The notes under the pieces: model-generated
Database searches by the model: none
What the model saw: the letters and a program-made list of their open reading frames with translations, nothing else
What the model was told of the DNA's origin: nothing
Position numbers and translations under genes: made by a program
IMG/VR virus record: IMGVR_UViG_3300045993_000757
Location: 1-64,000 of that record
Strand: one strand, 5' to 3'
DNA length: 64,000 nucleotides
Source of the DNA: a virus
Shown: piece by piece, positions 1 through 64,000 of the stretch
Layout: every line of letters begins with the position of its first letter
Numbering within the stretch: the first letter of the stretch is position 1

Positions 1-212
1 CGACCGGCGTTGGCGGCGAACCATGCGCGCCGAACTGCGGGTTTGAAGTTCATTTCGACGGCCGTCCTCTTGGACTCCGCTGCTTCCATCTCCTGATCTG
101 CCTCGATCCAGGCGCGCGCATCGGCCAGGAGTGCGGGGTCGGTGAGGATGATTCCGGTCGATTTCTTGGCGGTTTCACTGGTCCGCCCTGCCAACAACTT
201 GGTGAGACTCAT
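1..212 (-). CDS. Hypothetical protein, C-terminus cut by window edge
   Basis: An open frame reads leftward from an ATG at 212 and leaves the window without a stop, so about 70 N-terminal residues are visible. The protein starts MSLTKLLAGRTSET and has a charged middle (EADQEMEAAESKRT). I do not recognise a family. A sigma70-like promoter (-35 TTGACG at 295-300, -10 TACACA at 272-277, complement strand) lies upstream, so unlike its neighbours this gene would have a leader of about 55 nt. No clear Shine-Dalgarno sequence is seen before the ATG. It is the most distal visible member of the leftward set of small genes. Confidence 0.6.
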   Translation of the reverse strand, partial: MSLTKLLAGRTSETAKKSTGIILTDPALLADARAWIEADQEMEAAESKRTAVEMNFKPAVRRAWFAANAG

Positions 213-271
213 TGTTTTATGGGGTTTTGGGATTTCTTGTCGCCTGTGCTTGATGCGGCGGCGACGTGGGA

Positions 272-300
272 TGTGTACGCTTACAACCTGATGGCGTCAA
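272..300 (-). promoter_or_regulatory. Sigma70-like promoter for leftward gene at 1-212
   Basis: On the complement strand TTGACG (295-300) and TACACA (272-277) are separated by exactly 17 nt. The spacer ends in TTGTAAGCG, sharing the GTAAGC element found in the other promoters of this region. It overlaps the 3' end of the gene at 281-589. It belongs to the same family as the promoters near 1007, 1047, 2390 and 2916, but is the only one that leaves a leader before its ATG. Confidence 0.5.
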
Positions 301-589
301 CCGTTTTTGTCGCCCGCATCCTGCGACGTTCGCGGCGAATCGCCTGGGCGATCATCGGCCGGAACGCTGGGGCGTAGTTGGCCAAGTATCGGATGGTGCC
401 GCGATGGGCGGCGAGGTAGCCGCGGAGGAAACCCTCCGACCAGCAGATGTGCTGTCCAGCCAGGATCCGCGCTCGCTCCCTCAGGTAATCGCGATGGGCG
501 GAGGCGTAGATGGCCGCGCCCGTTTTCATAAAGTCGCTCATTTCGAGTGGGGAATCGTACCAGAGGGCGAAGCGTTTAATGGGGTTCAT
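281..589 (-). CDS. Small hypothetical protein (102 aa)
   Basis: The start at 589 (MNPIKRFALWYDSP) is chosen because its ATGA overlaps the stop of the upstream gene by 4 nt, the coupling used throughout this genome; the frame itself is open further upstream. The protein is basic, with an arginine-rich C-terminal segment (RRERRRMRATK) that could bind nucleic acid. I recognise no family. It is the third gene of a leftward set starting at 1000. Function unknown; an early host-takeover or anti-defence role is only a guess from size and location. Confidence 0.6.
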   Translation of the reverse strand: MNPIKRFALWYDSPLEMSDFMKTGAAIYASAHRDYLRERARILAGQHICWSEGFLRGYLAAHRGTIRYLANYAPAFRPMIAQAIRRERRRMRATKTVDAIRL

Positions 590-783
590 TTGGGGGAGTG
601 ATGTGATGATGCGATTTCGTTGAGTTCCTTCCAGACGTGAACGACCAGTTGAGCCCAGGAGCATGTCCATGGGGCGCGCGTCCGGATCACCGGCCGGCGA
701 TGGTCGTCGCGCAGGACAACATCGAAACCTTCGCGTGCGATGCTCCAACCGGGCGGCAAGTCGGGGATGGGGATCTTTTTCAC
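586..783 (-). CDS. Small hypothetical protein (65 aa)
   Basis: The start is GTG at 783 (MKKIPIPDLPPGWSIAREG), 1 nt after the stop of the gene at 785-1000. The stop overlaps the next ATG by 4 nt (586-589). The protein is short, with tryptophans at conserved-looking turns (PPGWS, TRAPWTCSWAQ) and no transmembrane segment. I recognise no family. The tight spacing makes an operon with both neighbours very likely. Confidence 0.6.
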   Translation of the reverse strand: MKKIPIPDLPPGWSIAREGFDVVLRDDHRRPVIRTRAPWTCSWAQLVVHVWKELNEIASSHHSPK

Positions 784-784
784 G

Positions 785-1000
785 TCAGGCTTCCATGATG
801 TCCACCCAGTCCGCCTGCTCCAACCGGAGCCGGCGCTCCTGGCAAGGGCGGCAATACTCCTCCGTCGTCACCGGCCCTCCGCAGGAGTCGCAGGTTTCGA
901 CCTGGGGGACGGATGGGAAGGCGCTGAGTTTCTCGCCGATCAGGGCGAACGGTTCATCGACGAATGGAATTTCGGTTTGCGGTGCTTTGTGTTTGGCCAT
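785..1000 (-). CDS. Small zinc-ribbon-like protein (71 aa)
   Basis: The protein holds two CxxC pairs (CDSCGG and CRPC) about 14 residues apart near residues 37-56, a typical four-cysteine zinc-binding knuckle. The rest is charged and short, consistent with a small DNA-, RNA- or protein-binding factor. The ATG at 1000 lies only 6 nt from a -10-like box (1007-1012, complement), so the predicted transcript begins at the start codon itself. It is the first gene of the leftward set and diverges from the gene at 1085. Precise function unknown. Confidence 0.65.
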   Translation of the reverse strand: MAKHKAPQTEIPFVDEPFALIGEKLSAFPSVPQVETCDSCGGPVTTEEYCRPCQERRLRLEQADWVDIMEA

Positions 1001-1006
1001 GGCTGA

Positions 1007-1035
1007 CCTGTACGCTTCAATCTGGTACGGGTCAA
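1007..1035 (-). promoter_or_regulatory. Leaderless sigma70-like promoter, leftward
   Basis: On the complement strand TTGACC (1030-1035) and TACAGG (1007-1012) are 17 nt apart, and the ATG at 1000 follows the -10 box after only 6 nt. That places the expected transcription start on the A of the start codon. The spacer has the half-site GCGTAC next to the -10. It diverges from the rightward promoter at 1047. Confidence 0.6.
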
Positions 1036-1046
1036 ATCAAAAACGC

Positions 1047-1075
1047 TTGACGTGTAAGCGGTCAGGGTTTACAAC
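1047..1075 (+). promoter_or_regulatory. Leaderless sigma70-like promoter with operator-like repeat
   Basis: TTGACG (1047-1052), a 17-nt spacer and TACAAC (1070-1075) are followed by ATG at 1085 after 9 nt, too close for a normal Shine-Dalgarno leader. The spacer starts with GTAAGC and the far side reads GTTTAC, forming an imperfect inverted repeat with a 7-nt centre. Its closest relatives are at 2390 and 2916. Confidence 0.65.
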
Positions 1076-1084
1076 TGTCCCCGC

Positions 1085-1672
1085 ATGAGCGAAACCAACA
1101 CGCAAGACAACGAAGTGAAACGGGCGGGGGCGCATGAGCTGATCGGAAAGGTCGGCGCGATCCTGTCAGCCATCGCCAACCGGACCGGAAAGGTCACCCC
1201 TGCAATGGTTGAGGCGCGCGGCCTCATCATCAACTACTGGGCCAGCAAGCTCCCGAAATACGGGCGGTGGCTCTACCGACCCCACGACCAGGGCGAGGGA
1301 AGTCCCGGATTTTTCGTGTGTCACTGTGGGTCGGCCTGGGAACAGCACGGCACGCATGGGGCCGACTTCCATTGCAACGCCTGCGGCCAGGAGTTCAATT
1401 TCGGCGGGCAGGCACTCGCTGACCGTTCCCAATGGGGCGAGGAAACCGGCGAGTCCCCTGCCGAGGTCGCCGCTGCCTTCGGACACGTTGCGCCCGATGG
1501 TCCGGATCTGGCGTCTCTGGAAGCGTTCAGGTCTGACATTGGCGGTATGGTCGCCCCTGAGTTTGGCGACGATTGGTTCGGTCCGTTCGAGGGGGTGCGG
1601 ATCGACGACAGCGGGGCATACGTGGAATGGCCCAACCTCGCCCTATTGCTCGCGAAAGGGGGCGTGCGATGA
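1085..1672 (+). CDS. Hypothetical protein with central zinc-finger-like cysteines (195 aa)
   Basis: The central part (residues about 78-106) contains CHCG and CNACG, two cysteine pairs in a CxC/CxxC arrangement separated by about 18 residues, with histidines between them, suggesting a zinc-binding module. The N-terminal third is helical and charged; the C-terminal third is acidic (FGDDWFGPFEGVRIDDSG). I do not recognise the family. It is the first gene of the rightward early set, expressed from the promoter at 1047 on a likely leaderless mRNA. Its stop overlaps the next ATG (ATGA at 1669-1672). Confidence 0.7.
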   Translation: MSETNTQDNEVKRAGAHELIGKVGAILSAIANRTGKVTPAMVEARGLIINYWASKLPKYGRWLYRPHDQGEGSPGFFVCHCGSAWEQHGTHGADFHCNACGQEFNFGGQALADRSQWGEETGESPAEVAAAFGHVAPDGPDLASLEAFRSDIGGMVAPEFGDDWFGPFEGVRIDDSGAYVEWPNLALLLAKGGVR

Positions 1673-1869
1673 GGACGATCGCGTTCGACGAGGTGAGTAC
1701 GATTCGCATGGTGGCCGGAAACGAGAACAAGATCACCTTCGTAATCTGGGACGGATACCTAATGGAGTGGGTGGGCATCGGATGGGTCAGGGAGCGTAAG
1801 GCTACGGCTCAGGATCGCCGGCGCTATCCAAGGGTAGTCGCCAGGAAAGGGGGAGTGCGATGAGGACAA
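1651..1869 (+). repeat. Duplicated gene junction (about 28 bp, two copies)
   Basis: The stretch at 1651-1678 and the one at 1842-1869 are nearly identical: each holds GAAAGGGGG, then GTGCGATGAGGAC, differing at only a few bases. Each encodes the last residues of one gene (GGVR), a purine-rich ribosome-binding stretch, the ATGA overlap and the first codons (MRT) of the next gene. The repeat therefore carries a complete translational coupling signal. Confidence 0.7.
1669..1863 (+). CDS. Small hypothetical protein (64 aa)
   Basis: The start at 1669 (MRTIAFDEVSTIRMVAG) is set by the ATGA overlap with the upstream stop; the frame is open further upstream in sequence that belongs to the previous gene. 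The protein looks like one small beta-rich domain (ITFVIWDGYLMEWVGIGWV) followed by a basic tail. Its end (RKGGVR) and the junction with the next gene nearly duplicate the junction at 1651-1678. No family recognised. Confidence 0.65.
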   Translation: MRTIAFDEVSTIRMVAGNENKITFVIWDGYLMEWVGIGWVRERKATAQDRRRYPRVVARKGGVR

Positions 1870-2393
1870 TGCGCGCGCCCGCTGACCTGCGCTGCCCCCG
1901 CGGCATCTCTGAGATCCGCGTGAACCTGATCCGTGAGCCCATCGCCCTCTACCACGCCGACGCCGGACCGGAGCCGGTGTGCGATACGCCGGCCGTGGCG
2001 GTGGGCGCGTTCAACTCTATCGCCCTCGCCGTGCCGGAATGGACATGGGACCGGGAAACCGCGGTCGCCCTGTTCCTGTCCACGAGGCGGCGGATCCTGG
2101 GCTGGGAGATCATCAGTCAGGGATTGCTCGACACCCTGCTTCTGCATCCGCGGGACGTGTTCCGCTCCGCCATCGTCTGCAACGCGCACGCTCTGATCCT
2201 CGCCCACTCGCACCCCAGCGGGGATCCGATGCCGAGCGAGGCGGACGTCCGCGTGACGCGGGATCTGATCCGCGCCGGCCAACTGATCCGGATCGAACTG
2301 ATCGATCATGTCGTCGTCGGGGCCCCTGACCTGCGTCGGCCAGGATGCCGCGGTTGGTCGAGTCTGAAGGAGCTAGGCTACTTTTTAATTTGA
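1860..2393 (+). CDS. RadC-like JAB-domain protein
   Basis: Residues about 118-150 read AHSHPSGDPMPSEADVRVTR, the JAB/MPN metal-binding signature of RadC-family proteins (HxHPSGDPxPSxxD), followed by the usual DHVVVG-type strand. The protein is 177 aa, close to RadC lacking its N-terminal helix-hairpin-helix, as is common in mobile elements. JAB domains are zinc hydrolases in other contexts, but the role of RadC-like proteins in phages is not firmly known; repair or anti-defence roles have been suggested. It starts with an ATGA overlap and ends beside the promoter at 2390. Confidence 0.85.
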   Translation: MRTMRAPADLRCPRGISEIRVNLIREPIALYHADAGPEPVCDTPAVAVGAFNSIALAVPEWTWDRETAVALFLSTRRRILGWEIISQGLLDTLLLHPRDVFRSAIVCNAHALILAHSHPSGDPMPSEADVRVTRDLIRAGQLIRIELIDHVVVGAPDLRRPGCRGWSSLKELGYFLI

Positions 2394-2418
2394 CACGTAA
2401 GCTCAACTAGCTTACAAC
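2390..2418 (+). promoter_or_regulatory. Leaderless promoter with perfect operator-like inverted repeat
   Basis: TTGACA (2390-2395) and TACAAC (2413-2418) are 17 nt apart, and the ATG at 2429 follows after 10 nt. GTAAGC (2397-2402) and GCTTAC (2410-2415) form a perfect inverted repeat with a 7-nt centre that fills the spacer and enters the -10 box. A protein bound there would block RNA polymerase, so this looks like a repressor-controlled promoter. Confidence 0.7.
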
Positions 2419-2428
2419 TGTCCGCGCA

Positions 2429-2509
2429 ATGAAACTCACTGAGCACATAGGGGCGGCAATCTTCTGCGCCGCCCTCGTCGTCATCGCCTTCCTCATCCTC
2501 TGCCTGTGA
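2429..2509 (+). CDS. 26-residue single-pass membrane peptide
   Basis: An ATG at 2429, the first after the promoter at 2390, opens a 26-codon frame: a short polar start (MKLTEHIG) followed by about 18 hydrophobic residues (AAIFCAALVVIAFLILCL) and a stop. This is one transmembrane helix and little else. The stop overlaps the next start (GTGA at 2506-2509). Small membrane peptides of this type in phages include exclusion and host-modulating factors, but nothing here fixes a specific role. Confidence 0.65.
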   Translation: MKLTEHIGAAIFCAALVVIAFLILCL

Positions 2510-2751
2510 AACATCCACGCAACCTCACTACCCTAATGCACCTCGAAATCACCAACACCGACAACGCCGCCTTTCGAGGCGACGACGAGCCATCCGCGGA
2601 GGCCATGACCGCGGAGGTCGCCAGGATCCTGCGGGTTGTGGCTGGCAAGATTCTTCAAGGCCACACGGAAGGCACCTGCCGAGACATAAACGGCAACCCC
2701 GTGGGCAACTGGGCCCTGGGCCCCGACATGCCGGCCGAGAACGAGGAGTAA
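2506..2751 (+). CDS. Small hypothetical protein (81 aa)
   Basis: The start is GTG at 2506, overlapping the stop of the membrane peptide by 4 nt; an alternative ATG (MHLEITN) lies at 2536. The protein is acidic (GDDEPSAEAMTAEV, ending PAENEE) and has no membrane segment or cysteine cluster. I recognise no family. It sits in the operon driven by the promoter at 2390. Confidence 0.6.
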   Translation: MKHPRNLTTLMHLEITNTDNAAFRGDDEPSAEAMTAEVARILRVVAGKILQGHTEGTCRDINGNPVGNWALGPDMPAENEE

Positions 2752-2754
2752 CCC

Positions 2755-2919
2755 ATGACAACAACGACATACCAGAAAGCCGCGCCCAACGATTGGGAGC
2801 AGTTGCGCCGGATCTGTGGCGCGTCTCAACACAAGTGCATCGTCAGCCTGAGCCGAGGCGAGGAGGGCGGGAGACGTTCCCCGCAGGCTTTTTGCGCTGT
2901 AAAGCGAAAGGGGGCTTGA
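2755..2919 (+). CDS. Small basic hypothetical protein (54 aa)
   Basis: The ATG at 2755 is 3 nt after the upstream stop and opens a 54-codon frame (MTTTTYQKAAPNDWEQLRR). The C-terminal half is basic with scattered cysteines. Its last codons overlap the -35 box of the next promoter (TTGACA at 2916-2921), an arrangement also seen where the RadC-like gene ends. No family recognised. Confidence 0.5.
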   Translation: MTTTTYQKAAPNDWEQLRRICGASQHKCIVSLSRGEEGGRRSPQAFCAVKRKGA

Positions 2920-2944
2920 CACGTAAGCGGTGGGGGCGTACAAG
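2916..2944 (+). promoter_or_regulatory. Leaderless sigma70-like promoter
   Basis: TTGACA (2916-2921), 17 nt, TACAAG (2939-2944), then only 6 nt to the ATG at 2951, so transcription should start on the start codon. The spacer begins with GTAAGC and ends with GCGTAC, an imperfect copy of the inverted repeat at 2397-2415. It is the cleanest member of the family in -35 quality and spacing. Confidence 0.7.
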
Positions 2945-2950
2945 TGCGGC

Positions 2951-3205
2951 ATGGCGAACACCACCAGCACCGAAACGAAAGCAACGAAGCGCGCGATCCG
3001 ATACTTCACCACCGCCCCCGGCGCGGATCCTGAAACGCAGATGCGAAACGGATCCTTCATGCGCCAAAGCCTCTTCGGCGTTTCGTGGTTCGCGAATGGC
3101 GACTTCATGGGAATGACGGAGCACACCCCCGAAAGCCTGCTCACCGCGGGCCACACTGAAATCCCCCACGAGATGACCAAGCTGCTCCCTGCCTGCTGCC
3201 GCTGA
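2951..3205 (+). CDS. Small hypothetical protein (84 aa)
   Basis: The ATG at 2951 (MANTTSTETKATKRAIRYF) is chosen because it immediately follows the promoter; an upstream GTG in frame (2930) would lie inside the promoter spacer. The protein has a basic N-terminus and aromatic centre (MRQSLFGVSWFANGDFMGM) and ends in CCR. No family recognised. The following 82 nt contain no further gene. Confidence 0.65.
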   Translation: MANTTSTETKATKRAIRYFTTAPGADPETQMRNGSFMRQSLFGVSWFANGDFMGMTEHTPESLLTAGHTEIPHEMTKLLPACCR

Positions 3206-3287
3206 TTCGCCCTCGGTCCCAGGTGCCGCCGGCAACGGTAGGCACTTGAGGCCGGAGGCAATCACGCCGGCCGGAAGCAACCAAAAA

Positions 3288-3515
3288 ATGAAACTCACAT
3301 TCCGCGTATCGTCGGGGACCATGATGACAGGCCCAGGTTACGGGCAACTAGCAACCTACTGGCCAGTTGGGTGGCCTGTAGTCAACGGGCTGTCTAGGCG
3401 GTTCGGAACGGACCTAGGGACGGAGGTGGCAGTGCAGGTTAAACCGTCCTCCTGGCGGCGGAAGGTTCGCCGCGCTTGCAATCGGGCGGGATGGACGACG
3501 GAGGGATCCAAGTGA
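3288..3515 (+). CDS. Small basic hypothetical protein (75 aa)
   Basis: The ATG at 3288 (MKLTFRVSSGTMMTGPGYG) is preferred over an upstream in-frame start because it follows an A-rich stretch. The C-terminal half is basic (KPSSWRRKVRRACNRAG), which suggests nucleic-acid contact. The stop overlaps the next start by 4 nt (GTGA, 3512-3515). No family recognised. Confidence 0.55.
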   Translation: MKLTFRVSSGTMMTGPGYGQLATYWPVGWPVVNGLSRRFGTDLGTEVAVQVKPSSWRRKVRRACNRAGWTTEGSK

Positions 3516-3655
3516 ACAAGGGAACCTTCATGCAGCTTCAAACGCCACTGACCGCCAAGTGCGAAGCCTGGGCGGCAGCCAACAACGCCCGCATCGCTCC
3601 GCAAGGGTGGCAGCGCATCGAGGCGGCATCGGGAACATGGGAGGTGGTGTCGTGA
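3512..3655 (+). CDS. Small hypothetical protein (47 aa)
   Basis: A GTG at 3512 overlaps the previous stop, and its own stop (3653-3655) overlaps the next GTG, so this 47-residue frame sits in a chain of translationally coupled genes. It reads MNKGTFMQLQTPLTAKCEAW at its start and contains several tryptophans. No family recognised; the case rests on the double overlap. Confidence 0.55.
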   Translation: MNKGTFMQLQTPLTAKCEAWAAANNARIAPQGWQRIEAASGTWEVVS

Positions 3656-3894
3656 AGCTGCCCGACTGGCTCCCCATCGCCGAAGCCGAACCGTCCCCGC
3701 TTCGAACCGCGCTCCTCTGCGCGGCCTCGTACTTCCGGAACCGCAACCGCCCTGGGCTCCGGAAGTCCCGCAGCCGCCGCGCCGTAGCCGGGTACGTCGA
3801 GACATCGGTCGCCACCAACCGCCGCGAGTCCCTCGCCATGGCCCGCAAATTCATCCGGGACGCCCGCGCCATCCTCGGTCGAGTCGCCCGCTGA
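3652..3894 (+). CDS. Small basic hypothetical protein (80 aa)
   Basis: The start is taken as GTG at 3652 because of its GTGA overlap with the upstream stop; the frame is open further upstream, but there in competition with that gene. The protein is strongly basic (RNRNRPGLRKSRSRRAVAG, ending ARAILGRVAR) and probably binds nucleic acid. It is the last gene of the rightward early set and is followed 20 nt later by a terminator hairpin. Confidence 0.6.
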   Translation: MKLPDWLPIAEAEPSPLRTALLCAASYFRNRNRPGLRKSRSRRAVAGYVETSVATNRRESLAMARKFIRDARAILGRVAR

Positions 3895-3914
3895 CACCCA
3901 GGATCCCCACGCCA

Positions 3915-3946
3915 CCCCGCGCGCCTTCACAGGCCGCGGGGTTTTT
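3915..3946 (+). terminator. Rho-independent terminator of the rightward early operon
   Basis: CCCCGCG (3915-3921) pairs with CGCGGGG (3935-3941), extended by a GCC/GGC inner stem, and is followed directly by TTTTT (3942-3946). It lies 20 nt after the last gene of the rightward set. Confidence 0.8.
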
Positions 3947-4544
3947 GCTGTCCAGGCACCGAAACGCCCGAATCCGGACGCCGCCAGCCTCCTGGGCGCC
4001 AATCCTAGCCCTCGGAGCGCAGGGGGGCGCTGTGGTGACCCTCGGGAAAAGCCGCGGTTCGCGCCCTTGGCAGCTGGGCCCATCGACCACGCCGGCCAGG
4101 ATCCCATCCGCTCGCGGCGCCCGCAGGTCCCCATCCGCCCGCAGGTCCCCGCCAGGATCCCGCGGCGCCCGCGGCGCCCGGTCTTCGGTGACGGGCGTGG
4201 GCAGCCGCCAGCGGCACGGATCCCCCAGGTGCGACCGTGACGCAGGTCCCCGGATCCCGGCAGTCCGATGGCGACATCGAACGCGGCAGCCTCGGGGGAA
4301 CACGAGCCGGGGGTGAGCACGGCAGCCGCCGCGTCCTGGCACGATGCCGACCGGCCGGATCGGCAGGCACCACCGCCGCACCGTCGCCGCACCGCCGCCG
4401 CGCGCGATGCCGGGGGCGGGGGGCGGGGCCGTGCGAGGCGCGCTCACGATCGAGTACCCGATCTGTCGGATTCTCTAAGAGTATTTTTTAGGTTATTGCA
4501 AACGGTTTGCATCTGTTGCATTTGCAATGTTCACGCCTGGGGAA
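3947..4544. other. Gene-free GC-rich region with short repeats and AT-rich patch
   Basis: I find no supportable gene here: open frames on both strands are arginine/proline/alanine-rich products of GC composition. CGCAGGTCCCC occurs three times (4122-4132, 4140-4150, 4241-4251), and GCGGCGCCC-type repeats lie between. At 4485-4540 the composition turns AT-rich and holds two palindromes, a 15-bp one centred on 4504 (TGCAAAC-G-GTTTGCA) and TTGCATTTGCAA at 4516-4527. Repeats beside an AT-rich patch between two convergent operons would suit a replication origin or a packaging/regulatory site, but this is inference. Confidence 0.45.
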
Positions 4545-4613
4545 AGAGGCACGAGACCAGGGTATCAAGGGTTTAAGCGCCAGCTCTCCCCCGTCCTGGT
4601 GGTTCGTGCCTCT
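4545..4613. other. Long hairpin at the end of the leftward operon
   Basis: AGAGGCACGA (4545-4554) pairs perfectly with TCGTGCCTCT (4604-4613), and ACCAGG (4556-4561) with CCTGGT (4595-4600), leaving a 33-nt loop. The leftward operon stops 5 nt away at 4618. No U-run follows on either strand, so it is not a standard intrinsic terminator; a 3' stabilising element, a Rho-dependent end or a small structured RNA are possible. Confidence 0.6.
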
Positions 4614-4617
4614 AAAA

Positions 4618-4851
4618 TCAGTCTGTTTCCGCCCAAACCGGCCCGTTCGGAACGGTGGCCGAGATGGCGTTGAATCGAAGGAACTTCTCGGCGTCGTCCG
4701 AGGTCATTTTGTCGCGTTTCTGGAGGATTTTGACGGCCTTGGGGATGGAAACGACGGCGACGGGGCCGCTTCTTCCGCGCCAAGCCAGGCCGATGACGGC
4801 CTTTTCGAGGCCCTCGGGGATGAGGGCGTTGGGATTGGCGGATCGAATCAT
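4618..4851 (-). CDS. Conserved small phage protein (77 aa)
   Basis: The protein begins MIRSANPNALIPEGLEKAV and ends FLRFNAISATVPNGPVW. This layout (an ...IPEGLE..AvvG start, a central block with ...KRDxMt..eA..fl.FN and a ..GP.W end) resembles a small uncharacterised family I have seen in many phage genomes; its function is not known to me. The start at 4851 is chosen because its ATGA overlaps the stop of the small gene at 4848-4964; a longer start at 4890 is possible. It is the last gene of the leftward operon. Confidence 0.7.
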   Translation of the reverse strand: MIRSANPNALIPEGLEKAVIGLAWRGRSGPVAVVSIPKAVKILQKRDKMTSDDAEKFLRFNAISATVPNGPVWAETD

Positions 4852-4964
4852 GGGCAGGACGTCAGATTCACCCGGAAGTCGTCGAGGCATAACGGGGAGC
4901 TTTGTGATTGGGGGGTTCCAAAACCGGCGAAGACTTTCCGATATTCTGGATGCAGTTCGGTCAT
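4848..4964 (-). CDS. Small hypothetical protein (38 aa)
   Basis: An ATG at 4964 opens a 38-codon frame starting MTELHPEYRKVFAGFGTPQS. Its stop overlaps the next start by 4 nt (ATGA), the coupling used across this operon. It fills a gap that otherwise has no gene. No family recognised, and it is too short for a domain call; confidence rests on the overlap and an ordinary composition. Confidence 0.45.
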   Translation of the reverse strand: MTELHPEYRKVFAGFGTPQSQSSPLCLDDFRVNLTSCP

Positions 4965-4978
4965 CCTCGTTTTTTCAT

Positions 4979-5005
4979 GGGGGTGGAGATCAGAATGCCA
5001 CCCCC
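4979..5005 (-). other. Strong hairpin between leftward genes
   Basis: GGGGGTGG (4979-4986) pairs with CCACCCCC (4998-5005) around an 11-nt loop. It lies between the gene ending at 5088 and the one starting at 4964. No U-tract follows in the direction of transcription, so it may be an RNA-processing or stability element and not a terminator. Confidence 0.5.
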
Positions 5006-5087
5006 CACCGGAGTCTCACGTTCGGCAGGGGATGGCATTTTCAGGCCCTAGCGGAGTCCGGTTTTGCCCGCCGTCTGGATCCTGAAA

Positions 5088-5336
5088 TCAGTAGGCGGAT
5101 GCCTTGGGTGCGGCGAGATCCTCCGAGGTCACCACGGTGACTTCGGGCGCCTGGGCGTTGATGGCCTCCTGGACGACTCCGAGGATGTCCTGTTGGTAGT
5201 TTCCGGGGAACTCCGAAAGGATCTTGGCGATCTTGATCGAGGCCAGGTCGGCGCGCTTGTTCAGGCGCAGGTTGTTTTCGATGGTCGAAACCAGGATCGG
5301 TTTGGGATCGGCTGGTGTTTTACGGGGTCTTGGCAT
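5088..5336 (-). CDS. Hypothetical protein (82 aa)
   Basis: The ATG at 5336 (MPRPRKTPADPKPILVSTIE) is preferred to an upstream in-frame start at 5474, whose extra residues are low-complexity and overlap RNA hairpins and a micro-ORF. A basic N-terminus is followed by a helical segment (NKRADLASIKIAKILSEFPG) and an acidic end. No family recognised. AGGA lies 11 nt before the start. Confidence 0.6.
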   Translation of the reverse strand: MPRPRKTPADPKPILVSTIENNLRLNKRADLASIKIAKILSEFPGNYQQDILGVVQEAINAQAPEVTVVTSEDLAAPKASAY

Positions 5337-5467
5337 GGTGCAGTTTTTCCTGGAGCTTGCTGGTCCCGCCGATCGCTCCGTTGTCGGCGGGGGGTGTCCA
5401 GGGTGCGTCCAGCTTGGGATAATCAGGTGTCGAGGCTGCCCCGCCCCGGCCGCACCCTGGGGAATCG
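5337..5467 (-). other. Structured intergenic leader with two hairpins
   Basis: On the leftward transcript this 131-nt stretch can form two stems: CCAGGGTGCG/CGCACCCTGG (5398-5407 with 5451-5460) enclosing a 43-nt loop, and CCCGCCGA/TCGGCGGG (5365-5372 with 5384-5391) with an 11-nt loop. It separates a 12-codon micro-ORF from the gene starting at 5336. It could control translation or processing of that gene; I recognise no known riboswitch class. Confidence 0.45.
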
Positions 5468-5506
5468 TTAGCACTTCTTCTTCCCGCCCTTTTTGGATTT
5501 AGCCAT
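5468..5506 (-). CDS. Lysine-rich 12-residue micro-ORF with very strong ribosome-binding site
   Basis: The frame reads MAKSKKGGKKKC and then stops. Upstream on the leftward strand is GGGAGGTGAGTGACC directly before the ATG: GGAGGTGA is a near-perfect anti-16S match and the core ends 8 nt from the start. Most genes in this window have weaker sites or rely on overlaps. The peptide is about 60 % basic with a C-terminal cysteine. It may act as a peptide or as a leader controlling the structured region that follows. Confidence 0.5.
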   Translation of the reverse strand: MAKSKKGGKKKC

Positions 5507-5508
5507 GG

Positions 5509-5934
5509 TCACTCACCTCCCTTCATGCGTTTCCCGGCCGCGGCTTCAGCGATCTGGTACGCACGTTGGCGAGTGACCCCGATGGCCGCGGAAATTTCAC
5601 GGAAGCTTTTCCCGGCTGCGCGCATCGACAGAACCTTCCGCTCGGTCTTGCTCAGTTCTAGCGAGGACTGGGGGACGTAGTTCCGGATGGTCTTCGGGTT
5701 ATCGAGCAGCAGTCCGAGCATGTTTAGGACGTTGGCGGGCGCGGCTGCCCGGCGTCCGTACTGGCGGAGCGTGGTAGGGAGGATGTTGCAGCAGGCGGCG
5801 AACTGGGCGGGGGAAACACCCGTCTTCGAGAGGACGGCATTGATCCCGGCCGAGATGGACATGGGCTGCTTGTTGTCGTCCAGGATGACCGGGTAACCGT
5901 GCTTCGAGAGATGATGATTCAGCGTGATTTTCAT
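5509..5934 (-). CDS. Two-part helix-turn-helix DNA-binding protein (141 aa)
   Basis: Residues about 27-60 (INAVLSKTGVSPAQFAACCN) look like a helix-turn-helix of the kind found in phage repressor-like proteins. Residues about 95-130 (LSKTERKVLSMRAAGKSFRE, then IGVTRQRAYQIAE) resemble a sigma-region-4/LuxR-type HTH, with the T-R-Q-R-A recognition helix. It is probably a transcription regulator. It lies within the leftward replication operon, starts by ATGA overlap with the upstream gene and ends just before the micro-ORF with the strong ribosome-binding site. Target sites are unknown; the GTAAGC inverted repeats are one candidate. Confidence 0.65.
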   Translation of the reverse strand: MKITLNHHLSKHGYPVILDDNKQPMSISAGINAVLSKTGVSPAQFAACCNILPTTLRQYGRRAAAPANVLNMLGLLLDNPKTIRNYVPQSSLELSKTERKVLSMRAAGKSFREISAAIGVTRQRAYQIAEAAAGKRMKGGE

Positions 5935-6305
5935 GCTTCAACTTTCCCAGCGGCTCCGCCTTTCTTCCGGTAGTCGATCTTTGTTCCGGCGGTCATGGCG
6001 GCGAGCTGGATGCGGGCCGTTTCTGACAGATCCTTGAGGATCGTGCGATAGGTTGCGTTCTCATTGCTGCTCAACTCCTGCCCGTTGGCTTCTGCTTTCT
6101 CGTAGAGTTGCTGCAAGCGTTTTGAAATCGTGTCCTTCCTGGCAAGCGTTTCGATCAGCAACACGGCGTAGGCTTCAGCGAACCCGCCCAGCATCATCGA
6201 GCCGCGCTTGGAAAGCCGCTCGAACTCGGCCTCACTGATCTCTCCCGTCATCAGGTGGTGTTTCGAGGCCGATGCTTTTGAGCCATTTTCGGGTCCAGTG
6301 GACAT
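5931..6305 (-). CDS. Hypothetical helical protein (124 aa)
   Basis: The protein is mostly helical and charged, with a likely coiled-coil stretch (SKRLQQLYEKAEANGQELSS) and a glycine-rich basic end. The start at 6305 overlaps the upstream gene by 74 nt; an internal ATG at 6251 (MTGEISEAEFERLSKRG) would reduce this to 20 nt and is an equally good choice. Its stop overlaps the next start by 4 nt. No family recognised. Confidence 0.55.
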   Translation of the reverse strand: MSTGPENGSKASASKHHLMTGEISEAEFERLSKRGSMMLGGFAEAYAVLLIETLARKDTISKRLQQLYEKAEANGQELSSNENATYRTILKDLSETARIQLAAMTAGTKIDYRKKGGAAGKVEA

Positions 6306-6504
6306 GGGATGCTTCTGCGTTCAGTTCGGCGAATTCCTGGGCCTTCGCCTCCGGCCCTTTTTCCGTGTTGAAGACCAGCTCGCCCGCGAGCGTTTCGATC
6401 GTGTCGGATTCCTCGGCCAGCGAGATACGGAGCAGGTTCCCAAAGTCGCCCGTGAGAGCCTGGGACAGCTTGAGCGTGTCCGCCGATGACATGGGCTGGA
6501 TCAT
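6232..6504 (-). CDS. Hypothetical protein (90 aa)
   Basis: The protein starts MIQPMSSADTLKLSQALTGD and is acidic and helical, ending in a tryptophan-containing segment (HVHWTRKWLKSIGLE). Its start overlaps the upstream stop by 4 nt (ATGA at 6501-6504). No family recognised. It belongs to the run of small genes between the nuclease gene and the HTH gene. Confidence 0.6.
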   Translation of the reverse strand: MIQPMSSADTLKLSQALTGDFGNLLRISLAEESDTIETLAGELVFNTEKGPEAKAQEFAELNAEASHVHWTRKWLKSIGLETPPDDGRDQ

Positions 6505-6851
6505 GCGCCCTCAGACCAGGGGGACTCGTGAGTCCAGGAAATCTCCATGTCCTTTCCCGGCCGCCAGGGAACCCGATTGATCAAGATGATCTCAGCCCCA
6601 CCCTTGAACGTCCCGTTGAAAGGCCACTCGATGGCAATTCCCGCGTCCCATACCTCGATGCGCCATCCGTAGACCACGGGGGCCCACCCGAACACCGGCT
6701 GGTTCTTCGCCTCGTTCCAAATCTTCAGGTCGCGAAATCGATCGCGCACCTCATGGATCTTGCGCTTTCCATCCGCCATTTTGGCGTCATCGGATCCCAG
6801 GGTCTTTTTCAGTCCCTCGTCCCACAGTTTTTTGAAATCGGTGAATTTCAT
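6501..6851 (-). CDS. Hypothetical protein (116 aa)
   Basis: A charged helical N-terminus (MKFTDFKKLWDEGLKKTLG) is followed by a beta-rich, tryptophan-rich part (VYGWRIEVWDAGIAIEWPFN). There is no membrane segment. Both ends overlap the neighbouring genes by 4 nt, so translation is probably coupled. No family recognised. Confidence 0.6.
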   Translation of the reverse strand: MKFTDFKKLWDEGLKKTLGSDDAKMADGKRKIHEVRDRFRDLKIWNEAKNQPVFGWAPVVYGWRIEVWDAGIAIEWPFNGTFKGGAEIILINRVPWRPGKDMEISWTHESPWSEGA

Positions 6852-7291
6852 AGCCTCGACTTGAGTTCATCGTTCGTCGCGGCCCGCTCACCGTCAAGCG
6901 AAATTCTCAATGACGACACTTTCCAGAGCGACGGCATCTTGAACGCGACCATCGTGCATTCCGCCTCCGGGTCGGAAGCCTTCACGCCCACCTTGCACGA
7001 GCAGCCATTGGGAAACAGCGACCCGCCATCGACGATCTGGATGACGCCGGTGTTGTCCCCACAGGTCTTGTGCTTCGGATCGTACAGGTCGCACTTCCGG
7101 CACGCGCGCAGCCGTTGCTTCCAAGCCTTCAGTGGGATCCTGGCCCGCCGGTTGAACCGCAGGAACCGCCGCGCCAGGGCCAGCCCCTCAGAGACCACGG
7201 GGGCCCCGATGCCGTACCGGTAGCGGAACCCCCGCCATGCCGCCGCAGCCACCTCGGCGTTTCGCCGCATCCATCGTGTCCAGCGTCTCAC
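6848..7291 (-). CDS. Cysteine-containing hypothetical protein (147 aa)
   Basis: The N-terminal third is basic and aromatic. The centre (residues about 62-110) has a CxxC-type pair (CRKCDLYDPKHKTCGDN) and CSC followed by a later cysteine, giving enough cysteines for a zinc site resembling a small-knuckle fold. Both ends overlap neighbours by 4 nt. I recognise no named family; a DNA-associated metal-binding protein is possible from the operon context. Confidence 0.6.
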   Translation of the reverse strand: MRRWTRWMRRNAEVAAAAWRGFRYRYGIGAPVVSEGLALARRFLRFNRRARIPLKAWKQRLRACRKCDLYDPKHKTCGDNTGVIQIVDGGSLFPNGCSCKVGVKASDPEAECTMVAFKMPSLWKVSSLRISLDGERAATNDELKSRL

Positions 7292-7506
7292 GGATTTGCC
7301 TTTCTTCCATGGCCGTTGGAAACGTGGGCGCAGTCATCGCAAAGGTGATGGCCACACACGAATCCTCCCAGCGTTTCAGTGCACCCATGCGTGGCCTTGG
7401 CTCCGCACGAGCAACACCTCGCGTCCCGGTGGGAAGAACACCCGTTGGGATTCATCGTCTCAATGCCGCACTCTCCCTCATAGGGAACCTCGTACTTGCA
7501 CTTCAT
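7288..7506 (-). CDS. Small cysteine/histidine-rich zinc-binding protein (72 aa)
   Basis: Residues about 30-62 contain CCSCG, C, CGHHLCDDC in a dense series of cysteines and histidines that looks like a two-zinc treble-clef or RING-like module. The remainder is short. It is coupled by 4-nt overlaps to the nuclease gene upstream and the cysteine-containing gene downstream. No more precise assignment is justified. Confidence 0.6.
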   Translation of the reverse strand: MKCKYEVPYEGECGIETMNPNGCSSHRDARCCSCGAKATHGCTETLGGFVCGHHLCDDCAHVSNGHGRKANP

Positions 7507-8069
7507 GCCTCCACCCTTTCTCCCGGCTCACGGGCCGGGGCCGCGTCCGGAACCGCTGAAGCCACCTTGGCCGCGTCCAGGACGAGTTCTCTGCCAAACG
7601 CCCGAATCCAACCTTCCACCAGCAACCCGCCCACGTCGGGGTCCTCGGCGAACACCACCGGCACGTCGAACCGAACCTCCCAGGTCGCCAGGGATGCCAG
7701 CACGGCCTGGGGCGGCGTGGCGGAGGTGTACTTCCCCGCCTGGATCTCCTCCTCGGTGCCGATGATCAGCAGCCGCTTGAACCGGTAGCCGCGCAGGCGA
7801 ACCAGCTCCCGTTCGAACCGTTGGCGCTCCCGGGTCACACAGCCGACCAGGTCGTTCAGGCTCTTGCGCTCGATGGCGAACAGGTGCTCCCCGCCAACGA
7901 TCGAGTAGTCCCCGCTGACCAGGCCACGAATCACCGTCTTCAGCCCAGGCATGGCCAGGGGTGTTTGCTCGCGGCTGTCCACGATGGCCACGGGGGGCGT
8001 TCGTCCAGGATCGGACAGGAGGATCACCGGGACTCGCCGGGCACGGCCACGGCTGCGAGTGACGATCAC
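7503..8069 (-). CDS. XPF/ERCC4-family structure-specific endonuclease
   Basis: The protein (188 aa) shows the ERCC4 nuclease core: DSREQTPL near residue 31, GDYSIVGGEHLFAIERKS near 52-69 (the family's GDxxx...xxERKxxxD signature, here with NDLVG), then a helical segment. It is the nuclease half only, with no helix-hairpin-helix or helicase part, as in phage and archaeal single-domain forms. Such enzymes cut branched or flapped DNA; here it would process replication or recombination intermediates or trim DNA for packaging. Starts and stops overlap neighbours by 4 nt. Confidence 0.88.
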   Translation of the reverse strand: MIVTRSRGRARRVPVILLSDPGRTPPVAIVDSREQTPLAMPGLKTVIRGLVSGDYSIVGGEHLFAIERKSLNDLVGCVTRERQRFERELVRLRGYRFKRLLIIGTEEEIQAGKYTSATPPQAVLASLATWEVRFDVPVVFAEDPDVGGLLVEGWIRAFGRELVLDAAKVASAVPDAAPAREPGERVEA

Positions 8070-8866
8070 TTGGCCTCCTTCTTCGGCTTCTTCAGCCGAG
8101 CTTCCCGGCGGGCCTCAGCCTTTTCCTCCTCCTCCTTCCGAACCGCCAGGATCCGGTCATGGGCAACCCGGCAGTTGGGGCAGTCTCCCCGCCGTCCATA
8201 GCCGCGGAATCCGATTTCCGCTGATTGAATCACAGACGAATCGAGATCTATTTCGGTTTCTGTAGTTAAAAACTCGAATGCTTTTCGCTCCCAGGCAGGG
8301 GCATTTTGTGAATCCGGATCGGTTTTGAATCGCAAAACCAATTCAGGTTTTGAGTGTACTCCCACAGACGCCGCCTGGAGTCGGAAGTCGTCATCCTGCC
8401 ACCAAGCGTCCGGCAGGTCATCCCAGGTCGCCATGGCCTCCAGTGCCCAAGGGGGGATTCTGTCGCCAATTTGGAAGACGAAATCAGGGGGTCGATCGAC
8501 CAGCGGAGGCAGGGGGTCTTTTGGCGGCGGTGACGCCAATGACGGGGTAGGCTCCATATCCTTAGGATAGGTAAAATAACTATCACCATTATATAATGGG
8601 ACACCATTATATACTGTATCCTTTTTATTTACCTCTTTTTCTAAAGTAGAAGTAGTGTGACACTGTGTCATCGGCTCGGAAGTCTGCTTATTATCAACGA
8701 CTTGAGTGGATGACGGGGTCTGAGATGACCCCGCACCCTGTGTCACCAGCGGTGACGCAGGTGACGCAGATGACGGGGTCTTTCGCTTTTGGAAAATTCC
8801 CGTTAAAAACTTGGTGTTCATAAAGGTGACGCACCCTTTTTCGAGTGTCGCGGAGTTTATAAGCAT
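8066..8866 (-). CDS. Hypothetical protein with low-complexity, AT-rich N-terminal half (266 aa)
   Basis: Residues 20-60 are serine/threonine/proline-rich (KRKTPSSASPASPLVTQGAG). Residues 120-200 are a probable folded part (PPWALEAMATWDDLPDAWWQ), and a late CPNC pair precedes a lysine/glutamate helix. DNA for residues about 70-100 is far more AT-rich than the rest of the window and contains the 14-bp palindrome at 8586-8599. The start at 8866 is 15 nt after the primase stop; MNTKFLTG at 8821 is an alternative. The position after the primase suggests a replication accessory factor, but no family is recognised. Confidence 0.6.
   Translation of the reverse strand: MLINSATLEKGCVTFMNTKFLTGIFQKRKTPSSASPASPLVTQGAGSSQTPSSTQVVDNKQTSEPMTQCHTTSTLEKEVNKKDTVYNGVPLYNGDSYFTYPKDMEPTPSLASPPPKDPLPPLVDRPPDFVFQIGDRIPPWALEAMATWDDLPDAWWQDDDFRLQAASVGVHSKPELVLRFKTDPDSQNAPAWERKAFEFLTTETEIDLDSSVIQSAEIGFRGYGRRGDCPNCRVAHDRILAVRKEEEEKAEARREARLKKPKKEAK
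8586..8613. repeat. AT-rich palindrome and partial second copy inside a gene
   Basis: CCATTATATAATGG (8586-8599) is a perfect palindrome; CCATTATATA recurs at 8604-8613. On the leftward strand both copies contain TATAAT, the consensus -10 hexamer. No convincing -35 box lies 17 nt upstream, so an internal promoter is possible but unproven; an operator is the other reading. Confidence 0.45.
8709..8781. repeat. Short direct and inverted repeats in coding sequence
   Basis: GATGACGGGGTCT occurs at 8709-8721 and 8769-8781, an inverted copy (GATGACCCCG) follows the first, and GGTGACGCAG is repeated in tandem around 8751-8768. They encode the serine/threonine-rich part of the gene at 8066-8866 and may simply be a low-complexity coding repeat. 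Confidence 0.5.
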
Positions 8867-8881
8867 GGATCTGATACAAAA

Positions 8882-11128
8882 TCAGGTCCACAAACCGGCC
8901 TCGTTTTCGCCCTCTTGCGGAGGCTGTATCCGCCATGTCCGGCTGTTTTTCGTTCGGATGTACTCGATTCTTTTTGGGAAATTTATCATCAATCTTCGCA
9001 AATAAGTACCGCACGCATTGGGCCAGGAAAGCAGTTTTTCGACTTCCCGCGTGTATTGGGAATCTTTCAAACGCACTAAAAGTGCCTCCGATGTTCCCGA
9101 CCATATCACCGGCGTCATGTCCTTGAAGATCACGTTGTCGATGTACGTGAGGAGCTGGCGCTCAGGGCTCATGTCGATCAGCGCCGACAGAATGCTCGGA
9201 TGCTGCCATGCGGCGACCTGTGTCCGACTGTTGAAGTAATGGGGGTGGTGCTCCTTGGCATACGCCATGTCCAGGGTGTCGATCCGGTCGATGAATGCCG
9301 GCATCTCCTCGCGTAAAACTCGCGTTAGCCACTCGGCCTCACTGACCCCATCCGGCACATCCCTGGGAACTTTCTCCATCTTCAGGATCGTGATCTTGTC
9401 GGCCAATGCCGAGTCGATCACCGGAAGCACGTTGAGGTGCTCAGGCTCGTCGTTGATGCTCATGCTCAACAGCCAGTAGGGGCTCAAGGCGACCCCGCGG
9501 CGGCCCTTGTCGTGGCAGTTGAACGTCCGGCTGAACAACATCGACTTCAGGCACTCGCCCAGGTGCCGGCGGCTGGCCATGTCGGTCTTGGCGGTGTCGT
9601 CTTCGAGCATGAGATGCTCTGCCCCGAACAGCTCGCCGTTGAACGGAGTCTGGCCTTGCAGGAACAGCGTAGGCTTCGCGCTACGGCCCCCCAGACATCG
9701 GCTGATGATCTCCTGGGCCAGCGACTTGCCACAGTCCTTGGGACCGACCAGGACGGGCGATGGCAGGGGGAACCAGAGCTGCTTCAGGATCCGCAGCCGG
9801 GCATAGTGGATGATCGACAGGTAGCGGAAGTATTGCTCCTCGCCCAAGGCGTCGTGGAGGATCTTCTGGATCCGATCGGAGTTCCCCGCCCTCCCTTCGG
9901 GCAGGATGCAGCTATCCGTGACCAGGACAGTCTTCCCGGCCATGTAGTGAAGCCCCGAGGGCCATCCTGCCACAGGGCCCGCGTAGGCAACCGACTCCTC
10001 CCGGATCAGGCGAAGAACCTCCCGGTCGATGGGCGATGGATCCCCGTTCTTGGTGTACTTCTCCATCCCCGAGACGTGCATGGCCAGCTTCACCATGCCT
10101 TCCGTCACGGGGACGAAGTCCATGTTTGCCGCCTGGAGCCACCACGTCCTCCCCCCAGAGTCGAACAGACAGACCGTCCGATCCGGGGGCCGTACCGCCA
10201 AGATCGTGGCCTTGACGACGTCCGCGCCCCTCACGCGCTTCAGGTCGTTGAAGTCGGTGTGGTCCCGATCCGCCGGGAATCCTTCGAAGTCCGGCACGGC
10301 GAGCCCGGCCTGGACCGTCAGCACCGCGGTGTCCGCCTCATCCAGTCCGGGGTTGCTTCCCGCCACATGGCGGTCGTTGTCGGCACAGACGACAATCCCG
10401 GCCGTGGGATACCTGGAGCGGATGGCCCGCGCCACCGACATCAGGTTGTTGGCGTACATCGACGCCGCGACCGGCATCCCGGTGCATTCGTAGATCGTCG
10501 CCGCCGTGGCGAACCCCTCGCAGATGCAGATCACGGGGGCCTGGGTGAATCGGCCGATCGGGAAGAAGTGGCCGGTGATTTTTCCGCCCGGCTGGAAGTA
10601 TTTGGTCTTCCCGCCGAACTTCGGCATGGGCTCGTGGTGAACCGCCTGCATCGACCAACACCGCCCATTCACGTCCACGATGGGGATGAACAGATACGGC
10701 ATCTCCGGCGACATCACCGCGCCGTTGGCCTTGATCCCCTTCTTGACGAGATAGGGGTGTTCGTCCGGGGCCAGGAGGAGCTCTGGCAGGATCACGTCCG
10801 TCAGGGTCTCTGACAGGATCTTGGCCCGCTCCTCCTTCTCCTCGTCGCGCTCCTCGTTGGCCTTGGCGATCTTCTTCTTCTCCGCCTCGGTCAACTCCCG
10901 ACCCACGCCGATCCAGGTCAGGTCGGCCTGGCATCGGTGGCAGCCGGCGTGGCCCCGCAGCACCGGCTCCTCGTGGAACACCGCCCAACCGGCCTCCCCG
11001 GCCCCGCAATGGTGTTTGTAGCGATGGATCTTCCCGTCAACCGGCGGCTCCGTGGGCGGCTCGAATCCATTCTCGACCAGGAATTCGTAAGCCGACTTGT
11101 CCCCCTTGGACGCTGTGGTGAGGATCAT
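8882..11128 (-). CDS. Phage primase-helicase (Toprim-like and SF3-like ATPase domains)
   Basis: The start at 11128 (MILTTASKGDKSAYEF) is chosen because its ATGA overlaps the helicase gene's stop; the frame opens earlier, but in arginine-rich sequence opposite that gene. The 748-aa protein has an N-terminal cysteine/histidine segment (KHHCG...CHRCQ, a likely zinc site), a Toprim-like region (ICICEGFATAATIYEC near 198 and CADNDR near 250) and a C-terminal P-loop ATPase (GPKDCGKS near 458, then MLEDDTAKTD). This order matches bifunctional phage and plasmid primase-helicases that make primers and unwind DNA at the fork. Confidence 0.85.
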   Translation of the reverse strand: MILTTASKGDKSAYEFLVENGFEPPTEPPVDGKIHRYKHHCGAGEAGWAVFHEEPVLRGHAGCHRCQADLTWIGVGRELTEAEKKKIAKANEERDEEKEERAKILSETLTDVILPELLLAPDEHPYLVKKGIKANGAVMSPEMPYLFIPIVDVNGRCWSMQAVHHEPMPKFGGKTKYFQPGGKITGHFFPIGRFTQAPVICICEGFATAATIYECTGMPVAASMYANNLMSVARAIRSRYPTAGIVVCADNDRHVAGSNPGLDEADTAVLTVQAGLAVPDFEGFPADRDHTDFNDLKRVRGADVVKATILAVRPPDRTVCLFDSGGRTWWLQAANMDFVPVTEGMVKLAMHVSGMEKYTKNGDPSPIDREVLRLIREESVAYAGPVAGWPSGLHYMAGKTVLVTDSCILPEGRAGNSDRIQKILHDALGEEQYFRYLSIIHYARLRILKQLWFPLPSPVLVGPKDCGKSLAQEIISRCLGGRSAKPTLFLQGQTPFNGELFGAEHLMLEDDTAKTDMASRRHLGECLKSMLFSRTFNCHDKGRRGVALSPYWLLSMSINDEPEHLNVLPVIDSALADKITILKMEKVPRDVPDGVSEAEWLTRVLREEMPAFIDRIDTLDMAYAKEHHPHYFNSRTQVAAWQHPSILSALIDMSPERQLLTYIDNVIFKDMTPVIWSGTSEALLVRLKDSQYTREVEKLLSWPNACGTYLRRLMINFPKRIEYIRTKNSRTWRIQPPQEGENEAGLWT

Positions 11129-12441
11129 TTGGTGGCGCTTTTGATTTTCGCATAGAACTCCACCGCCTGATCCGAGCAGTACAACCCGCCGAACCAGTCC
11201 TTCAGGAATAGCCCTTCCAGCGTTCGGACACGCGACAGGGCGACGTAAGCCTGGCCGGGCTCGCGCGCGGCCCTGACGTCGATGTAGGCGCGATCCAGCG
11301 TGATCCCCTGGCTCCGGTGCACCGTCATGGCGTAGGCCAGCCTCAGGGGGAACTGGACGTACTCCGCAAACGCTTCCTGGCCTGGCTTGCCATTCTTCCA
11401 AACACGCTTCGACACCATCACCTCGCCCATACGCTCTGTCTCGACGTAGATGAAATCCCGGCTGATCTGCGTGACCTTGCCCGCGGTCCCGTTGACGTAC
11501 ATTCCATCCGGGTCGTTGACGGTCATCATCACCTGACACCCGACCTTGAGGAACAGGTTCCGTGGCGTGAGGAGGTTGTCGGCGATGAACTCTCCGGCCT
11601 TCTGGTCCCCGAAGATTTCACCGACGAACTCCGTGGCCTCGCCGGGAACGTCCTCCAGCATGGCGGTGTTCCACTTGTCCACCATCGAGTTGTGCGTGAA
11701 CAGCCGGGGGATGTTGGCGTCCGGGAACATCACGATTCGGTTGTGAAGGGTCTGGGCCGCTCGGCCGCTCACCTTGGCCACCCGGACCGCGCAGAGAGCC
11801 GAAATGAAGTCGAGCTGGGTTTGGCGGTGGATCTTCTCCAGGAGGATGTTCGTGAACCCCGACTGTTCCCACACGGGATCCGCGAACGCCCAGTCGTAGG
11901 GCTTGGCCTCGCCCTTGCGAACGGGAGCCAACTGAAGGAAGTCGCCCACCGTGATGACCTGACACCCGCCCCACGGCCGGTCGTCGTCGCGCAGTTTCCG
12001 GAACATCCACTCGATGAAGTTGAGCTGCCTACCGCTCAGCATCGAAATCTCGTCGATGACGAGCACCTTGCAGCGGACGATGCGCTCAAACCCGCGGCGG
12101 ATGGACCTGTAAGGCTGGTCGCAGAGCCAGCGAAAGTACGTCTCGTTCGTCTCGTTGGGATCGCGCTGATCGGATCCCGGCCCCAGGAGCATCCCAGTCC
12201 AGCGATGGATGGTCATGCCGCCGATGTTCAGAGCGGCGATGCCCGTGGGGGCGACGATGTCCACGACGTCCTCATGATCCTTGATGAAGTTTCGGATCAG
12301 CGTGGTCTTGCCCGTGCCGGCCATGCCGGACAGGTGGATGTTCTTCCCATCCATGGCGGCTTCTTGGAAGTCCTTGGCAGGATCTCCTTCGGGAACGGGA
12401 ACTGGCGGCGGTTGGTTCGGATCTTCGGTGGTGATTTTCAT
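11125..12441 (-). CDS. PIF1-family SF1B DNA helicase
   Basis: The 438-aa protein has Walker A GMAGTGKTTL (residues 39-48), APTGIAALNIGG (motif Ia, typical of PIF1/RecD2-like enzymes), Walker B VLVIDEISML (near 127), GDFLQLAPV (motif III) and a C-terminal AYAMTVHRSQGITLD plus YVALSRVRTLEG (motifs V and VI). These define PIF1-like 5'-3' helicases, which remove structures and displaced strands. It sits between an SSB-like gene and the primase-helicase, fitting a replication role. A terminator hairpin lies just upstream, so its expression may depend on read-through. Confidence 0.93.
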   Translation of the reverse strand: MKITTEDPNQPPPVPVPEGDPAKDFQEAAMDGKNIHLSGMAGTGKTTLIRNFIKDHEDVVDIVAPTGIAALNIGGMTIHRWTGMLLGPGSDQRDPNETNETYFRWLCDQPYRSIRRGFERIVRCKVLVIDEISMLSGRQLNFIEWMFRKLRDDDRPWGGCQVITVGDFLQLAPVRKGEAKPYDWAFADPVWEQSGFTNILLEKIHRQTQLDFISALCAVRVAKVSGRAAQTLHNRIVMFPDANIPRLFTHNSMVDKWNTAMLEDVPGEATEFVGEIFGDQKAGEFIADNLLTPRNLFLKVGCQVMMTVNDPDGMYVNGTAGKVTQISRDFIYVETERMGEVMVSKRVWKNGKPGQEAFAEYVQFPLRLAYAMTVHRSQGITLDRAYIDVRAAREPGQAYVALSRVRTLEGLFLKDWFGGLYCSDQAVEFYAKIKSATK

Positions 12442-12453
12442 AGGTTGCAGAGA

Positions 12454-12487
12454 AAAAAAGGCCCCCCGGATTGCTCCGGAGGGCCGT
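12454..12487 (-). terminator. Intrinsic terminator between SSB-like and PIF1 genes
   Basis: On the leftward strand GGCCCTCCGGA, a 4-nt loop and TCCGGGGGGCC form a stem followed by seven T (complement of the A-run ending at 12461). It lies after the SSB-like gene and only about 12 nt before the PIF1 start, leaving no room for a second promoter between them. Confidence 0.8.
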
Positions 12488-12538
12488 TACGGAGGCGGTT
12501 AAGGCCAACTTCGAGTACAGACCCGACATGGCTTCATT

Positions 12539-13285
12539 TCAGTAAGGAATGGTGGAGTCGTCTTCCTCAACTTTGGCCTTCGACTTCTGGGCGACGTACC
12601 ACTCCAGGGCGGCGACGAGGCGCTTGTCGTCCGCGGTGGCCTTGGCGTTATCCTTGGCTCCCGGCATCCAAAGCTCGGCGAGCTTATCCAGGCTGGCCGG
12701 ATCGACCTCGCGCAGCTCGTGGCCGCTGTGCTTCCCGATGTGGATCTTGGTCTTCGAGTGATCCACCGGGGCAGCCGCCGCGGCGGACTGCTGACCGCCG
12801 GCGGGCTTGGGTGCCTCGGTCTTGTGATAGTTCGAGTCCTGTTTCGGGCGATCCTTCGTCCGTTTGTACTCCCCGGACGGTTTCACGGCGTCCGCCAGAT
12901 TCTTCAGCGGGGTGCAGCTCGCGATGTTGGCGTAGACCTTGTCGTCCTTCTCGACCTGGGAGATGACGACGAAGCAGTTCATGCCAATGAGGGATTCCGT
13001 GTCGAACCCTTCCAGCTCCTCTTTGGTCAGGTCCCGACCGAACAGGGCCTTCAGGAACTTCCGGAAGTTGGCCTTCTCGTTGAGGCTGGGGGCGAATCCG
13101 TTGCTCCAAGCGCACCAGTGCTTGCCCTCCTCGTTCAATTCCGCCGTTTCGAACACGACGCGGAACTGGTCCTGCTCGCCGAACTTGGTCTGAACCTTCT
13201 TCGGCTCGGTGACATCGACGATGACGGCCGGGCCCTGATAGTCGGGATGGGGTTGGAAGTCCTTCCCCTGTTTGGTAATAATCAT
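12539..13285 (-). CDS. SSB-like replication protein with DUF3820-like region and acidic tip
   Basis: The start at 13285 (MIITKQGKDFQPHPDYQGPA) has AAGGA 10 nt upstream; an earlier in-frame start overlaps a hairpin. The N-terminal 130 residues look like an OB-fold single-strand-binding protein of the phage type (strands around VIVDVTEPKKVQTKFGEQD). A P/A/Q-rich linker leads to KIHIGKHSGHELREVDPASL (near 185-205), which resembles the small domain at the end of some exonucleases (DUF3820-like). The protein ends EEDDSTIPY, echoing the acidic DDDIPF tip by which SSBs recruit partners. It probably coats ssDNA and recruits the helicases encoded downstream. Confidence 0.75.
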   Translation of the reverse strand: MIITKQGKDFQPHPDYQGPAVIVDVTEPKKVQTKFGEQDQFRVVFETAELNEEGKHWCAWSNGFAPSLNEKANFRKFLKALFGRDLTKEELEGFDTESLIGMNCFVVISQVEKDDKVYANIASCTPLKNLADAVKPSGEYKRTKDRPKQDSNYHKTEAPKPAGGQQSAAAAAPVDHSKTKIHIGKHSGHELREVDPASLDKLAELWMPGAKDNAKATADDKRLVAALEWYVAQKSKAKVEEDDSTIPY

Positions 13286-13342
13286 TTGACAGTCCTTGAT
13301 GTCTGATTTCCACTCCGCTCGGTGGTTTTTTTCAGTTGCAGA

Positions 13343-13374
13343 GCCCGGCCGAGCGGATCGGCCGGGTTTCTTCA
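13343..13374. other. Strong hairpin in the intergenic region before the SSB-like gene
   Basis: CCCGGCCGA and TCGGCCGGG pair around a 5-nt loop (about 13349-13371). On the + strand it is followed by TTTCTTCATTT, so it could terminate rightward antisense transcription; on the - strand it lies in the leader of the SSB-like gene. No rightward gene ends here. The 13286-13500 gap otherwise holds only regulatory-type sequence. Confidence 0.5.
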
Positions 13375-13411
13375 TTTCTCGGGCGCCAAATCCACAACTT
13401 GGCGCGTTTTC

Positions 13412-13440
13412 AATCTCCCGACCCGGTCGCGCGCTGTCAA
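13412..13440 (-). promoter_or_regulatory. Possible promoter of the leftward replication operon
   Basis: On the complement strand TTGACA (13435-13440) is followed after 17 nt by GAGATT (13412-13417), a weak -10 with three of six consensus bases. The transcript would have a leader of about 120 nt. CGCCAA...TTGGCG (13383-13403) forms an inverted repeat just downstream that could be an operator. Confidence 0.4.
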
Positions 13441-13500
13441 GCTCGTTAAAGATTTCACTTTTTCGTTGCGCGCCCCAGCCCAGTCATCAATGGTTTCCGA

Positions 13501-13710
13501 ATGACAACCCGAGCAAAGCCGGACGGGAAAAGGAAAAATGACGTGATGCTTGTTTCATACAGGATCTCGAAGCAAACCATCCAACGGGCTGCGATGATTT
13601 CGAAGCGGTGGGGATGGAATAAAAGGACAACGATTGAGCGGGCGCTGGCTTTTGCGGCTTCACACCCCGACTTCTCGCCTCTGACATCCGATCCGGAGGC
13701 TGCCAAGTGA
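13501..13710 (+). CDS. Ribbon-helix-helix-like regulator (69 aa)
   Basis: Residues 14-50 (VMLVSYRISKQTIQRAAMIS, then KRTTIERALAFAA) have the layout of a CopG/Arc/MetJ-type ribbon-helix-helix: one short strand, a helix, a turn and a second helix. The N-terminal tail is basic (RAKPDGKRKN). Such proteins dimerise and bind short DNA repeats. It is the first gene of the rightward set, diverging from the replication operon, a position suited to a regulator of that intergenic region. Its last codon overlaps the next GTG. Confidence 0.6.
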   Translation: MTTRAKPDGKRKNDVMLVSYRISKQTIQRAAMISKRWGWNKRTTIERALAFAASHPDFSPLTSDPEAAK

Positions 13711-14168
13711 GCACGTCTCTCACTAAGTACGAGTGCGAGCAGGGGCTCGACAAGCTAGGCGAGGCCGAGGCGCTGCTGGCCATGGTTGAATCCATTCCCG
13801 ATGCCAAGCAGATCGCCAACCAAGCCGACGCCATTCGTCTCTACATGAAGAAGGCCAACCTAGGACTGGCAAACCAGAACCGCGCCGCCGCTATCGCCAT
13901 CAAGGCCAGAAAAAAGGCCGGGGAGATAGCGAAGACAATCGAACGCAAGCTTAACGCTCCGCACAAAAATGCTACCGCAGCCGGTTGCGGCAGCGAAAAG
14001 ACACCACTCCAGAAGGCCCGAGAGGAAGCGAAGGTATCTGAGCGTACTCTGGAAAACTGGCAAACCCTCGCCACTGAAACCACGGATGCCGAGATCGACG
14101 AAGCCGCGCACGAAGCTTTGGAAACCCAACCCAGAACTCCAGTTTCAGCAAGTGATCGCGCTGTATGA
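13707..14168 (+). CDS. Phage hypothetical protein, helical (153 aa)
   Basis: The start is GTG at 13707 by overlap. The protein is almost entirely helical, with an acidic N-terminal part (GEAEALLAMVESIPDAKQIA) and a basic RARKKAGEIA-type segment. The order (AEALL..ve.i.eAk.i...A.a.r.Y...a....q...A..i...A.rk.GE) resembles uncharacterised phage and mobile-element proteins often annotated as plasmid-partition-like. Function unknown. It precedes the SbcC-like gene. Confidence 0.6.
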   Translation: MSTSLTKYECEQGLDKLGEAEALLAMVESIPDAKQIANQADAIRLYMKKANLGLANQNRAAAIAIKARKKAGEIAKTIERKLNAPHKNATAAGCGSEKTPLQKAREEAKVSERTLENWQTLATETTDAEIDEAAHEALETQPRTPVSASDRAV

Positions 14169-14213
14169 CCTCGCGCTCGTTGCATCGACAACCAGAAAGT
14201 CAGGAAAATCTAA

Positions 14214-16106
14214 ATGAGACTCACCAAAATCACCGGTCAAAACGTCAAAGGCCGAAACTTCGACATCGAACTGAGCCCCGCCACGCTCCTTTGCGGCGGG
14301 AACTTCGCCGGCAAGAGCGCCGTCATCGCTGCCATCCGCTTCGGCATGGCCGGATACCTACCGCCCCCGGTTGGAAAGCTGCCCAGCAGCATCTACGCCG
14401 CGCTCGCGGGAAACCCTGAGGATGCCGGTCAACTCTCCGTGACGGTTCACACCATCATGGACAACCAGGGGAGGCTCCCGATGAGCTACGAGACCCGCCT
14501 GGTGAAGACCGCGCGCGGCGGCGTGTCCACCGTCGGCGGCATTCCTGGTCAAATGGCCCTCCCGTCCGTGCTCGTGGATCCCAAAACCTTCTTCGCGCTG
14601 TCCGGCCCGGCCCGAGTTCAGGCCATATTCGAGGCCTGCGACGTGAAACTGGAGCCGGCGATTATCGCGGCGAAGATTCAGACCGCGGCCCCCACGACCT
14701 TCCCCGTCGCTCGCCGCACGGTGGTCATCCGGTCGGCGATCGACCGCTCCAAGGCCCTTAGCGCGGCTCACCCGCCCCATATCGCGCTCGGAAAGCTGAT
14801 CGACGAGCAGAAGGAGCTCCTCAAGAACGTCAAGGCGACCGGCAAGACCCAGTCCGCCGTCATCCAGGCGATCAACTGGGAGGGCGAAGTGCCCATGGAC
14901 GTGTCCGAGTACCTCGCCGAGGCTCTCCAGGCCCAAAGCGCGGCCGAGCGCGCGGAGTCGGACCTTCTCAAGCAGGCCCATGCGGCCAAGGACTGGGTCT
15001 CCAAGCGTTCCAGGCTCGATTCCGACGTTGCCAAGCTCCAGGCGGACATCGAACTGAACACCTGGGACCAACCGCCCGTCCCGTGGTCCGATTCGGAGGA
15101 GATTTCCTTGGTCGGGCACAAGCGCGAGCTTCAAAACCTTGTGATCCTGAATGCTCGGAAGCAGTCCAAGCGTGAATCCTTGCAGGCTCGTATCCGCCAG
15201 CTTCGAACCCCGACCCAGGGCGCTCCCAAGTGCCCGATCTGCGGTGGGCCGGCGGCGGACGCTCTTGACGACGCAGAACTTGAGCTGTCGTCCATCGGTC
15301 CCGACTACGACCTGGAGCCGTTCCAGAAGCTCATTGCCACCCAGGAGGCCCGGAAGAAGAAGGCCGGCGAGGACGCGATCCGGTTCCAGCGCGACTTCTC
15401 CCTCGTCTCCAAGCTGACGGATCAGATCAGAACCCTGAAGTCTGGATGGGCTCAGGAAGGTCCGCTCGCGCCGTCGCCCGGGGAACTCGCCGCCGCATCG
15501 TCGATCGTCAAGAAGCGCCAGAACGCCGTCCTCTTGATCCGCGAGTCCGCTGTCCGTTGGGAAGCCTACCAGCAGACGTCCTCCAAGCGGGAGGCGGCTG
15601 AGAAGGCGATGCTCGAACTGACGTGCGACGAGGCGGTCCTGGCCTCGATCATCGACGTGCTCCGTACCTTGATGAAGGACGTGGTCGAGACGGCCTTCAC
15701 CAGCGTGCTGGCCTATGCCCGCCACTTCACGGACGGGATCCTCAACTCGCCCCTGGAGTACATCGAGGAACTCGGCCGGCGCGTTTCGGCCGCAGATAGG
15801 GCCATGGGCTGCACGGCCCCCATCGGATCCTGGATCAGCCACGAGTCGTTCAGTGGCACTGAGGAGGCCATCGCCTACGCCGCGTTCTCCGTGGCCATCG
15901 CCATGAAGTCGCCGTTCCGGCTGGTCGTCATCGACGAGCTGGGCCGGCTGGAGCAGGTCACGAAGGACAAGCTCATGGTCCGGATGGCGGAACTGGTGAA
16001 GGCCGGGAAGATCGACCAGTTCATCGGCGTGGACACGCTCTGCCACGACTACGACGGATTCACCACGGTCCGGCTTTCGGATCCTTCCGTTTCCTTCCAT
16101 GAGTAA
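14214..16106 (+). CDS. SbcC/RecF-like AAA ATPase with zinc-hook motif
   Basis: The 630-aa protein has a Walker A variant (GGNFAGKSAV, residues 29-38), long charged helices likely to form a coiled coil, CPICGG near 340 (one half of a zinc hook, as in Rad50/SbcC, which dimerise across two such motifs) and a Walker B-like LVVIDELGRLE near 570. It is shorter than SbcC and resembles phage gp46/RecN-like recombination ATPases, which work with a nuclease to resect ends. No SbcD-like partner nuclease is visible in the window; the ERCC4-family gene could partner it but this is a guess. AGGA lies 8 nt before the ATG. Confidence 0.85.
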   Translation: MRLTKITGQNVKGRNFDIELSPATLLCGGNFAGKSAVIAAIRFGMAGYLPPPVGKLPSSIYAALAGNPEDAGQLSVTVHTIMDNQGRLPMSYETRLVKTARGGVSTVGGIPGQMALPSVLVDPKTFFALSGPARVQAIFEACDVKLEPAIIAAKIQTAAPTTFPVARRTVVIRSAIDRSKALSAAHPPHIALGKLIDEQKELLKNVKATGKTQSAVIQAINWEGEVPMDVSEYLAEALQAQSAAERAESDLLKQAHAAKDWVSKRSRLDSDVAKLQADIELNTWDQPPVPWSDSEEISLVGHKRELQNLVILNARKQSKRESLQARIRQLRTPTQGAPKCPICGGPAADALDDAELELSSIGPDYDLEPFQKLIATQEARKKKAGEDAIRFQRDFSLVSKLTDQIRTLKSGWAQEGPLAPSPGELAAASSIVKKRQNAVLLIRESAVRWEAYQQTSSKREAAEKAMLELTCDEAVLASIIDVLRTLMKDVVETAFTSVLAYARHFTDGILNSPLEYIEELGRRVSAADRAMGCTAPIGSWISHESFSGTEEAIAYAAFSVAIAMKSPFRLVVIDELGRLEQVTKDKLMVRMAELVKAGKIDQFIGVDTLCHDYDGFTTVRLSDPSVSFHE

Positions 16107-17775
16107 GCTCAAATGCCACGTCACCTTCATGCACACGAGCGTTACCCCTGAGACGCTTCGGATGCTCGCCCTCTGCGTCACTTTCGCATCAAGGCATTAC
16201 CAGGTGGTCGTAGTGACGAACCTCACCAAAATTCTGGATCCCCTCGGAATGCCCTGCGACATCAAGCAGAGGGATTACACTTTGGCGGTTCCCTGGTCGG
16301 TCCACAAAATCAGAACGTACTCCGAGGCCGAGGGATCGGATCCATTCATCCATATCGACTCTGATGTCTTCCTGGTTGATCCGCTTCCTAACGATGTCCT
16401 TTCGGCCAACCTGTTTGCTCAAAGCCTTGAGGGCGACAAGCACTATCAAAACATAGAATTCATGCCTAAGGACTGGAAGGAGAACTACCTTCCAGTGCCA
16501 TTCAGGGCTTTCAACTGTGGCGTCTTCGGTGGGAACCCCGCCAGCGTCCGGGGGTTTGCCGCGGTGGCCATGGCTGCGTCCAGGGACTGCGGATCGGGGA
16601 TTCCCGCCACTTGGTGCGAGCAGGCTGTTCTTGGACGGTTCGATTGCAAAACGCTCTTGGATGTGTCGGACGAGACCGGAGAACCCATCGAGAACGGCGT
16701 TGGATACATCCACTTGATGGAGTCCAAGCGAAGACCGGACCAGCAGGACAGGGTTAGGGCCAGGTTGGAACAAGAGAATCCAATCGTAGCAGCCAGGCTT
16801 GACCCACCTAAGCCTGGTGTCGCCTCGGCTGGAAAGGTGAAACCCAACGACATCCTGGATTTCTACAAGAGAGCGCGGCCCGCTGCTCGGCCGATTCGGT
16901 TTGAAAGGTATTCCCCAGAACAGGTTACACTCACGGTGAGTCCGATGGGCCTTGGCGATGTCACGATCTTGACCGACATCGAGCGATGTGCGGCATCCGT
17001 TGGAAGGAAAGCTTACATCGCCAAGCGCGAGAGCGAAACATTTCGCACGGTGGTGAAGTTCTGCCCATCTCATTCCGGGAAACGAACGCCCTTGATGGTT
17101 TGTCTGACCGAGGCGTACTTGAAAAGCGGATGCGGACCAGGTCACCTGATTCAGAGAGCCCAAAGAATGTTTGAGCTTCCTGTGGACCCGGTTCCAAGGG
17201 GGAACATTCTGGTCCCAGGACGGTTTCATCGTCACAATAACCGGATCAGCATTCACGCAACTCCAGGTACTCATGTGGACTGGCAGCGGGAACTGCTTCA
17301 CCCGCGCGCTCGATCCCTTTACCCCGACACCATCAGCGCAATCTACGATCTCGCGGGGGATAAAAAGTTCACCCTGGTCGAAGTGGGAAGCAAAAGATGC
17401 CTGGACCACCGTCGAATTGAAGACGGAACGGGTGGCGGGATCGAGAATATGTTCCGGATCATGACGGAGTGTGAATATCACATCGGGATACTTTCGGGTC
17501 CGGCGCACGTCGCCGCCGCCATGGGGCTCAAACTCATCTTGGTCATCAATTTTCCGGAACCTGAAAAGCTGATGCTACCGAACCTCGTGGATATGGGGAT
17601 TGTCGAGGAGGAGTGGATCCCCCCCCAGGCGTGCGTCCTGCACCAGGATCACGACTCCCGACACTGGCCTCTTTTGACCCCAAAATCTTTGCGATCCGCG
17701 GTCGCCGGAGAAGTCTACCCCTACTGGGATAATTCCATCCTCCACGAGCTTTCAGGTTTTCCAGGCTTTCAATGA
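16099..17775 (+). CDS. Two-domain glycosyltransferase (GT-A-like plus GT9-like)
   Basis: The N-terminal part (residues about 1-240) has the nucleotide-binding DxD-type motif HIDSDVFLV (87-89) of GT-A-like enzymes. The C-terminal part (about 280-558) ends in ILSGPAHVAAAMGLKLILV, the conserved C-terminal block of heptosyltransferase-like GT9 enzymes. A fusion of these two is unusual. Acceptor and donor are unknown; a phage target (virion protein, modified base) or the host surface are all possible. It overlaps the upstream gene by 8 nt and the next by 4 nt. Confidence 0.8.
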   Translation: MSKLKCHVTFMHTSVTPETLRMLALCVTFASRHYQVVVVTNLTKILDPLGMPCDIKQRDYTLAVPWSVHKIRTYSEAEGSDPFIHIDSDVFLVDPLPNDVLSANLFAQSLEGDKHYQNIEFMPKDWKENYLPVPFRAFNCGVFGGNPASVRGFAAVAMAASRDCGSGIPATWCEQAVLGRFDCKTLLDVSDETGEPIENGVGYIHLMESKRRPDQQDRVRARLEQENPIVAARLDPPKPGVASAGKVKPNDILDFYKRARPAARPIRFERYSPEQVTLTVSPMGLGDVTILTDIERCAASVGRKAYIAKRESETFRTVVKFCPSHSGKRTPLMVCLTEAYLKSGCGPGHLIQRAQRMFELPVDPVPRGNILVPGRFHRHNNRISIHATPGTHVDWQRELLHPRARSLYPDTISAIYDLAGDKKFTLVEVGSKRCLDHRRIEDGTGGGIENMFRIMTECEYHIGILSGPAHVAAAMGLKLILVINFPEPEKLMLPNLVDMGIVEEEWIPPQACVLHQDHDSRHWPLLTPKSLRSAVAGEVYPYWDNSILHELSGFPGFQ

Positions 17776-18536
17776 AGCCACCCGCCATCATCTGGTCACC
17801 CGAAGCCCCGGTGGCCTCAGTTCTCATCGCCAGCTACAAGCGAACAGAGATCCTTCAGGGGACCATCGACTCCATCTTCGACACCGCATCCGATCCGGCA
17901 AAGGTCGAGGTCATCGTCCGAATCCATCTATCCGACCGATCCACCATGGAGTGGGCGATGAGCCAAGATCGTGTTAGGATCCTGGCTGGCGGGGACGATC
18001 GTGGATACAACAGCATGGACGTTTTCATGAACTCTGTCGCTGCGCTCGCGACGGGTGACTGGCTCATGCTTTGGTCCGACGAGAACCGGATCAAGACGAA
18101 GGGGTGGGATTCCGTGTTGAGCAAGGTCGATGCGTCAGCCCCGCTCTACCTTTATCCCAGGACGAAGCACTTCGGGGGCGGAAGAATCCCCATAGTTTCC
18201 AGGGCCCTCTATTTCGCCCTCGGCCACAACGGCCACACGTACTTCTCCGACACCTACTTGGACTCGCTGTGCCATCTGGCCGGCATTGTTCGACCAGTGG
18301 ACTTCGACACGGAGATGATTCCGGGTTTGGATCACGTCAACAAGCGAGACCCGGAGCAGCGCAGGGAGGCCATGATTGAGTTTTACAGCTCCTTCAACAA
18401 GTGGCGTTGGGAGATGGACAAACGGAAGCTTGGCGTTGCCCTGGGAAAGGATCTTGGGGATGCCGCCCTGTTCACGTTTGAGGATAAGGCCCAACTTCTT
18501 TCGACTGCGGTTCATACTCCGATCTGGGCTGGTTGA
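17772..18536 (+). CDS. GT2-family glycosyltransferase
   Basis: The protein (254 aa) starts with the GT2 fold's first strand and helix (ASVLIASYKRTEILQGTIDS), then VEVIVRIHLS, and has a WSDENR acidic motif near residue 100 in place of the usual DxD. It overlaps the two-domain glycosyltransferase by 4 nt (ATGA), so the two probably act in one pathway. The target is unknown. The lower sequence identity of the DxD region makes catalytic activity likely but unproven. Confidence 0.8.
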   Translation: MKPPAIIWSPEAPVASVLIASYKRTEILQGTIDSIFDTASDPAKVEVIVRIHLSDRSTMEWAMSQDRVRILAGGDDRGYNSMDVFMNSVAALATGDWLMLWSDENRIKTKGWDSVLSKVDASAPLYLYPRTKHFGGGRIPIVSRALYFALGHNGHTYFSDTYLDSLCHLAGIVRPVDFDTEMIPGLDHVNKRDPEQRREAMIEFYSSFNKWRWEMDKRKLGVALGKDLGDAALFTFEDKAQLLSTAVHTPIWAG

Positions 18537-19990
18537 AGATTGGACATTGCGTGTCCAACCTTCCACTGGACAAATTTGTCGCGGGGGACATTATTGGCCG
18601 CGTGTCCGACTCCATTGGCAATCCGACCCCAGGGGTGGAGATCACCCAGCTTCCGACGCCCGCTCAACTTCCGTCATCGCCGTTGTTCGCCAACCCGATG
18701 CCGAATCTTCCGGATCCTGAGAAGGAACGGCTGGAGATTCTGAAGGCGTTCGGGTTCCAGATCGACACCAGCTCGACCACCCCGGCCCTTCCGCCCGTCC
18801 CGAGCGCGCCCGCAGCCCCCGATGCCCCGGCCGTTCCCGCGCCCACCGCCACGCCTTCCCCCGCGGCTTCCGCTACGCCCACACCCCCGGCGACCCCCAC
18901 TCCAGCCGCTCCGGCCGCTCCTCGCGAGCCCAAGCGCCTTCCGACCCCCGCGGAGATCGCTGAGAAGGCCATCAAGGAAGCGGCCGAGCGGCTGGCTGGA
19001 AAGCCCGCCGAGGTGCCTGCCGAGCCCGCTGCGGAGCCTGAAGATCCCGAGCTGAAGACCCGTCTCTCGGCGCTCAAGCTCCTTCAGGAGGATCCCAAGT
19101 ACGCCAGTCGGGACATCGAGAAGGAGTACACCGGCTACCTGGGGAAGCTTTCCGATTACGAGAAGGAGTGGACGAAGGCTCATCCCAAGGAGGAGTTCGA
19201 CCTCGACAGTTCTGAGCATGACTCCTGGCGCGAGAAGCACGAGCCCGAGATCGCCGAGGACGACATCCGCGCTGCGGAGATTGAGGTGAAGACCCTTCGT
19301 CGCATCGAGGAGCGCGAGGCCAGGAAGAACGAGGACGTGTTCGCCGGGCAACTCGTTTCCCAGGCCGGATCGGACGCTGCATCCGCCGTCGTGGAGATGC
19401 TTCAGTTCGCCGGGCCGGGTCCCGATGGCAAGCCGGTGACGGACCTCGACACCCTGGATAAGACGGATTGGGTGGCGGCGGTCGTCGCCCAGAATTACGT
19501 CCCCCAGGCGGCGGCTCTGTCGGCCACCATCACCACGCTCCTGACGCCAGGATCCCCGGTGAAGTACGACGCGACGAAGGCCGAGCATCGCGAGATTGCC
19601 CGCCAGGTTCAGCATTACGAGACGGAGATCCTCAAGCTGCCTGGGAACCAGCGGCTCGACGGACAGGGTCGCCTCTACGCCACGGAGGCCGAGTACGTTC
19701 GTCTCCCGGCGACGGAGCGGGCGAAGCGGTGGACGTTCCGATATTCCCCCACGGAGATGCGGGCCCTGGTCCTGAACGACATTCGGACTACCATGAAGGA
19801 GCATTACGACCGAGTGAAGGCGCGCTCGGCCACGCCGGCGGTGGCTCCCCAGTCTGGGACTCCTCCTGTCACCGGCGTTGTCGCGGGACAGTCTCCTCCG
19901 GTTCGACCGCCCTCTGGTGGGTCCGGCCCAGGCTCAGTCCCGACGTCCACGACGCCTTCGACCACCCGAAAAATCTCCTTCTGGGAGTGA
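18533..19990 (+). CDS. Proline/alanine-rich virion-associated protein (485 aa)
   Basis: The start is TTG at 18533, overlapping the previous stop by 4 nt. Residues about 80-140 are a P/A/T-rich disordered linker, followed by a charged helical half with possible coiled coil (IEVKTLRRIEEREARKNEDV), and the C-terminus is again P/T/S-rich. Its place directly before the terminase genes and its composition suggest a head-assembly or scaffolding-type protein, but no family is recognised. GC3 is high throughout the linker, a useful contrast to the linkers of the polyvalent protein. Confidence 0.6.
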   Translation: MKIGHCVSNLPLDKFVAGDIIGRVSDSIGNPTPGVEITQLPTPAQLPSSPLFANPMPNLPDPEKERLEILKAFGFQIDTSSTTPALPPVPSAPAAPDAPAVPAPTATPSPAASATPTPPATPTPAAPAAPREPKRLPTPAEIAEKAIKEAAERLAGKPAEVPAEPAAEPEDPELKTRLSALKLLQEDPKYASRDIEKEYTGYLGKLSDYEKEWTKAHPKEEFDLDSSEHDSWREKHEPEIAEDDIRAAEIEVKTLRRIEEREARKNEDVFAGQLVSQAGSDAASAVVEMLQFAGPGPDGKPVTDLDTLDKTDWVAAVVAQNYVPQAAALSATITTLLTPGSPVKYDATKAEHREIARQVQHYETEILKLPGNQRLDGQGRLYATEAEYVRLPATERAKRWTFRYSPTEMRALVLNDIRTTMKEHYDRVKARSATPAVAPQSGTPPVTGVVAGQSPPVRPPSGGSGPGSVPTSTTPSTTRKISFWE

Positions 19991-20385
19991 ACGGCGAGGT
20001 CACACCGCGGGTTTTGGTCCTGGTCTGCCCCCTGAGCATCAAGAACCAGGCGGCAGCATCGGGGCTTTCGACCAAGCAATTCCGAAGGCTGACGCGCCAG
20101 TCCTGGGACAAGTGGCGGATCGGAAGCGCCGAGAACTGGTGTACGGCCTGCGGAGTATCGCTGTTCAATCTGACGCTGACCCCCAAGCTTTCGGCCAACG
20201 TGGCAGACTGGAAATCAGAAGACCCCGAAATCGTCGCCGCCTTCAAGGACGTGTGTACCGCTCGGATTCCTGGCATTCGACTCTCCATCCGGAAGCTGCG
20301 TGATTACGCGAGCATGATCGAGGCGGCGGCGAAGCCACACCGACCACAACCAGAGAAGGGCCCTTCGTGTGGACTCCCCGACTGA
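19987..20385 (+). CDS. Possible small terminase-like protein (132 aa)
   Basis: The start is GTG at 19987 by 4-nt overlap. The middle (residues about 20-45, GLSTKQFRRLTRQSWDKWRI) looks like a helical DNA-binding region, and the protein overlaps the large terminase start by 19 nt. Position is the main argument for a small-terminase role, which would recognise the packaging site and load the large subunit. Family not recognised from sequence. Confidence 0.5.
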   Translation: MNGEVTPRVLVLVCPLSIKNQAAASGLSTKQFRRLTRQSWDKWRIGSAENWCTACGVSLFNLTLTPKLSANVADWKSEDPEIVAAFKDVCTARIPGIRLSIRKLRDYASMIEAAAKPHRPQPEKGPSCGLPD

Positions 20386-21929
20386 CCGAGATCCAGAAGG
20401 AGTTCTACGAGGACGGGCATCGGATGCGGATGGCCTACGGGGCTCGAGCGTCAGGGAAAACCTGGGCCGTCGAGCACACCGTGATGAAGCATTTGTGGCG
20501 CTTCAACGCCAGGGTAGCCGTCATCACAAAGACCACCCGCCAGGGATCGCTCGGGGTGTGGCCCGAACTGACCGGGATCATCTTCGACGAGTGGGTGGAT
20601 TCGAAGGTCGGCAATTCGGTCGCTGACTTCGGCTGGTCCGAGAAGCCGCGGCGGGATCCGATCACCAAGATTCACCGGGCTGCGATTCACAATCGCCACG
20701 GTCGATCCAGTGAACTCGTGTTGTTCCCGATCGAGCACGCCAATGAGGCGCTGGAGAAACTGCTGTCCACCCAGTTTTCAGCCATTTGGATTTCAGAAGG
20801 ACATCTCTACGACGACCGATCCATCTTCGACACCGCCCTTGCCCAGCTTCGGCTTCCGAGCGTTCCATTCAAGGAAACGCTCCTCCTGGTAGACACCAAT
20901 CCCCCGGAGACGGGCACCAGCCATTTCCTGCACGACATTTTCTTCAAGGAGCGATGCCGCGAGGAGTGGCCCGAGTATTACACCCAGGAAACTATCGACG
21001 CTTTCAGGGAACGCCAGAAGCAGTTAGGAGTGTTCCGTTTCCCCATCGAATCCAACACGTTCCTCGATCCCGGGCTCAAGGCGCAGATCATTGCACAGTA
21101 CGCGCATGACCCATTTGCCTACCGACGATTTGTTCTGTCCGAGTGGATCGACGGCGTCGTCTCGGGCGTCTTTCAGAACGTCTTCTCTCGACAGCGGCAC
21201 GTCATCGGGAATGCCGACGCGCGCGATCCTGAGGAGTGGCAGATCATCCCACCGGTCCAGACCGTGGACGCCGTCCTGGAGGGTGGTAATCCGCTCCTGA
21301 TCTGCGGCTGGGATATCGGCGAGGTGAACCACGCCTGGGGGTGCCTGCAACCGGTCTACGTGGGGGATACGATCCACTTCCGGGTGCTCGACGAGCTGGT
21401 CTACACGAAGTCCGAGCTTTCCGTGGAGGAGTTCACGGCCCTGGTGATGGAGCGGATGAAGGCCGTGGAGACGATGGCGGGCTTCAAGGTCGAGTGGCGG
21501 CATTACTCTGACTCGTCTGCGTTTGAGTTCCGGGCGGCGATCCGCAGATCTGACCTCCCCCTGGACTCCGACATGACGGACGCGGCCTTGGTCATGGCCC
21601 GGTCAGGGGGCGAGATCGTGCTGGAAGGGAGCGCCCAGGTGAAGAAGCCGGGCTGGCAACGCCGCCGCGTCAACTTCCTGTCTCAACTCCTCCGCCAGGA
21701 CAGGTTGGTCGTCTCGGCCAACTGCAAGATCGTCGTGGCGATGTTCTGCGGCTTGAGGAAGGCAGCCGAGAACTCCAAAAACGGCCCGTATCTAGACCCG
21801 GCCCAGATCGAGAAGCACCCGTTCGACGCCCTGTCCTACGCGATTTCCATGTATTCCCTTGAGGAGATCCTGGAGGGAAACAAGCCGTCTGAAGTAGCCA
21901 CTCGAAGCCCCTCGATGATCATGGCCTGA
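20367..21929 (+). CDS. terL: Terminase large subunit
   Basis: The start is GTG at 20367. The 520-aa protein shows Walker A GARASGKT (residues 25-32), a Walker B-like FSAIWISEG near 145 with catalytic Glu, a coupling strand LLLVDTNPPE near 175, and the RNase-H-like nuclease: CGWDIGEVNHAWG near 313, DSSAF near 386 and HPFDALSYAI near 490. This is the ATPase-nuclease motor that packages DNA into the prohead. It ends tail-to-tail with a small leftward gene. Confidence 0.93.
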   Translation: MWTPRLTEIQKEFYEDGHRMRMAYGARASGKTWAVEHTVMKHLWRFNARVAVITKTTRQGSLGVWPELTGIIFDEWVDSKVGNSVADFGWSEKPRRDPITKIHRAAIHNRHGRSSELVLFPIEHANEALEKLLSTQFSAIWISEGHLYDDRSIFDTALAQLRLPSVPFKETLLLVDTNPPETGTSHFLHDIFFKERCREEWPEYYTQETIDAFRERQKQLGVFRFPIESNTFLDPGLKAQIIAQYAHDPFAYRRFVLSEWIDGVVSGVFQNVFSRQRHVIGNADARDPEEWQIIPPVQTVDAVLEGGNPLLICGWDIGEVNHAWGCLQPVYVGDTIHFRVLDELVYTKSELSVEEFTALVMERMKAVETMAGFKVEWRHYSDSSAFEFRAAIRRSDLPLDSDMTDAALVMARSGGEIVLEGSAQVKKPGWQRRRVNFLSQLLRQDRLVVSANCKIVVAMFCGLRKAAENSKNGPYLDPAQIEKHPFDALSYAISMYSLEEILEGNKPSEVATRSPSMIMA

Positions 21930-22175
21930 TCACATCCCCATCTTGCTCATCATCCCGCCGACTCCGGCCGGAGCAAGGGCCCCGAGTGCGGGGTTGGAGG
22001 AGCCGGGGATGGGAGACGAGGATTCCGGGGATTCATTGGCATCTGACTCCTCAGGTGCCGTGGAGACTTCGACCGAACCATCGGGATTGGCCTTTCCCAC
22101 GGTGATCATGACTTGATCGCCTTCCATTTCGAGTCCGAGATTCTTGGCACAATCCGCCGGGAGAGTCGCTGTCAT
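21930..22175 (-). CDS. Small leftward protein with acidic/disordered C-terminus (81 aa)
   Basis: The frame runs leftward in a rightward block and ends next to the terminase stop in a shared TGATCA. GGGAG lies 8 nt upstream of the ATG at 2175+20000. The first 35 residues (MTATLPADCAKNLGLEMEGD) resemble a small beta-rich domain; the rest is S/P/G/A-rich and ends MMSKMGM. It may be a minor capsid or decoration factor, but no family is recognised. Its separate orientation, like the portal's, requires its own promoter. Confidence 0.5.
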   Translation of the reverse strand: MTATLPADCAKNLGLEMEGDQVMITVGKANPDGSVEVSTAPEESDANESPESSSPIPGSSNPALGALAPAGVGGMMSKMGM

Positions 22176-22296
22176 GGTCCAAGTCTCCCTCAGACATCAC
22201 CCCTCAGGAATGGGACTTTTTTGACCCACAACGGTGGGTGGCACGGGTCATTTATGTCCCATTTCACGACGCGCTGAAAGTTATAGACTCGCCTCC

Positions 22297-24069
22297 ATGA
22301 GTAATGGATTTGCCGAAACGTGTCAGGTCGCCATCCAGAACACGTATGCAACGTGCGGCTCTGTCACCCGCGCTAAGATCGCCCCTCTCAGTCCGACTGC
22401 CATCAAAGCCCTTTTCTACGGTTCCGACATCGGGGTCGGTCATGAAGGCGCTGGAAACCAGGAGGGCTGGAACGAAATCAAGTCCCTCCTGAAGCATCAG
22501 ATCGAGATGCAGGCGTGCGGCATTCGCCGATCCCCCCTGTATGACTGGCTGATGTCCTCGAACAAGCCCGGCCAGGGACGCCTCGTGAACGTCCACCGCG
22601 CCGCGCGCGGTCCTTCGCTCATCGCCCCCTTCATCCTCGGTCGCCAGCAGTCGATGTGGAATGCGGATCACTGGGCGCTCGTGGCCAACGTAGCCGGGAA
22701 CGCCTATTCAGGCGGGGCTCCGTTCACCATCGCTCCCTCCCTTTCCACGAACAGGGTTATCACCGTAGAGTCTTCCTTCGGCGGAACCATGGAGCTTCAC
22801 GCCGACTATTTCATCCCCGACAAGCGGATTCACGTCATGGCTCGAGGGTCTGGCGGCGCCCTGACGGTGACCCAGTGGAAGATCATCCAGGCTGCTGTGA
22901 ATGTGGCGGGAACCGGAATTGACGTTGAGGTGAAGCTCGACCAGCCGAATCAGACCGAGTCGGGAACTCTCGCTACCGCGGCATTTTTGCAGAACACAAC
23001 CGCAACGAGCGGCGTGGTATTCCTCGGCATCAACAACATCGCGGATGTTGAATACTGGTGCCGAAACATGCTGAACGTGAACACCACCAAGCTGGTGCCG
23101 TTCTGGTATCAGACCCGACGACTGACCCGCTGCGTCGATGAGAAGTACGAGGAGTTCCTGAAGCACATGATGGACAACAACGAGTGGTACTCCATTTTTG
23201 GGGACCTCCCGTTGGCTGAGCGCAACCGCCAGGACGAGGCCCGCGATCAGGTCGAGTGGATGAATGCCTTCTTCTTCGGGGAGCGCATCTCGAACAAGCA
23301 GAACCTCGACAACTGGGGTCAACTCGAAGCGATCAATACGGCGACGTCTTCCACTATCGGGATCGATGGGCAGGGCGACTTCATGGGATTCCGGGCCAAC
23401 ATGATCGGAGTCCTACCCCAGTTGAAGGCTTGCAATCGGTTCATCGATAACCAGGGAAATGCTGCGGGCTTTCCGATCAACACGTTCCTCGAGCACGACG
23501 TTTGGGACATCGTTCGTGCCCGTCGAAGCCAGAACAGGCCCTCGAACGAAATCGACATCTACACGGACGAGACCACGGCCGACGAGTTCATGCAGGCGTT
23601 CATCGCCTACTCGAAGGTAAAGACCGGTGACATCGCCAGGATTAACATCGAGCAGGGCTTCAGCGAGTGGGGATTCCCGTTCCGACGGTTCCGCCTCTAC
23701 AAGCCGATGGGCGTGTCGGTCAACCTCATCACCGACGATTTCTTCAACGATCTCGCGACGGCGGCTGGGTATAGCACCAGTGGCGCGGCACCGCATGGCG
23801 CCGGAGCCTCCGGGCTTGGCAAGTTCATGATGATTCTCGACATGGGCAAGAACGGGACGATCTATCCCGCGATCCTTTCCACGAACCGCAAGCAGTACAC
23901 GGTGGGCGACATCAACGACCTGTCGAAGATCGACAAGACCTACTCCTGCGTGATGGAGAATCCTCGCCAGCGCAAGACTCTCACATCGACCACCACGACC
24001 GCGGTTGTCGAGTGCCCCGCGAATTCGCTCGTCGTAGCGAACTTCGACAAGATCGTCTCGGGCGTCTAA
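22297..24069 (+). CDS. Probable major capsid protein (590 aa)
   Basis: The start at 22297 (MSNGFAETCQVAIQNTYATC) is preferred over an upstream in-frame ATG whose added residues lie in intergenic sequence. The protein is large, without membrane segments or enzymatic motifs, and is followed by a strong terminator, as often seen for highly expressed capsid genes. The composition (aromatic/beta-rich body, many N, T, G) is compatible with an HK97-like fold, but I cannot confirm the fold from sequence. Position two genes after the terminase supports the call; a tail sheath or tube protein is the main alternative. Confidence 0.6.
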   Translation: MSNGFAETCQVAIQNTYATCGSVTRAKIAPLSPTAIKALFYGSDIGVGHEGAGNQEGWNEIKSLLKHQIEMQACGIRRSPLYDWLMSSNKPGQGRLVNVHRAARGPSLIAPFILGRQQSMWNADHWALVANVAGNAYSGGAPFTIAPSLSTNRVITVESSFGGTMELHADYFIPDKRIHVMARGSGGALTVTQWKIIQAAVNVAGTGIDVEVKLDQPNQTESGTLATAAFLQNTTATSGVVFLGINNIADVEYWCRNMLNVNTTKLVPFWYQTRRLTRCVDEKYEEFLKHMMDNNEWYSIFGDLPLAERNRQDEARDQVEWMNAFFFGERISNKQNLDNWGQLEAINTATSSTIGIDGQGDFMGFRANMIGVLPQLKACNRFIDNQGNAAGFPINTFLEHDVWDIVRARRSQNRPSNEIDIYTDETTADEFMQAFIAYSKVKTGDIARINIEQGFSEWGFPFRRFRLYKPMGVSVNLITDDFFNDLATAAGYSTSGAAPHGAGASGLGKFMMILDMGKNGTIYPAILSTNRKQYTVGDINDLSKIDKTYSCVMENPRQRKTLTSTTTTAVVECPANSLVVANFDKIVSGV

Positions 24070-24106
24070 ATCTGTAGAAGAAATCCTCGCGGATCTTCGA
24101 TTGCTT

Positions 24107-24146
24107 GCGCCCGCGGGGTAATTCAACCTGCGGGCGCTTTCATTTT
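24107..24146 (+). terminator. Intrinsic terminator after the capsid-like gene
   Basis: GCGCCCGC (24107-24114) and GCGGGCGC (24130-24137) form a perfect 8-bp stem with a 15-nt loop, followed by TTTCATTTT. The next ATG (24147) directly abuts the T-tract, so the downstream gene is either read through or separately transcribed. Confidence 0.8.
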
Positions 24147-24632
24147 ATGAGATATTTCGCTTCCAGGACCGCCGAAAACCCGCTTTACACCCAGGGAGGG
24201 CCCATCATTCGCTGGCCTCAACCGGCCGGTTCGAATGAAGGCATGATCGAGGTTAACGAGGCGGATCCCCGAAACGCCGCCTCGATCAAGAGTCTGGAAC
24301 TTTGCATCGTGACCGGAACGGGCGGAGACATTCGCGAGGTCACTGTTTCTGAGTTCCAGGAATGGCAAAAAAAAACGAGTGGACTCCCGCGACACAAACC
24401 GCAACGGGACGAATACTCCGCCGGACCAATGAGGGACACATCGTCGTCCCGGCCCAAAACTTCAAACGCGCCAGTTGCTGCGGCCATCGCTGAGTCGGTT
24501 CAGCCCGCACCAGAAGCCACGGTTTCCGCGGCTGCACCGCTCCCTGCGCCCCCGCAGCCGGTAGCTGGGCAGCCTGCCAAGCCTGTTGTACTCTCTATCC
24601 CGACTCGGCGGCGGGGGGCTGTGGTCACCTGA
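24147..24632 (+). CDS. Hypothetical structural protein (161 aa)
   Basis: The start at 24147 (MRYFASRTAENPLYTQGGPI) lies right after the terminator stem; earlier in-frame codons overlap the hairpin. The first 70 residues look folded (beta-rich, IRWPQP, EGMIEVNEAD), the rest is P/A-rich and disordered, ending RRRGAVVT. The position between capsid-like and connector-like genes suggests a head or head-tail protein. No family recognised. Confidence 0.55.
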   Translation: MRYFASRTAENPLYTQGGPIIRWPQPAGSNEGMIEVNEADPRNAASIKSLELCIVTGTGGDIREVTVSEFQEWQKKTSGLPRHKPQRDEYSAGPMRDTSSSRPKTSNAPVAAAIAESVQPAPEATVSAAAPLPAPPQPVAGQPAKPVVLSIPTRRRGAVVT

Positions 24633-24635
24633 TGA

Positions 24636-26996
24636 ATGACGTTCGCGCAACTCAAGTCCAAGCTCCTCGGAACCAACGATGCCCCCGGACTCGCGTTTCC
24701 ACTCGGAACGCCTGAGAACCTTCGCCCCCAGTGCGAAGCGTTCATCGTTGAAGCTCTGATCGAGATCCAACGGTACATCCCCTGTTGGCAGACCGGGCAT
24801 TACGACGTCCACCGGGCTTCGGAAGTCATGGTTTCGAATGGGTGCTCGGTCATTACGTGCCCCACGGGTCAGATTTCCGAGGTCTTCACCATCACGACGT
24901 CCGACGATGGATCTGGATGGGAGCATCCGATACCCTATGTCCCTGTCGATCTTCAGTATCTTCGCCGATGGATGGGGCGATTCCGGTCTTCATTCCGGTT
25001 TATGGGGCAGGAGTTCACTTCGGCGATGGCCGGTAGCGGTTATCGCCTCCCCTCCGTAGCTGACAACTCCCCTTTCGGTCGCGCGCTCTCCGGGGTTTGG
25101 TCGATCGACAAGCTCTCGAACCGACTGATCATCGCCCCGTGGCTTCAGTCCGACGAAAGCGTTGTCGTCGCCTGGACGGGCATCAAACGAACCTGGTCCG
25201 ATGCGGATGTCGTCTCGGACAACCCCGACTTCATTCGTCTGGTCAAACTCTGGCTCTTGCAGGAGTTCGGGCGACACTGGGCCTCGAGCGATTTGGCCAC
25301 GCGCGTCGATACCTGGGCCACCGCCCAGGCGGACTCCATCGTTGAGTGCCAGCACAATCAGCAGCTTCCTATGCGCGGCGGATCGCCTGAAGAAGTCGAG
25401 GCTGCGAAGGCTTTCTACTCCGCCAATCCTCCCGTGGTCCCCGTGGAGACAACCTTCGAAGATGTCCCGACTCGAATCTGCTTCGTGGGAGACACGGGAA
25501 CTGCGGATGCCAACGCCGAGGCTGTAGCTGCCCTTGTGGAAGCTCAGAACCCCGACTTGGTGGTGCTCCTGGGCGATGTGAAGTACCCTCCCAACTCCGC
25601 CGAGACGGCCCTTGCTCCGTATTCCACATTGATCGGATCCGGAAAGTTGGTCACCGCTCTTGGAAACCATGACCTGGACGGAGACGCCGGAGCATCGGTC
25701 CTGGCGGTGGTCAACAATCCCGGCAACGAGCGATATTTCAGCGTGCGAGCGGGCCCCGTCGAGGTATTCGTGATCAACGACGGCCTGAACACCGCGGGGG
25801 CCTACGTTGAGGAGGATGGGAGTTTCATGGGGTCGGTCCAGTGGGCGGCGATCAAGGGCATGATTCTGAGGAGCTGCGCCGCATTCAAAGTCGTGGTCCT
25901 GCATCACGCTCCGTTCACGAGTGGCACTCGATACTCCCCAGGGTTGCTTCAGATGCGTTGGGTGTCAGACCTGGAGGTTCATGCGGTCATCGCTGCCCAC
26001 AGTCACAATTACGAGCGGGGAGACTGGCGCGGCCGGCAGCACTTCGTGGTGGGCACTGGTGGTGGCTCGCCTCAGGATGGGTTCGTGGATTCTCCCGACC
26101 CTGAATCCAAGGAGAGAATCACGGGGTTTGGAGCACTTTTGCTGAGCGCCACCAAGACTGAGGCTAAATTCGAATTCCTGGACCTTGGAGACGTTGTCCT
26201 GGACACGATCACCATCAAGGGATGGCCGACTTACGCTTTGCTTTCGGAATCCCCCACGCTTCCTCCGGATTGGTCCGTGGGTCTTCCGCTGGCTCCAGTT
26301 TTCAGGTTGAGCCCGGCTAGCCAGCGCGTGTTCACCGGAAGCGTGGTGTCAATGCACGTGGTTGTTGCAGGAACCCCTCCCATATCACTTCAGTGGAAGG
26401 AAGATGGAATTGCAATTCCGGGAGCCACGTCACTGTCCTATTCCCTGACGGCTTCCAGGACCGCATTTTACACGGTTGTCGCCACCAACATTTACGGATC
26501 CTCCGAAAGCTCACCTGGCATGGTGCTTCTCGACGTTTTGGCCCAGACCACATTCGCCACGGTTGCCGACATGACGGCTTCGAACCCGCTATCTTGGGCC
26601 ACAGCGGAATGCGAGAACAATGCCCCCGGAGACGACTATATGTCGTTCTGGATTCGGTCTGGGGACGAGACCCGACTTCCCAACGGGATTGATATTCTTC
26701 AGTCGAATGGGCCCGTAAATCCCGGGATTAGTCTGGTTCGCATTTTCGTTCGCGAACCCAGTGGCGGCGTGGTTTTGCCTGGGCCCGGACTTCCTCCGTA
26801 CACCGTGGATGTCCCCGTGGTAGTTGCCACCATCGAGGATCTTCAGAATTCCATCTTCACGGCGCCTCTCGTGTGGGTTGGAGATGAGTCCAATCCTATT
26901 GTGTTCCGACAGGGAAATACCAACGACCTTGATGACGGGGTTAACGGCGTCCTCAATCGGTCGGGAATTCACTACGACCGCATTCAATTTGTATGA
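24636..26996 (+). CDS. Virion protein with metallophosphoesterase and Ig-like domains (786 aa)
   Basis: Residues 1-265 resemble a head-tail connector-like domain (MTFAQLKSKLLGTNDAPG). Residues about 278-475 are a calcineurin-like metallophosphoesterase: GDTG near 285, LLGDVKYP near 309, GNHD near 343, LHHAPF near 422 and AHSHNYER near 455, giving every expected metal ligand (D, D, N, H, H, H); the last motif resembles purple acid phosphatases. Residues about 555-640 (SLQWKEDGIAIPGATSLSYS) form an Ig-like domain, followed by about 140 residues unassigned. It may hydrolyse phosphoesters on the host surface during adsorption. Confidence 0.75.
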   Translation: MTFAQLKSKLLGTNDAPGLAFPLGTPENLRPQCEAFIVEALIEIQRYIPCWQTGHYDVHRASEVMVSNGCSVITCPTGQISEVFTITTSDDGSGWEHPIPYVPVDLQYLRRWMGRFRSSFRFMGQEFTSAMAGSGYRLPSVADNSPFGRALSGVWSIDKLSNRLIIAPWLQSDESVVVAWTGIKRTWSDADVVSDNPDFIRLVKLWLLQEFGRHWASSDLATRVDTWATAQADSIVECQHNQQLPMRGGSPEEVEAAKAFYSANPPVVPVETTFEDVPTRICFVGDTGTADANAEAVAALVEAQNPDLVVLLGDVKYPPNSAETALAPYSTLIGSGKLVTALGNHDLDGDAGASVLAVVNNPGNERYFSVRAGPVEVFVINDGLNTAGAYVEEDGSFMGSVQWAAIKGMILRSCAAFKVVVLHHAPFTSGTRYSPGLLQMRWVSDLEVHAVIAAHSHNYERGDWRGRQHFVVGTGGGSPQDGFVDSPDPESKERITGFGALLLSATKTEAKFEFLDLGDVVLDTITIKGWPTYALLSESPTLPPDWSVGLPLAPVFRLSPASQRVFTGSVVSMHVVVAGTPPISLQWKEDGIAIPGATSLSYSLTASRTAFYTVVATNIYGSSESSPGMVLLDVLAQTTFATVADMTASNPLSWATAECENNAPGDDYMSFWIRSGDETRLPNGIDILQSNGPVNPGISLVRIFVREPSGGVVLPGPGLPPYTVDVPVVVATIEDLQNSIFTAPLVWVGDESNPIVFRQGNTNDLDDGVNGVLNRSGIHYDRIQFV

Positions 26997-29900
26997 AAAC
27001 CATTCCTCTGCTGGCGCTTCTCCTCATAACCGCAATCTCGGCAATGGGGCAGGGCGCGGCGAGGGTGGTGCCGACGCTCGCGCGGCTTCTTCAGATTAAT
27101 CCCTACGCGGTAGCCACGGGAGACGTCCTCGCCTACGAGGTCATCTCCCCGACCACGAGTACATCGTGGGGAGCCCCGCGAGTGGCCTTCTGGACTCCTG
27201 CCGCCACCCTCGCCCCGAACGGAACCAACGTGTTCCCCTCGCCCTTCGGCGGGCGCTGGGTGTTCATGGACAAGGACGACCCCATCCAGAATGCCTCCTG
27301 GTATGGATTCCCCAACCTGTACGCCATCGACAGCCACGGGAACCTGACGCTTGGGAATACCAACGTCGCCGGGAAGCTCTCCTCCCTGGATGCAGCCGTC
27401 CAGAACCGGGCCTTCCTCGTCCACTTCCACGACGCAGCCGACGTGAACTCTGGGCGGTTCACGGCCAACCGGCTGGGGAATGGAACGCCCACCACGAACA
27501 CCTTCCTCCGCGGTGACGGGGAATGGGCAATCATCACGACCAACGGAACGTCGATCGGCGCGGGCGGCTCGAGCATGACCGTCAAATCAGTCACCGTGAC
27601 GAACCTGACCGACAGTCCGGCACTGGGTTGGTCTATCGTCGGACAGGAGGCCTCGCCCTACATCCTCTCGGGAGCGCACATCACCAATGCGTTCCTCCCC
27701 GGGGCGACGGTGGGGAGCAGTCTGACCGCGCTCGATCTCGGAACGGACACGGGCCCATTCGGGCTGCTCTACGAGATGATGGGGAGAAGCGTGATCTCTG
27801 GGCGGGTGATCGCCATGGATGCCCCCAAAGCGCGGACAGTCCTGGACGCAGCCTGGGCCAAGCACACCCACACCAGCTTCCAAAACCTGACCATCCTGGA
27901 CCAGCTGTGGATCCAGTCCCTCAACGTCCTGACCAAGTTCAGCGAAGTAGACGTCAGCCTCACCCAACGCCAGGGCGCGAGCCCGTACTTAACGAACGTG
28001 GTCCAGGACACGCAGACGAACTTCTTCTTCGCCGGAGACAACCACGACTACCGGGCGGTGACCACGAATGCGATCCCGGGGCTGATCGGAGACCTGGCCA
28101 ACCTGGGGGCGCATCGGGTCTTCGTGAAGGGACTGGCCACAACGAACTTCGACGACATCGACCTCACTGTCGTCTCCGGGATTCGGGGATACACCAACGG
28201 CATTGGCTGGCGTGTGGTGAATGGAACCGCGACCCCTTTCATTAAGTCCAACGCGGTGCTGCACAACCCGCAGTTCGCTATCATCAACAGCCCCACCACG
28301 GTCAAGCAGCTGATGCAGCTTGGTGGCGTCACAAATCTTCACGTCCCCTATTTCAGTTCGACCCCGCCCATCGGCTCCGCGTCAGACACCAACACGATTC
28401 AGATGCGGTCTACGGACTTCGGCACGATTATCACCAACGCGAACCTGGCCTACATCACCAACGTCGTCCTGAGGACGGGCTCCGACATGACCGGGGACCT
28501 TAACCTCCTCGGAGGCGCGAATCTCTCGGTCGGTGGGAATACCACCAACCACGCCACGGTCGTGCTGGGAAACCTCACCGTCTCGGGAACGACCACGCTC
28601 TCGAACAATCTCTCAGCCCCCTCGATCACTCTCGGCGGCGCGACGCGCACGAGCTTCGACCAGCTTCAGACCGGCGACGTGATCCTCACGAACATCCTGG
28701 CGAATGCCTCAGGATCGAACTTCTGGGCCGGTGACCACACGTATAAGGCGATCACCACGAACATGATCCAGGGTCTGGTGGGCGACATCGCCGCAGCAGG
28801 GACCTATCGGGTGGCCGTGAAGGGGACGGTGATCACGAACATCGATGATGTTGGGGCGGGCGCAACGGCCAGCGTCGGATGGGTGATAACCAATGGCACG
28901 GCGACAGCGCGAGTGAAGGCTGGGGCGATCATTCGCACCCCACGGCTCGCGATCAACGATTACCCCGCTGGGGCCCAATCACTTCTCCTATCCGGAGGCG
29001 TCACGAATCTCGGCATCGCGTACTTCACCTCTCGTGGATCTGTCACGCCAGACGACGACAACCCGCTCACCATTCGGGCGACCGACCTCGGGACCATCAT
29101 CACCAACGCCGGCTTGGCCTACGGGGTCAACTACCTCCCCATCATCGGAGGCACGCTCACGGGACCTCTCACAGTCCCTAGCGTGACCGTGCAGGACTCC
29201 GCCACAGTGAACGGGGATCTCCTGGTCACTGGAGGCGCCGGGCTGCTTCATATTTACGCCGGAAGCATCCAGTTCACGGACACGAGCTTGGTCACCTCCT
29301 GGAACCAGGTGCAGGGCGGCTCTGTGATTCTGACGAACATCCAGGCGAACGCCGCCACGAATGCCTTCTGGGCGGGAGACCACGTCTACCGGGTGGTCAC
29401 GACCAACATGATTCCCGGGCTCAACGCCATGTTCGGACGGGACATTGACGGGAGCAACGTGGTGTCCGGCTACGTGCCCGTCGCACGGCTGGGCTCCGGA
29501 AGCCCCACCACGAACACGTTCCTGCGCGGGGACGGATCCTGGGCGGCCCTCACGACCAACGGCAGCGTTACCGCGGGGACGACCAACGCCATTTGGGTGA
29601 AGGGCAACTACGTCACCAACTTCCTCGACGGCCCGAACGTCTCCTTCGCGATCAGCGGGCAGCAGGCCTTCCCATACATTCCGATCGGCGCCTCGGTCAC
29701 CAACCTCAACTCCGTCGGAACGCTCACGAGCGCCGCCATCACCGCCAGCGGGGACATCACCGCCGCGTCGAGCACCCTCTCGGCGAACTCGGTGCAGGCG
29801 AACAGCCTGCTCACCAAGGCCTCCATCCACTCGGTGAACGACACGGCCTCTCCCTACCTCGCCTTCTTCGACAACGACCCCACGTCGCTCCAGCGCACGC

Positions 29901-32581
29901 TGTACGCCGTTCCCATGGCGGGCCTGTTCACGAACGTACCCAACCTCCAGGTCAAGGGGAGCCCGGTGACCAACCTCCTCGACACGGGCTCTCAGATTCA
30001 GTGGACCGTCACGGGGAAGACGGCCACGCCCAGCATCCGCTCCGGGGCGCATCTGACCAACATGATCGCCCAGACCCCGCTCATTGAAACCTCCGTGAAC
30101 AGGGCGGGCTTCGTCTCCACGCTCGGATCCTTCGGCGTCGAGAACACGTCGCTCCTCTTCGTCAACGGCATCACCGGAACGAACTCGGCGGCCTCCATGC
30201 AGGCGGTGGATCTGGGCACGATCGTGACCAACGTGGGGCTGGCCTACGCGACCAACTACGTGCCCAAGACGGGCGGCACGTACACGGGCAGTCTGATCCT
30301 CTCCAACGCAGCCAACCTCACCCTCTCGAGCGGGAACCTCCTGGTGGGCGGCAACGCCACGGTGACGAGCAACCTCACGGTCACCCAGAGCATCACCCTG
30401 GGATCGACCCGGACGAGCTTCGATCAGTTGCAGACCGGCAACCTCATCCTCACGAACGTCCTCGCGACCGTCGATCCTACGAACTTCTGGGCGGGTGACC
30501 ACACCTACCGGCCGGTGACGACCAACGCCATCCCCGGGCTCGTGCGTGATATCCTGAGCTTCCACCCCATGACGGTGGAGAGCCAGGTCGCGACGAACAT
30601 CTTCGATCCCATCGCGGCCACGAACAACATCGGGTGGACACTCTACGGGCAGCAGGCTCTCGCCTTCGTCAAACCGGGGAGCCGGCTGACCCAGAACGAG
30701 CTCATCCATCCCACCATGCAATCGACGGTCGATGCGGCCGGGTTCAACACGATCCTGACCACGGTGGGCGCGGCGAACACCTACATCCCGTTCTACCTGA
30801 CTGCCGCTCCGGGGATCTCGGCGAACCCCCTGGAGGCCGTGGACCTTGCCAGCGTGGTCTCTGGGCTGGGACTGGCCTACGCGGGCGACTACCTCCCCCT
30901 CACGGGTGGCGAGTTGTCAGGCGACCTGACGGTGCGGAGCTCACTCTACGTGACCGGGGATACGCTCCTGAATGGGAGCCTGGATGTCCCCGACATCTCG
31001 ACGTCGCTCATTCACTTCAATGACGGAACCTCCTTGAGCAGCATGAACCAGGTGCAGGGAGGATCCTCGATCCTGACCAACATCCAGGGCACAGCCGACC
31101 CGTCCTGGTTCTGGGCGGGCAACCACGTCTATAAGGCGGTGACGACCAACATGGTCCCGGGCTTGGTCGGGGACGTGGCCAACCTTCAGACCTCGATCAA
31201 CCGGCGACAGCTTGGAAGCCTCGTCCTGACGAACGTCTCCAACCTCACGGGGGGCACGTCCAACAACTTCTTCGCCGGGGACGGGGTGTTCAAGACGATC
31301 ACCACGAACATGATCCCCGGTTTGGTGCAGGACATTCTCAATGCCGCGGCTTTACCGGTTGGAGGCGGAGGAACGTGGACGAGCGTCGGGGTGAATGGGG
31401 AGTACCGGAACCAGTGGGATCTCGTGGATAGTCCCTCCATCGTGTGGGACAAGTCCGTCCCGCCACTCTTCGTCTACCAGACTCGCCCGATAATCAAACC
31501 GACTGGAGTGCTTCCGTTGCATCTCCATCCGACCACGGTCGCTTTGTTCGCGTTGGTTGATCATAATCACGTGGGTTTCAACGGAGAGCTCTGGCTCAGT
31601 GACTCGACCATAACCAGGCCCTCATTTACGACGGTCATAGGAAAGTCTGCGAGTGCGTCCTCTCTATACGGGACAGCATTAGGCGCTTCAGTCACCGTGA
31701 CGGGCACGGAAGGATCGAGCTTTGGGGCTGCTTCGGTAGTCACCGCAGCTCGAGGCACGGCGCTCGGGACGGCTGCATTGACGACCCACCCAGAAAGCAC
31801 GTCTGTCGGGTATGCCGCCGTGACGACTGCCGCAAATCAGATACGGCTTGGAAGAGAATCAGAGACAGTTTCCATACCTGGACTCTTGCAGATCGCCGGC
31901 ACCACGACCATCGGATCCACGAACGTCGCCCTAGCCATTGCCGGGAAGGCGGACCTGGGCCACGACCACCCGGCGTCGGCCATTGTTTCGGGAGTGATGG
32001 ATCCCGCTCGGCTGGCATCCTCGGGCACTCCAAGCGGATCCACATTTCTGCGCGGAGACCAGACGTGGTCGGTCCCATCTGGGAGTCCGTCCTTCGTGGC
32101 TTCAGGTGTAAGCGTTGGGGTAAACATCACTGGTTCTTTGCTCCTAGGAGTGCGTTCTGGAGAGACGCTCACGTTTGCAGCCAACACGCTCGCGAATAAA
32201 CTGATCCACGTTCAGGCGATGGGCACGTGGAGTACAGCGACGTCGAATTGGTCGGGTAACGAGATGAAGATCGTTATAGGGGGCTTCTCGTATAAGTACA
32301 CTACCGTCGAGACCGGATCCGAGGAGTTCACCAATGAGAACTGGAAGTTCGACGTTTTCATACCGGCAAGCCAAGTGTCCTCAACGTGGGGCACGTTCGA
32401 CAGGAGAACCGACAGGCCTAACGGAAGCGTACTCGGGTTCAAGACGTGGGTATCCGAGTCAGCTGCGGGGACGGGGAGCATCACGCTTACCAACCCAAAC
32501 ACTTTCGATTTGTATTTCACCAACGGGGCCCAGTCGATGAACGACGTAACCTGTACCCGAGTGGTAGTCACCATCCTCTGA
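26993..32581 (+). CDS. Giant fibre protein with Sec signal peptide (1,862 aa)
   Basis: The ATG at 26993 overlaps the previous stop by 4 nt. The protein begins MKTIPLLALLLITAISAMGQ, a clear Sec signal peptide with a likely cleavage near A/Q, very unusual for a phage fibre. The body is T/N/G/V-rich repeat sequence with at least six variants of a NF(W/F)AGDxxYxxVTTNxIPGL motif (near 28020, 28718, 29360, 30481, 31107, 31264) and FLRGDG(S/E)W copies, the marks of triple-beta-helix-type fibres. The C-terminal part after about 31600 has YadA-head-like GxAxGxxA repeats. It may be cell-surface displayed or exported during lysis instead of built into the virion. Confidence 0.75.
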   Translation: MKTIPLLALLLITAISAMGQGAARVVPTLARLLQINPYAVATGDVLAYEVISPTTSTSWGAPRVAFWTPAATLAPNGTNVFPSPFGGRWVFMDKDDPIQNASWYGFPNLYAIDSHGNLTLGNTNVAGKLSSLDAAVQNRAFLVHFHDAADVNSGRFTANRLGNGTPTTNTFLRGDGEWAIITTNGTSIGAGGSSMTVKSVTVTNLTDSPALGWSIVGQEASPYILSGAHITNAFLPGATVGSSLTALDLGTDTGPFGLLYEMMGRSVISGRVIAMDAPKARTVLDAAWAKHTHTSFQNLTILDQLWIQSLNVLTKFSEVDVSLTQRQGASPYLTNVVQDTQTNFFFAGDNHDYRAVTTNAIPGLIGDLANLGAHRVFVKGLATTNFDDIDLTVVSGIRGYTNGIGWRVVNGTATPFIKSNAVLHNPQFAIINSPTTVKQLMQLGGVTNLHVPYFSSTPPIGSASDTNTIQMRSTDFGTIITNANLAYITNVVLRTGSDMTGDLNLLGGANLSVGGNTTNHATVVLGNLTVSGTTTLSNNLSAPSITLGGATRTSFDQLQTGDVILTNILANASGSNFWAGDHTYKAITTNMIQGLVGDIAAAGTYRVAVKGTVITNIDDVGAGATASVGWVITNGTATARVKAGAIIRTPRLAINDYPAGAQSLLLSGGVTNLGIAYFTSRGSVTPDDDNPLTIRATDLGTIITNAGLAYGVNYLPIIGGTLTGPLTVPSVTVQDSATVNGDLLVTGGAGLLHIYAGSIQFTDTSLVTSWNQVQGGSVILTNIQANAATNAFWAGDHVYRVVTTNMIPGLNAMFGRDIDGSNVVSGYVPVARLGSGSPTTNTFLRGDGSWAALTTNGSVTAGTTNAIWVKGNYVTNFLDGPNVSFAISGQQAFPYIPIGASVTNLNSVGTLTSAAITASGDITAASSTLSANSVQANSLLTKASIHSVNDTASPYLAFFDNDPTSLQRTLYAVPMAGLFTNVPNLQVKGSPVTNLLDTGSQIQWTVTGKTATPSIRSGAHLTNMIAQTPLIETSVNRAGFVSTLGSFGVENTSLLFVNGITGTNSAASMQAVDLGTIVTNVGLAYATNYVPKTGGTYTGSLILSNAANLTLSSGNLLVGGNATVTSNLTVTQSITLGSTRTSFDQLQTGNLILTNVLATVDPTNFWAGDHTYRPVTTNAIPGLVRDILSFHPMTVESQVATNIFDPIAATNNIGWTLYGQQALAFVKPGSRLTQNELIHPTMQSTVDAAGFNTILTTVGAANTYIPFYLTAAPGISANPLEAVDLASVVSGLGLAYAGDYLPLTGGELSGDLTVRSSLYVTGDTLLNGSLDVPDISTSLIHFNDGTSLSSMNQVQGGSSILTNIQGTADPSWFWAGNHVYKAVTTNMVPGLVGDVANLQTSINRRQLGSLVLTNVSNLTGGTSNNFFAGDGVFKTITTNMIPGLVQDILNAAALPVGGGGTWTSVGVNGEYRNQWDLVDSPSIVWDKSVPPLFVYQTRPIIKPTGVLPLHLHPTTVALFALVDHNHVGFNGELWLSDSTITRPSFTTVIGKSASASSLYGTALGASVTVTGTEGSSFGAASVVTAARGTALGTAALTTHPESTSVGYAAVTTAANQIRLGRESETVSIPGLLQIAGTTTIGSTNVALAIAGKADLGHDHPASAIVSGVMDPARLASSGTPSGSTFLRGDQTWSVPSGSPSFVASGVSVGVNITGSLLLGVRSGETLTFAANTLANKLIHVQAMGTWSTATSNWSGNEMKIVIGGFSYKYTTVETGSEEFTNENWKFDVFIPASQVSSTWGTFDRRTDRPNGSVLGFKTWVSESAAGTGSITLTNPNTFDLYFTNGAQSMNDVTCTRVVVTIL

Positions 32582-32585
32582 ACTC

Positions 32586-35500
32586 ATGAAGACGATCACC
32601 ATCATAATCCTGTCCCTGATTGGGATAGTCGGGAACGCAGCGCAGCGATTCACCCCCCTCGTCACCGCCGACAATGTCGGATCCCTGACGATCACAGTCC
32701 CCGTCACGGGACAATCCGTCGTCGTGCTGGGGCAGACCAATCCATTCGACGCGCCCCTGAGGATCGCCAAGAACTACCCAGCGGGCGTCTTCGTAGTCGA
32801 TGGCGTCACGAACCTGACCGCGATCGGAGACAGCGTGTGGCACCTCGTGCCGTTCAGCCTGATCAGCAACCCGAACCTTCTGGCCATCTACAGCCTGACC
32901 GGAGGGACCGCCTCGAACTTCTTCCGGGGTGACGGGGCGTTCCAGCAGGTCGGGACCAATGACATCCCCGGCCTCGCTCGGGACCTGGGCAACATCACGG
33001 CCTCCATCGGATCCTTCCAGCCCGTCTCAGGAGTCCTTTCCAACGCCGCGGCAGGAGGCTCACCCACGAACTTCTTCGCCGGGGACGGGGTCTACAAGCC
33101 GATCTCGACCAACTACATCGCGGGGCTCGTCTTGGACATGGGCAACCTCGCGCAGGCGATCCTGGCCCGCCAGCCGGCCTCGGTGGCGCTGTCGAACCTG
33201 ACGGCCAACCCCAGCCTCTACCAGAGCACCAACGTATTCCTGACGGGGATCAGTGCGGGTGGGGCCTCCACCAACTTCCTCGCCGGGGATGGGGCCTACA
33301 AGGCGCTCTCGACGAACTACGTCCAGGGCTTGGTGGGAGACGTGGCGAATCTCAACTCCGCGCTGTCCACACGTCAGGCTGGCTCCGTGGCTCTCTCGAA
33401 TCTCACGGCGAATCCAAACCTGTACCAGGCCAGCAACTCAGCACTGACCACAGTGGTAGCTGGCGGCACTTCCTCGAATTTCTTCCGCGGCGACAAGGTC
33501 TACGCCCAGGTCACCACCAACGACATACCCGGGCATACGGCTAACATGGCCAACCTCCAGACGTCGATCAGTGGTCGTCAGGCCGGGTCCACTGTCCTGA
33601 CCAACGTGGCCGCCCTCACCAGCGGAACCTCGTCCAACTTCCTGCGGGGCGATGGCGCATTCGCTCAGGTCACCACCAATAACCTTCCGGGCCACAACGC
33701 GGACATGGCCAACCTTCAGGTCGCCATCAATGCCCGGCAGGCCGGATCCACCGTCCTGACCAACGTCGCGGCTCTGACCAGTGGCACATCCTCGAACTTC
33801 CTGGCCGGGGATGGGACCTTCAAACAGGTCGTCACCAATGCGATCCCTGGCCTCGCCGGAGACCTTTCCAACATCAACGTGGTGGTCTCTCTCAAGCAGA
33901 TCGGCTCCGCAGCCCTGTCCAATCTCACGGCCAATCCGAATCTGTACCAGTCGAGCAACTCCACCCTGACGACTGTCGTCGCTGGGGGAACGAGCTCGAA
34001 CTTCTTCCGTGGAGACAAGACCTACGCGCAGGTCACGACCAACGACATCCCGGGGCACAACGCTGACATGGCAAGCCTCAACTCCTCGCTCGCCCTGACG
34101 CAGCTTGGATCCGCGGCGCTCTCGAACCTCACGGCGAACCCCAACCTATACCAGGCGAGCAACTCCGCACTGACCGACCTATCGATTGGCAACGGTTCCT
34201 CGCTAACGAACATCGGCAACGCCGGCACGAACTACGTGCTGAAGACAGGCGGCACGATGACGGGAACGCTGATTGCCACGGCGGTCAAGACAGCGGACCT
34301 CTTAGGGGGAACTTCGGTGAGCGGTGGAACGAACGTCCTGGAAGTAATGAATGGCACCGCTACGAACCACAACTCGATTGCGATTGGAGTGAATTCTAGC
34401 ACGGGTGCGTACACGAATACGATGGCTATAATGGGAGCACAGCCAAACGGGAATAACAGTTTCTGGGTTGGTGGCACAACAACCTACACCACCCTTTTAT
34501 CGGGGCCTGTCTATATGGCTGGAAGTTCCACTTTGATTTCTGCCGGTGCGATAAAGTTGGACGGTGGAACTCCTGGCAGCGGCGCGAGTCGATCATTTGC
34601 ATGGCGTGGACGGGCTACCAATAACGACGCCGCAGCCTTCGGCCAACTTGCCAGCACCGAGACATGGACCAACGCCGTCGCCCTTGGGAGTGAGAGCACG
34701 AACACGGCGAACAACCAGATCATGCTGGGATCGACCTATGACACGGTAGTCGCTCCGAATCTTCTTTCGGTGGGCACGATCTCAGGAAGCGGCGCGGGCC
34801 TCACGAACGTGGCGATGCGAGGGCTAGGGCAGCCCGAGGCAAGCGGGGTATCGTTCACTTCGGGAACTCGAGTTTCAGGAGCAGCACAATCGATTGGCAC
34901 GAATGCCTGGTCGGTATGGTCCAGGATAAAAGTTCCCATTTCAATTTGGTCAGGAACGCCAGAAAAGATTATTTGGAAGGCCAGCCAAGATGGCGTGGTA
35001 TTCGGAACCAACAGCCTGATGGTAGAGTTCCGAGCCGGCGATCTGCGTATTTACAAGCACAGTTCATCCGCTGGAGGAAATTACAGATTGGCCACGTGGA
35101 CTGGTCTCCGAACTCAATACGACAACCAGATCATAGACCTTGTAATAGTTAAGGGTTCCTATACGAATCCTCCATCGCTGTACGTAAATGGAACTAACAT
35201 AGCTTTCTCAACAGAGTCATCGACTGGTACGGCATCCGTTACTAACTGGGCAGAGCATGTGGCATGGGAGGGTTTCTCGGTGGGAGGAGGAGACCCCGCG
35301 TTGAGCGGTGGAACATATAACGGCACAATCTACAGAACGGCAGTATTCAACAGAGCACTATCCCAAGACGACGTTACTTCTTTGGTCAACAATGGAATAG
35401 CACCCGAGGATCAGTGGGGAAATTCTGACGCACCGATAATATCCCCAAATCCATCCAGGCTGAATGGCGGGTTCGAGACAAATAGTCTTAATTCCAGTGG

Positions 35501-37013
35501 AACCTGGGCTGCGGGTGGATCCACGGGAGGAGAATCAATATCTATAGATACGAGCGGGACCAACTCATACAGCGGATCAAACGCTGCCCAGTTCGTTTTC
35601 ACCTCATCCCAAGGCTCTTGGATCGCAGCGGATAATGCGTCCACAAATATATCCTTGGTTGGAAAAAGAAATCGAGCGTCCTATTGGATTAAACAATCTC
35701 AATCGTCCACAAATACGGCAGCCATATTCAAGCTGACCACCGCCGGGACAGCAACGCAGAGAGCGGTGTCAGGCGTCGTTACGACTAATTGGACACAGGT
35801 CTCAGCGGAGTATGTATCTGTCACAGCTGCCGTGTCCGAGGCTGTCTTCATAAGTTCTATGTCCGGTTCCCAAAATGGCACTTTCTTTGTGGATGATGTC
35901 GAGATTGTCCGCATCGGAGCCATCCTCGATCTAGACTTCACGGGCGGATACGGAACCACAGTTCCGGACCGATCGAGCAACCTGCTCATCGCGACAAATT
36001 ACGGCGGGGTGAGCTACACGCTGCCAACGAGAGCTGTGTACCTCCCAACGGTAGTATCGGCTTCCGGAAGCATTACAGTATCTTCCAATGTGGCTGCGGC
36101 GACGGCAACCCTCGGATCGCTTACCCTCACGAACGCTGCGACAGGGAGCGGAACTTTCCCACAAATCTGGTACTACACAAACTCCCAGACCGCCACGTGG
36201 ACGAATCCGCCCGGCGCTCGACTCATCGAGGTTTTCGCTTGGGGTTCGGGTGGTGGAGGAGGTTCTGGACGGCGCGGACTCACGAACACGATTCGCACGG
36301 GTGGCGCGGGTGGCGCGAGCGGAAATTACTCCTACGCTTTCTTCCTTCCTGCGGACCTAACGTCAACGGTCGGGGTTACCAACGGAGCGCACGGCGTGGG
36401 GGGTGCCGCTCAATCGACGGCGAGTTCAAACGGAAGTGCTGGTACTGCTGGCGGAATCACTTCATTCGGGAATTACTGCGCGGCATCGGGTGGTGGTGGT
36501 GGTGCGGCGGGAAACACCACAACAACGGCTGGTGGAGCTGCTAGTACGGTGTTCCTACTAACCATCGGAGGTACTGGCGGCGACGCATCGGCAACGGGAG
36601 GAAACGGAAGCGCTGCCTCGTACCAAGGGCTTGTCCATCATTTGTTCGCTCAGGGCGGTGGAGGAGGTGGCGGAAACAGTGTCGCGAATGTGATCGGTAA
36701 CGGAGGAAACGGCGGAACCGGTGCGCGAATCAACATCCCGTCCGCGTTGAATGGTGTCGGCGGAACATCGGCGGGTCAGGCCGGTACTGCTGGCGCGAGT
36801 TCTGGCAACAATTCCACATTTGCTGGTGGCAGCGGAGGCGGTGGAGCTGGTGGCGGGAATTCTGCGGCGGGTGGAGACGGTGGAAACGGAGGCTCTCACG
36901 GAGCGGGTGGTGGAGGAGGAGGAGCAGGTACGGATGCAACTGGTGTGACCGGAGGTGCATCAGGCAAGGGAGGAGACGGAGCAGACGGACTGTTAATCAT
37001 CATCGCAAGGTAA
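32586..37013 (+). CDS. Giant repeat-rich adhesin-like protein with Sec signal peptide (1,475 aa)
   Basis: It starts MKTITIIILSLIGIVGNAAQ, a second Sec-type signal. Residues about 90-560 contain seven repeats of NF(F/L)xGDxxYxxV(T/S)TNxIPGx with linkers QAGSxxLSNLTANPNLYQ. Then come YadA-like islands (NNQIMLGSTYDTVV), a LamG-like concanavalin fold (about 760-930, VWSRIKVPISIW, then LYVNGTNIAFST), a CBM-like domain (about 950-1100, ending FFVDDVEIVRIG) and a glycine-rich terminal domain (about 1185-1475, ending DGLLIIIAR). Lectin-like and glycine-rich ends are typical receptor-binding modules. It is the likely host-glycan-binding fibre. Confidence 0.75.
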   Translation: MKTITIIILSLIGIVGNAAQRFTPLVTADNVGSLTITVPVTGQSVVVLGQTNPFDAPLRIAKNYPAGVFVVDGVTNLTAIGDSVWHLVPFSLISNPNLLAIYSLTGGTASNFFRGDGAFQQVGTNDIPGLARDLGNITASIGSFQPVSGVLSNAAAGGSPTNFFAGDGVYKPISTNYIAGLVLDMGNLAQAILARQPASVALSNLTANPSLYQSTNVFLTGISAGGASTNFLAGDGAYKALSTNYVQGLVGDVANLNSALSTRQAGSVALSNLTANPNLYQASNSALTTVVAGGTSSNFFRGDKVYAQVTTNDIPGHTANMANLQTSISGRQAGSTVLTNVAALTSGTSSNFLRGDGAFAQVTTNNLPGHNADMANLQVAINARQAGSTVLTNVAALTSGTSSNFLAGDGTFKQVVTNAIPGLAGDLSNINVVVSLKQIGSAALSNLTANPNLYQSSNSTLTTVVAGGTSSNFFRGDKTYAQVTTNDIPGHNADMASLNSSLALTQLGSAALSNLTANPNLYQASNSALTDLSIGNGSSLTNIGNAGTNYVLKTGGTMTGTLIATAVKTADLLGGTSVSGGTNVLEVMNGTATNHNSIAIGVNSSTGAYTNTMAIMGAQPNGNNSFWVGGTTTYTTLLSGPVYMAGSSTLISAGAIKLDGGTPGSGASRSFAWRGRATNNDAAAFGQLASTETWTNAVALGSESTNTANNQIMLGSTYDTVVAPNLLSVGTISGSGAGLTNVAMRGLGQPEASGVSFTSGTRVSGAAQSIGTNAWSVWSRIKVPISIWSGTPEKIIWKASQDGVVFGTNSLMVEFRAGDLRIYKHSSSAGGNYRLATWTGLRTQYDNQIIDLVIVKGSYTNPPSLYVNGTNIAFSTESSTGTASVTNWAEHVAWEGFSVGGGDPALSGGTYNGTIYRTAVFNRALSQDDVTSLVNNGIAPEDQWGNSDAPIISPNPSRLNGGFETNSLNSSGTWAAGGSTGGESISIDTSGTNSYSGSNAAQFVFTSSQGSWIAADNASTNISLVGKRNRASYWIKQSQSSTNTAAIFKLTTAGTATQRAVSGVVTTNWTQVSAEYVSVTAAVSEAVFISSMSGSQNGTFFVDDVEIVRIGAILDLDFTGGYGTTVPDRSSNLLIATNYGGVSYTLPTRAVYLPTVVSASGSITVSSNVAAATATLGSLTLTNAATGSGTFPQIWYYTNSQTATWTNPPGARLIEVFAWGSGGGGGSGRRGLTNTIRTGGAGGASGNYSYAFFLPADLTSTVGVTNGAHGVGGAAQSTASSNGSAGTAGGITSFGNYCAASGGGGGAAGNTTTTAGGAASTVFLLTIGGTGGDASATGGNGSAASYQGLVHHLFAQGGGGGGGNSVANVIGNGGNGGTGARINIPSALNGVGGTSAGQAGTAGASSGNNSTFAGGSGGGGAGGGNSAAGGDGGNGGSHGAGGGGGGAGTDATGVTGGASGKGGDGADGLLIIIAR
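33415..34160 (+). repeat. Tandem coding repeats of about 160-480 bp in fibre gene
   Basis: Protein segments such as TTVVAGGTSSNFFRGDKxYA recur (33445 and 33960 regions) with near-identical amino acids, and the TNVAALTSGTSSNFLxGDG segment recurs at 33600 and 33760. The DNA copies differ at many third codon positions (for instance GTGGTAGCTGGCGGC against GTCGTCGCTGGGGGA). The repeats are old and conserved at protein level only. Confidence 0.8.
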
Positions 37014-37018
37014 AAATT

Positions 37019-37480
37019 ATGCCAATCCAAGCACTCTCACTATACACGGACAAGCAACTCATCGGGCTCTCGACGGACCAACTCGCCGAGTCGATCCGAC
37101 TTCAGGCTGCTCTCCAAGGGATTCAACCTCCTACGGAGGTATTTGTCATCGACCCCCATCCGGTTGGCTACTTGCTTAAGGGCGAGGCAACCAGGGCCGC
37201 GGTTAACATCCTGGGCATCACCCAGGAATACAATGGCGACCTCACGGCAGATGGCCCCGTTGCCACCGTGACCAGTCGGTTTCTGAGGCCCGCAGATCCG
37301 GATGCGTTCAACGCGATTCGTGACGCCGGCCTCGCCCGGTTCGCCGAGGCGCAGATCAGCGTTCCAGCGGGTAACAAGCTCATCGTGAAGCGTGATGCCT
37401 ACCTTGCGCTGGCGGGCGGGGATGTTGCCAAGGCTCAGGCGTTCTGGGCGCTGGGAGAGTCGAAACCTTGGCCCCCCTGA
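37019..37480 (+). CDS. Hypothetical protein after fibre gene (153 aa)
   Basis: The protein starts MPIQALSLYTDKQLIGLSTD and has a folded alpha/beta look with no membrane segment or repeats. It could be a chaperone or assembly factor for the adjacent fibre, because small genes just downstream of fibre genes often have that role, but no family is recognised. It is separated by 5 nt from the fibre stop. Confidence 0.55.
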   Translation: MPIQALSLYTDKQLIGLSTDQLAESIRLQAALQGIQPPTEVFVIDPHPVGYLLKGEATRAAVNILGITQEYNGDLTADGPVATVTSRFLRPADPDAFNAIRDAGLARFAEAQISVPAGNKLIVKRDAYLALAGGDVAKAQAFWALGESKPWPP

Positions 37481-37482
37481 CG

Positions 37483-37785
37483 ATGAAAACTCTCGCCCTC
37501 CTCTCCACGCTCCTCTCCATAGGCTGCACCTCGGTGACCAAGAGCATCGTCACGGAGATCCACTGGACGGATGGGAAGCGGACGTTCAGCTACACGTCCC
37601 CGAAGGACACCACGGTCTCGAGGGTTCATTTCGACACGGTCACGGGGGTGTTCATTTTGAGCAATCTCTCCACTCAGGTGGACCAGGGGATCGTTCAGGC
37701 GGCAGCCACGGCTCGGGCAAATGATTCTCTGGTACTCCTTGAGGCCTTGAAGCTTGCGGCAGAGGCTGCTCGAAAAGCACCATGA
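37483..37785 (+). CDS. Small lipoprotein (100 aa)
   Basis: The ATG at 37483 gives MKTLALLSTLLSIGCTSVTK: a short basic start, a hydrophobic stretch and a cysteine at residue 18, matching a bacterial lipoprotein signal (lipobox LSIGC, slightly atypical at -3). The mature part is about 82 residues, ending in a helix (LLEALKLAAEAARKAP). In phages an outer-membrane lipoprotein next to a membrane coiled-coil protein suggests a spanin pair, but here the order and size are not classical. It overlaps the next gene by 4 nt. Confidence 0.65.
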   Translation: MKTLALLSTLLSIGCTSVTKSIVTEIHWTDGKRTFSYTSPKDTTVSRVHFDTVTGVFILSNLSTQVDQGIVQAAATARANDSLVLLEALKLAAEAARKAP

Positions 37786-38327
37786 GTATTTCTACGATAT
37801 TCGCCGACATCGCTAATACACCCATCCTGCACGATCCTGTGGAAATGGGTGCATGGACTGCGATGATCGGATTGTTCGCCACCCTGGGGAAGATGGCGCT
37901 GACGAAGATCGACAGGATGATCGTCCTGGTGATCAAGACGCAGGAGAAGCAGGTCCAGGATCAGAAGGAGGCCGCGAACGGACTGGTTGTCCGGCATGCC
38001 GAGCAACTCGAGCAGCTGTCGAAGGCCCACCGGGATCAGACCGAGAGGATCGCCAAGGAGCATGCGGCCGGCATCGAGCGCATGGCCGAGGCGCACGCGA
38101 GCCAGGTGGAGGTCCTCACGGGCGTGACGATCGAGAACAAGACTGCCATGACCGCCCTCCTTGTGCAGATCGACAGGTACACCCGGGAGATGCGGGAGAT
38201 GCGGGGCGTCATGACTGACGTGCGTGACGTCATCGCACTCTGCCCCGGGGGCAGCGAGGCGATTTCCCGCCGGGATCGACGAGACGCTCGGAACCATGAA
38301 AAGTCACCTGAGAAAGAACCTCTATGA
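37782..38327 (+). CDS. Membrane-anchored coiled-coil protein, possible spanin-like or lysis factor (181 aa)
   Basis: Residues about 22-52 (GAWTAMIGLFATLGKMALTK, then RMIVLVIK) contain a membrane-spanning stretch near the N-terminus, followed by a long charged coiled coil (about 52-140, with heptads such as EQLEQLSKAHRDQTERIAKE). A membrane anchor plus extended coiled coil matches the i-spanin (Rz) plan, and the lipoprotein just upstream could be its partner (o-spanin). A tail-associated or holin-like role is also possible. Start by ATGA overlap with the lipoprotein gene. Confidence 0.5.
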   Translation: MSISTIFADIANTPILHDPVEMGAWTAMIGLFATLGKMALTKIDRMIVLVIKTQEKQVQDQKEAANGLVVRHAEQLEQLSKAHRDQTERIAKEHAAGIERMAEAHASQVEVLTGVTIENKTAMTALLVQIDRYTREMREMRGVMTDVRDVIALCPGGSEAISRRDRRDARNHEKSPEKEPL

Positions 38328-39451
38328 GCTGCGATAACCCTGGTCCCCTGAAGATCCCCGGAACCGTCGTCGTCTCGGAGTGCAATCAGGAGACGACAGC
38401 GGAATGCTCTGCGTCAGCAGAGTCCTGCCGAAATCCGCTTTACGCCTTCGATCATCCCACGGAATGCGGATGGCTTGGGATCTCCCGCATCGAACTCGTT
38501 CCTCCGAATCAGACGGTCATCAAAGGCCGTGCGGGGGTGGTCACGGTCAACGTGAAGTTTTCAGACGGCCGGGTGGCAAACGTGACCGACGAGTCCACCA
38601 TCGGATCCAGCCAGCAGACGGTGGCACGCTACGCCGGGGGAGGCCTGGTGGAAGGGGTTAGCGCGGGAACGTCAGCCTTGGTGGCAAGCTGGAAGGGGCG
38701 GACGGCCACGGGTCAGATCAAGGTGGTTGAGGCTGCCTGCGTGGACACCAGGCCCATCGACCTGGTTCTCGTCATGGATGACCTGGCTGTTCTCCTGGGG
38801 CAGCAGATCCGGTTGATCACCGGGGAAATCGTCCAGGTTCCGTTCAAGCGGATCCCATCCAGCGAGAACGATCTTCCGTGGGGGGCTTGGGCCTTCCTGG
38901 AGTCGATGGACCTGATCGACGTGTCGATCCCCAACGGAAACCGGACAGGGAATGACCGCCTCTGGGACGGCTTCCAGTGGGTGAACACCTTCACCAAGAG
39001 CGCCATGATTGGGGCCATCGCGCAGCAGCCTTCAGGATTCACGGGGTACTCGGGCGCTGATGCCGCTTCCCGAATCCTCGCCGCTACGTCCATCGTGCTC
39101 ACCGGCCGGCCCACCGCCCGAAAAGCCATTCTGCTGGTCTCCACCGGGTCTGATGGAGCGGACGCTTTCGCCTGTACCCAGACGGGTGGGATCCTGGGAG
39201 CCGCGGCAGTTGCTCGAGCAAATGGCGTGGAGCTTTTCGTCGTCACCCCGCTATCGCCTTCGGACGAAGCCTACAGCTTCTGCAATTTCCCCATGAAGTC
39301 CTACGATGTCTTAGCCCAGGCGGCGACGACGGACTGCCACTTCTTCCCCGCGGGCGGCGGTGGATCACCCAGGAGCGTGGGTGAGATGCTCCTGGATTCC
39401 TGCACGGGGCTTTGCTCGTCCGGATCGGGAGTCGGCCTTTACTTGCTCTGA
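38324..39451 (+). CDS. Surface-type protein with Ig-like and VWA-like domains (375 aa)
   Basis: The protein is cysteine-rich in its first 50 residues (ECNQETTAECSASAESCRNP). Residues about 55-130 (IELVPPNQTVIKGRAGVVTV) have a BIG2-type Ig-like layout. Residues about 145-375 resemble a von Willebrand A domain, with the strand DLVLVMDDL in the MIDAS position (the DxSxS metal motif is degenerate) and ARKAILLVSTGSDGADAF later. It may mediate protein-protein or cell-surface contacts of the virion or be a minor tail protein. It starts by ATGA overlap and ends 3 nt from the portal stop on the other strand. Confidence 0.6.
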   Translation: MSCDNPGPLKIPGTVVVSECNQETTAECSASAESCRNPLYAFDHPTECGWLGISRIELVPPNQTVIKGRAGVVTVNVKFSDGRVANVTDESTIGSSQQTVARYAGGGLVEGVSAGTSALVASWKGRTATGQIKVVEAACVDTRPIDLVLVMDDLAVLLGQQIRLITGEIVQVPFKRIPSSENDLPWGAWAFLESMDLIDVSIPNGNRTGNDRLWDGFQWVNTFTKSAMIGAIAQQPSGFTGYSGADAASRILAATSIVLTGRPTARKAILLVSTGSDGADAFACTQTGGILGAAAVARANGVELFVVTPLSPSDEAYSFCNFPMKSYDVLAQAATTDCHFFPAGGGGSPRSVGEMLLDSCTGLCSSGSGVGLYLL

Positions 39452-39454
39452 AGA

Positions 39455-41755
39455 CTAAGAATGGATGATCACCTGTCCGGGATTGGGCTCGCTGGTCTTT
39501 TGGTCCACGTAGGACTTGAGCTTGTCCAGCTCGCCGGTGGTGTCCTGTTCGATCTTCTTGGCGATCTCAGCCGTCTGCTGCTCGCTCTCGGCCACCTTCT
39601 GCTCGATGAACTGCTTCACCTGGTCGGCCAGGCCCGCGAGCTGGTGCTGAACGAACGCCTGAACGGCCGGGGCGATCTGCGACTCCGCGGTGCCAGGCAG
39701 CTTGATCCGGAACGACTTCGGGAACTGGAGGCATTCGAGCGCCTCGTTGACCATGCGGATCGTATTCTCCGGCGGGAGGGTCTGGGCGATGGGCGAAGCC
39801 ATGAAGCCCTGGAGGAACTGGAGCATCTGCCCGCCGATGGTCGTCCAAGGGATTCGGTTGGGGCCGTCTCGTTGGGCCACGTAGTGCTCCACTCGGAGCA
39901 TGGACATCGGGGCCTTGACCATGATCCCGCCGGCGTTGTCCTGGAGCATCTCGAACCCGGCGTCCTTGATTCTCTGGAAGTTCTCTGAGGTCATGAATGC
40001 GTAGGCTGGCATCGTCGAGTTCTGGGAGAAGAACGTGAACAACTGCCGTTTCCAGGCTTCGAAGGTGAAGTCGAACCAGGCCGCGATGTACTCGAACCGG
40101 TTCGACGTGGAGGTGTGGATGGCTCGGATTTCCTCGGCGCTCTGCTCGTGGCTCGCGGAGGAACCGGCCTCCTGGTCGCTCATGCCCACCACCCGCTGCA
40201 TGAGAGAGACGAGCTGGTTCAACAGGTTGATGTGCTGGGCGACATCGAGCTGGGGGAATCGATAGCTCTTGAAGATCGAGTCCACCGACGTCTGCTGGCG
40301 GAGAAGCTTCTTTCCGCTGAACCCCCAGAATACGAGTTTCCGGTAGAGCTTCTCGCCGGGGTTCTCCAGGTCGCGCTTCACCTCGATGGGATCGATGGCG
40401 TCCTTGTCGAACATCGTCACGTTGGCGAGGTTCTGCTTGGCCGACAGGATCCCCTGGGTGAGCAGGTTGGAGGCGTGATCCTGGAACGGCATGAGTTCCA
40501 CCATGAGTCCCTGCTGGATGGCCCGGTTACCGATCGGCTCGTACAGCCAGATGACGCCCGGCCGGTCGCACAGGGCCGTGACGTAGAGCGGGGTATCATC
40601 GCTAGCCAGGACGACTCGGAACCAAATGTCCGCGTCCGGCATCGACGGATCCTCGAGCTCCTTGCGCGGGTTGAACTTTTCGAAGTGCTCGGTGATCCAG
40701 ATGGGCTGGTCGTCCTCGGCCGCGGTGTACCATGCGGTTCCTTGATCGAGCCGTCGCTCCCGGTCCAGGCGGGAGAACCAGTCGTTGTTCGCCCCGGCGC
40801 TCATTCGGCATTGCCCGGTCGTCTGGAAGTAAGCCTGCCACTTGGGGTCAGCGAATCGATCGCTTCGCGCGATGCGGTTCAGGTTCCACCAACTCGGCTG
40901 GTTCCGGACGTTCCCGAAGGTGGTGATGCGCCAGTAGCCGACGTGGGTCACGCCGCAGTCGTTGTTGAACGTCCAGGCTGGCCAATCGATGTCGTAGTAG
41001 GAACGGGATGGATGCGGCAGGATGTAGCGCAGCCCCTCCTTGCCGACGCGCGGTCCCTCGTCGAGGTAGTCCATCTCGTGGAACCATTCCTCGGCGATGA
41101 GCATGAGCTGTTGCCCGTACATCGCGGCCCCCTGGACGGCCTCGCAGAATGTCTGCGAGTAGCCGAACTCCCGGTTTCCTGTCTCGATGCGTTGCGTGGT
41201 GATCTCGGTTCGAAGTCGATTTTCGTCTGACATCCAGGCCGGCTCGTACTTCATGAGCGGCACGGACAGTCGCTCGTTCAGGATGCGGCTAATTCGCATG
41301 AGCAGAGTGCTGCGAGCCAGAGTGAGATGGATCCCGTAGAAAACGGGCAGGTTCAGCAGGGTGTTCCCGGTTTCCTTGCCTGTCTTGGGGTCCTTTTCCC
41401 GTGAAATCAGGTGGGTCATGCCCCATTTGTTCGCCGCTGAGATGGCGTCCTCGTCGCCGTTGAGTTCCTGGAGGTCGCGAATGAGGCCGACGAGGGTTTG
41501 GGATGTCTGGGAGAATCCAGCGTCCCAGGCTCGATCGATAGCTCCATAGAGACGGAATTGTCCCAAGTTGAAATCGCGTCCCTGTTGGGCCCTGGCTCGC
41601 CATCGAGCGATGAGACGTTTTTCTGGGAGTCCGATTTCTTTTCCCTCGGGAGGATCGAAACGGGCGCGGAGGGATGAAGCGTCCAACTTTGAGGCGGCTA
41701 TCGCCTTTGACGAGATCACCTGGCGAGCTTGACACCTTGGACAAATAATGTCCAA
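39455..41755 (-). CDS. Probable portal protein, encoded on the opposite strand (766 aa)
   Basis: The protein is 766 aa, with a large aromatic-rich body (DIDWPAWTFNNDCGVTHVGY), a segment AIQQGLMVELMPFQDHASNL, a long helix-rich C-terminus with coiled coil and no catalytic motifs, which together fit large portal proteins of podovirus-like phages. The N-terminus holds CPRC, perhaps a zinc knuckle. The start is taken as TTG at 41755, but a GTG at 41719 (after CQARQ) is possible. It is the only large leftward gene in the structural block and is convergent with the VWA gene. Portal identity is inferred from size, composition and context. Confidence 0.6.
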   Translation of the reverse strand: MDIICPRCQARQVISSKAIAASKLDASSLRARFDPPEGKEIGLPEKRLIARWRARAQQGRDFNLGQFRLYGAIDRAWDAGFSQTSQTLVGLIRDLQELNGDEDAISAANKWGMTHLISREKDPKTGKETGNTLLNLPVFYGIHLTLARSTLLMRISRILNERLSVPLMKYEPAWMSDENRLRTEITTQRIETGNREFGYSQTFCEAVQGAAMYGQQLMLIAEEWFHEMDYLDEGPRVGKEGLRYILPHPSRSYYDIDWPAWTFNNDCGVTHVGYWRITTFGNVRNQPSWWNLNRIARSDRFADPKWQAYFQTTGQCRMSAGANNDWFSRLDRERRLDQGTAWYTAAEDDQPIWITEHFEKFNPRKELEDPSMPDADIWFRVVLASDDTPLYVTALCDRPGVIWLYEPIGNRAIQQGLMVELMPFQDHASNLLTQGILSAKQNLANVTMFDKDAIDPIEVKRDLENPGEKLYRKLVFWGFSGKKLLRQQTSVDSIFKSYRFPQLDVAQHINLLNQLVSLMQRVVGMSDQEAGSSASHEQSAEEIRAIHTSTSNRFEYIAAWFDFTFEAWKRQLFTFFSQNSTMPAYAFMTSENFQRIKDAGFEMLQDNAGGIMVKAPMSMLRVEHYVAQRDGPNRIPWTTIGGQMLQFLQGFMASPIAQTLPPENTIRMVNEALECLQFPKSFRIKLPGTAESQIAPAVQAFVQHQLAGLADQVKQFIEQKVAESEQQTAEIAKKIEQDTTGELDKLKSYVDQKTSEPNPGQVIIHS

Positions 41756-41799
41756 CCCCCGCTCTTGCGGTTTCGGGCCTGGGAGAGTTCAATCCCCGC

Positions 41800-42891
41800 A
41801 TGGCGGCTGCCCCGATTCTTCCAGGAGATGTTTGTGCGCTTCGAGTCTCCACGACATCGAGTCCATGCGTCAAAGCGACTTCGGCGCAGCAAACCACGAA
41901 CGCATTGTGTTCGCTTGTCACCTGGATGATGAATGCGGACGGAACTGTCTCGGATCTTTTCAAGGAATGGGCCGGGACTGGTGGCGGAGGAACGGGTGGA
42001 ACATCTGAACTTGCTGCTCCAAGTGGAGTCACGGCAAGCAGCGACCGAACGACGGACATTAAGGTTCAATGGTCGAGCGTTTCTTCGGCTACGAACTACA
42101 CAGTCTACCGAGGAACCAGTTCTGATCCTGCAACCATGTCGATCATCGCCGGGCCGATCACCGAATTGTCTTACTTGGACACGAGCGCGGCATCTCACGT
42201 TGGAACTCATTATTTCTACTCCATAAAGGCATCAAGCTCCGTTTTGAACAGTGGCTTTTCAGCGGTGGCCGAAGGAGTTGTTCCCACGAGCGCAGGAGGG
42301 TCTAGCACGGTGACAGATTATCAGAATCCAGGAACTCTTAGGACAGTCGTCGTCCCATCGGGTGTTAGCGTAATGGAAATTCAGATTTGGGGAGGTGGTG
42401 GTCCCGGTGGAACGGAACCATCAACCGGCATAGACAGTTGGATTCCGGCGGGGGCTCCACCGTTCCTTTTTGGGGGAGGGGGATCTAGCGGGGCTTTTAT
42501 TCAGATCACAGGAGTTTCGGTTACTGTCGGACATACTTTCATCCTAGACGTGGGTGCGTCCGGAGAATCATCGATGATCTACGATACGACCTTCGGAAGC
42601 TCCACCTTCGCCTACGCTTCGGGGGGGAATTCCGGTGGAAATGCTACCCGGAGTTCAGTTCCGGGATCCGGCGGAGCTTCTCCTGTAACATCTGGAGAAA
42701 ACTTTCTTGGATCCGGAACTATGGATACTGTTACCCCAGCCAATCCTGGTACAGATGGAAGTGCTACTGCTGGAATTGGAGGAGCAGCGATTGCCTTTGG
42801 TGGTATATCGGCAGGAGCCGGAGGGAATGGTTCCAAAGGAGGAACCATACTCCCTGGCAAGGCGGGACGCATCAAGGTGATCTTTACGTGA
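41800..42891 (+). CDS. FN3-like and glycine-rich tail protein (363 aa)
   Basis: Residues about 65-165 read SELAAPSGVTASSDRTTDIK followed by NYTVYRGTSSDP, a fibronectin type III-like domain. Residues about 190-363 form a glycine-rich domain (IWGGGGPGGTEPSTG, then GSGGASPVTSGENFLGSG) that ends GKAGRIKVIFT, like the glycine-rich end of the gene at 32586. These ends resemble phage receptor-binding tips. GGGAG lies 16 nt before the ATG. It diverges from the portal with only 44 nt between the starts. DNA is more AT-rich than in flanking genes, suggesting a recombined host-range module. Confidence 0.65.
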   Translation: MAAAPILPGDVCALRVSTTSSPCVKATSAQQTTNALCSLVTWMMNADGTVSDLFKEWAGTGGGGTGGTSELAAPSGVTASSDRTTDIKVQWSSVSSATNYTVYRGTSSDPATMSIIAGPITELSYLDTSAASHVGTHYFYSIKASSSVLNSGFSAVAEGVVPTSAGGSSTVTDYQNPGTLRTVVVPSGVSVMEIQIWGGGGPGGTEPSTGIDSWIPAGAPPFLFGGGGSSGAFIQITGVSVTVGHTFILDVGASGESSMIYDTTFGSSTFAYASGGNSGGNATRSSVPGSGGASPVTSGENFLGSGTMDTVTPANPGTDGSATAGIGGAAIAFGGISAGAGGNGSKGGTILPGKAGRIKVIFT

Positions 42892-44651
42892 GCACCACCG
42901 CCATCAAGTCCGAGAAGCCTTTCCCGTGGCCGAACATGACGGCCCCCATGGACTCGCGATCTCAGCCCGATCGCGTTCCGTGGGGAAGGTGGCGTTACGT
43001 TCTGAACTCGCGCGCGGTCGAGAAGGGCAGAGCTTGCCGCCGCGAAGGATGGCAGCGTTTCGGCCACCAGACAGGACATCCCAACTGCGATCTTCATGAC
43101 CAGCACGGGGTCAATCAGCGCATCCATTCAGTCTTCGCGTACAAGTCCCCGGGCCGAACGGACTCCGGGAACCGACTCTACGCCGCTGCCTCCACGGAAA
43201 TCTGGGAGAACCGAGTCGATGGCGGATGGAATAATGTCGGCCATGCCCTCCCGACCGGAGGCGATTGGTGCTTCACGAGCCTCAACGACATCGTCATCGC
43301 CGCCAACGGAACCACGGTTCTCTGGCACCGGGCCGACTTCGAGCCCTTCGCGGAGATCCCATCCCTGGCCACAATCGGGCTGACGGGAGCCGCGGTTTGT
43401 TGGACCTACGAGGGGGTGATCTTTCTCGCCGACGTGGTCATGGACAACACGGTTGTCGGAAATCGAATCGTGTGGGGTGACCTTGAGTCCATCGAGTTCG
43501 AACCCACCACCAGCAGCATCGCCGGATTCAAGGACCTCGAACCAGGAGAGCGTGTTCTAGCCGCGGTTCCAACGGGCACGACTTACACCATCTTCACGAC
43601 GCACGGGGCATGGCGCCACGGGGTGGTCGATGGGGAGTTCGTGTTCCAACAGCTCTACCACTCGAAGACCAGGGACGCCTGCGCGGTGGGGAGGCACGCC
43701 ATCGTTACGAATCGGGAGATCGCCTACTTCATCGCCACGGACGGCATCTACGCCATGTCCACCTACAGCCCGGCTCCCGAGTGGTCGGAGTGGATGAACC
43801 AGGGGCTTCCCACGAGCTTCCTGGCGGACGGTCATTGCGTGATCAGCGCATCTGGATACGACCCGATCCGAAACGAGGTGCTGTTCAGCTCGGAAGATGC
43901 GGGGCTCACCTACGTCATCAACACCCGTCAGACATCCACTTCCCTGATCGACCATGCCTTCATCGCCATGACCCAGGCGGACATGGATCGCGGTCAAGAT
44001 GTGGCTTCGTGGTGGGTTTCAGCCGGCATCTGCACCGCCGCGGAAGTGGATGCCAAATATCCAGTGGGCCCACGAGACGATCCCAGAATTCACCCCGCCG
44101 TCACGGGAACCGCGGATGGATGCGCTCCGTTCGATGCTCCATGCGACGATTGCGCGGTGTCACCTGAGTTCGTTTTTGTGTCGGCGGACGACAACACGCT
44201 GAAGGTGATCGACGAATCGTTTTACGCCCGTGAAATGTGGAACGGAACGGGCTGGGATCTTGAGGGATACCAGACCCGATTCGTGACGGGCAGCGTGAAC
44301 TGGGGAACCGACGTCCTCAAGCGGGTGAACAAGGTCACGGTGGACTTCACCGCCCAAGCCACGGACGTTCCCATCGAGGTCCAGCTCGTGGTGGGCACGT
44401 CATCGTCCCCCATCGATCCGATTTCAACCTACCGACCGGCCGCGAGACTGTTGCGCCTCACCAAGCGAAAGCTGGAAACCCCCAAAACCCCCGGGTCCGA
44501 TTCTCCCCACATCCAACCTCTTCAGTGGATTTTCATGGTGGACGCTCGGTTCATCAGTCTCGAAATCAAAACCGAGGTAGTGACGGGGGGCGCTTCCTGC
44601 TTCTCGAATCTCCTGGCTCATGCCGCCCAAAGCCCCAACAGCGCCACCTGA
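42888..44651 (+). CDS. Tail tubular/stabilisation-like protein (587 aa)
   Basis: The start is GTG at 42888 (GTGA overlap). Repeated blade-like segments (ENRVDGGWNNVGHALPTG, then TTYTIFTTHGAWRHGVVDGE) suggest a beta-propeller-like architecture of the kind found in podovirus tail-tube B/stabilisation proteins. A cysteine cluster lies near 420 (CAPFDAPCDDC). With the internal-virion genes that follow, this makes a podovirus-type tail likely. Family assignment is by layout only. Confidence 0.55.
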   Translation: MSTTAIKSEKPFPWPNMTAPMDSRSQPDRVPWGRWRYVLNSRAVEKGRACRREGWQRFGHQTGHPNCDLHDQHGVNQRIHSVFAYKSPGRTDSGNRLYAAASTEIWENRVDGGWNNVGHALPTGGDWCFTSLNDIVIAANGTTVLWHRADFEPFAEIPSLATIGLTGAAVCWTYEGVIFLADVVMDNTVVGNRIVWGDLESIEFEPTTSSIAGFKDLEPGERVLAAVPTGTTYTIFTTHGAWRHGVVDGEFVFQQLYHSKTRDACAVGRHAIVTNREIAYFIATDGIYAMSTYSPAPEWSEWMNQGLPTSFLADGHCVISASGYDPIRNEVLFSSEDAGLTYVINTRQTSTSLIDHAFIAMTQADMDRGQDVASWWVSAGICTAAEVDAKYPVGPRDDPRIHPAVTGTADGCAPFDAPCDDCAVSPEFVFVSADDNTLKVIDESFYAREMWNGTGWDLEGYQTRFVTGSVNWGTDVLKRVNKVTVDFTAQATDVPIEVQLVVGTSSSPIDPISTYRPAARLLRLTKRKLETPKTPGSDSPHIQPLQWIFMVDARFISLEIKTEVVTGGASCFSNLLAHAAQSPNSAT

Positions 44652-45337
44652 TGCCATCCCTGAATTCACCAGCTCTGAGCGCATCGCCGACCACGGCTCC
44701 TCGCCCACCGTCTCTTGCCGACCTGTACACCGACAATGTTTCGGGAGGTCTAACGAGCGTGTTCCAGGCATGGGACACCGCTTTTCAGCTCTACGTGGAC
44801 AATACCAAGATCGCGTCCGCTGTGTCCGCAACTCCGCCTCTTATGGGCGGTCCCTTGATGACTCCGTCGCAGATCGACGCCAAGAAAGCATCTGCGATTG
44901 GAGCCAGTGACCGCGTCCTCGGTTGGGCTCGGCTGTGGTTTCCCAAGGATGATGGGAGTCGATCTTCCTTCGTGGCCTTGAACACATCCGTTTCGGCATC
45001 GGGCTGGCCCATCGCGATTCTCTATGACAGGACGAATCCAAATGGTGTGGTGACCATCCAGTGGAAGCTCGGGAAGGATCATCTTGAATACCTGAAGATC
45101 CCCAAGAACCGCGTGAACACACCCGGGCTTGATGATCCTCATCTTCGAGTTTGGTTACTCCCCGCATCCCAAGACACGTTGTACGACGTCGTTGTTCGCA
45201 ACCGAGGGTTTCGATCCAGCCTGGTGACCTCTCCTACGGGGGCCACCGTCGCCGGGAATTGGGTGTACACCACCTGGCTCGAGGACAAGGCGGGCAAGAA
45301 CATTCCGATCCACTCCATTTACGCCGAACTCATCTGA
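44651..45337 (+). CDS. Hypothetical structural protein (228 aa)
   Basis: The ATG at 44651 overlaps the previous stop by 1 nt (TGATG). The protein has an S/P/A-rich start (MPSLNSPALSASPTTAPRPP), then a beta-rich body (DTLYDVVVRNRGFRSSLVTS) resembling a tail or head decoration fold. No family recognised. It stands between the propeller-like gene and the two internal-virion-type genes. Confidence 0.55.
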   Translation: MPSLNSPALSASPTTAPRPPSLADLYTDNVSGGLTSVFQAWDTAFQLYVDNTKIASAVSATPPLMGGPLMTPSQIDAKKASAIGASDRVLGWARLWFPKDDGSRSSFVALNTSVSASGWPIAILYDRTNPNGVVTIQWKLGKDHLEYLKIPKNRVNTPGLDDPHLRVWLLPASQDTLYDVVVRNRGFRSSLVTSPTGATVAGNWVYTTWLEDKAGKNIPIHSIYAELI

Positions 45338-45340
45338 CCT

Positions 45341-46066
45341 ATGGCCGCAACATCCTGGACCACGCTGCCGTCCGCATCCAAGAACCCCACCGCCACCGGA
45401 GCCGCAGCGATCCCCGACTACTTCGGCACCGCGCAGAACTCGCCGGAGCAGATCATCCGGCTGGCCAAGATCCCCGGGGCGGATCCTTCCATCTACCAGC
45501 AGTTCCAGGATGCCAACACGCTGCGAGACACGATCAACACGCATCTCGGCACCTACTTCGATGCCCTGAGCAAATCCCAACCGTCCTACGACACCGCGGC
45601 GCAACAGGACCAAACGGAGCTCTCGAACCTTTTCAGCCCCCAGGGATACCAGTCGGATCTGTCCGGTATTCGAGCGCGCCGGACAGCGGCGCTCTCCAAT
45701 CTTGGCCAGTACCTCTTTGGAGACCTTCGCCGATCGCTGTCCATGGGACGGGTGGGCGGGGCTGGGGGCGCGGGTCTCTCGTCCTACCTTGCCAGAATGG
45801 CCGCGGGTGAGGCCGGGAAAATTCAAGCGAACCAACTTCTCGATTCCACGACACAGCAACGGACGGACCTCGCTTCCCTCATGGCAGCCCGGCAGGGATC
45901 CGTTGGGAAATCATCGACGTTGCTCGATTCCAGTCTCAACCGACTGCTTTCTCCGATCGATGTCTCGGCGAAGGCGAACAGTGTCTACGCGAACGCCATC
46001 CAGCAGGCGATTCAACAGGCGCTCTTGAACTCCATGATGGGCGTCGGAGCCCAGAAAACCCAATGA
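45341..46066 (+). CDS. Helical internal-virion-like protein A (241 aa)
   Basis: The protein is alanine/glutamine/serine-rich and predicted helical over most of its length (RARRTAALSNLGQYLFGDLR), with a glycine-rich stretch (GGAGGAGLSSYLARM) and no membrane anchor. Such composition and its location upstream of a polyvalent protein match ejection proteins of podoviruses. Its 3' end overlaps the next ATG by 4 nt. Family not identified. Confidence 0.55.
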   Translation: MAATSWTTLPSASKNPTATGAAAIPDYFGTAQNSPEQIIRLAKIPGADPSIYQQFQDANTLRDTINTHLGTYFDALSKSQPSYDTAAQQDQTELSNLFSPQGYQSDLSGIRARRTAALSNLGQYLFGDLRRSLSMGRVGGAGGAGLSSYLARMAAGEAGKIQANQLLDSTTQQRTDLASLMAARQGSVGKSSTLLDSSLNRLLSPIDVSAKANSVYANAIQQAIQQALLNSMMGVGAQKTQ

Positions 46067-47901
46067 CCGCCATCGAAGCCATGCGCCTTTCCCTGGCGCA
46101 CAATCTTGGGTCCGCGCGCAACACTCTCGCGCCCGGACTGGAACTTCCCGCTTACACGACGGGCATGGATCCCAACGTGTGGTCGTCGCGCATCCAGGCG
46201 ATGAGTTTGTCCCGGCTTCAGCCGGCGGGGTTCGCGACGTCCCAGTACAAGTTCCAGAATACTCCGGGATCATTCGACTTCGGGGCCCCCACAGTTTCCA
46301 ACGCGCTCATGGTTCCCAAGACGGACCTCGAGAAACAGCAAGCTATCCAGTCGCTCATGTCTGTCATGGCTCCCGCTCCGAGATCCCCATCTGCCGGCGG
46401 AAGCTCCGCGGATTTTGGAAGTGGGACCTGGCTGTTCGGGAATGACTTCGGCGGACTTCAGTCGGCCTTCCTCGCCAGCGCAGCCCAGGACGAGGCGGCG
46501 CGAGCGGCCCGTGTTCGCGAGGCCCAGAACCAGGCTCAACTGAATCTCACGGCCCAAGCCCAGGCCCAGGATCGAGCGATGAGGCAGCAGGCGGCGCAGC
46601 AAGCCCTCAAGCAGTCTGACTTCCAGAACATGATGTCTCTGGCCGGGCTCTCCGAAACGTCTGGCCAGCACACGTTTGAGGATCAGCTCAACCTGATGAA
46701 GCTGACCGGAGCCAACATGGACGCCGAGCAGATGTCGAAGCTGGGCACGGACTCCATCATGGCCCAGTTCGACGCTGCCACGAAGCAGCAGAACGCCACG
46801 AGCGGGTTCAACGATCATGTCCAATCGATGGTCAACGCCTACAACGACGCCACCACCGGGGAGAAGATCGGTTTGACCATGCACAACGGGGTGTTGGTTC
46901 CATCGGTCTCCAAGGGAGACGCGGGCGGTACGAAGCTGATCAGCGACCTGTATTCCAGCCCAGCCTACGCGGCGATCACCGACGCCCAGAACGCGGTGAC
47001 CAAGGCCCAGGCGGACTATGCCAAGCTCGCGTTCGTGAAGAAGGCCAGCACGGGGCTCATGCCATCCTCGATGCCCGCCAGTGGCTTACCGGTGAACCCG
47101 ATCCTCCAGAACGCCCTCCAGCGGTACGGGGTGAATCTGGGTGGCGTGGCTCCGCGCACGGCAACGGCTGTGGCTTCCTCGGCCAGGAGTGGGGCCACCC
47201 CTTTCATCCTGCAAGATCAAGCGGCGGCTCGTGGGGCGGCGCAGGCGGCATGGAATGCCCAAGGTGTGCCCCCCGCGGCGTGGCAGGATGGCATTGGAGA
47301 GCTTCCATTTGGGGCAAATGTGGCAGCACCCGCAGCTACCCCGAGAACTTATGTTCAATACGTCCCCGGATCCGGAGATCAGATTGCTCCTTCATCCTAT
47401 GCCACAGGGGTGACTGGTGCAGGCGGTGGGGGGGACATACGCCTTCCCAATTCCGGCGGATCAACTCCCGGTTCGATTCAGCTTTCGGACGGGACCGTGG
47501 TCACCGCCACGCCATCTATTCCTTATTCTCCATATAGCCCGGGTTATTCCCCAGGAGTGTCTGGTGCTGGCGGAGGTGGGAACATTCAACTTCCAGTATC
47601 GTCATTGAATGGGACTTCTGCGGCTTCCATAGAGTGGACGCTTCGACAGGCTTTGGGAGAGTTCCCGGGAACATCGTCTCAACTCGCGCCTATCTCTCCC
47701 GAACAGCGCGCCGCCGCCATCGCCGCCTACCTTCAGGCGGGCGGTGTCCCATGGTGGCCGGGTGGGATGCAGGGGGCCCCGTACCCCGGCCTTTCAAACT
47801 CCGCGATTCTTCCATCCATCGTTCGTCCCGCCGCGCCGATTTCAGGCAATCCGTTCCGATACATTCTTCCGCCCCCTTTGCCGACGTCATTCCGAGGCTG
47901 A
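46063..47901 (+). CDS. Helical internal-virion-like protein B (612 aa)
   Basis: The first 280 residues are helical and glutamine/alanine-rich (NQAQLNLTAQAQAQDRAMRQ), followed by a P/G/S-rich second half with two blocks of the form GVTGAGGGGDIRLP and GVSGAGGGGNIQLP. This resembles an ejection protein that unfolds for passage through the tail. It overlaps the upstream gene by 4 nt and is followed 3 nt later by the polyvalent-protein gene. Family not identified. Confidence 0.55.
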   Translation: MTAIEAMRLSLAHNLGSARNTLAPGLELPAYTTGMDPNVWSSRIQAMSLSRLQPAGFATSQYKFQNTPGSFDFGAPTVSNALMVPKTDLEKQQAIQSLMSVMAPAPRSPSAGGSSADFGSGTWLFGNDFGGLQSAFLASAAQDEAARAARVREAQNQAQLNLTAQAQAQDRAMRQQAAQQALKQSDFQNMMSLAGLSETSGQHTFEDQLNLMKLTGANMDAEQMSKLGTDSIMAQFDAATKQQNATSGFNDHVQSMVNAYNDATTGEKIGLTMHNGVLVPSVSKGDAGGTKLISDLYSSPAYAAITDAQNAVTKAQADYAKLAFVKKASTGLMPSSMPASGLPVNPILQNALQRYGVNLGGVAPRTATAVASSARSGATPFILQDQAAARGAAQAAWNAQGVPPAAWQDGIGELPFGANVAAPAATPRTYVQYVPGSGDQIAPSSYATGVTGAGGGGDIRLPNSGGSTPGSIQLSDGTVVTATPSIPYSPYSPGYSPGVSGAGGGGNIQLPVSSLNGTSAASIEWTLRQALGEFPGTSSQLAPISPEQRAAAIAAYLQAGGVPWWPGGMQGAPYPGLSNSAILPSIVRPAAPISGNPFRYILPPPLPTSFRG

Positions 47902-47904
47902 CCC

Positions 47905-50900
47905 ATGCCCAAATATCCGCTGACCTTGCCGAACGGACAGTCGTTCGACATCGACTCGCCGAACGAGCTGTCCCAGTCCCAGCTCGCCGAAGCCCAGGGC
48001 CAGCTCATGGCCCAGTTTGGACAGGCCCAGCCCGACCCGACTCCGGTCGCCGAACCGTCGTTGTCCAATAACGCCTTCGATCCGATCGGTGCGGTGCGCG
48101 ATGCCATTGGACAGGAACTGCCTCCGCCAGAGTTCGGCGCCATGGATGTCCCTGGGGCGGCAGTTCGATCCACCATGGGTCAACTCGGTCAGGGGATGTT
48201 CAAGATCGGGCTTGGAGCCATGGGTCTGACTACGGGCCCATTGGTTGATGTGCTGACGGGAAACACACCCTTCCAGCAGAACCCAAGCTGGGAAACCCTG
48301 GGAGAAACGCTCAATCCCGCGAAGTCCTACGCCCGGTTTAAGCGCGGCGCCATGGCGCAGAATATAAATGACCTAGCGCGTTCTTCGGTCCCCGTCTGGG
48401 AAAGGCAGAACGATCCTTCCATCGCCCAGCCCACAGGGTTCACGAAGTCAGCCATCGATTTCACGGGGGGCGTTGCTTCCTCCGTCATCATGTCCCTTCC
48501 CGCCATGGTCACCGGGATCCCCGGGCTCATCGGGATGTCCATGGCCACGTTCGATCCGGCCTTTGAGGAGGCCCAGTCGAAGGGCGCAGGCGACACAAAA
48601 GCTTTCGCGCACGCCGTCCTTTCCACGGCGTTCGAAGCGGGATCCGAATACGTCGGATCGGCCTGGGCCAAGACCGCCCGGATGATGGAAACGATGCCGT
48701 ACCTACCGCCGACCGTGCGGAAGTACCTGTTCCAGGCAGAGCGAGGCCCCGTGGAGGATGCCGCCAAGGAAGCTGCCAGGAGTTTCTGGGGGACACTCGT
48801 TGGCACAGCCAGCAGGAAGGACGGGATCCACCTCGGCACCGCGACGATGGAAGGGCTGGAGGAAGTCTTCAGCACCGTGGCCCAGCGCATGAGCGCGGCC
48901 ATGCTCTACGACCCGACCCAGATCACGAACATCGGCGACCTGATGATGGACGCCGGGATGTCGTTCCTGGGCGGTGCCGCGGCGGGTGTGGCCTTCACCC
49001 CGCTGGAGCGCCGTGTCGCGCGCCAGAAGGTCGGCGAGGCGATGCGGAGCGGTGTCTTCGAGCAGTACCGCACGGCCCTGGAAGCCGCCAAGAAGGACGG
49101 CGCGTACCGACCTGAGGACCAGAAGGTCGTCAACGAGGCGGTCACCGGCCGTCGCCTGATGGAGCTTGGGGCTCTCTGGGGCAACACCGACATGGTGGCC
49201 AAGGGGAAGGAACAGCTCGCCGCCGCCACCACGCCCGAAATGGCAGCCGCCACGGAGGCGGAGGTGAAGAAGGCCGCGGAAATGTTCCACGCCGTCCAGA
49301 CCCCGGAAGGAGCGGCGACGGCTCACAAGCTGGCGGTCGATCAGTTCGGTGCGGACAGTCCCCAGGCGAAGAAGATGGCCGAGCTAGTGAATCAGGCCAA
49401 CGAGCACCGGCTGGACATCGCCCGTGCCCAGGCCGTGCAAACCTCCGGCCCCGGCATGAAGTCGGAGGAGTGGGCCAAAGTCGTCACCCAGGAAGGTCTT
49501 TCGCCTGACCGCGTCGAGCTGCACGCCAGCCAGGGATTCCGCGACAACGAGACGGGTCTTCCCACCGAAAATCCCAAGGATTCCCAGGGCCGTCCCAATC
49601 AGGAGCAGGAAGGCTACGTCGATCCGCAGACCGGCAAGATCCACATTTACCAGGGGTCCATCCTGGGCGACATCAACGCCGGCCGGGGATCCCGCCGCGT
49701 CCGCCAGCGTGAGCACTTCCGCCAGGTGTTGCGGGAGGAGGCCGCGCACACGGCGCTTCAAACGCCCCTGGGCCGGAGCCGCCTCAACGCCTACGTCGAG
49801 CACCTTAAGGCGAACGACTCGAAGGCCTACCAGGCGATCGTGGACACGCTGGCAAGGCAAGGATACCACCCCGACATCATCCCCGAGGAGTACGTCGCCA
49901 AGCTCTACCGGCAGCAGTCCTGGTTCCAGCAGAAGGTCGATGACTTCATGCTGGCCCTGCACCGTTGGACCGGCATCGGGAAGCTGAATCACGTTCGCGC
50001 CGGACGCTTGCTGATCCGCAGTCTCGTGGAGCATTCCCGGCAGGGGAACCTTCGCGGGAACGCCGGCGCTTTCCAGCCTGCCAACGCCGCCGCCGATGTC
50101 CGCCAGCAGGAGTCGCGGCTGGACATGGCCAGGATCCGCGCCCTGAACACGGAGGAGGCCAAGGTCATCGCGTCCGGACACGCCGCGATACTGACCCAGC
50201 CCCAGCTAGAGCAGGCGATCCGCGACCTGACGACGCGCTTGGAACTCATGAACCGCCAGGGGATCGGCGGCATGGTCAAGCTGGAGACGGAGCGCGTCCT
50301 GAAAGCGGCCAAGGACGAGTTTGTGGCCCGCGAGAACGTCCGGCGTCAGGCCATCCTGAACCAAGCGACCGCGCCCGTGCAGCCGCCGACGCCCAACACG
50401 CCCCAGGGCGGCACGGCACCTTTCGTTCCGGTCATCGACCAGCAACCCCCGACACCACCCCCCAATGCCCCTGATCAACAGCAGCAGCAAACAGGCAGTC
50501 AGCCAGAACATCCGAACGGAAATGAAGGCGGGCAAGCCCCAGAAGCAGGCAATAGCAATAGCCCTGGCAGTCCAGCGGAGAGCGGAGCAGAAGCGCCGAA
50601 TCCGGAAGAAAGCAAGGTAGCCAGCTACGTTCCGCCGGAGAACCCCGGCCACATTGCTGCCGACCTTTCGACCAAGGTTCAGCAGGGGGATTTGACGCGC
50701 GACGAAGGAACCGCGCTGTCGATCAAGTTTGGGGTCCAGGGCGAGTTCGATCAGTTCATGGCCCTGATCGACAAGGTCGCCGCCCGCGAGGCTTCTGGAG
50801 AGGCTCAGGCGGAACGCGAGGCGCGCAAGGCCAAGATCGACAACATCGTCTCCCGGCTGCTCGTGGGCGATGAGGTGGACGGTGGCATTCTGGAGTCCAT

Positions 50901-53900
50901 CGAACCCAGGGCGGAAGACGACCACTGGTTCGTGGTCCGTCACCCCGGAGGAACGACATCCGCATCCAACGTCCCGCCGATCATCGGCAAGATGTTCGAC
51001 CCGGCCTGGGTCCAGTCCATTGAGTCCCGGAAGCTCACGCGCGAGAAGGTGCTGAAGGCGGAGGAGCTGAAGAAGAAGATCAAGGGCAAGGAGAAGCCCC
51101 AGGATGCTCGGGAACAGGCGGCGGCAGAGGCTCGTGCCAAGAAGGAGGCGTTCGAGCGCGCCGAGGCTGAACGCAAGGCCAAGGAAAAGGCGGACCAGGA
51201 TGCGGCCCGCAACGAGTTCGAGTCGGCTTTCCAGCAGGCGAAGGCCCTGGCTCCTGGCGACAAGGTTGGAAAACGAGTCGTCCAATCCAACAACACCGAG
51301 ACCACGGACATCCAGTTCGAGGGCGAGAACACCCCCGAGGACTACGAGAACGTCGCCGTCTTCATCATGGACGGAAACGACGTGGTGAAGGCTTCAACGC
51401 CACCGCCGGCCGCAGGCAAGACGTTCAAGGTGGGCGACCGAGTTCAGTGGATGGACGGGAAGATCACAAGGACTGGCGTCGTCCGTGAGCAAACCGCCAT
51501 CGGGGTATCAGTCAACGACGATGACTCGGGCAGGAACTACCTGCTGGCTTCGAGTGACTTGACTGAACTCAGTAAGCCCGTTTCGGACCAACCCCAAGCC
51601 CCCGCGATCATCGAGGCGTGGAAGAAGGGGAAGCGAGAACTGGCCCAGCAACTCGCCGATCGACTGCCCGAACCCGGTGACACATGGGCGTTCCGGACTT
51701 CCGACACCGGAAACCTGGCTGGGTATGGTGCCGGGGATTCCACCTTCACCCGAGACCTGACGGTGCGTGGCAAGCCTCTGTGGCAATGGATCAACGAGGC
51801 CCAGGCAGATACCCTTCCGAAACCCGGATCCAACGCCCAGGAGAACAAGCCGGCCGCAGGGATCACCGCGGACAACCTGCACAAGCAGAACCTCCGGATG
51901 TTCACGGGCATCCTGAAGCCCATCATCGAACGTGTCCGAGGAATCTTCGATCGCCTTGAACGGGGGAAGAAAGTCTCCCAAGATGACCATTCGTTCCTCA
52001 GTCGGTACAGGGCTTTTGCCACCGAGAAAGTTAGGTCTCTGAATGAGGGGTTTGGGGATGTCCCCGCGGAGAGCATCGCTCAGAAGTACACCGATGACTT
52101 CGAGGGCATTGCCTTGGCCCGAGATTACACCAAGGCCCAACTGGAGGTGGAAAAGAGGCACCTCACCAAGTTTGGGCAACTGTTTCCGACGGGATCCGAA
52201 ACAGGGAACATCATCTCAGGACTTCTGGGCCGCGTCATGGAAGCGATCAATCGCCATGATGGTGTCCCGATTCCTCGCCTCGCATCCAAGATTCCCAAAC
52301 GTCCTATCCGCAAGCCCTCGACCCGCGAGCGTGCCCCCGACCTGATCGACCTCCTGATCGACACCGTGGGGAAGATCGACCCCAAGCTGATCAAGGAGGC
52401 CAATCCAGACTTCAAGCCCACGGGCGCGGCCCGCCTGCTGTTCAGCCCCAAGGGAACTCCAGCCGACCAGGCCATGCACGCCGTGGTGGGACAGATGGGC
52501 GTCACGGCCGACATGAGCATCGACCAGTTCGCCGAGGCGATAACGGCGGCTGCCAATGGCAGGAAGGCCACACGCAAGGGCTGGGCGGCGGAAGGGGCCC
52601 AAAACGACGCGGATGCCAAGCGCGCCCTGGCGTTCCATGCGTTCCTGGATAAAGAACGCCCGTCAGGTCTTAGCGTCTCCGAGTTGAAGATGGGCGACAG
52701 CTTCACGGTGGACGGAGATCCTTTCTCCGTCATCGGGGTGGAGTACGGCGAGGATGGAGGGCCTTTCTCGGTTACCCTGGACGGCGGGAAGAAGTGGGGG
52801 ACCCAGGTTGTCGATGGGAAGAAACCAGTCACGGTTGATGACGGAAGCTTCGCGGGCGTGAACGGCCCCATTGAGCCGGAGACCAGCAAGCTCCCGTCCG
52901 AAATCGCGGACGAGATTCGTCGAGTGGTTGGATTCATCCAGGAGGTCAGGAACTACCTCAATTCCCAGCTTCAGTGGAAAGACAATCACAGCCGCTTTGT
53001 CGTGGAGGAATACCTCAAGGACAACGCTCAGGCCATCGAAGCCGCTCAGAAGACCATTCAGGAATTCAGAGACGTTGCTCCGACTCACAACATCGACGCC
53101 GAGCTCGTCATCGAGGAACTCGGCGGAGTTCCTGACATCACGCTTCCCCCTGAAAAACCTGCGGGCATCCCAGGCTTCTTCGACGCCATCGAGTCCGACG
53201 AGGACCGGATCGCCCGCGAGCGCAACGAGGCCGAGCAACGCCGCGCCAAGGCCGACGCCGACAAGCTCCGCGACCTGGCCAACAAGCCGCTCAAGGGAAC
53301 TGCTGGCGACCTGGGGCAGGGGGCCCTGTTTGCGGAACCCGGCGACCAGGACTTGTTCGCCCCGCCGCCGGCCGACGTTCAGCCCAAGCGCAAGGCCATG
53401 GACGCGATCCAGGCCAAGGTGGACGCCCAGGACGCCACCAAGCGCGCCAAGATCGAGGAGCTGAAGAAGCGGCTGAAGCCGAACATGGGCGGAGAAGACA
53501 TCACGCCGTTCTCCCTCAAGGAGCTTTCTCCCCAGACCAAGAACGACCTGATCGAACTGTCGGGGCTCTACCTGAGCAGCGACATCGTCTCCTTCGCCGA
53601 GTTCTCAACCAAGCTCATCGACGACTTCGGGGACAGCGTTCGTCCCTGGCTCCAATTCGCCTATGAAAGCTCTCGGTTCTCTCCTGGTGCGACTTACAAG
53701 GGATCAATGGACCCGGCTGATTGGGTCGAACAACTCGCCAAAAAATATGACTCAGGTGCCACTCCGGATCTGGAATCAGATCGCTTCCGAACAACAGGAC
53801 AACCTGGACCCGATCGCGGTCCAACTGTTCAGCCTGAAAACCTCGGACCAGCTCAACCTGGTGATCGACCTGTGGCACCAGGAGATTCGCAAGCTGACAC

Positions 53901-56900
53901 CGGAACCCCTGGTGGCGTCAGCGATCGTGGCGATTCTACCACTGATGCGCGCCCAGCGGGCGGTGAACGCCTTCCTGAGCCAGCGGCCAGCCCTGTCGTG
54001 GAACGTCCGGCAAGCCATCCCGGAACTCAACGGCCTGGACGAAGCGGTGGAACTGGGCGTGCTCGAGTATCGGCTGCGGCGCAATCAGACCTTGGATCTC
54101 CGGAAGCTCCTGTCGTCGCCCCAGACGTGGCAACTCCTCCGCCCGATTTTGGAGCGTACCCCAGCGACAACCCCGTCGCCGACCAAGCCGACGCCAACGC
54201 CCGATCCTACCCCTGGCTCTCCGCCGATCCCGGCAACATAGAGAGCACGCTTCCGATGCTGTTCCCCAGCCAGCGGAAGAACGTCTTCCTGGCGGAGCGG
54301 CGGTTCGCGGAGACCCCGGTGGCAGCCACGCACGCCTCGGGCACCGGCCTGGGCGATCCCAAGCGCGGGATCCTGTTCACCGATGGCACCGGCACCGGCA
54401 AGACCTACTCCGGGGCAGGCATCGTCAAACGCTTCCTCATGCAGGGGAAGACGCGGATCCTCATCGCGGTCCCGAACGCCAACATCATCGAGGCGTGGAA
54501 GTCGGCGATGAAGGACTTGGAGATCCCGCACTTCGTCCTTCCCGACACCAGCACCGCCGCCAAGGGCGTCACGCTGACCACCCAGGCGAACCTCCGAAAC
54601 AACGCCGAGCTCGCCAAGCAGGACTTCGACCTGGTGGTCATCGACGAGTCTCACAACCTCCTGTCCAACGAGGCGGGTGAGGCGAACGCGGGTCTTCGGT
54701 CCTTCCGGATGGTGGCCAACCACCCCGACAGCGTGGAGCGAAAGGCCACGAATGCCATCATCGGGCCTGCCCCGGTCCAGGCGGACTACGCAGGCGGAGG
54801 TGATTTCGCGGCTGCCCTTCACCAGTGGGACCAAAAGCGCATCGACAACATGGCGAAGATCAGCGCCGAGGTGAAGCGGATCAACGAACTGAACACCAAG
54901 GCGCTCTTTCTTTCAGCTACGCCATTCGCCTACCACACCTCGCTCATCATGGGCGACGGGTTCCTCTACTCCCTGCCCGACGACAGTCAGCGAACCGGAT
55001 ACAATCAGCCCAAGGGATTCGACCGGTTCCTCGCCGAGAACCTGGGATGGCGGATGCGAACTGGGAAGCTGAACAAGCCCAGCGCAAACGTGGACACTTC
55101 GGTCATGGAGATCCAACTCCACGACCTGTTCGCCAAGCGCGGGGCCATGCACGGCGTCTCGCTCGATGTTCCCCAGGACTACAGCCGGGAGTTCGTCCTG
55201 GTCCGACCGGCCGCAGCGCAGAAACTCGATGATGGGTTCTCGTTCTTCCGTGGCGGCGAGTCGTACCAGCAGCAGTACCCGATCCTCAATAAGGTCTTCA
55301 ACGAGCTCTGGGACTACAACCACGTCGCCCAACTCCTCGAAGCATTGAAGATGGACTCTGCCATCGAACGCATCCGCCAGCACGTTGCCATGGGCAGGAA
55401 GGTCATCCTGCTCCACAGCTACCTGAAGGCGAAGATCCATGCCCACCCCTTCCGGTTCGAGACCTACCCGCCGGAATTCCTGATGGCTTTCAACGGGGCG
55501 GATCTCAAGGCTGAGATGGACCGTTTCCGGAACGATCATGCCGAGTGGGCCAACATCGTCATGCCCGACTCTGAGCTTTCGTTGGAGAAGATCCGCCGCG
55601 AGTTCGGAGACTCCGTGGTCTTCAACAACGGCAAGGAGGCCCCCCGAAGTCGTGTCGAGGCGGTGATCGACTTCAACCGCGACGGTGGCGGCGTGAATCT
55701 CCTGGTCGGTCAGCTTCAGGCGACCAAGGAAGGCGTCTCGCTCCACGACAAGAGCGGGAAGCACCAGCGCGTCATGATGATGGTCGCGCTGCCCATCCGA
55801 CCCACCGATGCCATCCAGGCCGAGGGTCGCGGTTACCGGATCGGAGTGAAGACCGACGCCATCAACGAGTACATCGTGCTCCACACGATGATGGAGCGGT
55901 TCGCCTTCGCCTCGAAGATCAACGAGCGCGCGGACACCGTGGAAACCCTGGCCCTGGGATCGGACAGTCGAAACCTTCGCGACCGATTCCGCGACGGCTA
56001 CCTCAATGCCATCGACGCGGATCCCAACGACCAGCAGGGCAAGGGAAGCAAGGAGGCCGACCGCCGCGCCGAGACGATGTCGGACTTCGACCGGGCCGTG
56101 TCCTTCTACTTCGCCCGCACGAAGAAGAACTCCCGGACCAAGAGCGCCGAGGGGCTGGACTACTACCCCACGCCGGAGCCGCTGGGGCTCAAGATGGTGG
56201 AATGGGCTGACCCAAGCGCCGGGGACGCCCTGCTGGAGCCTTCCGCCGGCCACGGGGCCATCGGCCAGTGGTTCCCCAACATCGGCCAGCACGCCTACCT
56301 GGAACCCTCCGCCGAGCTTCGCAGCGAGCTGGGAATCAAGGTGAAGGCGGGGACCGTCTACTCGACGACGTTCGAGGACTACCACATCACGAACAAGTTC
56401 GACGAGATCGTGATGAACCCGCCGTTTGGTCGGGCGGGGGCCACGGCGTTCGCGCACCTCGCCAAAGCTTTCCGACATCTGGTAATGGGCGGGCGTATCG
56501 TCGCCCTGGTTCCCGATGGGGCCAACACGAACGACAAGATCGTCGAACTCCTAAGGGCCGGGAATGATCCCACGGGGCACTATGACGGCCGAGTGTTGCG
56601 GGCGGACATATCGCTTCCTTCGTCCGTGTTTGAACGGGCCGGGACCAGCGTTCGGACTCGCCTGCTGATCTTCGATACGCCGACCTATTCCGATCTCCAC
56701 TCCGGCCACCGGATCGGAGAAGGGCTTGAGAACCTGTTCCCGCCCACGTTCACGACCAAGATCGAGGCCAACACCATCCAGGAGTTGTTCGACCAGATCC
56801 GCGACCTGGACGTTCCGGCGCGAATCCGGAAGCCCAAGCCCGCCCCAAGCAATCCGCTGACCACACGGGACGCCATCATCCAGACGACATCCCAGGGCCC

Positions 56901-59900
56901 CGGCGTCGTTCCCACCCGCCAGCAGTCCACCACACCCCAGCTTCCTCCGTTGTTCAAGCTGGGTCAGACGACGCACGCGAAGAAGGGGATCCAGTTGTTC
57001 GTCGCCACGCTGACCAAGAGCTTGAGCGATGCGAACTTCTCCGTAGTCAACCGGATCGCCAAGAAGCACGACGGATACTACTCGGGGTACAACAAGGCCA
57101 ACGCGATCCCAGGATTCCAGTTCGACGCCGCGGATCAACGAGACGATTTCGTCGCCGAGGTTGAGCGGGCACTCCGACCTCCCGACGAATCCACTCCGAC
57201 CTACTCCCTGAAGGCGCGCGATCCGTTTGAGGTCAACGACATCACGCGCACCCGCGGGGCCATCATGGCTTCCATCGGAGTGCCGCACGTCGCGGATGCC
57301 ATGACGATGACCCCCGACGAGTTCGCCGCCGGGAAACATCCGACTGTCCTGGGGTTCTCTGGCAAGTCTCTATGGCAAGCCATCAACAGCGGGGATCCCA
57401 CCCTTTCGGCGTTGCTCCGTTCGCCCGCCTATTCGCTCAAGGTCCGTCCGGTGCAGTCGGACCTGTTCGACCGGGAGACGACGCGGAGCATCGCCCAAGC
57501 CTACACCTCGGCGGGAACGTCGCTGCCGAACAACCGCCCCGCCCTGTTCTCGGTGATCGACAACGGGGACGGGTGGAAGGCGCAGAGTCGAAACATCGAC
57601 TTCGGGGCCGGGAAGTCCTTGTGGATGGACGACGCCCTCAAGAGCCGGGGCGTGGAGAACCTTCGGTACGATCCATTCAACGAGGCCTCCGCCGTCAATG
57701 AGGCCACCGTCGATTCAGCTCTCCGCGCCCCGGCCGACACCTTGACCGTCGCCAACGTGCTCAACGTGGTCGCGCCGGAGGCTGCGTTGGATGAGACCAT
57801 CCGTCAAACCGCCCGCCTGCTGAAGCCGGACGGCAAGGCGTACTTCTGGGTCCACTTCGAGAACGGCAAGAAGTCCGGCGTTCCCCGCGGTCGCCCCGAC
57901 TCCTGGCAATGGCACCATAAGGCCGAGTGGTACGTCCCACACCTGAGCCGCTTCTACGGAAAGGTCGAGACCATCGGCCAGAACATGATCGTGGCCTCGC
58001 AGCCGATCCCCGTGGTGGGCGAATGGTCGCCGTCCGCGGAAGGGCCCACGTTCAGCCTCAAGCCGCGCGCCTACGACCTCACGCCGAACGGTGGGAATCC
58101 CATGGTGCCGCGCATCGGCTACCTCACCGGGAAGCACAGCGCCAAGATCCTCGCTCGCGCCCAGGCCCGCGGGGACATCGGGGCCCTGATTACGCCGACA
58201 TCGTCGCACTCATTGGACACGGCCCGGTCCTACCCGTTCTACGCCGTGGACAATGGCGTGTTCGGTAAGGCCGGGTTCAACGAGCCCAAGTTCAACGCCC
58301 TCCTGAACAAGATCCAACCGGGCGATCCCAAGGTCTTGTTCGTCGTGGCCCCCGATGTCCTGGCCCACCTTCCCAATGGCCAGGTGGTCGGGGATGCCGC
58401 GGCGACCATCGAGCGGTTCAAGGATTGGGGCCCTCGGATCCGGGAGCGCGGTCTTCCCGTGGCTTTCGTGGCCCAGGACGGGCTGGAGGATCGGTTCAAC
58501 GACATCCCATGGGACGGTATGGACGTGCTGTTCATCGGCGGGTCCACGGGCTGGAAGCTGGGCGAGTTCGCCGATCCGGAGCGCCGGCGGCGGTGGGAGT
58601 ATGTGATGGGCGAGGCGCACAACCGCGGCATCCCGATTCACATGGGGAGGGTGAACTCCAACGAGCGCCTGACGGGCCACGCCGTGGACATGGCTGCGTC
58701 CACCGCGGACGGGACCCTCCTGGCGTTCGGGGAGGACATCAACTTGCCCAGGCTCGAATCATGGCTGGATCAGTTGAACCACGGGGGGCTGTCTTACGCG
58801 GCTCGGAACATGACGGAGTTGGGAAGATTGCCCACGAGGCGGGAGATTATCGACTTGGCCAGTGATCGGAATCTTGCCTATGAAACCCTCGGGGCATTTG
58901 AGCCCGCCCTGGACGAGATCAACGCCACGCGCAACGAACTTGGGCTGCCCCCAATCGCACCCCGCCAGTTCGATCCGGGCCAAGCTGAGTTCGGTTTCTC
59001 GCTGAAAAAGCCAGTCCGGATGTTCCGCAGCTACGCCGAGTTGGAAACGGGGGCTCTCCAGTTCGAGTCCTGGCGCGACTGGTACTCGGCCGACAAGGCG
59101 AACATAGACTCTATGTTCGGTAAGGATGCCCCGCTGTTCGCACAGGTTCTCGCTGCCACGTCCATCCAGACTGAGGTTCCCGATAATGTCGGTCGAGCCT
59201 TGCGCGCCTACATTGAGATGATTCAGGGAGCGCCATTCACTGGTCAGATCCCATCGGCTAGGGTCAATTTGGAGCGAATCCGGGATGGAGAGTCGATCCG
59301 TGGCCCCAAGATAGAACCTTTTGCTCGGGCCATCATGGGCGATGAAAGCGCGATCGCTGTTGACAGGCACGTCATCCGCGCGATCTTCGGCGAGGACGCG
59401 GTCGCTACTCCGGCACTCATAAGAAAGGCACAAGATGTCATTCGCAAGATTGCGGCGAAACACGGGTGGACTCCTCGGCAAACCCAGGCCGCAGTCTGGG
59501 CTTGGAAAATCAATCTCAACGGGAAAACCCCCCAACGATACCTCGACTCCCTCACTCCCGATCGCTTCGCTAGCACAATCCGTGGATCAGGAGTTGAAGG
59601 ACTCGTTCGATCGCGCACGAATTTTGGACAGGGAACTCAAGCAGGCGTTGGGACCGGGGCGGCAGACACCGGATCCGGAGTTCAAACGGGAAATGAAACC
59701 CCCGCTTACAGCCTAAAGACCCCGCCCGATCACCGGCCGCTCGCGGAGGACATCAACGCTTTCCGCACCGAGTTCCCCACGGCCCCGCCGATCGTCGTCA
59801 ACCAGGACGATGCCGCGCGCGGGGCCCGGTTCGAGAATGGCGAGATCGTGGTCGCTGAGACCATGATGCCCAGCAGCCGCACCGGTCGCCGGGCGGAACT

Positions 59901-62900
59901 CCTGGCGGCTCTCTCAGACGCCGGTCGGCTGAACATTCCCCAGGGATTCTGGGATCGAAGCTGGAAGGGTCTTGTCGCGGCTTCCCCCGTCCTCATCGAG
60001 GAGACACGCAAGTCCATTGGCGGGAACATCGACACCCAAGAAGGCCGCAATGCCATCCTGGCTGAGTTGGTGAAGCGGACATCAAAGTCCTCCGCCCCCG
60101 TGGGATTCGTGCGTTCGGCCCTGGCGTTCTTCCGTGGCCTCGACCAGACGAAGACCCCGGCCTACATCATCGCGGCCATGCAGCGGACGCTGGACCGGGT
60201 GACCGACCAGTTCACGCCACACCAGGCGGGGCCGCAGGGCGAGGCGGACTTCGGACCCACCGACACGCTCCACCAGTACATCGGCGGTCTCAACCGCGAC
60301 GGATCACAGCGGGCGAGTGGCGTTCAGGAACAGGTCTTCGCCGACCAACACTTCGCCCTTTGGAACTCCTTCGAGCCTGAGCTTTCCCGCATGGAGGCGC
60401 GGCTCTCCGATCTTCAGACGGGGCTCCTGGAGGACCACCAGTTCGAGAGTGTCCGCCAGCGGATGCAGCAGATCGCCGACACGGTCCTGGCAACGAACAT
60501 TGCGAACCACCGGCGCGCGGCCCTGAACATCGCCGCCGATGACTTCATCGACCAAGTCCAGGAGGTGAATCCTGACCTCCTCACCCGCGAGGACATCGAG
60601 AACCACAGCATCTATCTCAACGAGGTGAAGGCCCGGCGAGCCATGTCGCTCATGCAGAACATCGAGCGGAACAAGGCGACTCGCGATTACCTGACGGACA
60701 ACCTGCCCCAGTACCCGATTCAAACCCTGAACCGCCGCATCTCCCGGCAGCAGATCCGCCTGTCTGACATCGAGCAGAACCACCCCGAAATGTACGCTCG
60801 TGCCTCCGAGTTGAAGTCGCGGGTGGAAGGCGATCCCGCGGCCCGCGCCGCCGCCGATGCCATTTCCGACCCGGCCATCCAGGAGTGGGTCGAGGTCATC
60901 CATCAGATCCGCGAGAGCGGGACCCAGCCGCGCGCCCTGGCAGCCATGCCGGTGGCCATCCAGAATTCCGCCGCCGTCGCCGCCGGGGTGTTCCAGTACA
61001 AGGCCAGGGCCATGCGGCGGGAGCTGGGGGATCGCCTGGTTCGAACGACCGACACCGCCCTTCGCGCCCTCAACAAGCTCGTCGAGGAACGGCGCAATTC
61101 CCGGCAGAAGGAAGGTCAGATCGAAGTCGCCATGGTGGAGATGATCCAGGCGGCACGCGGGGACGCCGGGGCCAGCGGTGGCCTCTACACCCTGGAGGAA
61201 GCCAAGCGGATGCGGGACATCGGGGACCGCGCCATCGCCCGGTTTGCTCGATTCCTGGGGGCTTCAGATCCCGGAACGCTGCCGGCTGAGCTTCGGGATG
61301 CCTTCATCGAGGACAACCTGATGTCCATCGGGATCGACCCGGCGACCCTGAGCGGGCCCAACTCGTTCGATCTCGACCGGATCGCCACCGATGCCGGGAT
61401 CTCGCGGGAAGCCTTCCTTCAGATCATGGAACTGGCGCGCACCTCGCGCCCCTTCCAGAACATGGTGGTCGCCCTGGCCGACGAGGCCGACGAGCGCGCT
61501 GAGACCAGCATCCTCAACGCCATCCAGCGGCTCCAACGGGTCCGCAACGAAGTCCTGAGCCGCCCCAGGGATCCGGTGGACACCACCGGCCTGACCCCCA
61601 AGGAGGCGCGCATCGCCATCGCCCGATCCGAACGTGCCATCATCCGGCAGGCGAACCAGGAGGCGCTGCTCTCCGCGGCCCCGTTCCTGCGCTCCCTGAA
61701 GCAGCAGACCCTCGAACTCAAGCAGTCGAACCGGTCGATGGACACGCAGATCGAGCGGTTGGAACGCGAGCTTCAGACGATCCAGAACCTCTCCGACATG
61801 GCCAACGCCGTGGACGGAGCGGCCCACGAGCTGGCCCCCGACAACTTCGGGGTGGCCGAGATGGTCTACCAGACTTCGGACGGCGTCTTCATGGCGGAGT
61901 TCCTGACGGCGGAAGGAACCCAGCCCGGCGTCCGGGTCAGCCCTGGCGAGGAGTATTCGGCCGAGAAGATCATGGAGATCATCCTCTATCGGGACGCGGC
62001 CCTGCGCGCCATCGCTGCCAACGTGAACCCGCCGGAGATCACGCGCGGCTTGGAAGTCGCCGTGGACATGGTCCTCCCGCTGATCGACGCCAACTCGACC
62101 CCCGGATCCATCGGAAAGACCCTGTCCCCGAACGGCCTGTCCGAACAGTGGACGAAGTATCCCATGGGCGTTCGAGCCGCGATGCCCCGCTTGATCCCCG
62201 GCATTTCCGGCCGGCGACTGGCGGAATCCATGGCCACCTACGCCCGTGTCGGAAGCAAGGTCACCGCCATCCTCAACAAGTACCACGCCCGCCGCGTCCA
62301 GTTGCTCAAGGCGGCGATGGACTCGATGAACCTGTCGCCCACGGACGAACTGGCGCGGTCCTCGTTCCGGCAGGTTTACAGCGAGGTGGCCCATCGCCTG
62401 CGCGAACACGGATCCAACGTGGCTCCTGGCGATCAGACGTTCTCCGGAAATCACGGATCCATCGTGACCCCGGAGCTGATCACCCTCCTCCGGTACGACC
62501 GTGAAATCTTCAGGGCCGTCCAGGACATCGTGGAAAGCCTGCCCTACGGCGGCATCCGCGAGTCCATCCCCGGCATGGATGTCCGCCTCATTCGCCCCTC
62601 GGCCGAGACCGGCGACGTGGGCCTGGCCCGGTCAGTGAACAAGGACTTCGAAGTCCCCCTGGCTCGCGCCTATTCCGCCGCAGTCACCCTGGCGACGAAC
62701 CAGCAGAAGGTCACCGGACAGAACGTGATCCCCGACATCACCGCGTTCTGGGACATGAATCCGCACCACATCCTGTTCCACATCCTGGACGCTGGGCGGA
62801 ACGACCTGGCCTTCGCTCGCAATCCGCAGCTTGTGGCCTTGGAGAAGCGATACGCGGCCGACATCCGCGCCGGCCGGGCCCAGGCCCCCAGGACGGTGCA

Positions 62901-64000
62901 GCAGGTCGTGAATGCCCTGACCGCCCTGGCCGGGGGAAGAATCCCGCCCGCGACCGTGGCCAAGCTGTTCAACGAGGAGCTGAACCGTTACGGCAAGGTC
63001 GCCCTGACCCGGAACTCCCTGGAATCCGAGGCCCCCAAGCGTTCCGAGGGGGTTCACATCGGCGAGGATGACACGAACGAGTTCTCGTCCCCCGCGGCGA
63101 AGCTCATCTACCCCTCCGACTTCTACGAGTACGGGGCCAACGGGATCGACATCCGGCAAGCCGTGGAGCGCATGGCGGACCGGGCCCAGGTGGCCATGCT
63201 CGCGGCCATGGAGGATGCCGCCAAGACCCTGAACTCCATCGTCAGCCGCCTCCAAGGTCCGATCCAAGGCATCACGTCCGAGGATCATGACATCGTCCGT
63301 TGGTCCACGCCCAACATGGACAAGTCCACCCTGTTCAAGCGGGTCGCCGCGGCCATCGAGGTGCTCAACGACCGGGCGCGGATGCTGCGCGCCGAGAAGG
63401 CCAAGCTGATCGACACCGGGGTATCCCCTGGAACGCTCGTTCAGCTCATGCGGGCCAACTTCCCCATGATCCTGAGCTGGCCGCGCGCCATGCTGACGAA
63501 CGTGGTGGGTGGGCCCATCGCCTCCGTCTACACCATGGCCGCGGTCTACGGCCGGCCGGCCGCGGTGCTGTTCGCCGCCCTGAATTCCATCGGAAGCATG
63601 GCCACGCTGGCATCCGAGTCGTTCCTGTGGACGGCGAAGAAGCTGGGATTCGATGTCACGGGGGGATCGAGCCCCAACTCCTTCCTTTCGAACCGCGCCG
63701 AGGCTCTGGACTGGCTGGAGTCGGTCGGCCTGGGCGTCACCTCGTACTCCCATGCCGAGATCCAGGAGTTGCAGTCCTATATGCAGGGGCCGGGCCTGAA
63801 GAAGGCGTTCTTCCGCGGGGCCCTGAAGGTCGGGGCCGCAGTCGAGAATGTCCTGGGGCAACACGTTGGCGTCTCCGCCGGCGACCGTATCCTGAACCGG
63901 TTCGCCGCCCAGATCGTCGTTCCCATGACCCTTTGGCGGCTGAAGAAGTTGGCCCTGCGCTGGCAGCAGCGACTTGCCAAGATGGATGTGGTGGCCGGGC
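47905..64000 (+). CDS. Polyvalent virion protein, >5,365 aa, C-terminus beyond window
   Basis: One frame runs from ATG 47905 to the window edge without a stop. In order: short start (MPKYPLTLPNGQSFDIDSPN); hydrophobic segments (180-220); zincin-like EEAAH (about 612); P/Q/G-rich linker (850-910); coiled coil (1043-1117); SH3-like (1174-1222, 1596-1638); disordered linker (1925-2110); SF2 helicase (2112-2686); adenine methyltransferase (2750-2890); GYYS-type domain (3016-3095); second methyltransferase-like domain (3190-3370); TGT-like (3395-3625); HhH-like (3700-3880); helix-rich remainder with hydrophobic patches. This matches large phage polyvalent proteins thought to enter the cell with DNA and counter host defence. 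DarB of phage P1 is a partial precedent for the helicase-methyltransferase pair. Confidence 0.9.
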   Translation, partial: MPKYPLTLPNGQSFDIDSPNELSQSQLAEAQGQLMAQFGQAQPDPTPVAEPSLSNNAFDPIGAVRDAIGQELPPPEFGAMDVPGAAVRSTMGQLGQGMFKIGLGAMGLTTGPLVDVLTGNTPFQQNPSWETLGETLNPAKSYARFKRGAMAQNINDLARSSVPVWERQNDPSIAQPTGFTKSAIDFTGGVASSVIMSLPAMVTGIPGLIGMSMATFDPAFEEAQSKGAGDTKAFAHAVLSTAFEAGSEYVGSAWAKTARMMETMPYLPPTVRKYLFQAERGPVEDAAKEAARSFWGTLVGTASRKDGIHLGTATMEGLEEVFSTVAQRMSAAMLYDPTQITNIGDLMMDAGMSFLGGAAAGVAFTPLERRVARQKVGEAMRSGVFEQYRTALEAAKKDGAYRPEDQKVVNEAVTGRRLMELGALWGNTDMVAKGKEQLAAATTPEMAAATEAEVKKAAEMFHAVQTPEGAATAHKLAVDQFGADSPQAKKMAELVNQANEHRLDIARAQAVQTSGPGMKSEEWAKVVTQEGLSPDRVELHASQGFRDNETGLPTENPKDSQGRPNQEQEGYVDPQTGKIHIYQGSILGDINAGRGSRRVRQREHFRQVLREEAAHTALQTPLGRSRLNAYVEHLKANDSKAYQAIVDTLARQGYHPDIIPEEYVAKLYRQQSWFQQKVDDFMLALHRWTGIGKLNHVRAGRLLIRSLVEHSRQGNLRGNAGAFQPANAAADVRQQESRLDMARIRALNTEEAKVIASGHAAILTQPQLEQAIRDLTTRLELMNRQGIGGMVKLETERVLKAAKDEFVARENVRRQAILNQATAPVQPPTPNTPQGGTAPFVPVIDQQPPTPPPNAPDQQQQQTGSQPEHPNGNEGGQAPEAGNSNSPGSPAESGAEAPNPEESKVASYVPPENPGHIAADLSTKVQQGDLTRDEGTALSIKFGVQGEFDQFMALIDKVAAREASGEAQAEREARKAKIDNIVSRLLVGDEVDGGILESIEPRAEDDHWFVVRHPGGTTSASNVPPIIGKMFDPAWVQSIESRKLTREKVLKAEELKKKIKGKEKPQDAREQAAAEARAKKEAFERAEAERKAKEKADQDAARNEFESAFQQAKALAPGDKVGKRVVQSNNTETTDIQFEGENTPEDYENVAVFIMDGNDVVKASTPPPAAGKTFKVGDRVQWMDGKITRTGVVREQTAIGVSVNDDDSGRNYLLASSDLTELSKPVSDQPQAPAIIEAWKKGKRELAQQLADRLPEPGDTWAFRTSDTGNLAGYGAGDSTFTRDLTVRGKPLWQWINEAQADTLPKPGSNAQENKPAAGITADNLHKQNLRMFTGILKPIIERVRGIFDRLERGKKVSQDDHSFLSRYRAFATEKVRSLNEGFGDVPAESIAQKYTDDFEGIALARDYTKAQLEVEKRHLTKFGQLFPTGSETGNIISGLLGRVMEAINRHDGVPIPRLASKIPKRPIRKPSTRERAPDLIDLLIDTVGKIDPKLIKEANPDFKPTGAARLLFSPKGTPADQAMHAVVGQMGVTADMSIDQFAEAITAAANGRKATRKGWAAEGAQNDADAKRALAFHAFLDKERPSGLSVSELKMGDSFTVDGDPFSVIGVEYGEDGGPFSVTLDGGKKWGTQVVDGKKPVTVDDGSFAGVNGPIEPETSKLPSEIADEIRRVVGFIQEVRNYLNSQLQWKDNHSRFVVEEYLKDNAQAIEAAQKTIQEFRDVAPTHNIDAELVIEELGGVPDITLPPEKPAGIPGFFDAIESDEDRIARERNEAEQRRAKADADKLRDLANKPLKGTAGDLGQGALFAEPGDQDLFAPPPADVQPKRKAMDAIQAKVDAQDATKRAKIEELKKRLKPNMGGEDITPFSLKELSPQTKNDLIELSGLYLSSDIVSFAEFSTKLIDDFGDSVRPWLQFAYESSRFSPGATYKGSMDPADWVEQLAKKYDSGATPDLESDRFRTTGQPGPDRGPTVQPENLGPAQPGDRPVAPGDSQADTGTPGGVSDRGDSTTDARPAGGERLPEPAASPVVERPASHPGTQRPGRSGGTGRARVSAAAQSDLGSPEAPVVAPDVATPPPDFGAYPSDNPVADQADANARSYPWLSADPGNIESTLPMLFPSQRKNVFLAERRFAETPVAATHASGTGLGDPKRGILFTDGTGTGKTYSGAGIVKRFLMQGKTRILIAVPNANIIEAWKSAMKDLEIPHFVLPDTSTAAKGVTLTTQANLRNNAELAKQDFDLVVIDESHNLLSNEAGEANAGLRSFRMVANHPDSVERKATNAIIGPAPVQADYAGGGDFAAALHQWDQKRIDNMAKISAEVKRINELNTKALFLSATPFAYHTSLIMGDGFLYSLPDDSQRTGYNQPKGFDRFLAENLGWRMRTGKLNKPSANVDTSVMEIQLHDLFAKRGAMHGVSLDVPQDYSREFVLVRPAAAQKLDDGFSFFRGGESYQQQYPILNKVFNELWDYNHVAQLLEALKMDSAIERIRQHVAMGRKVILLHSYLKAKIHAHPFRFETYPPEFLMAFNGADLKAEMDRFRNDHAEWANIVMPDSELSLEKIRREFGDSVVFNNGKEAPRSRVEAVIDFNRDGGGVNLLVGQLQATKEGVSLHDKSGKHQRVMMMVALPIRPTDAIQAEGRGYRIGVKTDAINEYIVLHTMMERFAFASKINERADTVETLALGSDSRNLRDRFRDGYLNAIDADPNDQQGKGSKEADRRAETMSDFDRAVSFYFARTKKNSRTKSAEGLDYYPTPEPLGLKMVEWADPSAGDALLEPSAGHGAIGQWFPNIGQHAYLEPSAELRSELGIKVKAGTVYSTTFEDYHITNKFDEIVMNPPFGRAGATAFAHLAKAFRHLVMGGRIVALVPDGANTNDKIVELLRAGNDPTGHYDGRVLRADISLPSSVFERAGTSVRTRLLIFDTPTYSDLHSGHRIGEGLENLFPPTFTTKIEANTIQELFDQIRDLDVPARIRKPKPAPSNPLTTRDAIIQTTSQGPGVVPTRQQSTTPQLPPLFKLGQTTHAKKGIQLFVATLTKSLSDANFSVVNRIAKKHDGYYSGYNKANAIPGFQFDAADQRDDFVAEVERALRPPDESTPTYSLKARDPFEVNDITRTRGAIMASIGVPHVADAMTMTPDEFAAGKHPTVLGFSGKSLWQAINSGDPTLSALLRSPAYSLKVRPVQSDLFDRETTRSIAQAYTSAGTSLPNNRPALFSVIDNGDGWKAQSRNIDFGAGKSLWMDDALKSRGVENLRYDPFNEASAVNEATVDSALRAPADTLTVANVLNVVAPEAALDETIRQTARLLKPDGKAYFWVHFENGKKSGVPRGRPDSWQWHHKAEWYVPHLSRFYGKVETIGQNMIVASQPIPVVGEWSPSAEGPTFSLKPRAYDLTPNGGNPMVPRIGYLTGKHSAKILARAQARGDIGALITPTSSHSLDTARSYPFYAVDNGVFGKAGFNEPKFNALLNKIQPGDPKVLFVVAPDVLAHLPNGQVVGDAAATIERFKDWGPRIRERGLPVAFVAQDGLEDRFNDIPWDGMDVLFIGGSTGWKLGEFADPERRRRWEYVMGEAHNRGIPIHMGRVNSNERLTGHAVDMAASTADGTLLAFGEDINLPRLESWLDQLNHGGLSYAARNMTELGRLPTRREIIDLASDRNLAYETLGAFEPALDEINATRNELGLPPIAPRQFDPGQAEFGFSLKKPVRMFRSYAELETGALQFESWRDWYSADKANIDSMFGKDAPLFAQVLAATSIQTEVPDNVGRALRAYIEMIQGAPFTGQIPSARVNLERIRDGESIRGPKIEPFARAIMGDESAIAVDRHVIRAIFGEDAVATPALIRKAQDVIRKIAAKHGWTPRQTQAAVWAWKINLNGKTPQRYLDSLTPDRFASTIRGSGVEGLVRSRTNFGQGTQAGVGTGAADTGSGVQTGNETPAYSLKTPPDHRPLAEDINAFRTEFPTAPPIVVNQDDAARGARFENGEIVVAETMMPSSRTGRRAELLAALSDAGRLNIPQGFWDRSWKGLVAASPVLIEETRKSIGGNIDTQEGRNAILAELVKRTSKSSAPVGFVRSALAFFRGLDQTKTPAYIIAAMQRTLDRVTDQFTPHQAGPQGEADFGPTDTLHQYIGGLNRDGSQRASGVQEQVFADQHFALWNSFEPELSRMEARLSDLQTGLLEDHQFESVRQRMQQIADTVLATNIANHRRAALNIAADDFIDQVQEVNPDLLTREDIENHSIYLNEVKARRAMSLMQNIERNKATRDYLTDNLPQYPIQTLNRRISRQQIRLSDIEQNHPEMYARASELKSRVEGDPAARAAADAISDPAIQEWVEVIHQIRESGTQPRALAAMPVAIQNSAAVAAGVFQYKARAMRRELGDRLVRTTDTALRALNKLVEERRNSRQKEGQIEVAMVEMIQAARGDAGASGGLYTLEEAKRMRDIGDRAIARFARFLGASDPGTLPAELRDAFIEDNLMSIGIDPATLSGPNSFDLDRIATDAGISREAFLQIMELARTSRPFQNMVVALADEADERAETSILNAIQRLQRVRNEVLSRPRDPVDTTGLTPKEARIAIARSERAIIRQANQEALLSAAPFLRSLKQQTLELKQSNRSMDTQIERLERELQTIQNLSDMANAVDGAAHELAPDNFGVAEMVYQTSDGVFMAEFLTAEGTQPGVRVSPGEEYSAEKIMEIILYRDAALRAIAANVNPPEITRGLEVAVDMVLPLIDANSTPGSIGKTLSPNGLSEQWTKYPMGVRAAMPRLIPGISGRRLAESMATYARVGSKVTAILNKYHARRVQLLKAAMDSMNLSPTDELARSSFRQVYSEVAHRLREHGSNVAPGDQTFSGNHGSIVTPELITLLRYDREIFRAVQDIVESLPYGGIRESIPGMDVRLIRPSAETGDVGLARSVNKDFEVPLARAYSAAVTLATNQQKVTGQNVIPDITAFWDMNPHHILFHILDAGRNDLAFARNPQLVALEKRYAADIRAGRAQAPRTVQQVVNALTALAGGRIPPATVAKLFNEELNRYGKVALTRNSLESEAPKRSEGVHIGEDDTNEFSSPAAKLIYPSDFYEYGANGIDIRQAVERMADRAQVAMLAAMEDAAKTLNSIVSRLQGPIQGITSEDHDIVRWSTPNMDKSTLFKRVAAAIEVLNDRARMLRAEKAKLIDTGVSPGTLVQLMRANFPMILSWPRAMLTNVVGGPIASVYTMAAVYGRPAAVLFAALNSIGSMATLASESFLWTAKKLGFDVTGGSSPNSFLSNRAEALDWLESVGLGVTSYSHAEIQELQSYMQGPGLKKAFFRGALKVGAAVENVLGQHVGVSAGDRILNRFAAQIVVPMTLWRLKKLALRWQQRLAKMDVVAG
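49714..49767 (+). other. Degenerate zincin-like motif in polyvalent protein
   Basis: Residues about 604-621 read HFRQVLREEAAHTALQTPLG. The local layout (basic, hydrophobic, E-x-x-H, then TAL) is that of a metallopeptidase motif, but the first histidine of HExxH is replaced by Glu. If this is a zincin-like domain it is probably inactive or uses another ligand; similarity may also be fortuitous. Confidence 0.35.
50465..50620 (+). CDS. Nested +1-frame gene: 51-aa basic protein with AGKPQKQA-type signature
   Basis: Within the P/Q/G-rich linker of the polyvalent protein, an ATG at 50465 opens a frame shifted by +1 and closed by TAG at 50620. It starts MPLINSSSKQAVSQNIRTEM and continues KAGKPQKQAIAIALAVQRRA. 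Small standalone phage proteins of the form MPL.kg.S.k.i..NI..e..aGKPQKQAvAIAl.. are a recurrent family in my memory of phage genomes, though of unknown function. GC3 in this frame is 38/51 (75 %), against 22/50 (44 %) for the main frame over the same DNA, so the nested frame carries the genome's normal codon bias. No clear Shine-Dalgarno is seen. Confidence 0.7.
   Translation: MPLINSSSKQAVSQNIRTEMKAGKPQKQAIAIALAVQRRAEQKRRIRKKAR
53663..54241 (+). CDS. Nested +1-frame gene: about 163-192 aa helical protein
   Basis: A +1 frame is open from ATG 53663 to TAG 54241; a likelier start is ATG 53750 (MTQVPLRIWNQIASEQQDN). The product is leucine/glutamine-rich, without the glycine/arginine excess typical of shadow frames (TSDQLNLVIDLWHQEIRKLT), and ends in a P/T tail. 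Over 140 codons GC3 is 113/140 (81 %), against 53/138 (38 %) for the main frame in the same stretch, while flanking main-frame codons are GC3-rich. The main frame reads as a P/G/D/T/S-rich linker here. Function unknown. Two sequencing indels swapping the frames is the main alternative. Confidence 0.55.
   Translation: MKALGSLLVRLTRDQWTRLIGSNNSPKNMTQVPLRIWNQIASEQQDNLDPIAVQLFSLKTSDQLNLVIDLWHQEIRKLTPEPLVASAIVAILPLMRAQRAVNAFLSQRPALSWNVRQAIPELNGLDEAVELGVLEYRLRRNQTLDLRKLLSSPQTWQLLRPILERTPATTPSPTKPTPTPDPTPGSPPIPAT
54240..55960 (+). other. SF2 helicase domain of the polyvalent protein
   Basis: Motifs in order: TDGTGTGKTYSG (Walker A, about residue 2160), LVVIDESHN (DEAH-type Walker B, about 2247), LFLSATPF (motif III, about 2336), then NLLVGQLQATKEGVSL (motif V-like) and QAEGRGYRIG (motif VI with arginine finger, about 2640). 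All ATPase motifs look intact. Coupled to a methyltransferase domain immediately downstream, as in DarB-type anti-restriction proteins. Probably acts on injected phage DNA. Confidence 0.85.
56150..56570 (+). other. Adenine-N6-type DNA methyltransferase domain
   Basis: Residues about 2750-2890 contain YYPTPEPLGLKMVEWADPS, EPSAGHGAIGQW (SAM-binding motif I, about 2778) and MNPPFGRA (catalytic motif IV, NPPF, about 2837), followed by GGRIVALVPDGANTN. This is a standard N6-adenine methyltransferase core, with motif I before motif IV (gamma-like order). It could protect entering phage DNA from restriction. Confidence 0.85.
56950..57185 (+). other. GYYS-type polyvalent-protein-associated domain
   Basis: Residues about 3016-3095 contain HAKKGIQLFVATLTKSLSDA, then AKKHDGYYSGYN and PGFQFDA. 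A conserved HxKKG...AKxxgGyYS...pGFxF pattern is found in many phage polyvalent proteins after the helicase-methyltransferase pair; its biochemical role is not known to me. Confidence 0.65.
57460..58020 (+). other. Second SAM-methyltransferase-like domain
   Basis: Residues about 3190-3370 contain NIDFGAGKS (motif I, glycine-rich), NLRYDPFN, TLTVANVLNVVAP (motif IV-like) and LKPDGKAYFWVH. This resembles a class I methyltransferase found in many phage polyvalent proteins; the substrate (DNA, RNA or protein) is unknown. It starts after an [F/Y]SLK motif at 57430. Confidence 0.65.
58090..58780 (+). other. TGT-like (queuine tRNA-ribosyltransferase-like) TIM-barrel domain
   Basis: Residues about 3395-3625 read GALITPTSSHSLDTARSYPF, AVDNGVFGKAG, FVVAPDVLAHLPNGQVVGDA, VAQDGLE, VLFIGGSTGWKLGEF, HMGRVNSNERL and STADGT. 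The order of these blocks matches a family common in actinobacteria and phages that I associate with TGT/DpdA-like enzymes acting on deazaguanine bases. A role in exchanging or modifying bases in DNA is plausible but not shown; the remote match makes 'TGT-like' the safe call. Confidence 0.6.
59010..59560 (+). other. HhH-like DNA glycosylase/lyase-type domain
   Basis: Residues about 3700-3880 have FAQVLAATSIQTEVPDNVGR, then GPKIEPFARAIMGD and AVDRHVIRAIFGEDA with a late WTPRQTQAAVWAWK. These blocks (AATSpqT...NV, GpKi.pF..ai.GD, aVDrH) recur in a small phage protein family that I believe folds like HhH-GPD glycosylases; I have no proof of activity. Together with the TGT-like domain next to it, DNA base removal or exchange is a reasonable hypothesis. 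Confidence 0.55.
59435..59716 (+). CDS. Possible third nested +1-frame ORF (93 aa or shorter)
   Basis: A +1 frame is open from ATG 59435 to TAA 59716; a GTG at 59582 would start a 44-residue product (beginning VDQELKDSFDRARILDRELK). The last 53 codons have GC3 about 62 %, against about 45 % in the main frame, whose sequence here is a G/T/S-rich linker (GVGTGAADTGSGVQTGNETP). The signal is weaker than in the two other nested frames and the first third is less convincing. Confidence 0.3.
   Translation: MSFARLRRNTGGLLGKPRPQSGLGKSISTGKPPNDTSTPSLPIASLAQSVDQELKDSFDRARILDRELKQALGPGRQTPDPEFKREMKPPLTA

Follow-up and report, generated by a model that had tools for sequence, protein, structure and literature searches.

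Does the long +1 reading frame that lies within a giant phage gene encode a protein of its own, and what might such a protein do alongside the giant one? The locus is found in a stretch of 64,000 nt (hereafter the window), which is part of a 75,109-base virus record. The ORF list and its translation place a giant polyvalent (DarB-like) gene on the plus strand at 47905-63999, with at least 5,365 codons and continuing past the window end, and this gene hosts the frame in question. Polyvalent or DarB-like antirestriction proteins are a described class (Iyer et al. 2017, PMC5512222). The outer gene is of this kind, being a giant ORF with helicase and methyltransferase domains and homologous to annotated DarB-like proteins; its relatives are annotated as DarB-like antirestriction, PLxRFG or LPD38 proteins, and PHROG 10691 is matched by P0001, which adds to the evidence for the giant gene.

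The nested frame in the window

The nested gene extends from 53747 to 54241 on the plus strand (164 codons and a stop codon at 54239-54241), in the +1 frame relative to the polyvalent gene, and is matched in tblastn, profile and leave-one-out HMM searches. The main frame over the same DNA (53747-54240, plus strand) translates into a low-complexity linker of the polyvalent protein, in which 86% of the residues are P, G, S, T, D, E, N, Q, A or R. The contrast between a linker-like main frame and a helical +1 product, first drawn in the earlier note from the sequence of this locus, is borne out by this composition and by the structure predictions described below. Directly downstream, the main frame encodes a ResIII/Strawberry-notch-like helicase domain (54358-54672, plus strand; Pfam PF04851, E=8.7e-11), followed in the same module by a methyltransferase (MTS) match (56359-56535, plus strand; Pfam PF05175, E=0.0044, below the curated cut-off), for which the counterpart in Klebsiella phage ZX1 gives PF05175 with E=5.8e-08. 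A further long alternative frame, +2 and 333 aa in length, is present within the giant gene at 61503-62501 (plus strand).

The codon bias on which the earlier note had relied is reproduced to within a few points: from 53750 to 54180, GC3 is 80% in the +1 frame (115/143 codons) and 41% in the main frame (58/143), where 81% and 38% had been given, and the main frame is indeed GC3-rich in the flanks (82% at 52900-53650 and 88% at 54250-55000). The +1 frame is free of stops from 53576 to 54238, so that an ORF of 192 aa can be read from the ATG at 53663. However, this start, one of those put forward previously, does not hold: alignment with relatives places the conserved start at the ATG at 53747 (MTQVPLRIWNQI...). 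Hence, of the proposed nested gene of 163-192 residues, the gene with its own ATG and conserved protein product stands, and its length is fixed at 164 aa. The upstream extension (53663-53746, plus strand) has no conserved counterpart, relatives beginning at the equivalent of 53747, and a GC3 of only 54%; it probably lies outside the nested gene.

Neither codon bias nor openness is accepted alone as proof of a gene, since 46% of synonymous recodings of the window's main-frame protein still have an open +1 frame (P=0.46). The +1 frame is easily open by chance here because the P/G/A/D-rich linker yields few stops. The proof of the nested gene is comparative, and codon bias is supporting, not decisive.

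Homologues in other phages and predicted structure

The +1 product has tblastn matches, with about 30% identity, in Vibrio phages D274 and 1.232.O, Klebsiella phage ZX1 and Serratia phage Parlo. The strongest of these has E=3e-5, and some are weak. Each of the four phages has its match in the +1 frame of the annotated giant CDS, with no annotation for the matching stretch itself. A second-round search with these four homologues returned strong mutual matches and extended the set to Pseudomonas phage Skulduggery, Ruegeria phage 45A6, a Comamonas plasmid record, IMG/VR contigs and methanotroph MAGs. A single-protein search of viral contigs with P0002 returned nothing. Homologous ORFs are thus present in 6 distinct isolate phages, each +1 to the annotated giant CDS. 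In total, 114 distinct nested ORFs have been collected, and the outer frame is open throughout in 114/114. Stops in the +1 frame of relatives, the outcome named beforehand as speaking against the gene, were looked for, and the nested ORFs were found to be uninterrupted.

The window copy is very divergent from its relatives. Nevertheless, an HMM built without the window sequence picks this ORF out of the complete six-frame ORF set of the window, with E=5.3e-19. Family members are about 120-165 residues in size; positions invariant across 26 sequences include M1, Q3, P5, W9, N10, P65, L66 and A72. In the window product the conserved core spans approximately residues 1-123 (53747-54115), and the remainder is a window-specific P/T-rich tail. 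The alternative frame is therefore kept as a protein across divergent relatives, as is the case for a nested gene. The family, common to more than 100 distinct phage sequences, is unannotated in the public records examined, because gene finders usually exclude long same-strand overlaps.

AlphaFold2 predicts eight helices for the Serratia phage Parlo homologue (L018, an identical protein), with a pLDDT of 88.6 and a pTM of 0.82. The window version is predicted to have a similar helical layout with a pLDDT of 69.5, residues 41-130 lying mostly at 70-95. The nested protein could not be convincingly placed in any family of Pfam, PHROGs or NCBIfam, and a PDB sequence search with the nested-protein profile gave no match. 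Foldseek comparison with PDB and BFVD yielded no match at E<=0.001 and VIA-align reached Z<=3.0 only, an absence of fold matches that is not proof of a new fold.

Selection on both reading frames

If the +1 frame is the selected one, as had been proposed, substitutions between relatives should concentrate at its wobble position, and this is what is found. Across 33 disjoint pairs, substitutions at main-frame positions 1/2/3 number 1054/738/597 within the overlap, compared with 961/898/1520 upstream and 1144/882/2217 downstream. The overlap differs from the flanks with chi2=441 and p=1.9e-96, a p-value to be taken as a guide and not as exact, as the substitution tests treat sites as independent, and the reversal is seen in 30/33 pairs. 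Main position 1 is the wobble position of the nested frame, and therefore conservation inside the overlap is higher in the nested frame; the pairs average 0.69 amino-acid identity in the nested and 0.57 in the main frame. The window has no close relative in the collections, and it is solely by homology that its own copy bears on these counts. In a sliding scan along the whole giant genes of seven pairs, only the nested locus shows the reversal consistently, and no second nested gene is consistently indicated elsewhere in the giant gene.

The main frame is constrained as well: with the nested protein recoded, 3.9% of draws for the window, and 0/2,000 draws for six low-GC relatives, have a main frame without stops.

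Start signals

The nested ORFs start with ATG in 112 and with GTG in 2 of the 114 distinct sequences, and an in-frame stop lies within 10 codons upstream of the start in 48 of them. A Shine-Dalgarno-like motif (AGGA, GGAG or GAGG at the right spacing) precedes 72 of the 85 nested starts checked, as against 6-8.5% of other ATGs within the same regions, which served as the control. Initiation signals of its own are hence found for the family; the window copy has an ATG but lacks a Shine-Dalgarno motif. In the window only 3 of 23 long ORFs (663-47905; some starts may be misassigned) have a Shine-Dalgarno-like motif, and as the other 20 also lack it, the phage may rely little on this signal, suggesting that host or phage makes little use of it.

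These data bear on two explanations that would dispense with a nested gene. The weaker, that the +1 frame is open by chance owing to the P/G/A/D-rich linker composition, draws on the ease with which recoding leaves the frame open, and is refuted by the comparative data, namely +1 protein homology across distant phages, the reversed substitution pattern, the start signals and the confident fold, so that we give it a negligible chance. The second holds that the two frames are merged, either by two compensating assembly indels or by programmed frameshifts that enter and leave the +1 frame, the helical stretch then being part of the giant protein. In the window the +1 product is protein-like and the main frame linker-like, as merging would have it. 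However, the same two-frame layout recurs in all the distinct sequences, with the ATG or GTG at the same place, a stop of its own, usually a Shine-Dalgarno motif, and in many cases the in-frame stop shortly upstream. Compensating indels cannot explain a layout that is the same in more than 100 distinct sequences, and we consider merging highly improbable. That a nested protein-coding gene exists at 53747-54241 is, in our assessment, practically certain. Its expression by internal initiation on the giant-gene mRNA is very likely as well, translation itself being deduced from the sequence.

Association with a fused helicase-methyltransferase module

The nested ORF sits immediately upstream of a fused Strawberry-notch-like helicase-methyltransferase in every case examined. 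Two profile scans with the downstream helicase retrieved 160 loci. All loci at which a giant ORF includes the fused helicase have a nested +1 ORF (136 rows after partial de-duplication, contigs recurring between both scans), whereas stand-alone helicase genes (about 840-870 aa where complete) have a nested ORF in 0/11 distinct loci. In the phage collection, nested protein and helicase are matched by the identical 8 records. The nested gene is absent from three giant genes that carry other modules, those of Klebsiella phage SopranoGao, BcepIL02 and Pavtok. The giant proteins of SopranoGao (L037) and ZX1 (L003) are 98% identical over their first 1,025 residues, but SopranoGao carries a different methylase-helicase module, without a nested gene, at the ZX1 site, and DNA similarity between the two stops about 150 bases before the nested start. 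This module difference represents domain swapping inside one gene. Divergence of the nested protein correlates with that of the helicase (rho 0.46) better than with that of the upstream main-frame region (rho 0.18), the latter being hard to align. The simplest reading is that the nested gene and the helicase-methyltransferase form a cassette.

At one further locus (L040:3923-4062), register between the giant and helicase frames is lost directly after the nested ORF, which is +1 to the upstream giant frame, and the helicase is in the nested frame; the register shift may be an indel, an assembly or sequencing error, or a real split.

An apparently stand-alone homologue (E=2.2e-24) is encoded in the bacterial genome G091 (L202:9575-9937; G091:C88), downstream of a Sel1-repeat/trypsin-like protein; the integrated element in which it lies has, from a reading of its proteins, a P4-type integrase and primase. 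The contig is without a giant gene and ends about 330 bases past the homologue. It is the only stand-alone copy in about 780 genome searches, in which some genomes were covered twice; the other genome match checked, G651, is nested in the usual way. The G091 copy hints that the nested protein can work alone, or it is a remnant.

A possible role for the nested protein

Based on the above, we propose that ribosomes would initiate internally on the giant-gene mRNA, so that the small protein is made alongside the giant one. The nested frame would give a compact all-helical protein under selection of its own, and the outer frame, staying open, would give a flexible linker that joins the upstream part of the giant protein to the Strawberry-notch-like helicase-methyltransferase module. 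The nested product, synthesized along with the giant protein, might then serve the helicase module as a dedicated partner. For a direct partnership with the helicase or the giant protein, suggested by co-occurrence and a shared mRNA, we regard the case as evenly balanced.

A free effector is the main rival to a chaperone or packaging role. According to this explanation the nested protein is real but independent of the giant protein, acting as a free effector, an anti-defence protein or a regulator, and is sited over the linker because the DNA there tolerates a second frame and ensures expression with the giant gene. The apparently stand-alone homologue in the element with the P4-type integrase and primase is in line with independence, as is the absence of detectable similarity to known chaperones, weak Pfam and NCBIfam matches (TY-Chap1, E=0.09; OrgB, E=0.0039) being all that was obtained with chaperone families. 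On the other hand, strict coupling to the fused helicase module, the stronger co-divergence with the helicase and the rarity of stand-alone copies speak against it. We consider an independent protein a serious possibility, a little short of an even chance.

A more specific form of the partnership is that the nested product is a small chaperone or a packaging/assembly factor. This fits co-expression, the helical fold, the strict coupling and the presence of a related DarB-like protein in the virions of phage JC1 (PMC9144972), and we put it forward tentatively, as the role that we favour but that is on balance unlikely. Somewhat more doubtful again is the full history that we envisage for an entombed gene. 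A separate small gene upstream of a helicase-methyltransferase gene would have been engulfed when the latter was fused to a giant virion protein, its DNA becoming a linker in the other frame. Partner and helicase would since have moved jointly from one giant phage gene to another, and the product would prepare the giant protein for packaging or injection.

Comparison with known systems

The host gene resembles the polyvalent proteins described previously (PMC5512222) in being giant and multidomain, with a helicase and a methyltransferase and a DarB-like annotation in relatives. An overlapping gene is not mentioned in Iyer et al. 2017 (PMC5512222), as judged by a word search, and the overlap is not reported in the texts searched on polyvalent proteins, DarB-like phages and overlapping genes, a set outside which most subscription journals and bioRxiv preprints lie. 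Overprinting has been reviewed (PMC8227390); nested genes are a known kind, and this family and its location in a polyvalent gene are unreported in the literature searched.

With a folded inner and a linker outer product, the locus provides an unusually clean natural case of dual coding for testing the origins of overlapping genes, and a handle on how proteins 4,000-5,000 residues long come to be folded, packaged and delivered by phages. A mutation anywhere in the linker would affect two genes.

Nested same-strand genes in phages include Rz1 within Rz of lambda and B, K and E of phiX174. The present gene is like these in being a complete same-strand second gene in another frame, having a start and a stop of its own, with both frames maintained. 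To our knowledge, the nested protein has no sequence relation to Rz1 or to phiX174 B, K or E. In contrast to Rz1/Rz and phiX174, the host gene here codes for a giant protein with multiple domains, and a predicted folded inner product is paired with a linker as the outer one. In paramyxoviruses, the C protein encoded within the P gene is a folded protein overlapping a disordered region, and the likeness lies in a second product placed over a low-constraint region of the outer protein. The viruses and proteins are unrelated, however, and the overlap in the phages described here is bound to a single helicase module.

Follow-up and report, generated by a model that had tools for sequence, protein, structure and literature searches.

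How bacteriophages use multi-enzyme proteins of 3,000–6,000 residues is an open question; zincin processing of such polyvalent proteins was proposed by Iyer et al. in 2017, without a named site (PMC5512222). The locus described here encodes one of these giants, in which the tetrapeptide [FY]SLK recurs, and it raises the question of whether this peptide marks module borders and what would read it there. The window, which is the whole stretch of 64,000 nucleotides analysed (bases 1–64000 of a 75,109-base virus record), has the context of a phage, with large terminase and tail-type matches on the record. The preliminary description of a repeated peptide at domain borders stood on the whole, with the extent of the gene corrected, as it ends outside the window. 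The gene and its modules are as follows.

47905–64000 in the window, ending at 65703 of the record, plus strand: polyvalent protein gene, 5,932 aa
49609–49920, plus strand: degenerate zincin metallopeptidase domain, residues 569–672
53524–53784, plus strand: conserved helical domain, about residues 1874–1960, with homologues in about 20 polyvalent proteins
54367–56694, plus strand: SNF2-like helicase and adenine methylase dyad, about residues 2155–2930
56962–57165, plus strand: GYYS domain, about residues 3020–3087
57214–57429, plus strand: stretch of 72 aa separating copies 2 and 3 of the tetrapeptide, no match found
57460–58050, plus strand: second methyltransferase-like module (Methyltransf_23, score under the family cut-off)
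58087–58800, plus strand: DpdA-like TGT module (phrog_15826)
59008–59523, plus strand: HhH-like module, DUF7178 (PF23802; phrog_3842)

A helicase, a methylase, a second methyltransferase, a TGT, and DUF7178 in 5,932 aa place the product among polyvalent proteins. Since two polyvalent relatives, gp60 of Pseudomonas phage H66 and gp69 of the Bcep22-like phage JC1 (PMC9144972 for the latter), were detected in virions by mass spectrometry, the window protein is probably injected into bacteria together with the DNA. No close relatives were found through its C-terminal part in the viral contigs searched, and an AlphaFold model of residues 3090–3960 computed without an alignment was unusable (pLDDT 36).

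Six copies of the tetrapeptide were found, at exactly the residues noted before.

53509–53520, plus strand: FSLK copy 1, residues 1869–1872, TTC-TCC-CTC-AAG
57202–57213, plus strand: YSLK copy 2, residues 3100–3103, TAC-TCC-CTG-AAG
57430–57441, plus strand: YSLK copy 3, residues 3176–3179, TAT-TCG-CTC-AAG
58051–58062, plus strand: FSLK copy 4, residues 3383–3386, TTC-AGC-CTC-AAG
58996–59007, plus strand: FSLK copy 5, residues 3698–3701, TTC-TCG-CTG-AAA
59707–59718, plus strand: YSLK copy 6, residues 3935–3938, TAC-AGC-CTA-AAG

Only 0.075 copies are expected from the composition of the 5,932 aa, an 80-fold excess, and chance was rejected for this protein. When all gapped four-position patterns were scanned in it, [FYW]SLK was the strongest (log10 P of −9.2), while the best pattern in each of three shuffles reached −5.4 to −6.0. 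The earlier statement that conservation acts at the peptide level and not at the DNA level was borne out: the serine codons of copies 1–6 are TCC, TCC, TCG, AGC, TCG, and AGC, and the TCN and AGC families are unconnected by any single base change. The flanks are unrelated, with a mean identity of 5% between copies. Differing codons together with such flanks exclude a recent duplication of DNA, and a DNA-level repeat was ruled out. No [FY]SLK was found in any other major phage ORF of the record. The sole [FY]SLR match outside the gene is in a 60-aa ORF that may not be a real gene.

Module borders were defined from homologues, independently of the motif, and listed by hand. Between the end of copy 1 and residue 1874, the common start of five homologous alignments of the conserved helical domain, the distance is 2 aa, so that a border lies also at this copy, which the preliminary description had set apart. 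None of the 10 aligned relatives has [FY]S[LIVMRK] at the position of copy 1. Copy 2 begins 13 aa past the end of the GYYS domain alignments, and copy 3 stops 7 aa short of the equivalent of Met1 of a free-standing methyltransferase of Vibrio phage K566. Copy 4 ends 9–30 aa before the Met1 equivalents of free-standing DpdA/TGT-like genes (ZS04 at about residue 3395, R29Z at about 3402, Sonali at about 3404, and Majeke at about 3416). Copy 5 lies at the N-terminal edge of the DUF7178/HhH-like module, at most 15 aa from the Met1 equivalent (about residue 3683) of a free-standing DUF7178 homologue whose first 29 aa are unaligned. Copy 6 lies about 62 aa past the DUF7178 module, with no independent border known downstream. 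Placement at a domain border thus holds for copies 1–5. Five of six copies are within 20 aa of an independent border, which none of 20,000 random draws over residues 1800–4000 equalled, although, with borders listed by hand, this result is not to be taken at its precise value. The modules flanked by the peptide exist elsewhere as free-standing genes, and some module borders lack it.

Three sets of other giant proteins were compared: relatives of the helicase-methylase dyad (set A), LPD38-bearing proteins from phage records and prophage loci (set B), and a second LPD38 subgroup (set C), which after dereplication comprised about 150 proteins and 0.5 million residues. Exact [FY]SLK was absent from the 43 dereplicated relatives sharing the dyad (0 versus 2.7 expected) and was rejected as a family-wide motif. 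Absence from close homologues had been named beforehand as evidence against the motif; FSLK itself did not survive this comparison, and only [FY]S followed by a variable residue did. The form [FY]S[LIVMKR] was chosen after inspection of set A, and set B served as replication. In border zones, that is, in stretches adjoining the ends of local alignments, it occurred 21 times versus 8.3 ± 2.6 expected in set A without the window protein, and 23 times versus 12.0 ± 3.3 in the independent set B, while inside domain cores it was at expectation in both. The reversed tripeptide gave 5 versus 8.2 in set A and a weak 16 versus 11.7 (p = 0.13) in set B. The border enrichment was not replicated in set C (11 versus 10.9), where, in our opinion, the zones were spoiled by closely sampled colinear relatives, with which linkers come to count as "core". 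The proposal that a large set would show enrichment at borders, and not an equal frequency inside domains, is therefore upheld for the looser tripeptide in two of three sets, but neither for exact [FY]SLK nor in set C. In an unbiased ranking, [FY]S[LIVMKR] was 6th of 1,211 tripatterns. Over whole proteins, [FY]S[LIVM] was not enriched (127 versus 136), a scan for repeated tripeptides found no difference between forward and reversed forms, and a broad logo of hydrophilic linkers centred on F/Y showed no more than a weak serine signal. Some relatives have repeated tags of their own, RAMRG (L011) and FNRK (L038), which are above shuffles with few copies each and represent a lead only. A link to the "PLxRFG" annotation was ruled out, as PLxRFG sits in a C-terminal domain.

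Longer forms were more strongly enriched. [DE][IV]R[FY]S occurred 12 times versus 1.2 expected in sets A and B together and 7 times versus 0.49 in set C, although not all cases are independent, since several follow one upstream domain end (G-x-FD..NPDIR[FY]S). When its serine was swapped for T, A, N, D, G, E, K, or L (and for Q in set C), counts fell to 0–2. P[AT][FY]S[LIVM], the window protein's own form, was found 11 times versus 2.65 expected, with four in the window protein, three in a set C protein (L244), and one in L229; neither of the latter two carriers has an intact HExxH. In aligned protein pairs with the 20 flanking positions at most 25% identical, [FY]S[LIVMKR] was kept in 17.4 ± 1.7% of comparisons versus 1.0–12.6% for 12 control patterns, an effect that is clear but moderate because the highest controls, D (12.6%) and L (11.6%), are not far below. 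At a looser cut-off of 45% it did not stand out from the controls for D, N, and E. Examples aligned between unlike flanks are EAPAFSLRH with ETPAFSLRN and TDPRYSLDN with AEAIYSLAN. The residue after the serine varies from phage to phage, and its class shows a weak agreement within proteins (424 versus 383.8 expected, p = 0.005), while nine control dipeptides were unremarkable and none reached 0.05. In hydrophilic contexts alone the agreement had p = 0.075, and a first consistency test with crude linkers was null. By these comparisons, the motif of the window protein is established as non-random, held at the peptide level, and placed at borders, with a looser relative in the wider family. Variants stand at the module borders of related giant proteins as well, and [FY]-S-[LIVMKR] has the behaviour of a short linear motif that evolves fast and marks such borders.

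The zincin is a common but not obligatory hub of polyvalent proteins, and HExxH or HExxxH was present in 126 of 141 proteins longer than 2,000 aa. [FY]S[LIVMKR] is in excess 30–200 aa upstream of it (30 versus 12.7 expected) and 90–220 aa downstream (21 versus 8.8), with no excess inside and with most control patterns showing nothing. Such bracketing agrees with motifs flanking the zincin domain on either side; self-excision could make use of it, and a general rule of border placement would produce it just as well. The domain of the window protein (sequence RQVLREEAAHTAL, in a relative RTILHEAVAHKGL) reads REEAAH at 49732–49749, where active relatives have HEAVAH. The first zinc-ligand histidine is lost, with the glutamate and second histidine retained, so the zincin looks dead and is predicted to be inactive. 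No HExxH or HExxxH was found in the window polyvalent protein, and no HExxH in any ORF of the record. A search had been suggested for a phage protease recognising the motif; none was recognised in the ORFs scanned, which had no Pfam or PHROGs peptidase match, most ORFs being matchless and the record possibly incomplete.

A repeated peptide at domain junctions is what a polyprotein would have, and [FY]SLK has this placement, with the recognising protease hypothetical. The reading that is tentatively preferred, at somewhat less than even chances, is that [FY]SLK represents, in this phage, a linker motif that would serve as the recognition site of a processing protease. The motif, [FY]-S-[LIVMKR] and in many cases D-[IV]-R-[FY]-S-x or P-A-[FY]-S-[LIV], would lie in flexible linkers at module borders, where a protease would cut the delivered protein and release working enzymes (methyltransferase, TGT, HhH module, and others). 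The zincin embedded in most polyvalent proteins would be the obvious enzyme for this; that of the present phage has lost a catalytic histidine, so that the cutting would fall to a protease of the host or to a phage protease that escaped recognition. Cleavage, as suggested in the preliminary description, is a fair hypothesis. It is favoured here since each module is a complete enzyme with a counterpart encoded by a gene of its own, and since processing by the zincin was argued earlier from P1 DdrB (PMC5512222). Counted against processing are N4 vRNAP, packaged uncleaved according to a work cited in PMC5512222, and a motif density that did not differ between zincin-bearing and zincin-lacking proteins (p = 0.24). 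A bolder form, a possibility that we doubt, is that polyvalent proteins in general are true polyproteins whose [FY]-S junction code, fast-evolving and with phage-specific variants, would be cut by the zincin or another protease in the newly infected cell, freeing the effectors.

A reading of the border peptide without any cutting is possible too, if rather doubtful: it may bind a host chaperone or an ejection or packaging partner that would help modules to thread, unfold, or refold. The make-up of the peptide, aromatic-Ser-aliphatic-basic, and its place in a hydrophilic linker ahead of each module suit binding. The residue that follows the serine differs from phage to phage, as might be the case where a partner is contacted, and no protease was recognised in the ORFs scanned; on the other side, the partner is hypothetical. 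Bracketing of the peptidase domain is not specifically predicted by docking, yet is expected of any border motif. P1 DarB, moreover, is packaged by a single N-terminal signal, for which fewer than 30 residues suffice (PMC9024508), and as the motif is internal and repeated, the packaging role suggested in the preliminary description is unlikely.

That the peptides are functionless leftovers of gene fusion, spread by recombination of linkers, is improbable. Polyvalent proteins do shuffle modules, the gene starts of the free-standing counterparts adjoin the motif, and the borders without it also fit such scars. The differing codons with serine from two families and the unrelated flanks speak against them, as does retention of the motif in otherwise diverged linkers, since a neutral scar would decay along with its flanks. 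Chance, composition bias, or motifs conserved inside domains would be a very improbable source. S, L, and F are common residues, the core [FY]S[LIVM] is at expectation over whole proteins, and the helicase and LPD38 domains do contain conserved FS-type motifs; against this stand the excess of the tetrapeptide in the window protein and the position-specific excess over control patterns. The form of the motif that deserves pursuit is [FY]-S plus its phage-specific continuation, and not FSLK. The border peptide supplies exact positions for the processing question, and if it is a code for cleavage or docking, the starts and ends of modules could be read in many unannotated phage giants.

The window protein resembles the polyvalent proteins of PMC5512222 in being very large and multidomain, in lying beside virion-type genes, and in having the SNF2 helicase-methylase dyad, a (degenerate) zincin, and nucleic-acid-modifying modules. 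It differs in the lost zincin ligand and in the border peptide described here; no such peptide is described in that paper, whose text lacks "FSL", "linker", and "short motif", nor was any description found in a literature search of incomplete coverage. Substrates of the prohead protease SPN3US gp245 similarly have a short phage-specific motif, A-X-E, repeated in head and ejection proteins (PMC10052503). Unlike these AXE/LXE sites, the window motif ends in K and not E, it is confined to the polyvalent ORF among major ORFs, and no such protease was recognised. Capsid targeting sequences of T4 internal proteins and P1 DarB are likewise short peptides of head-packaged proteins, but are N-terminal and single, while the copies here are internal and repeated, at residues 1869–3938. 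In polyproteins of eukaryotic RNA viruses the same peptide stands between consecutive enzymes. The window protein shares this arrangement, although an embedded active protease was not found in it, and it is perhaps marked, as polyproteins are, for domain-by-domain cutting or handling.

The polyvalent protein carries the following features, of which the first lies in its zincin domain:

49732-49749, REEAAH at residues 610-615 instead of HEAVAH
about 53317-53331, peptide QGALF
57214-57429, segment of 72 aa separating FSLK copy 2 from copy 3
57454-57468, peptide QSDLF at residues 3184-3188

Most members of the zincin family retain HExxH or HExxxH, and judging from the REEAAH of the window copy, its zincin domain is probably a pseudo-peptidase. 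The 72-aa segment had no matches in the libraries and protein sets searched and is possibly a small orphan module. In two other dyad-bearing polyvalent proteins, peptides of their own recur, namely [LF][GS]SRAMRG in L011 (residues 1881, 2500, 3789, and 4294) and KFNRKD in L038 (residues 2395, 2646, and 2841), and these lie for the most part in linkers.

Elsewhere on the phage record are:

window 26993-37013, two very large proteins of 1862 and 1475 aa
record 67309-68277 (7310-8278 of sequence L006), DUF2382 ORF, strong match (2.3e-18)

Both large proteins contain many repeat units of SNFxxGDGxxKxxxTN type each and are probably tail fibres.

The pattern Q-x-[SDNG]-L-F was counted 37 times in polyvalent proteins versus 14.4 expected, and its reversed form, as a control, nine times; with Q swapped for N or E, counts equalled expectation. 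Such peptides are present also in the collected sequences L011, L025, and L099, and one lies shortly past FSLK copy 3 of the window protein. By sequence, the pattern resembles sliding-clamp (DnaN) binding motifs.
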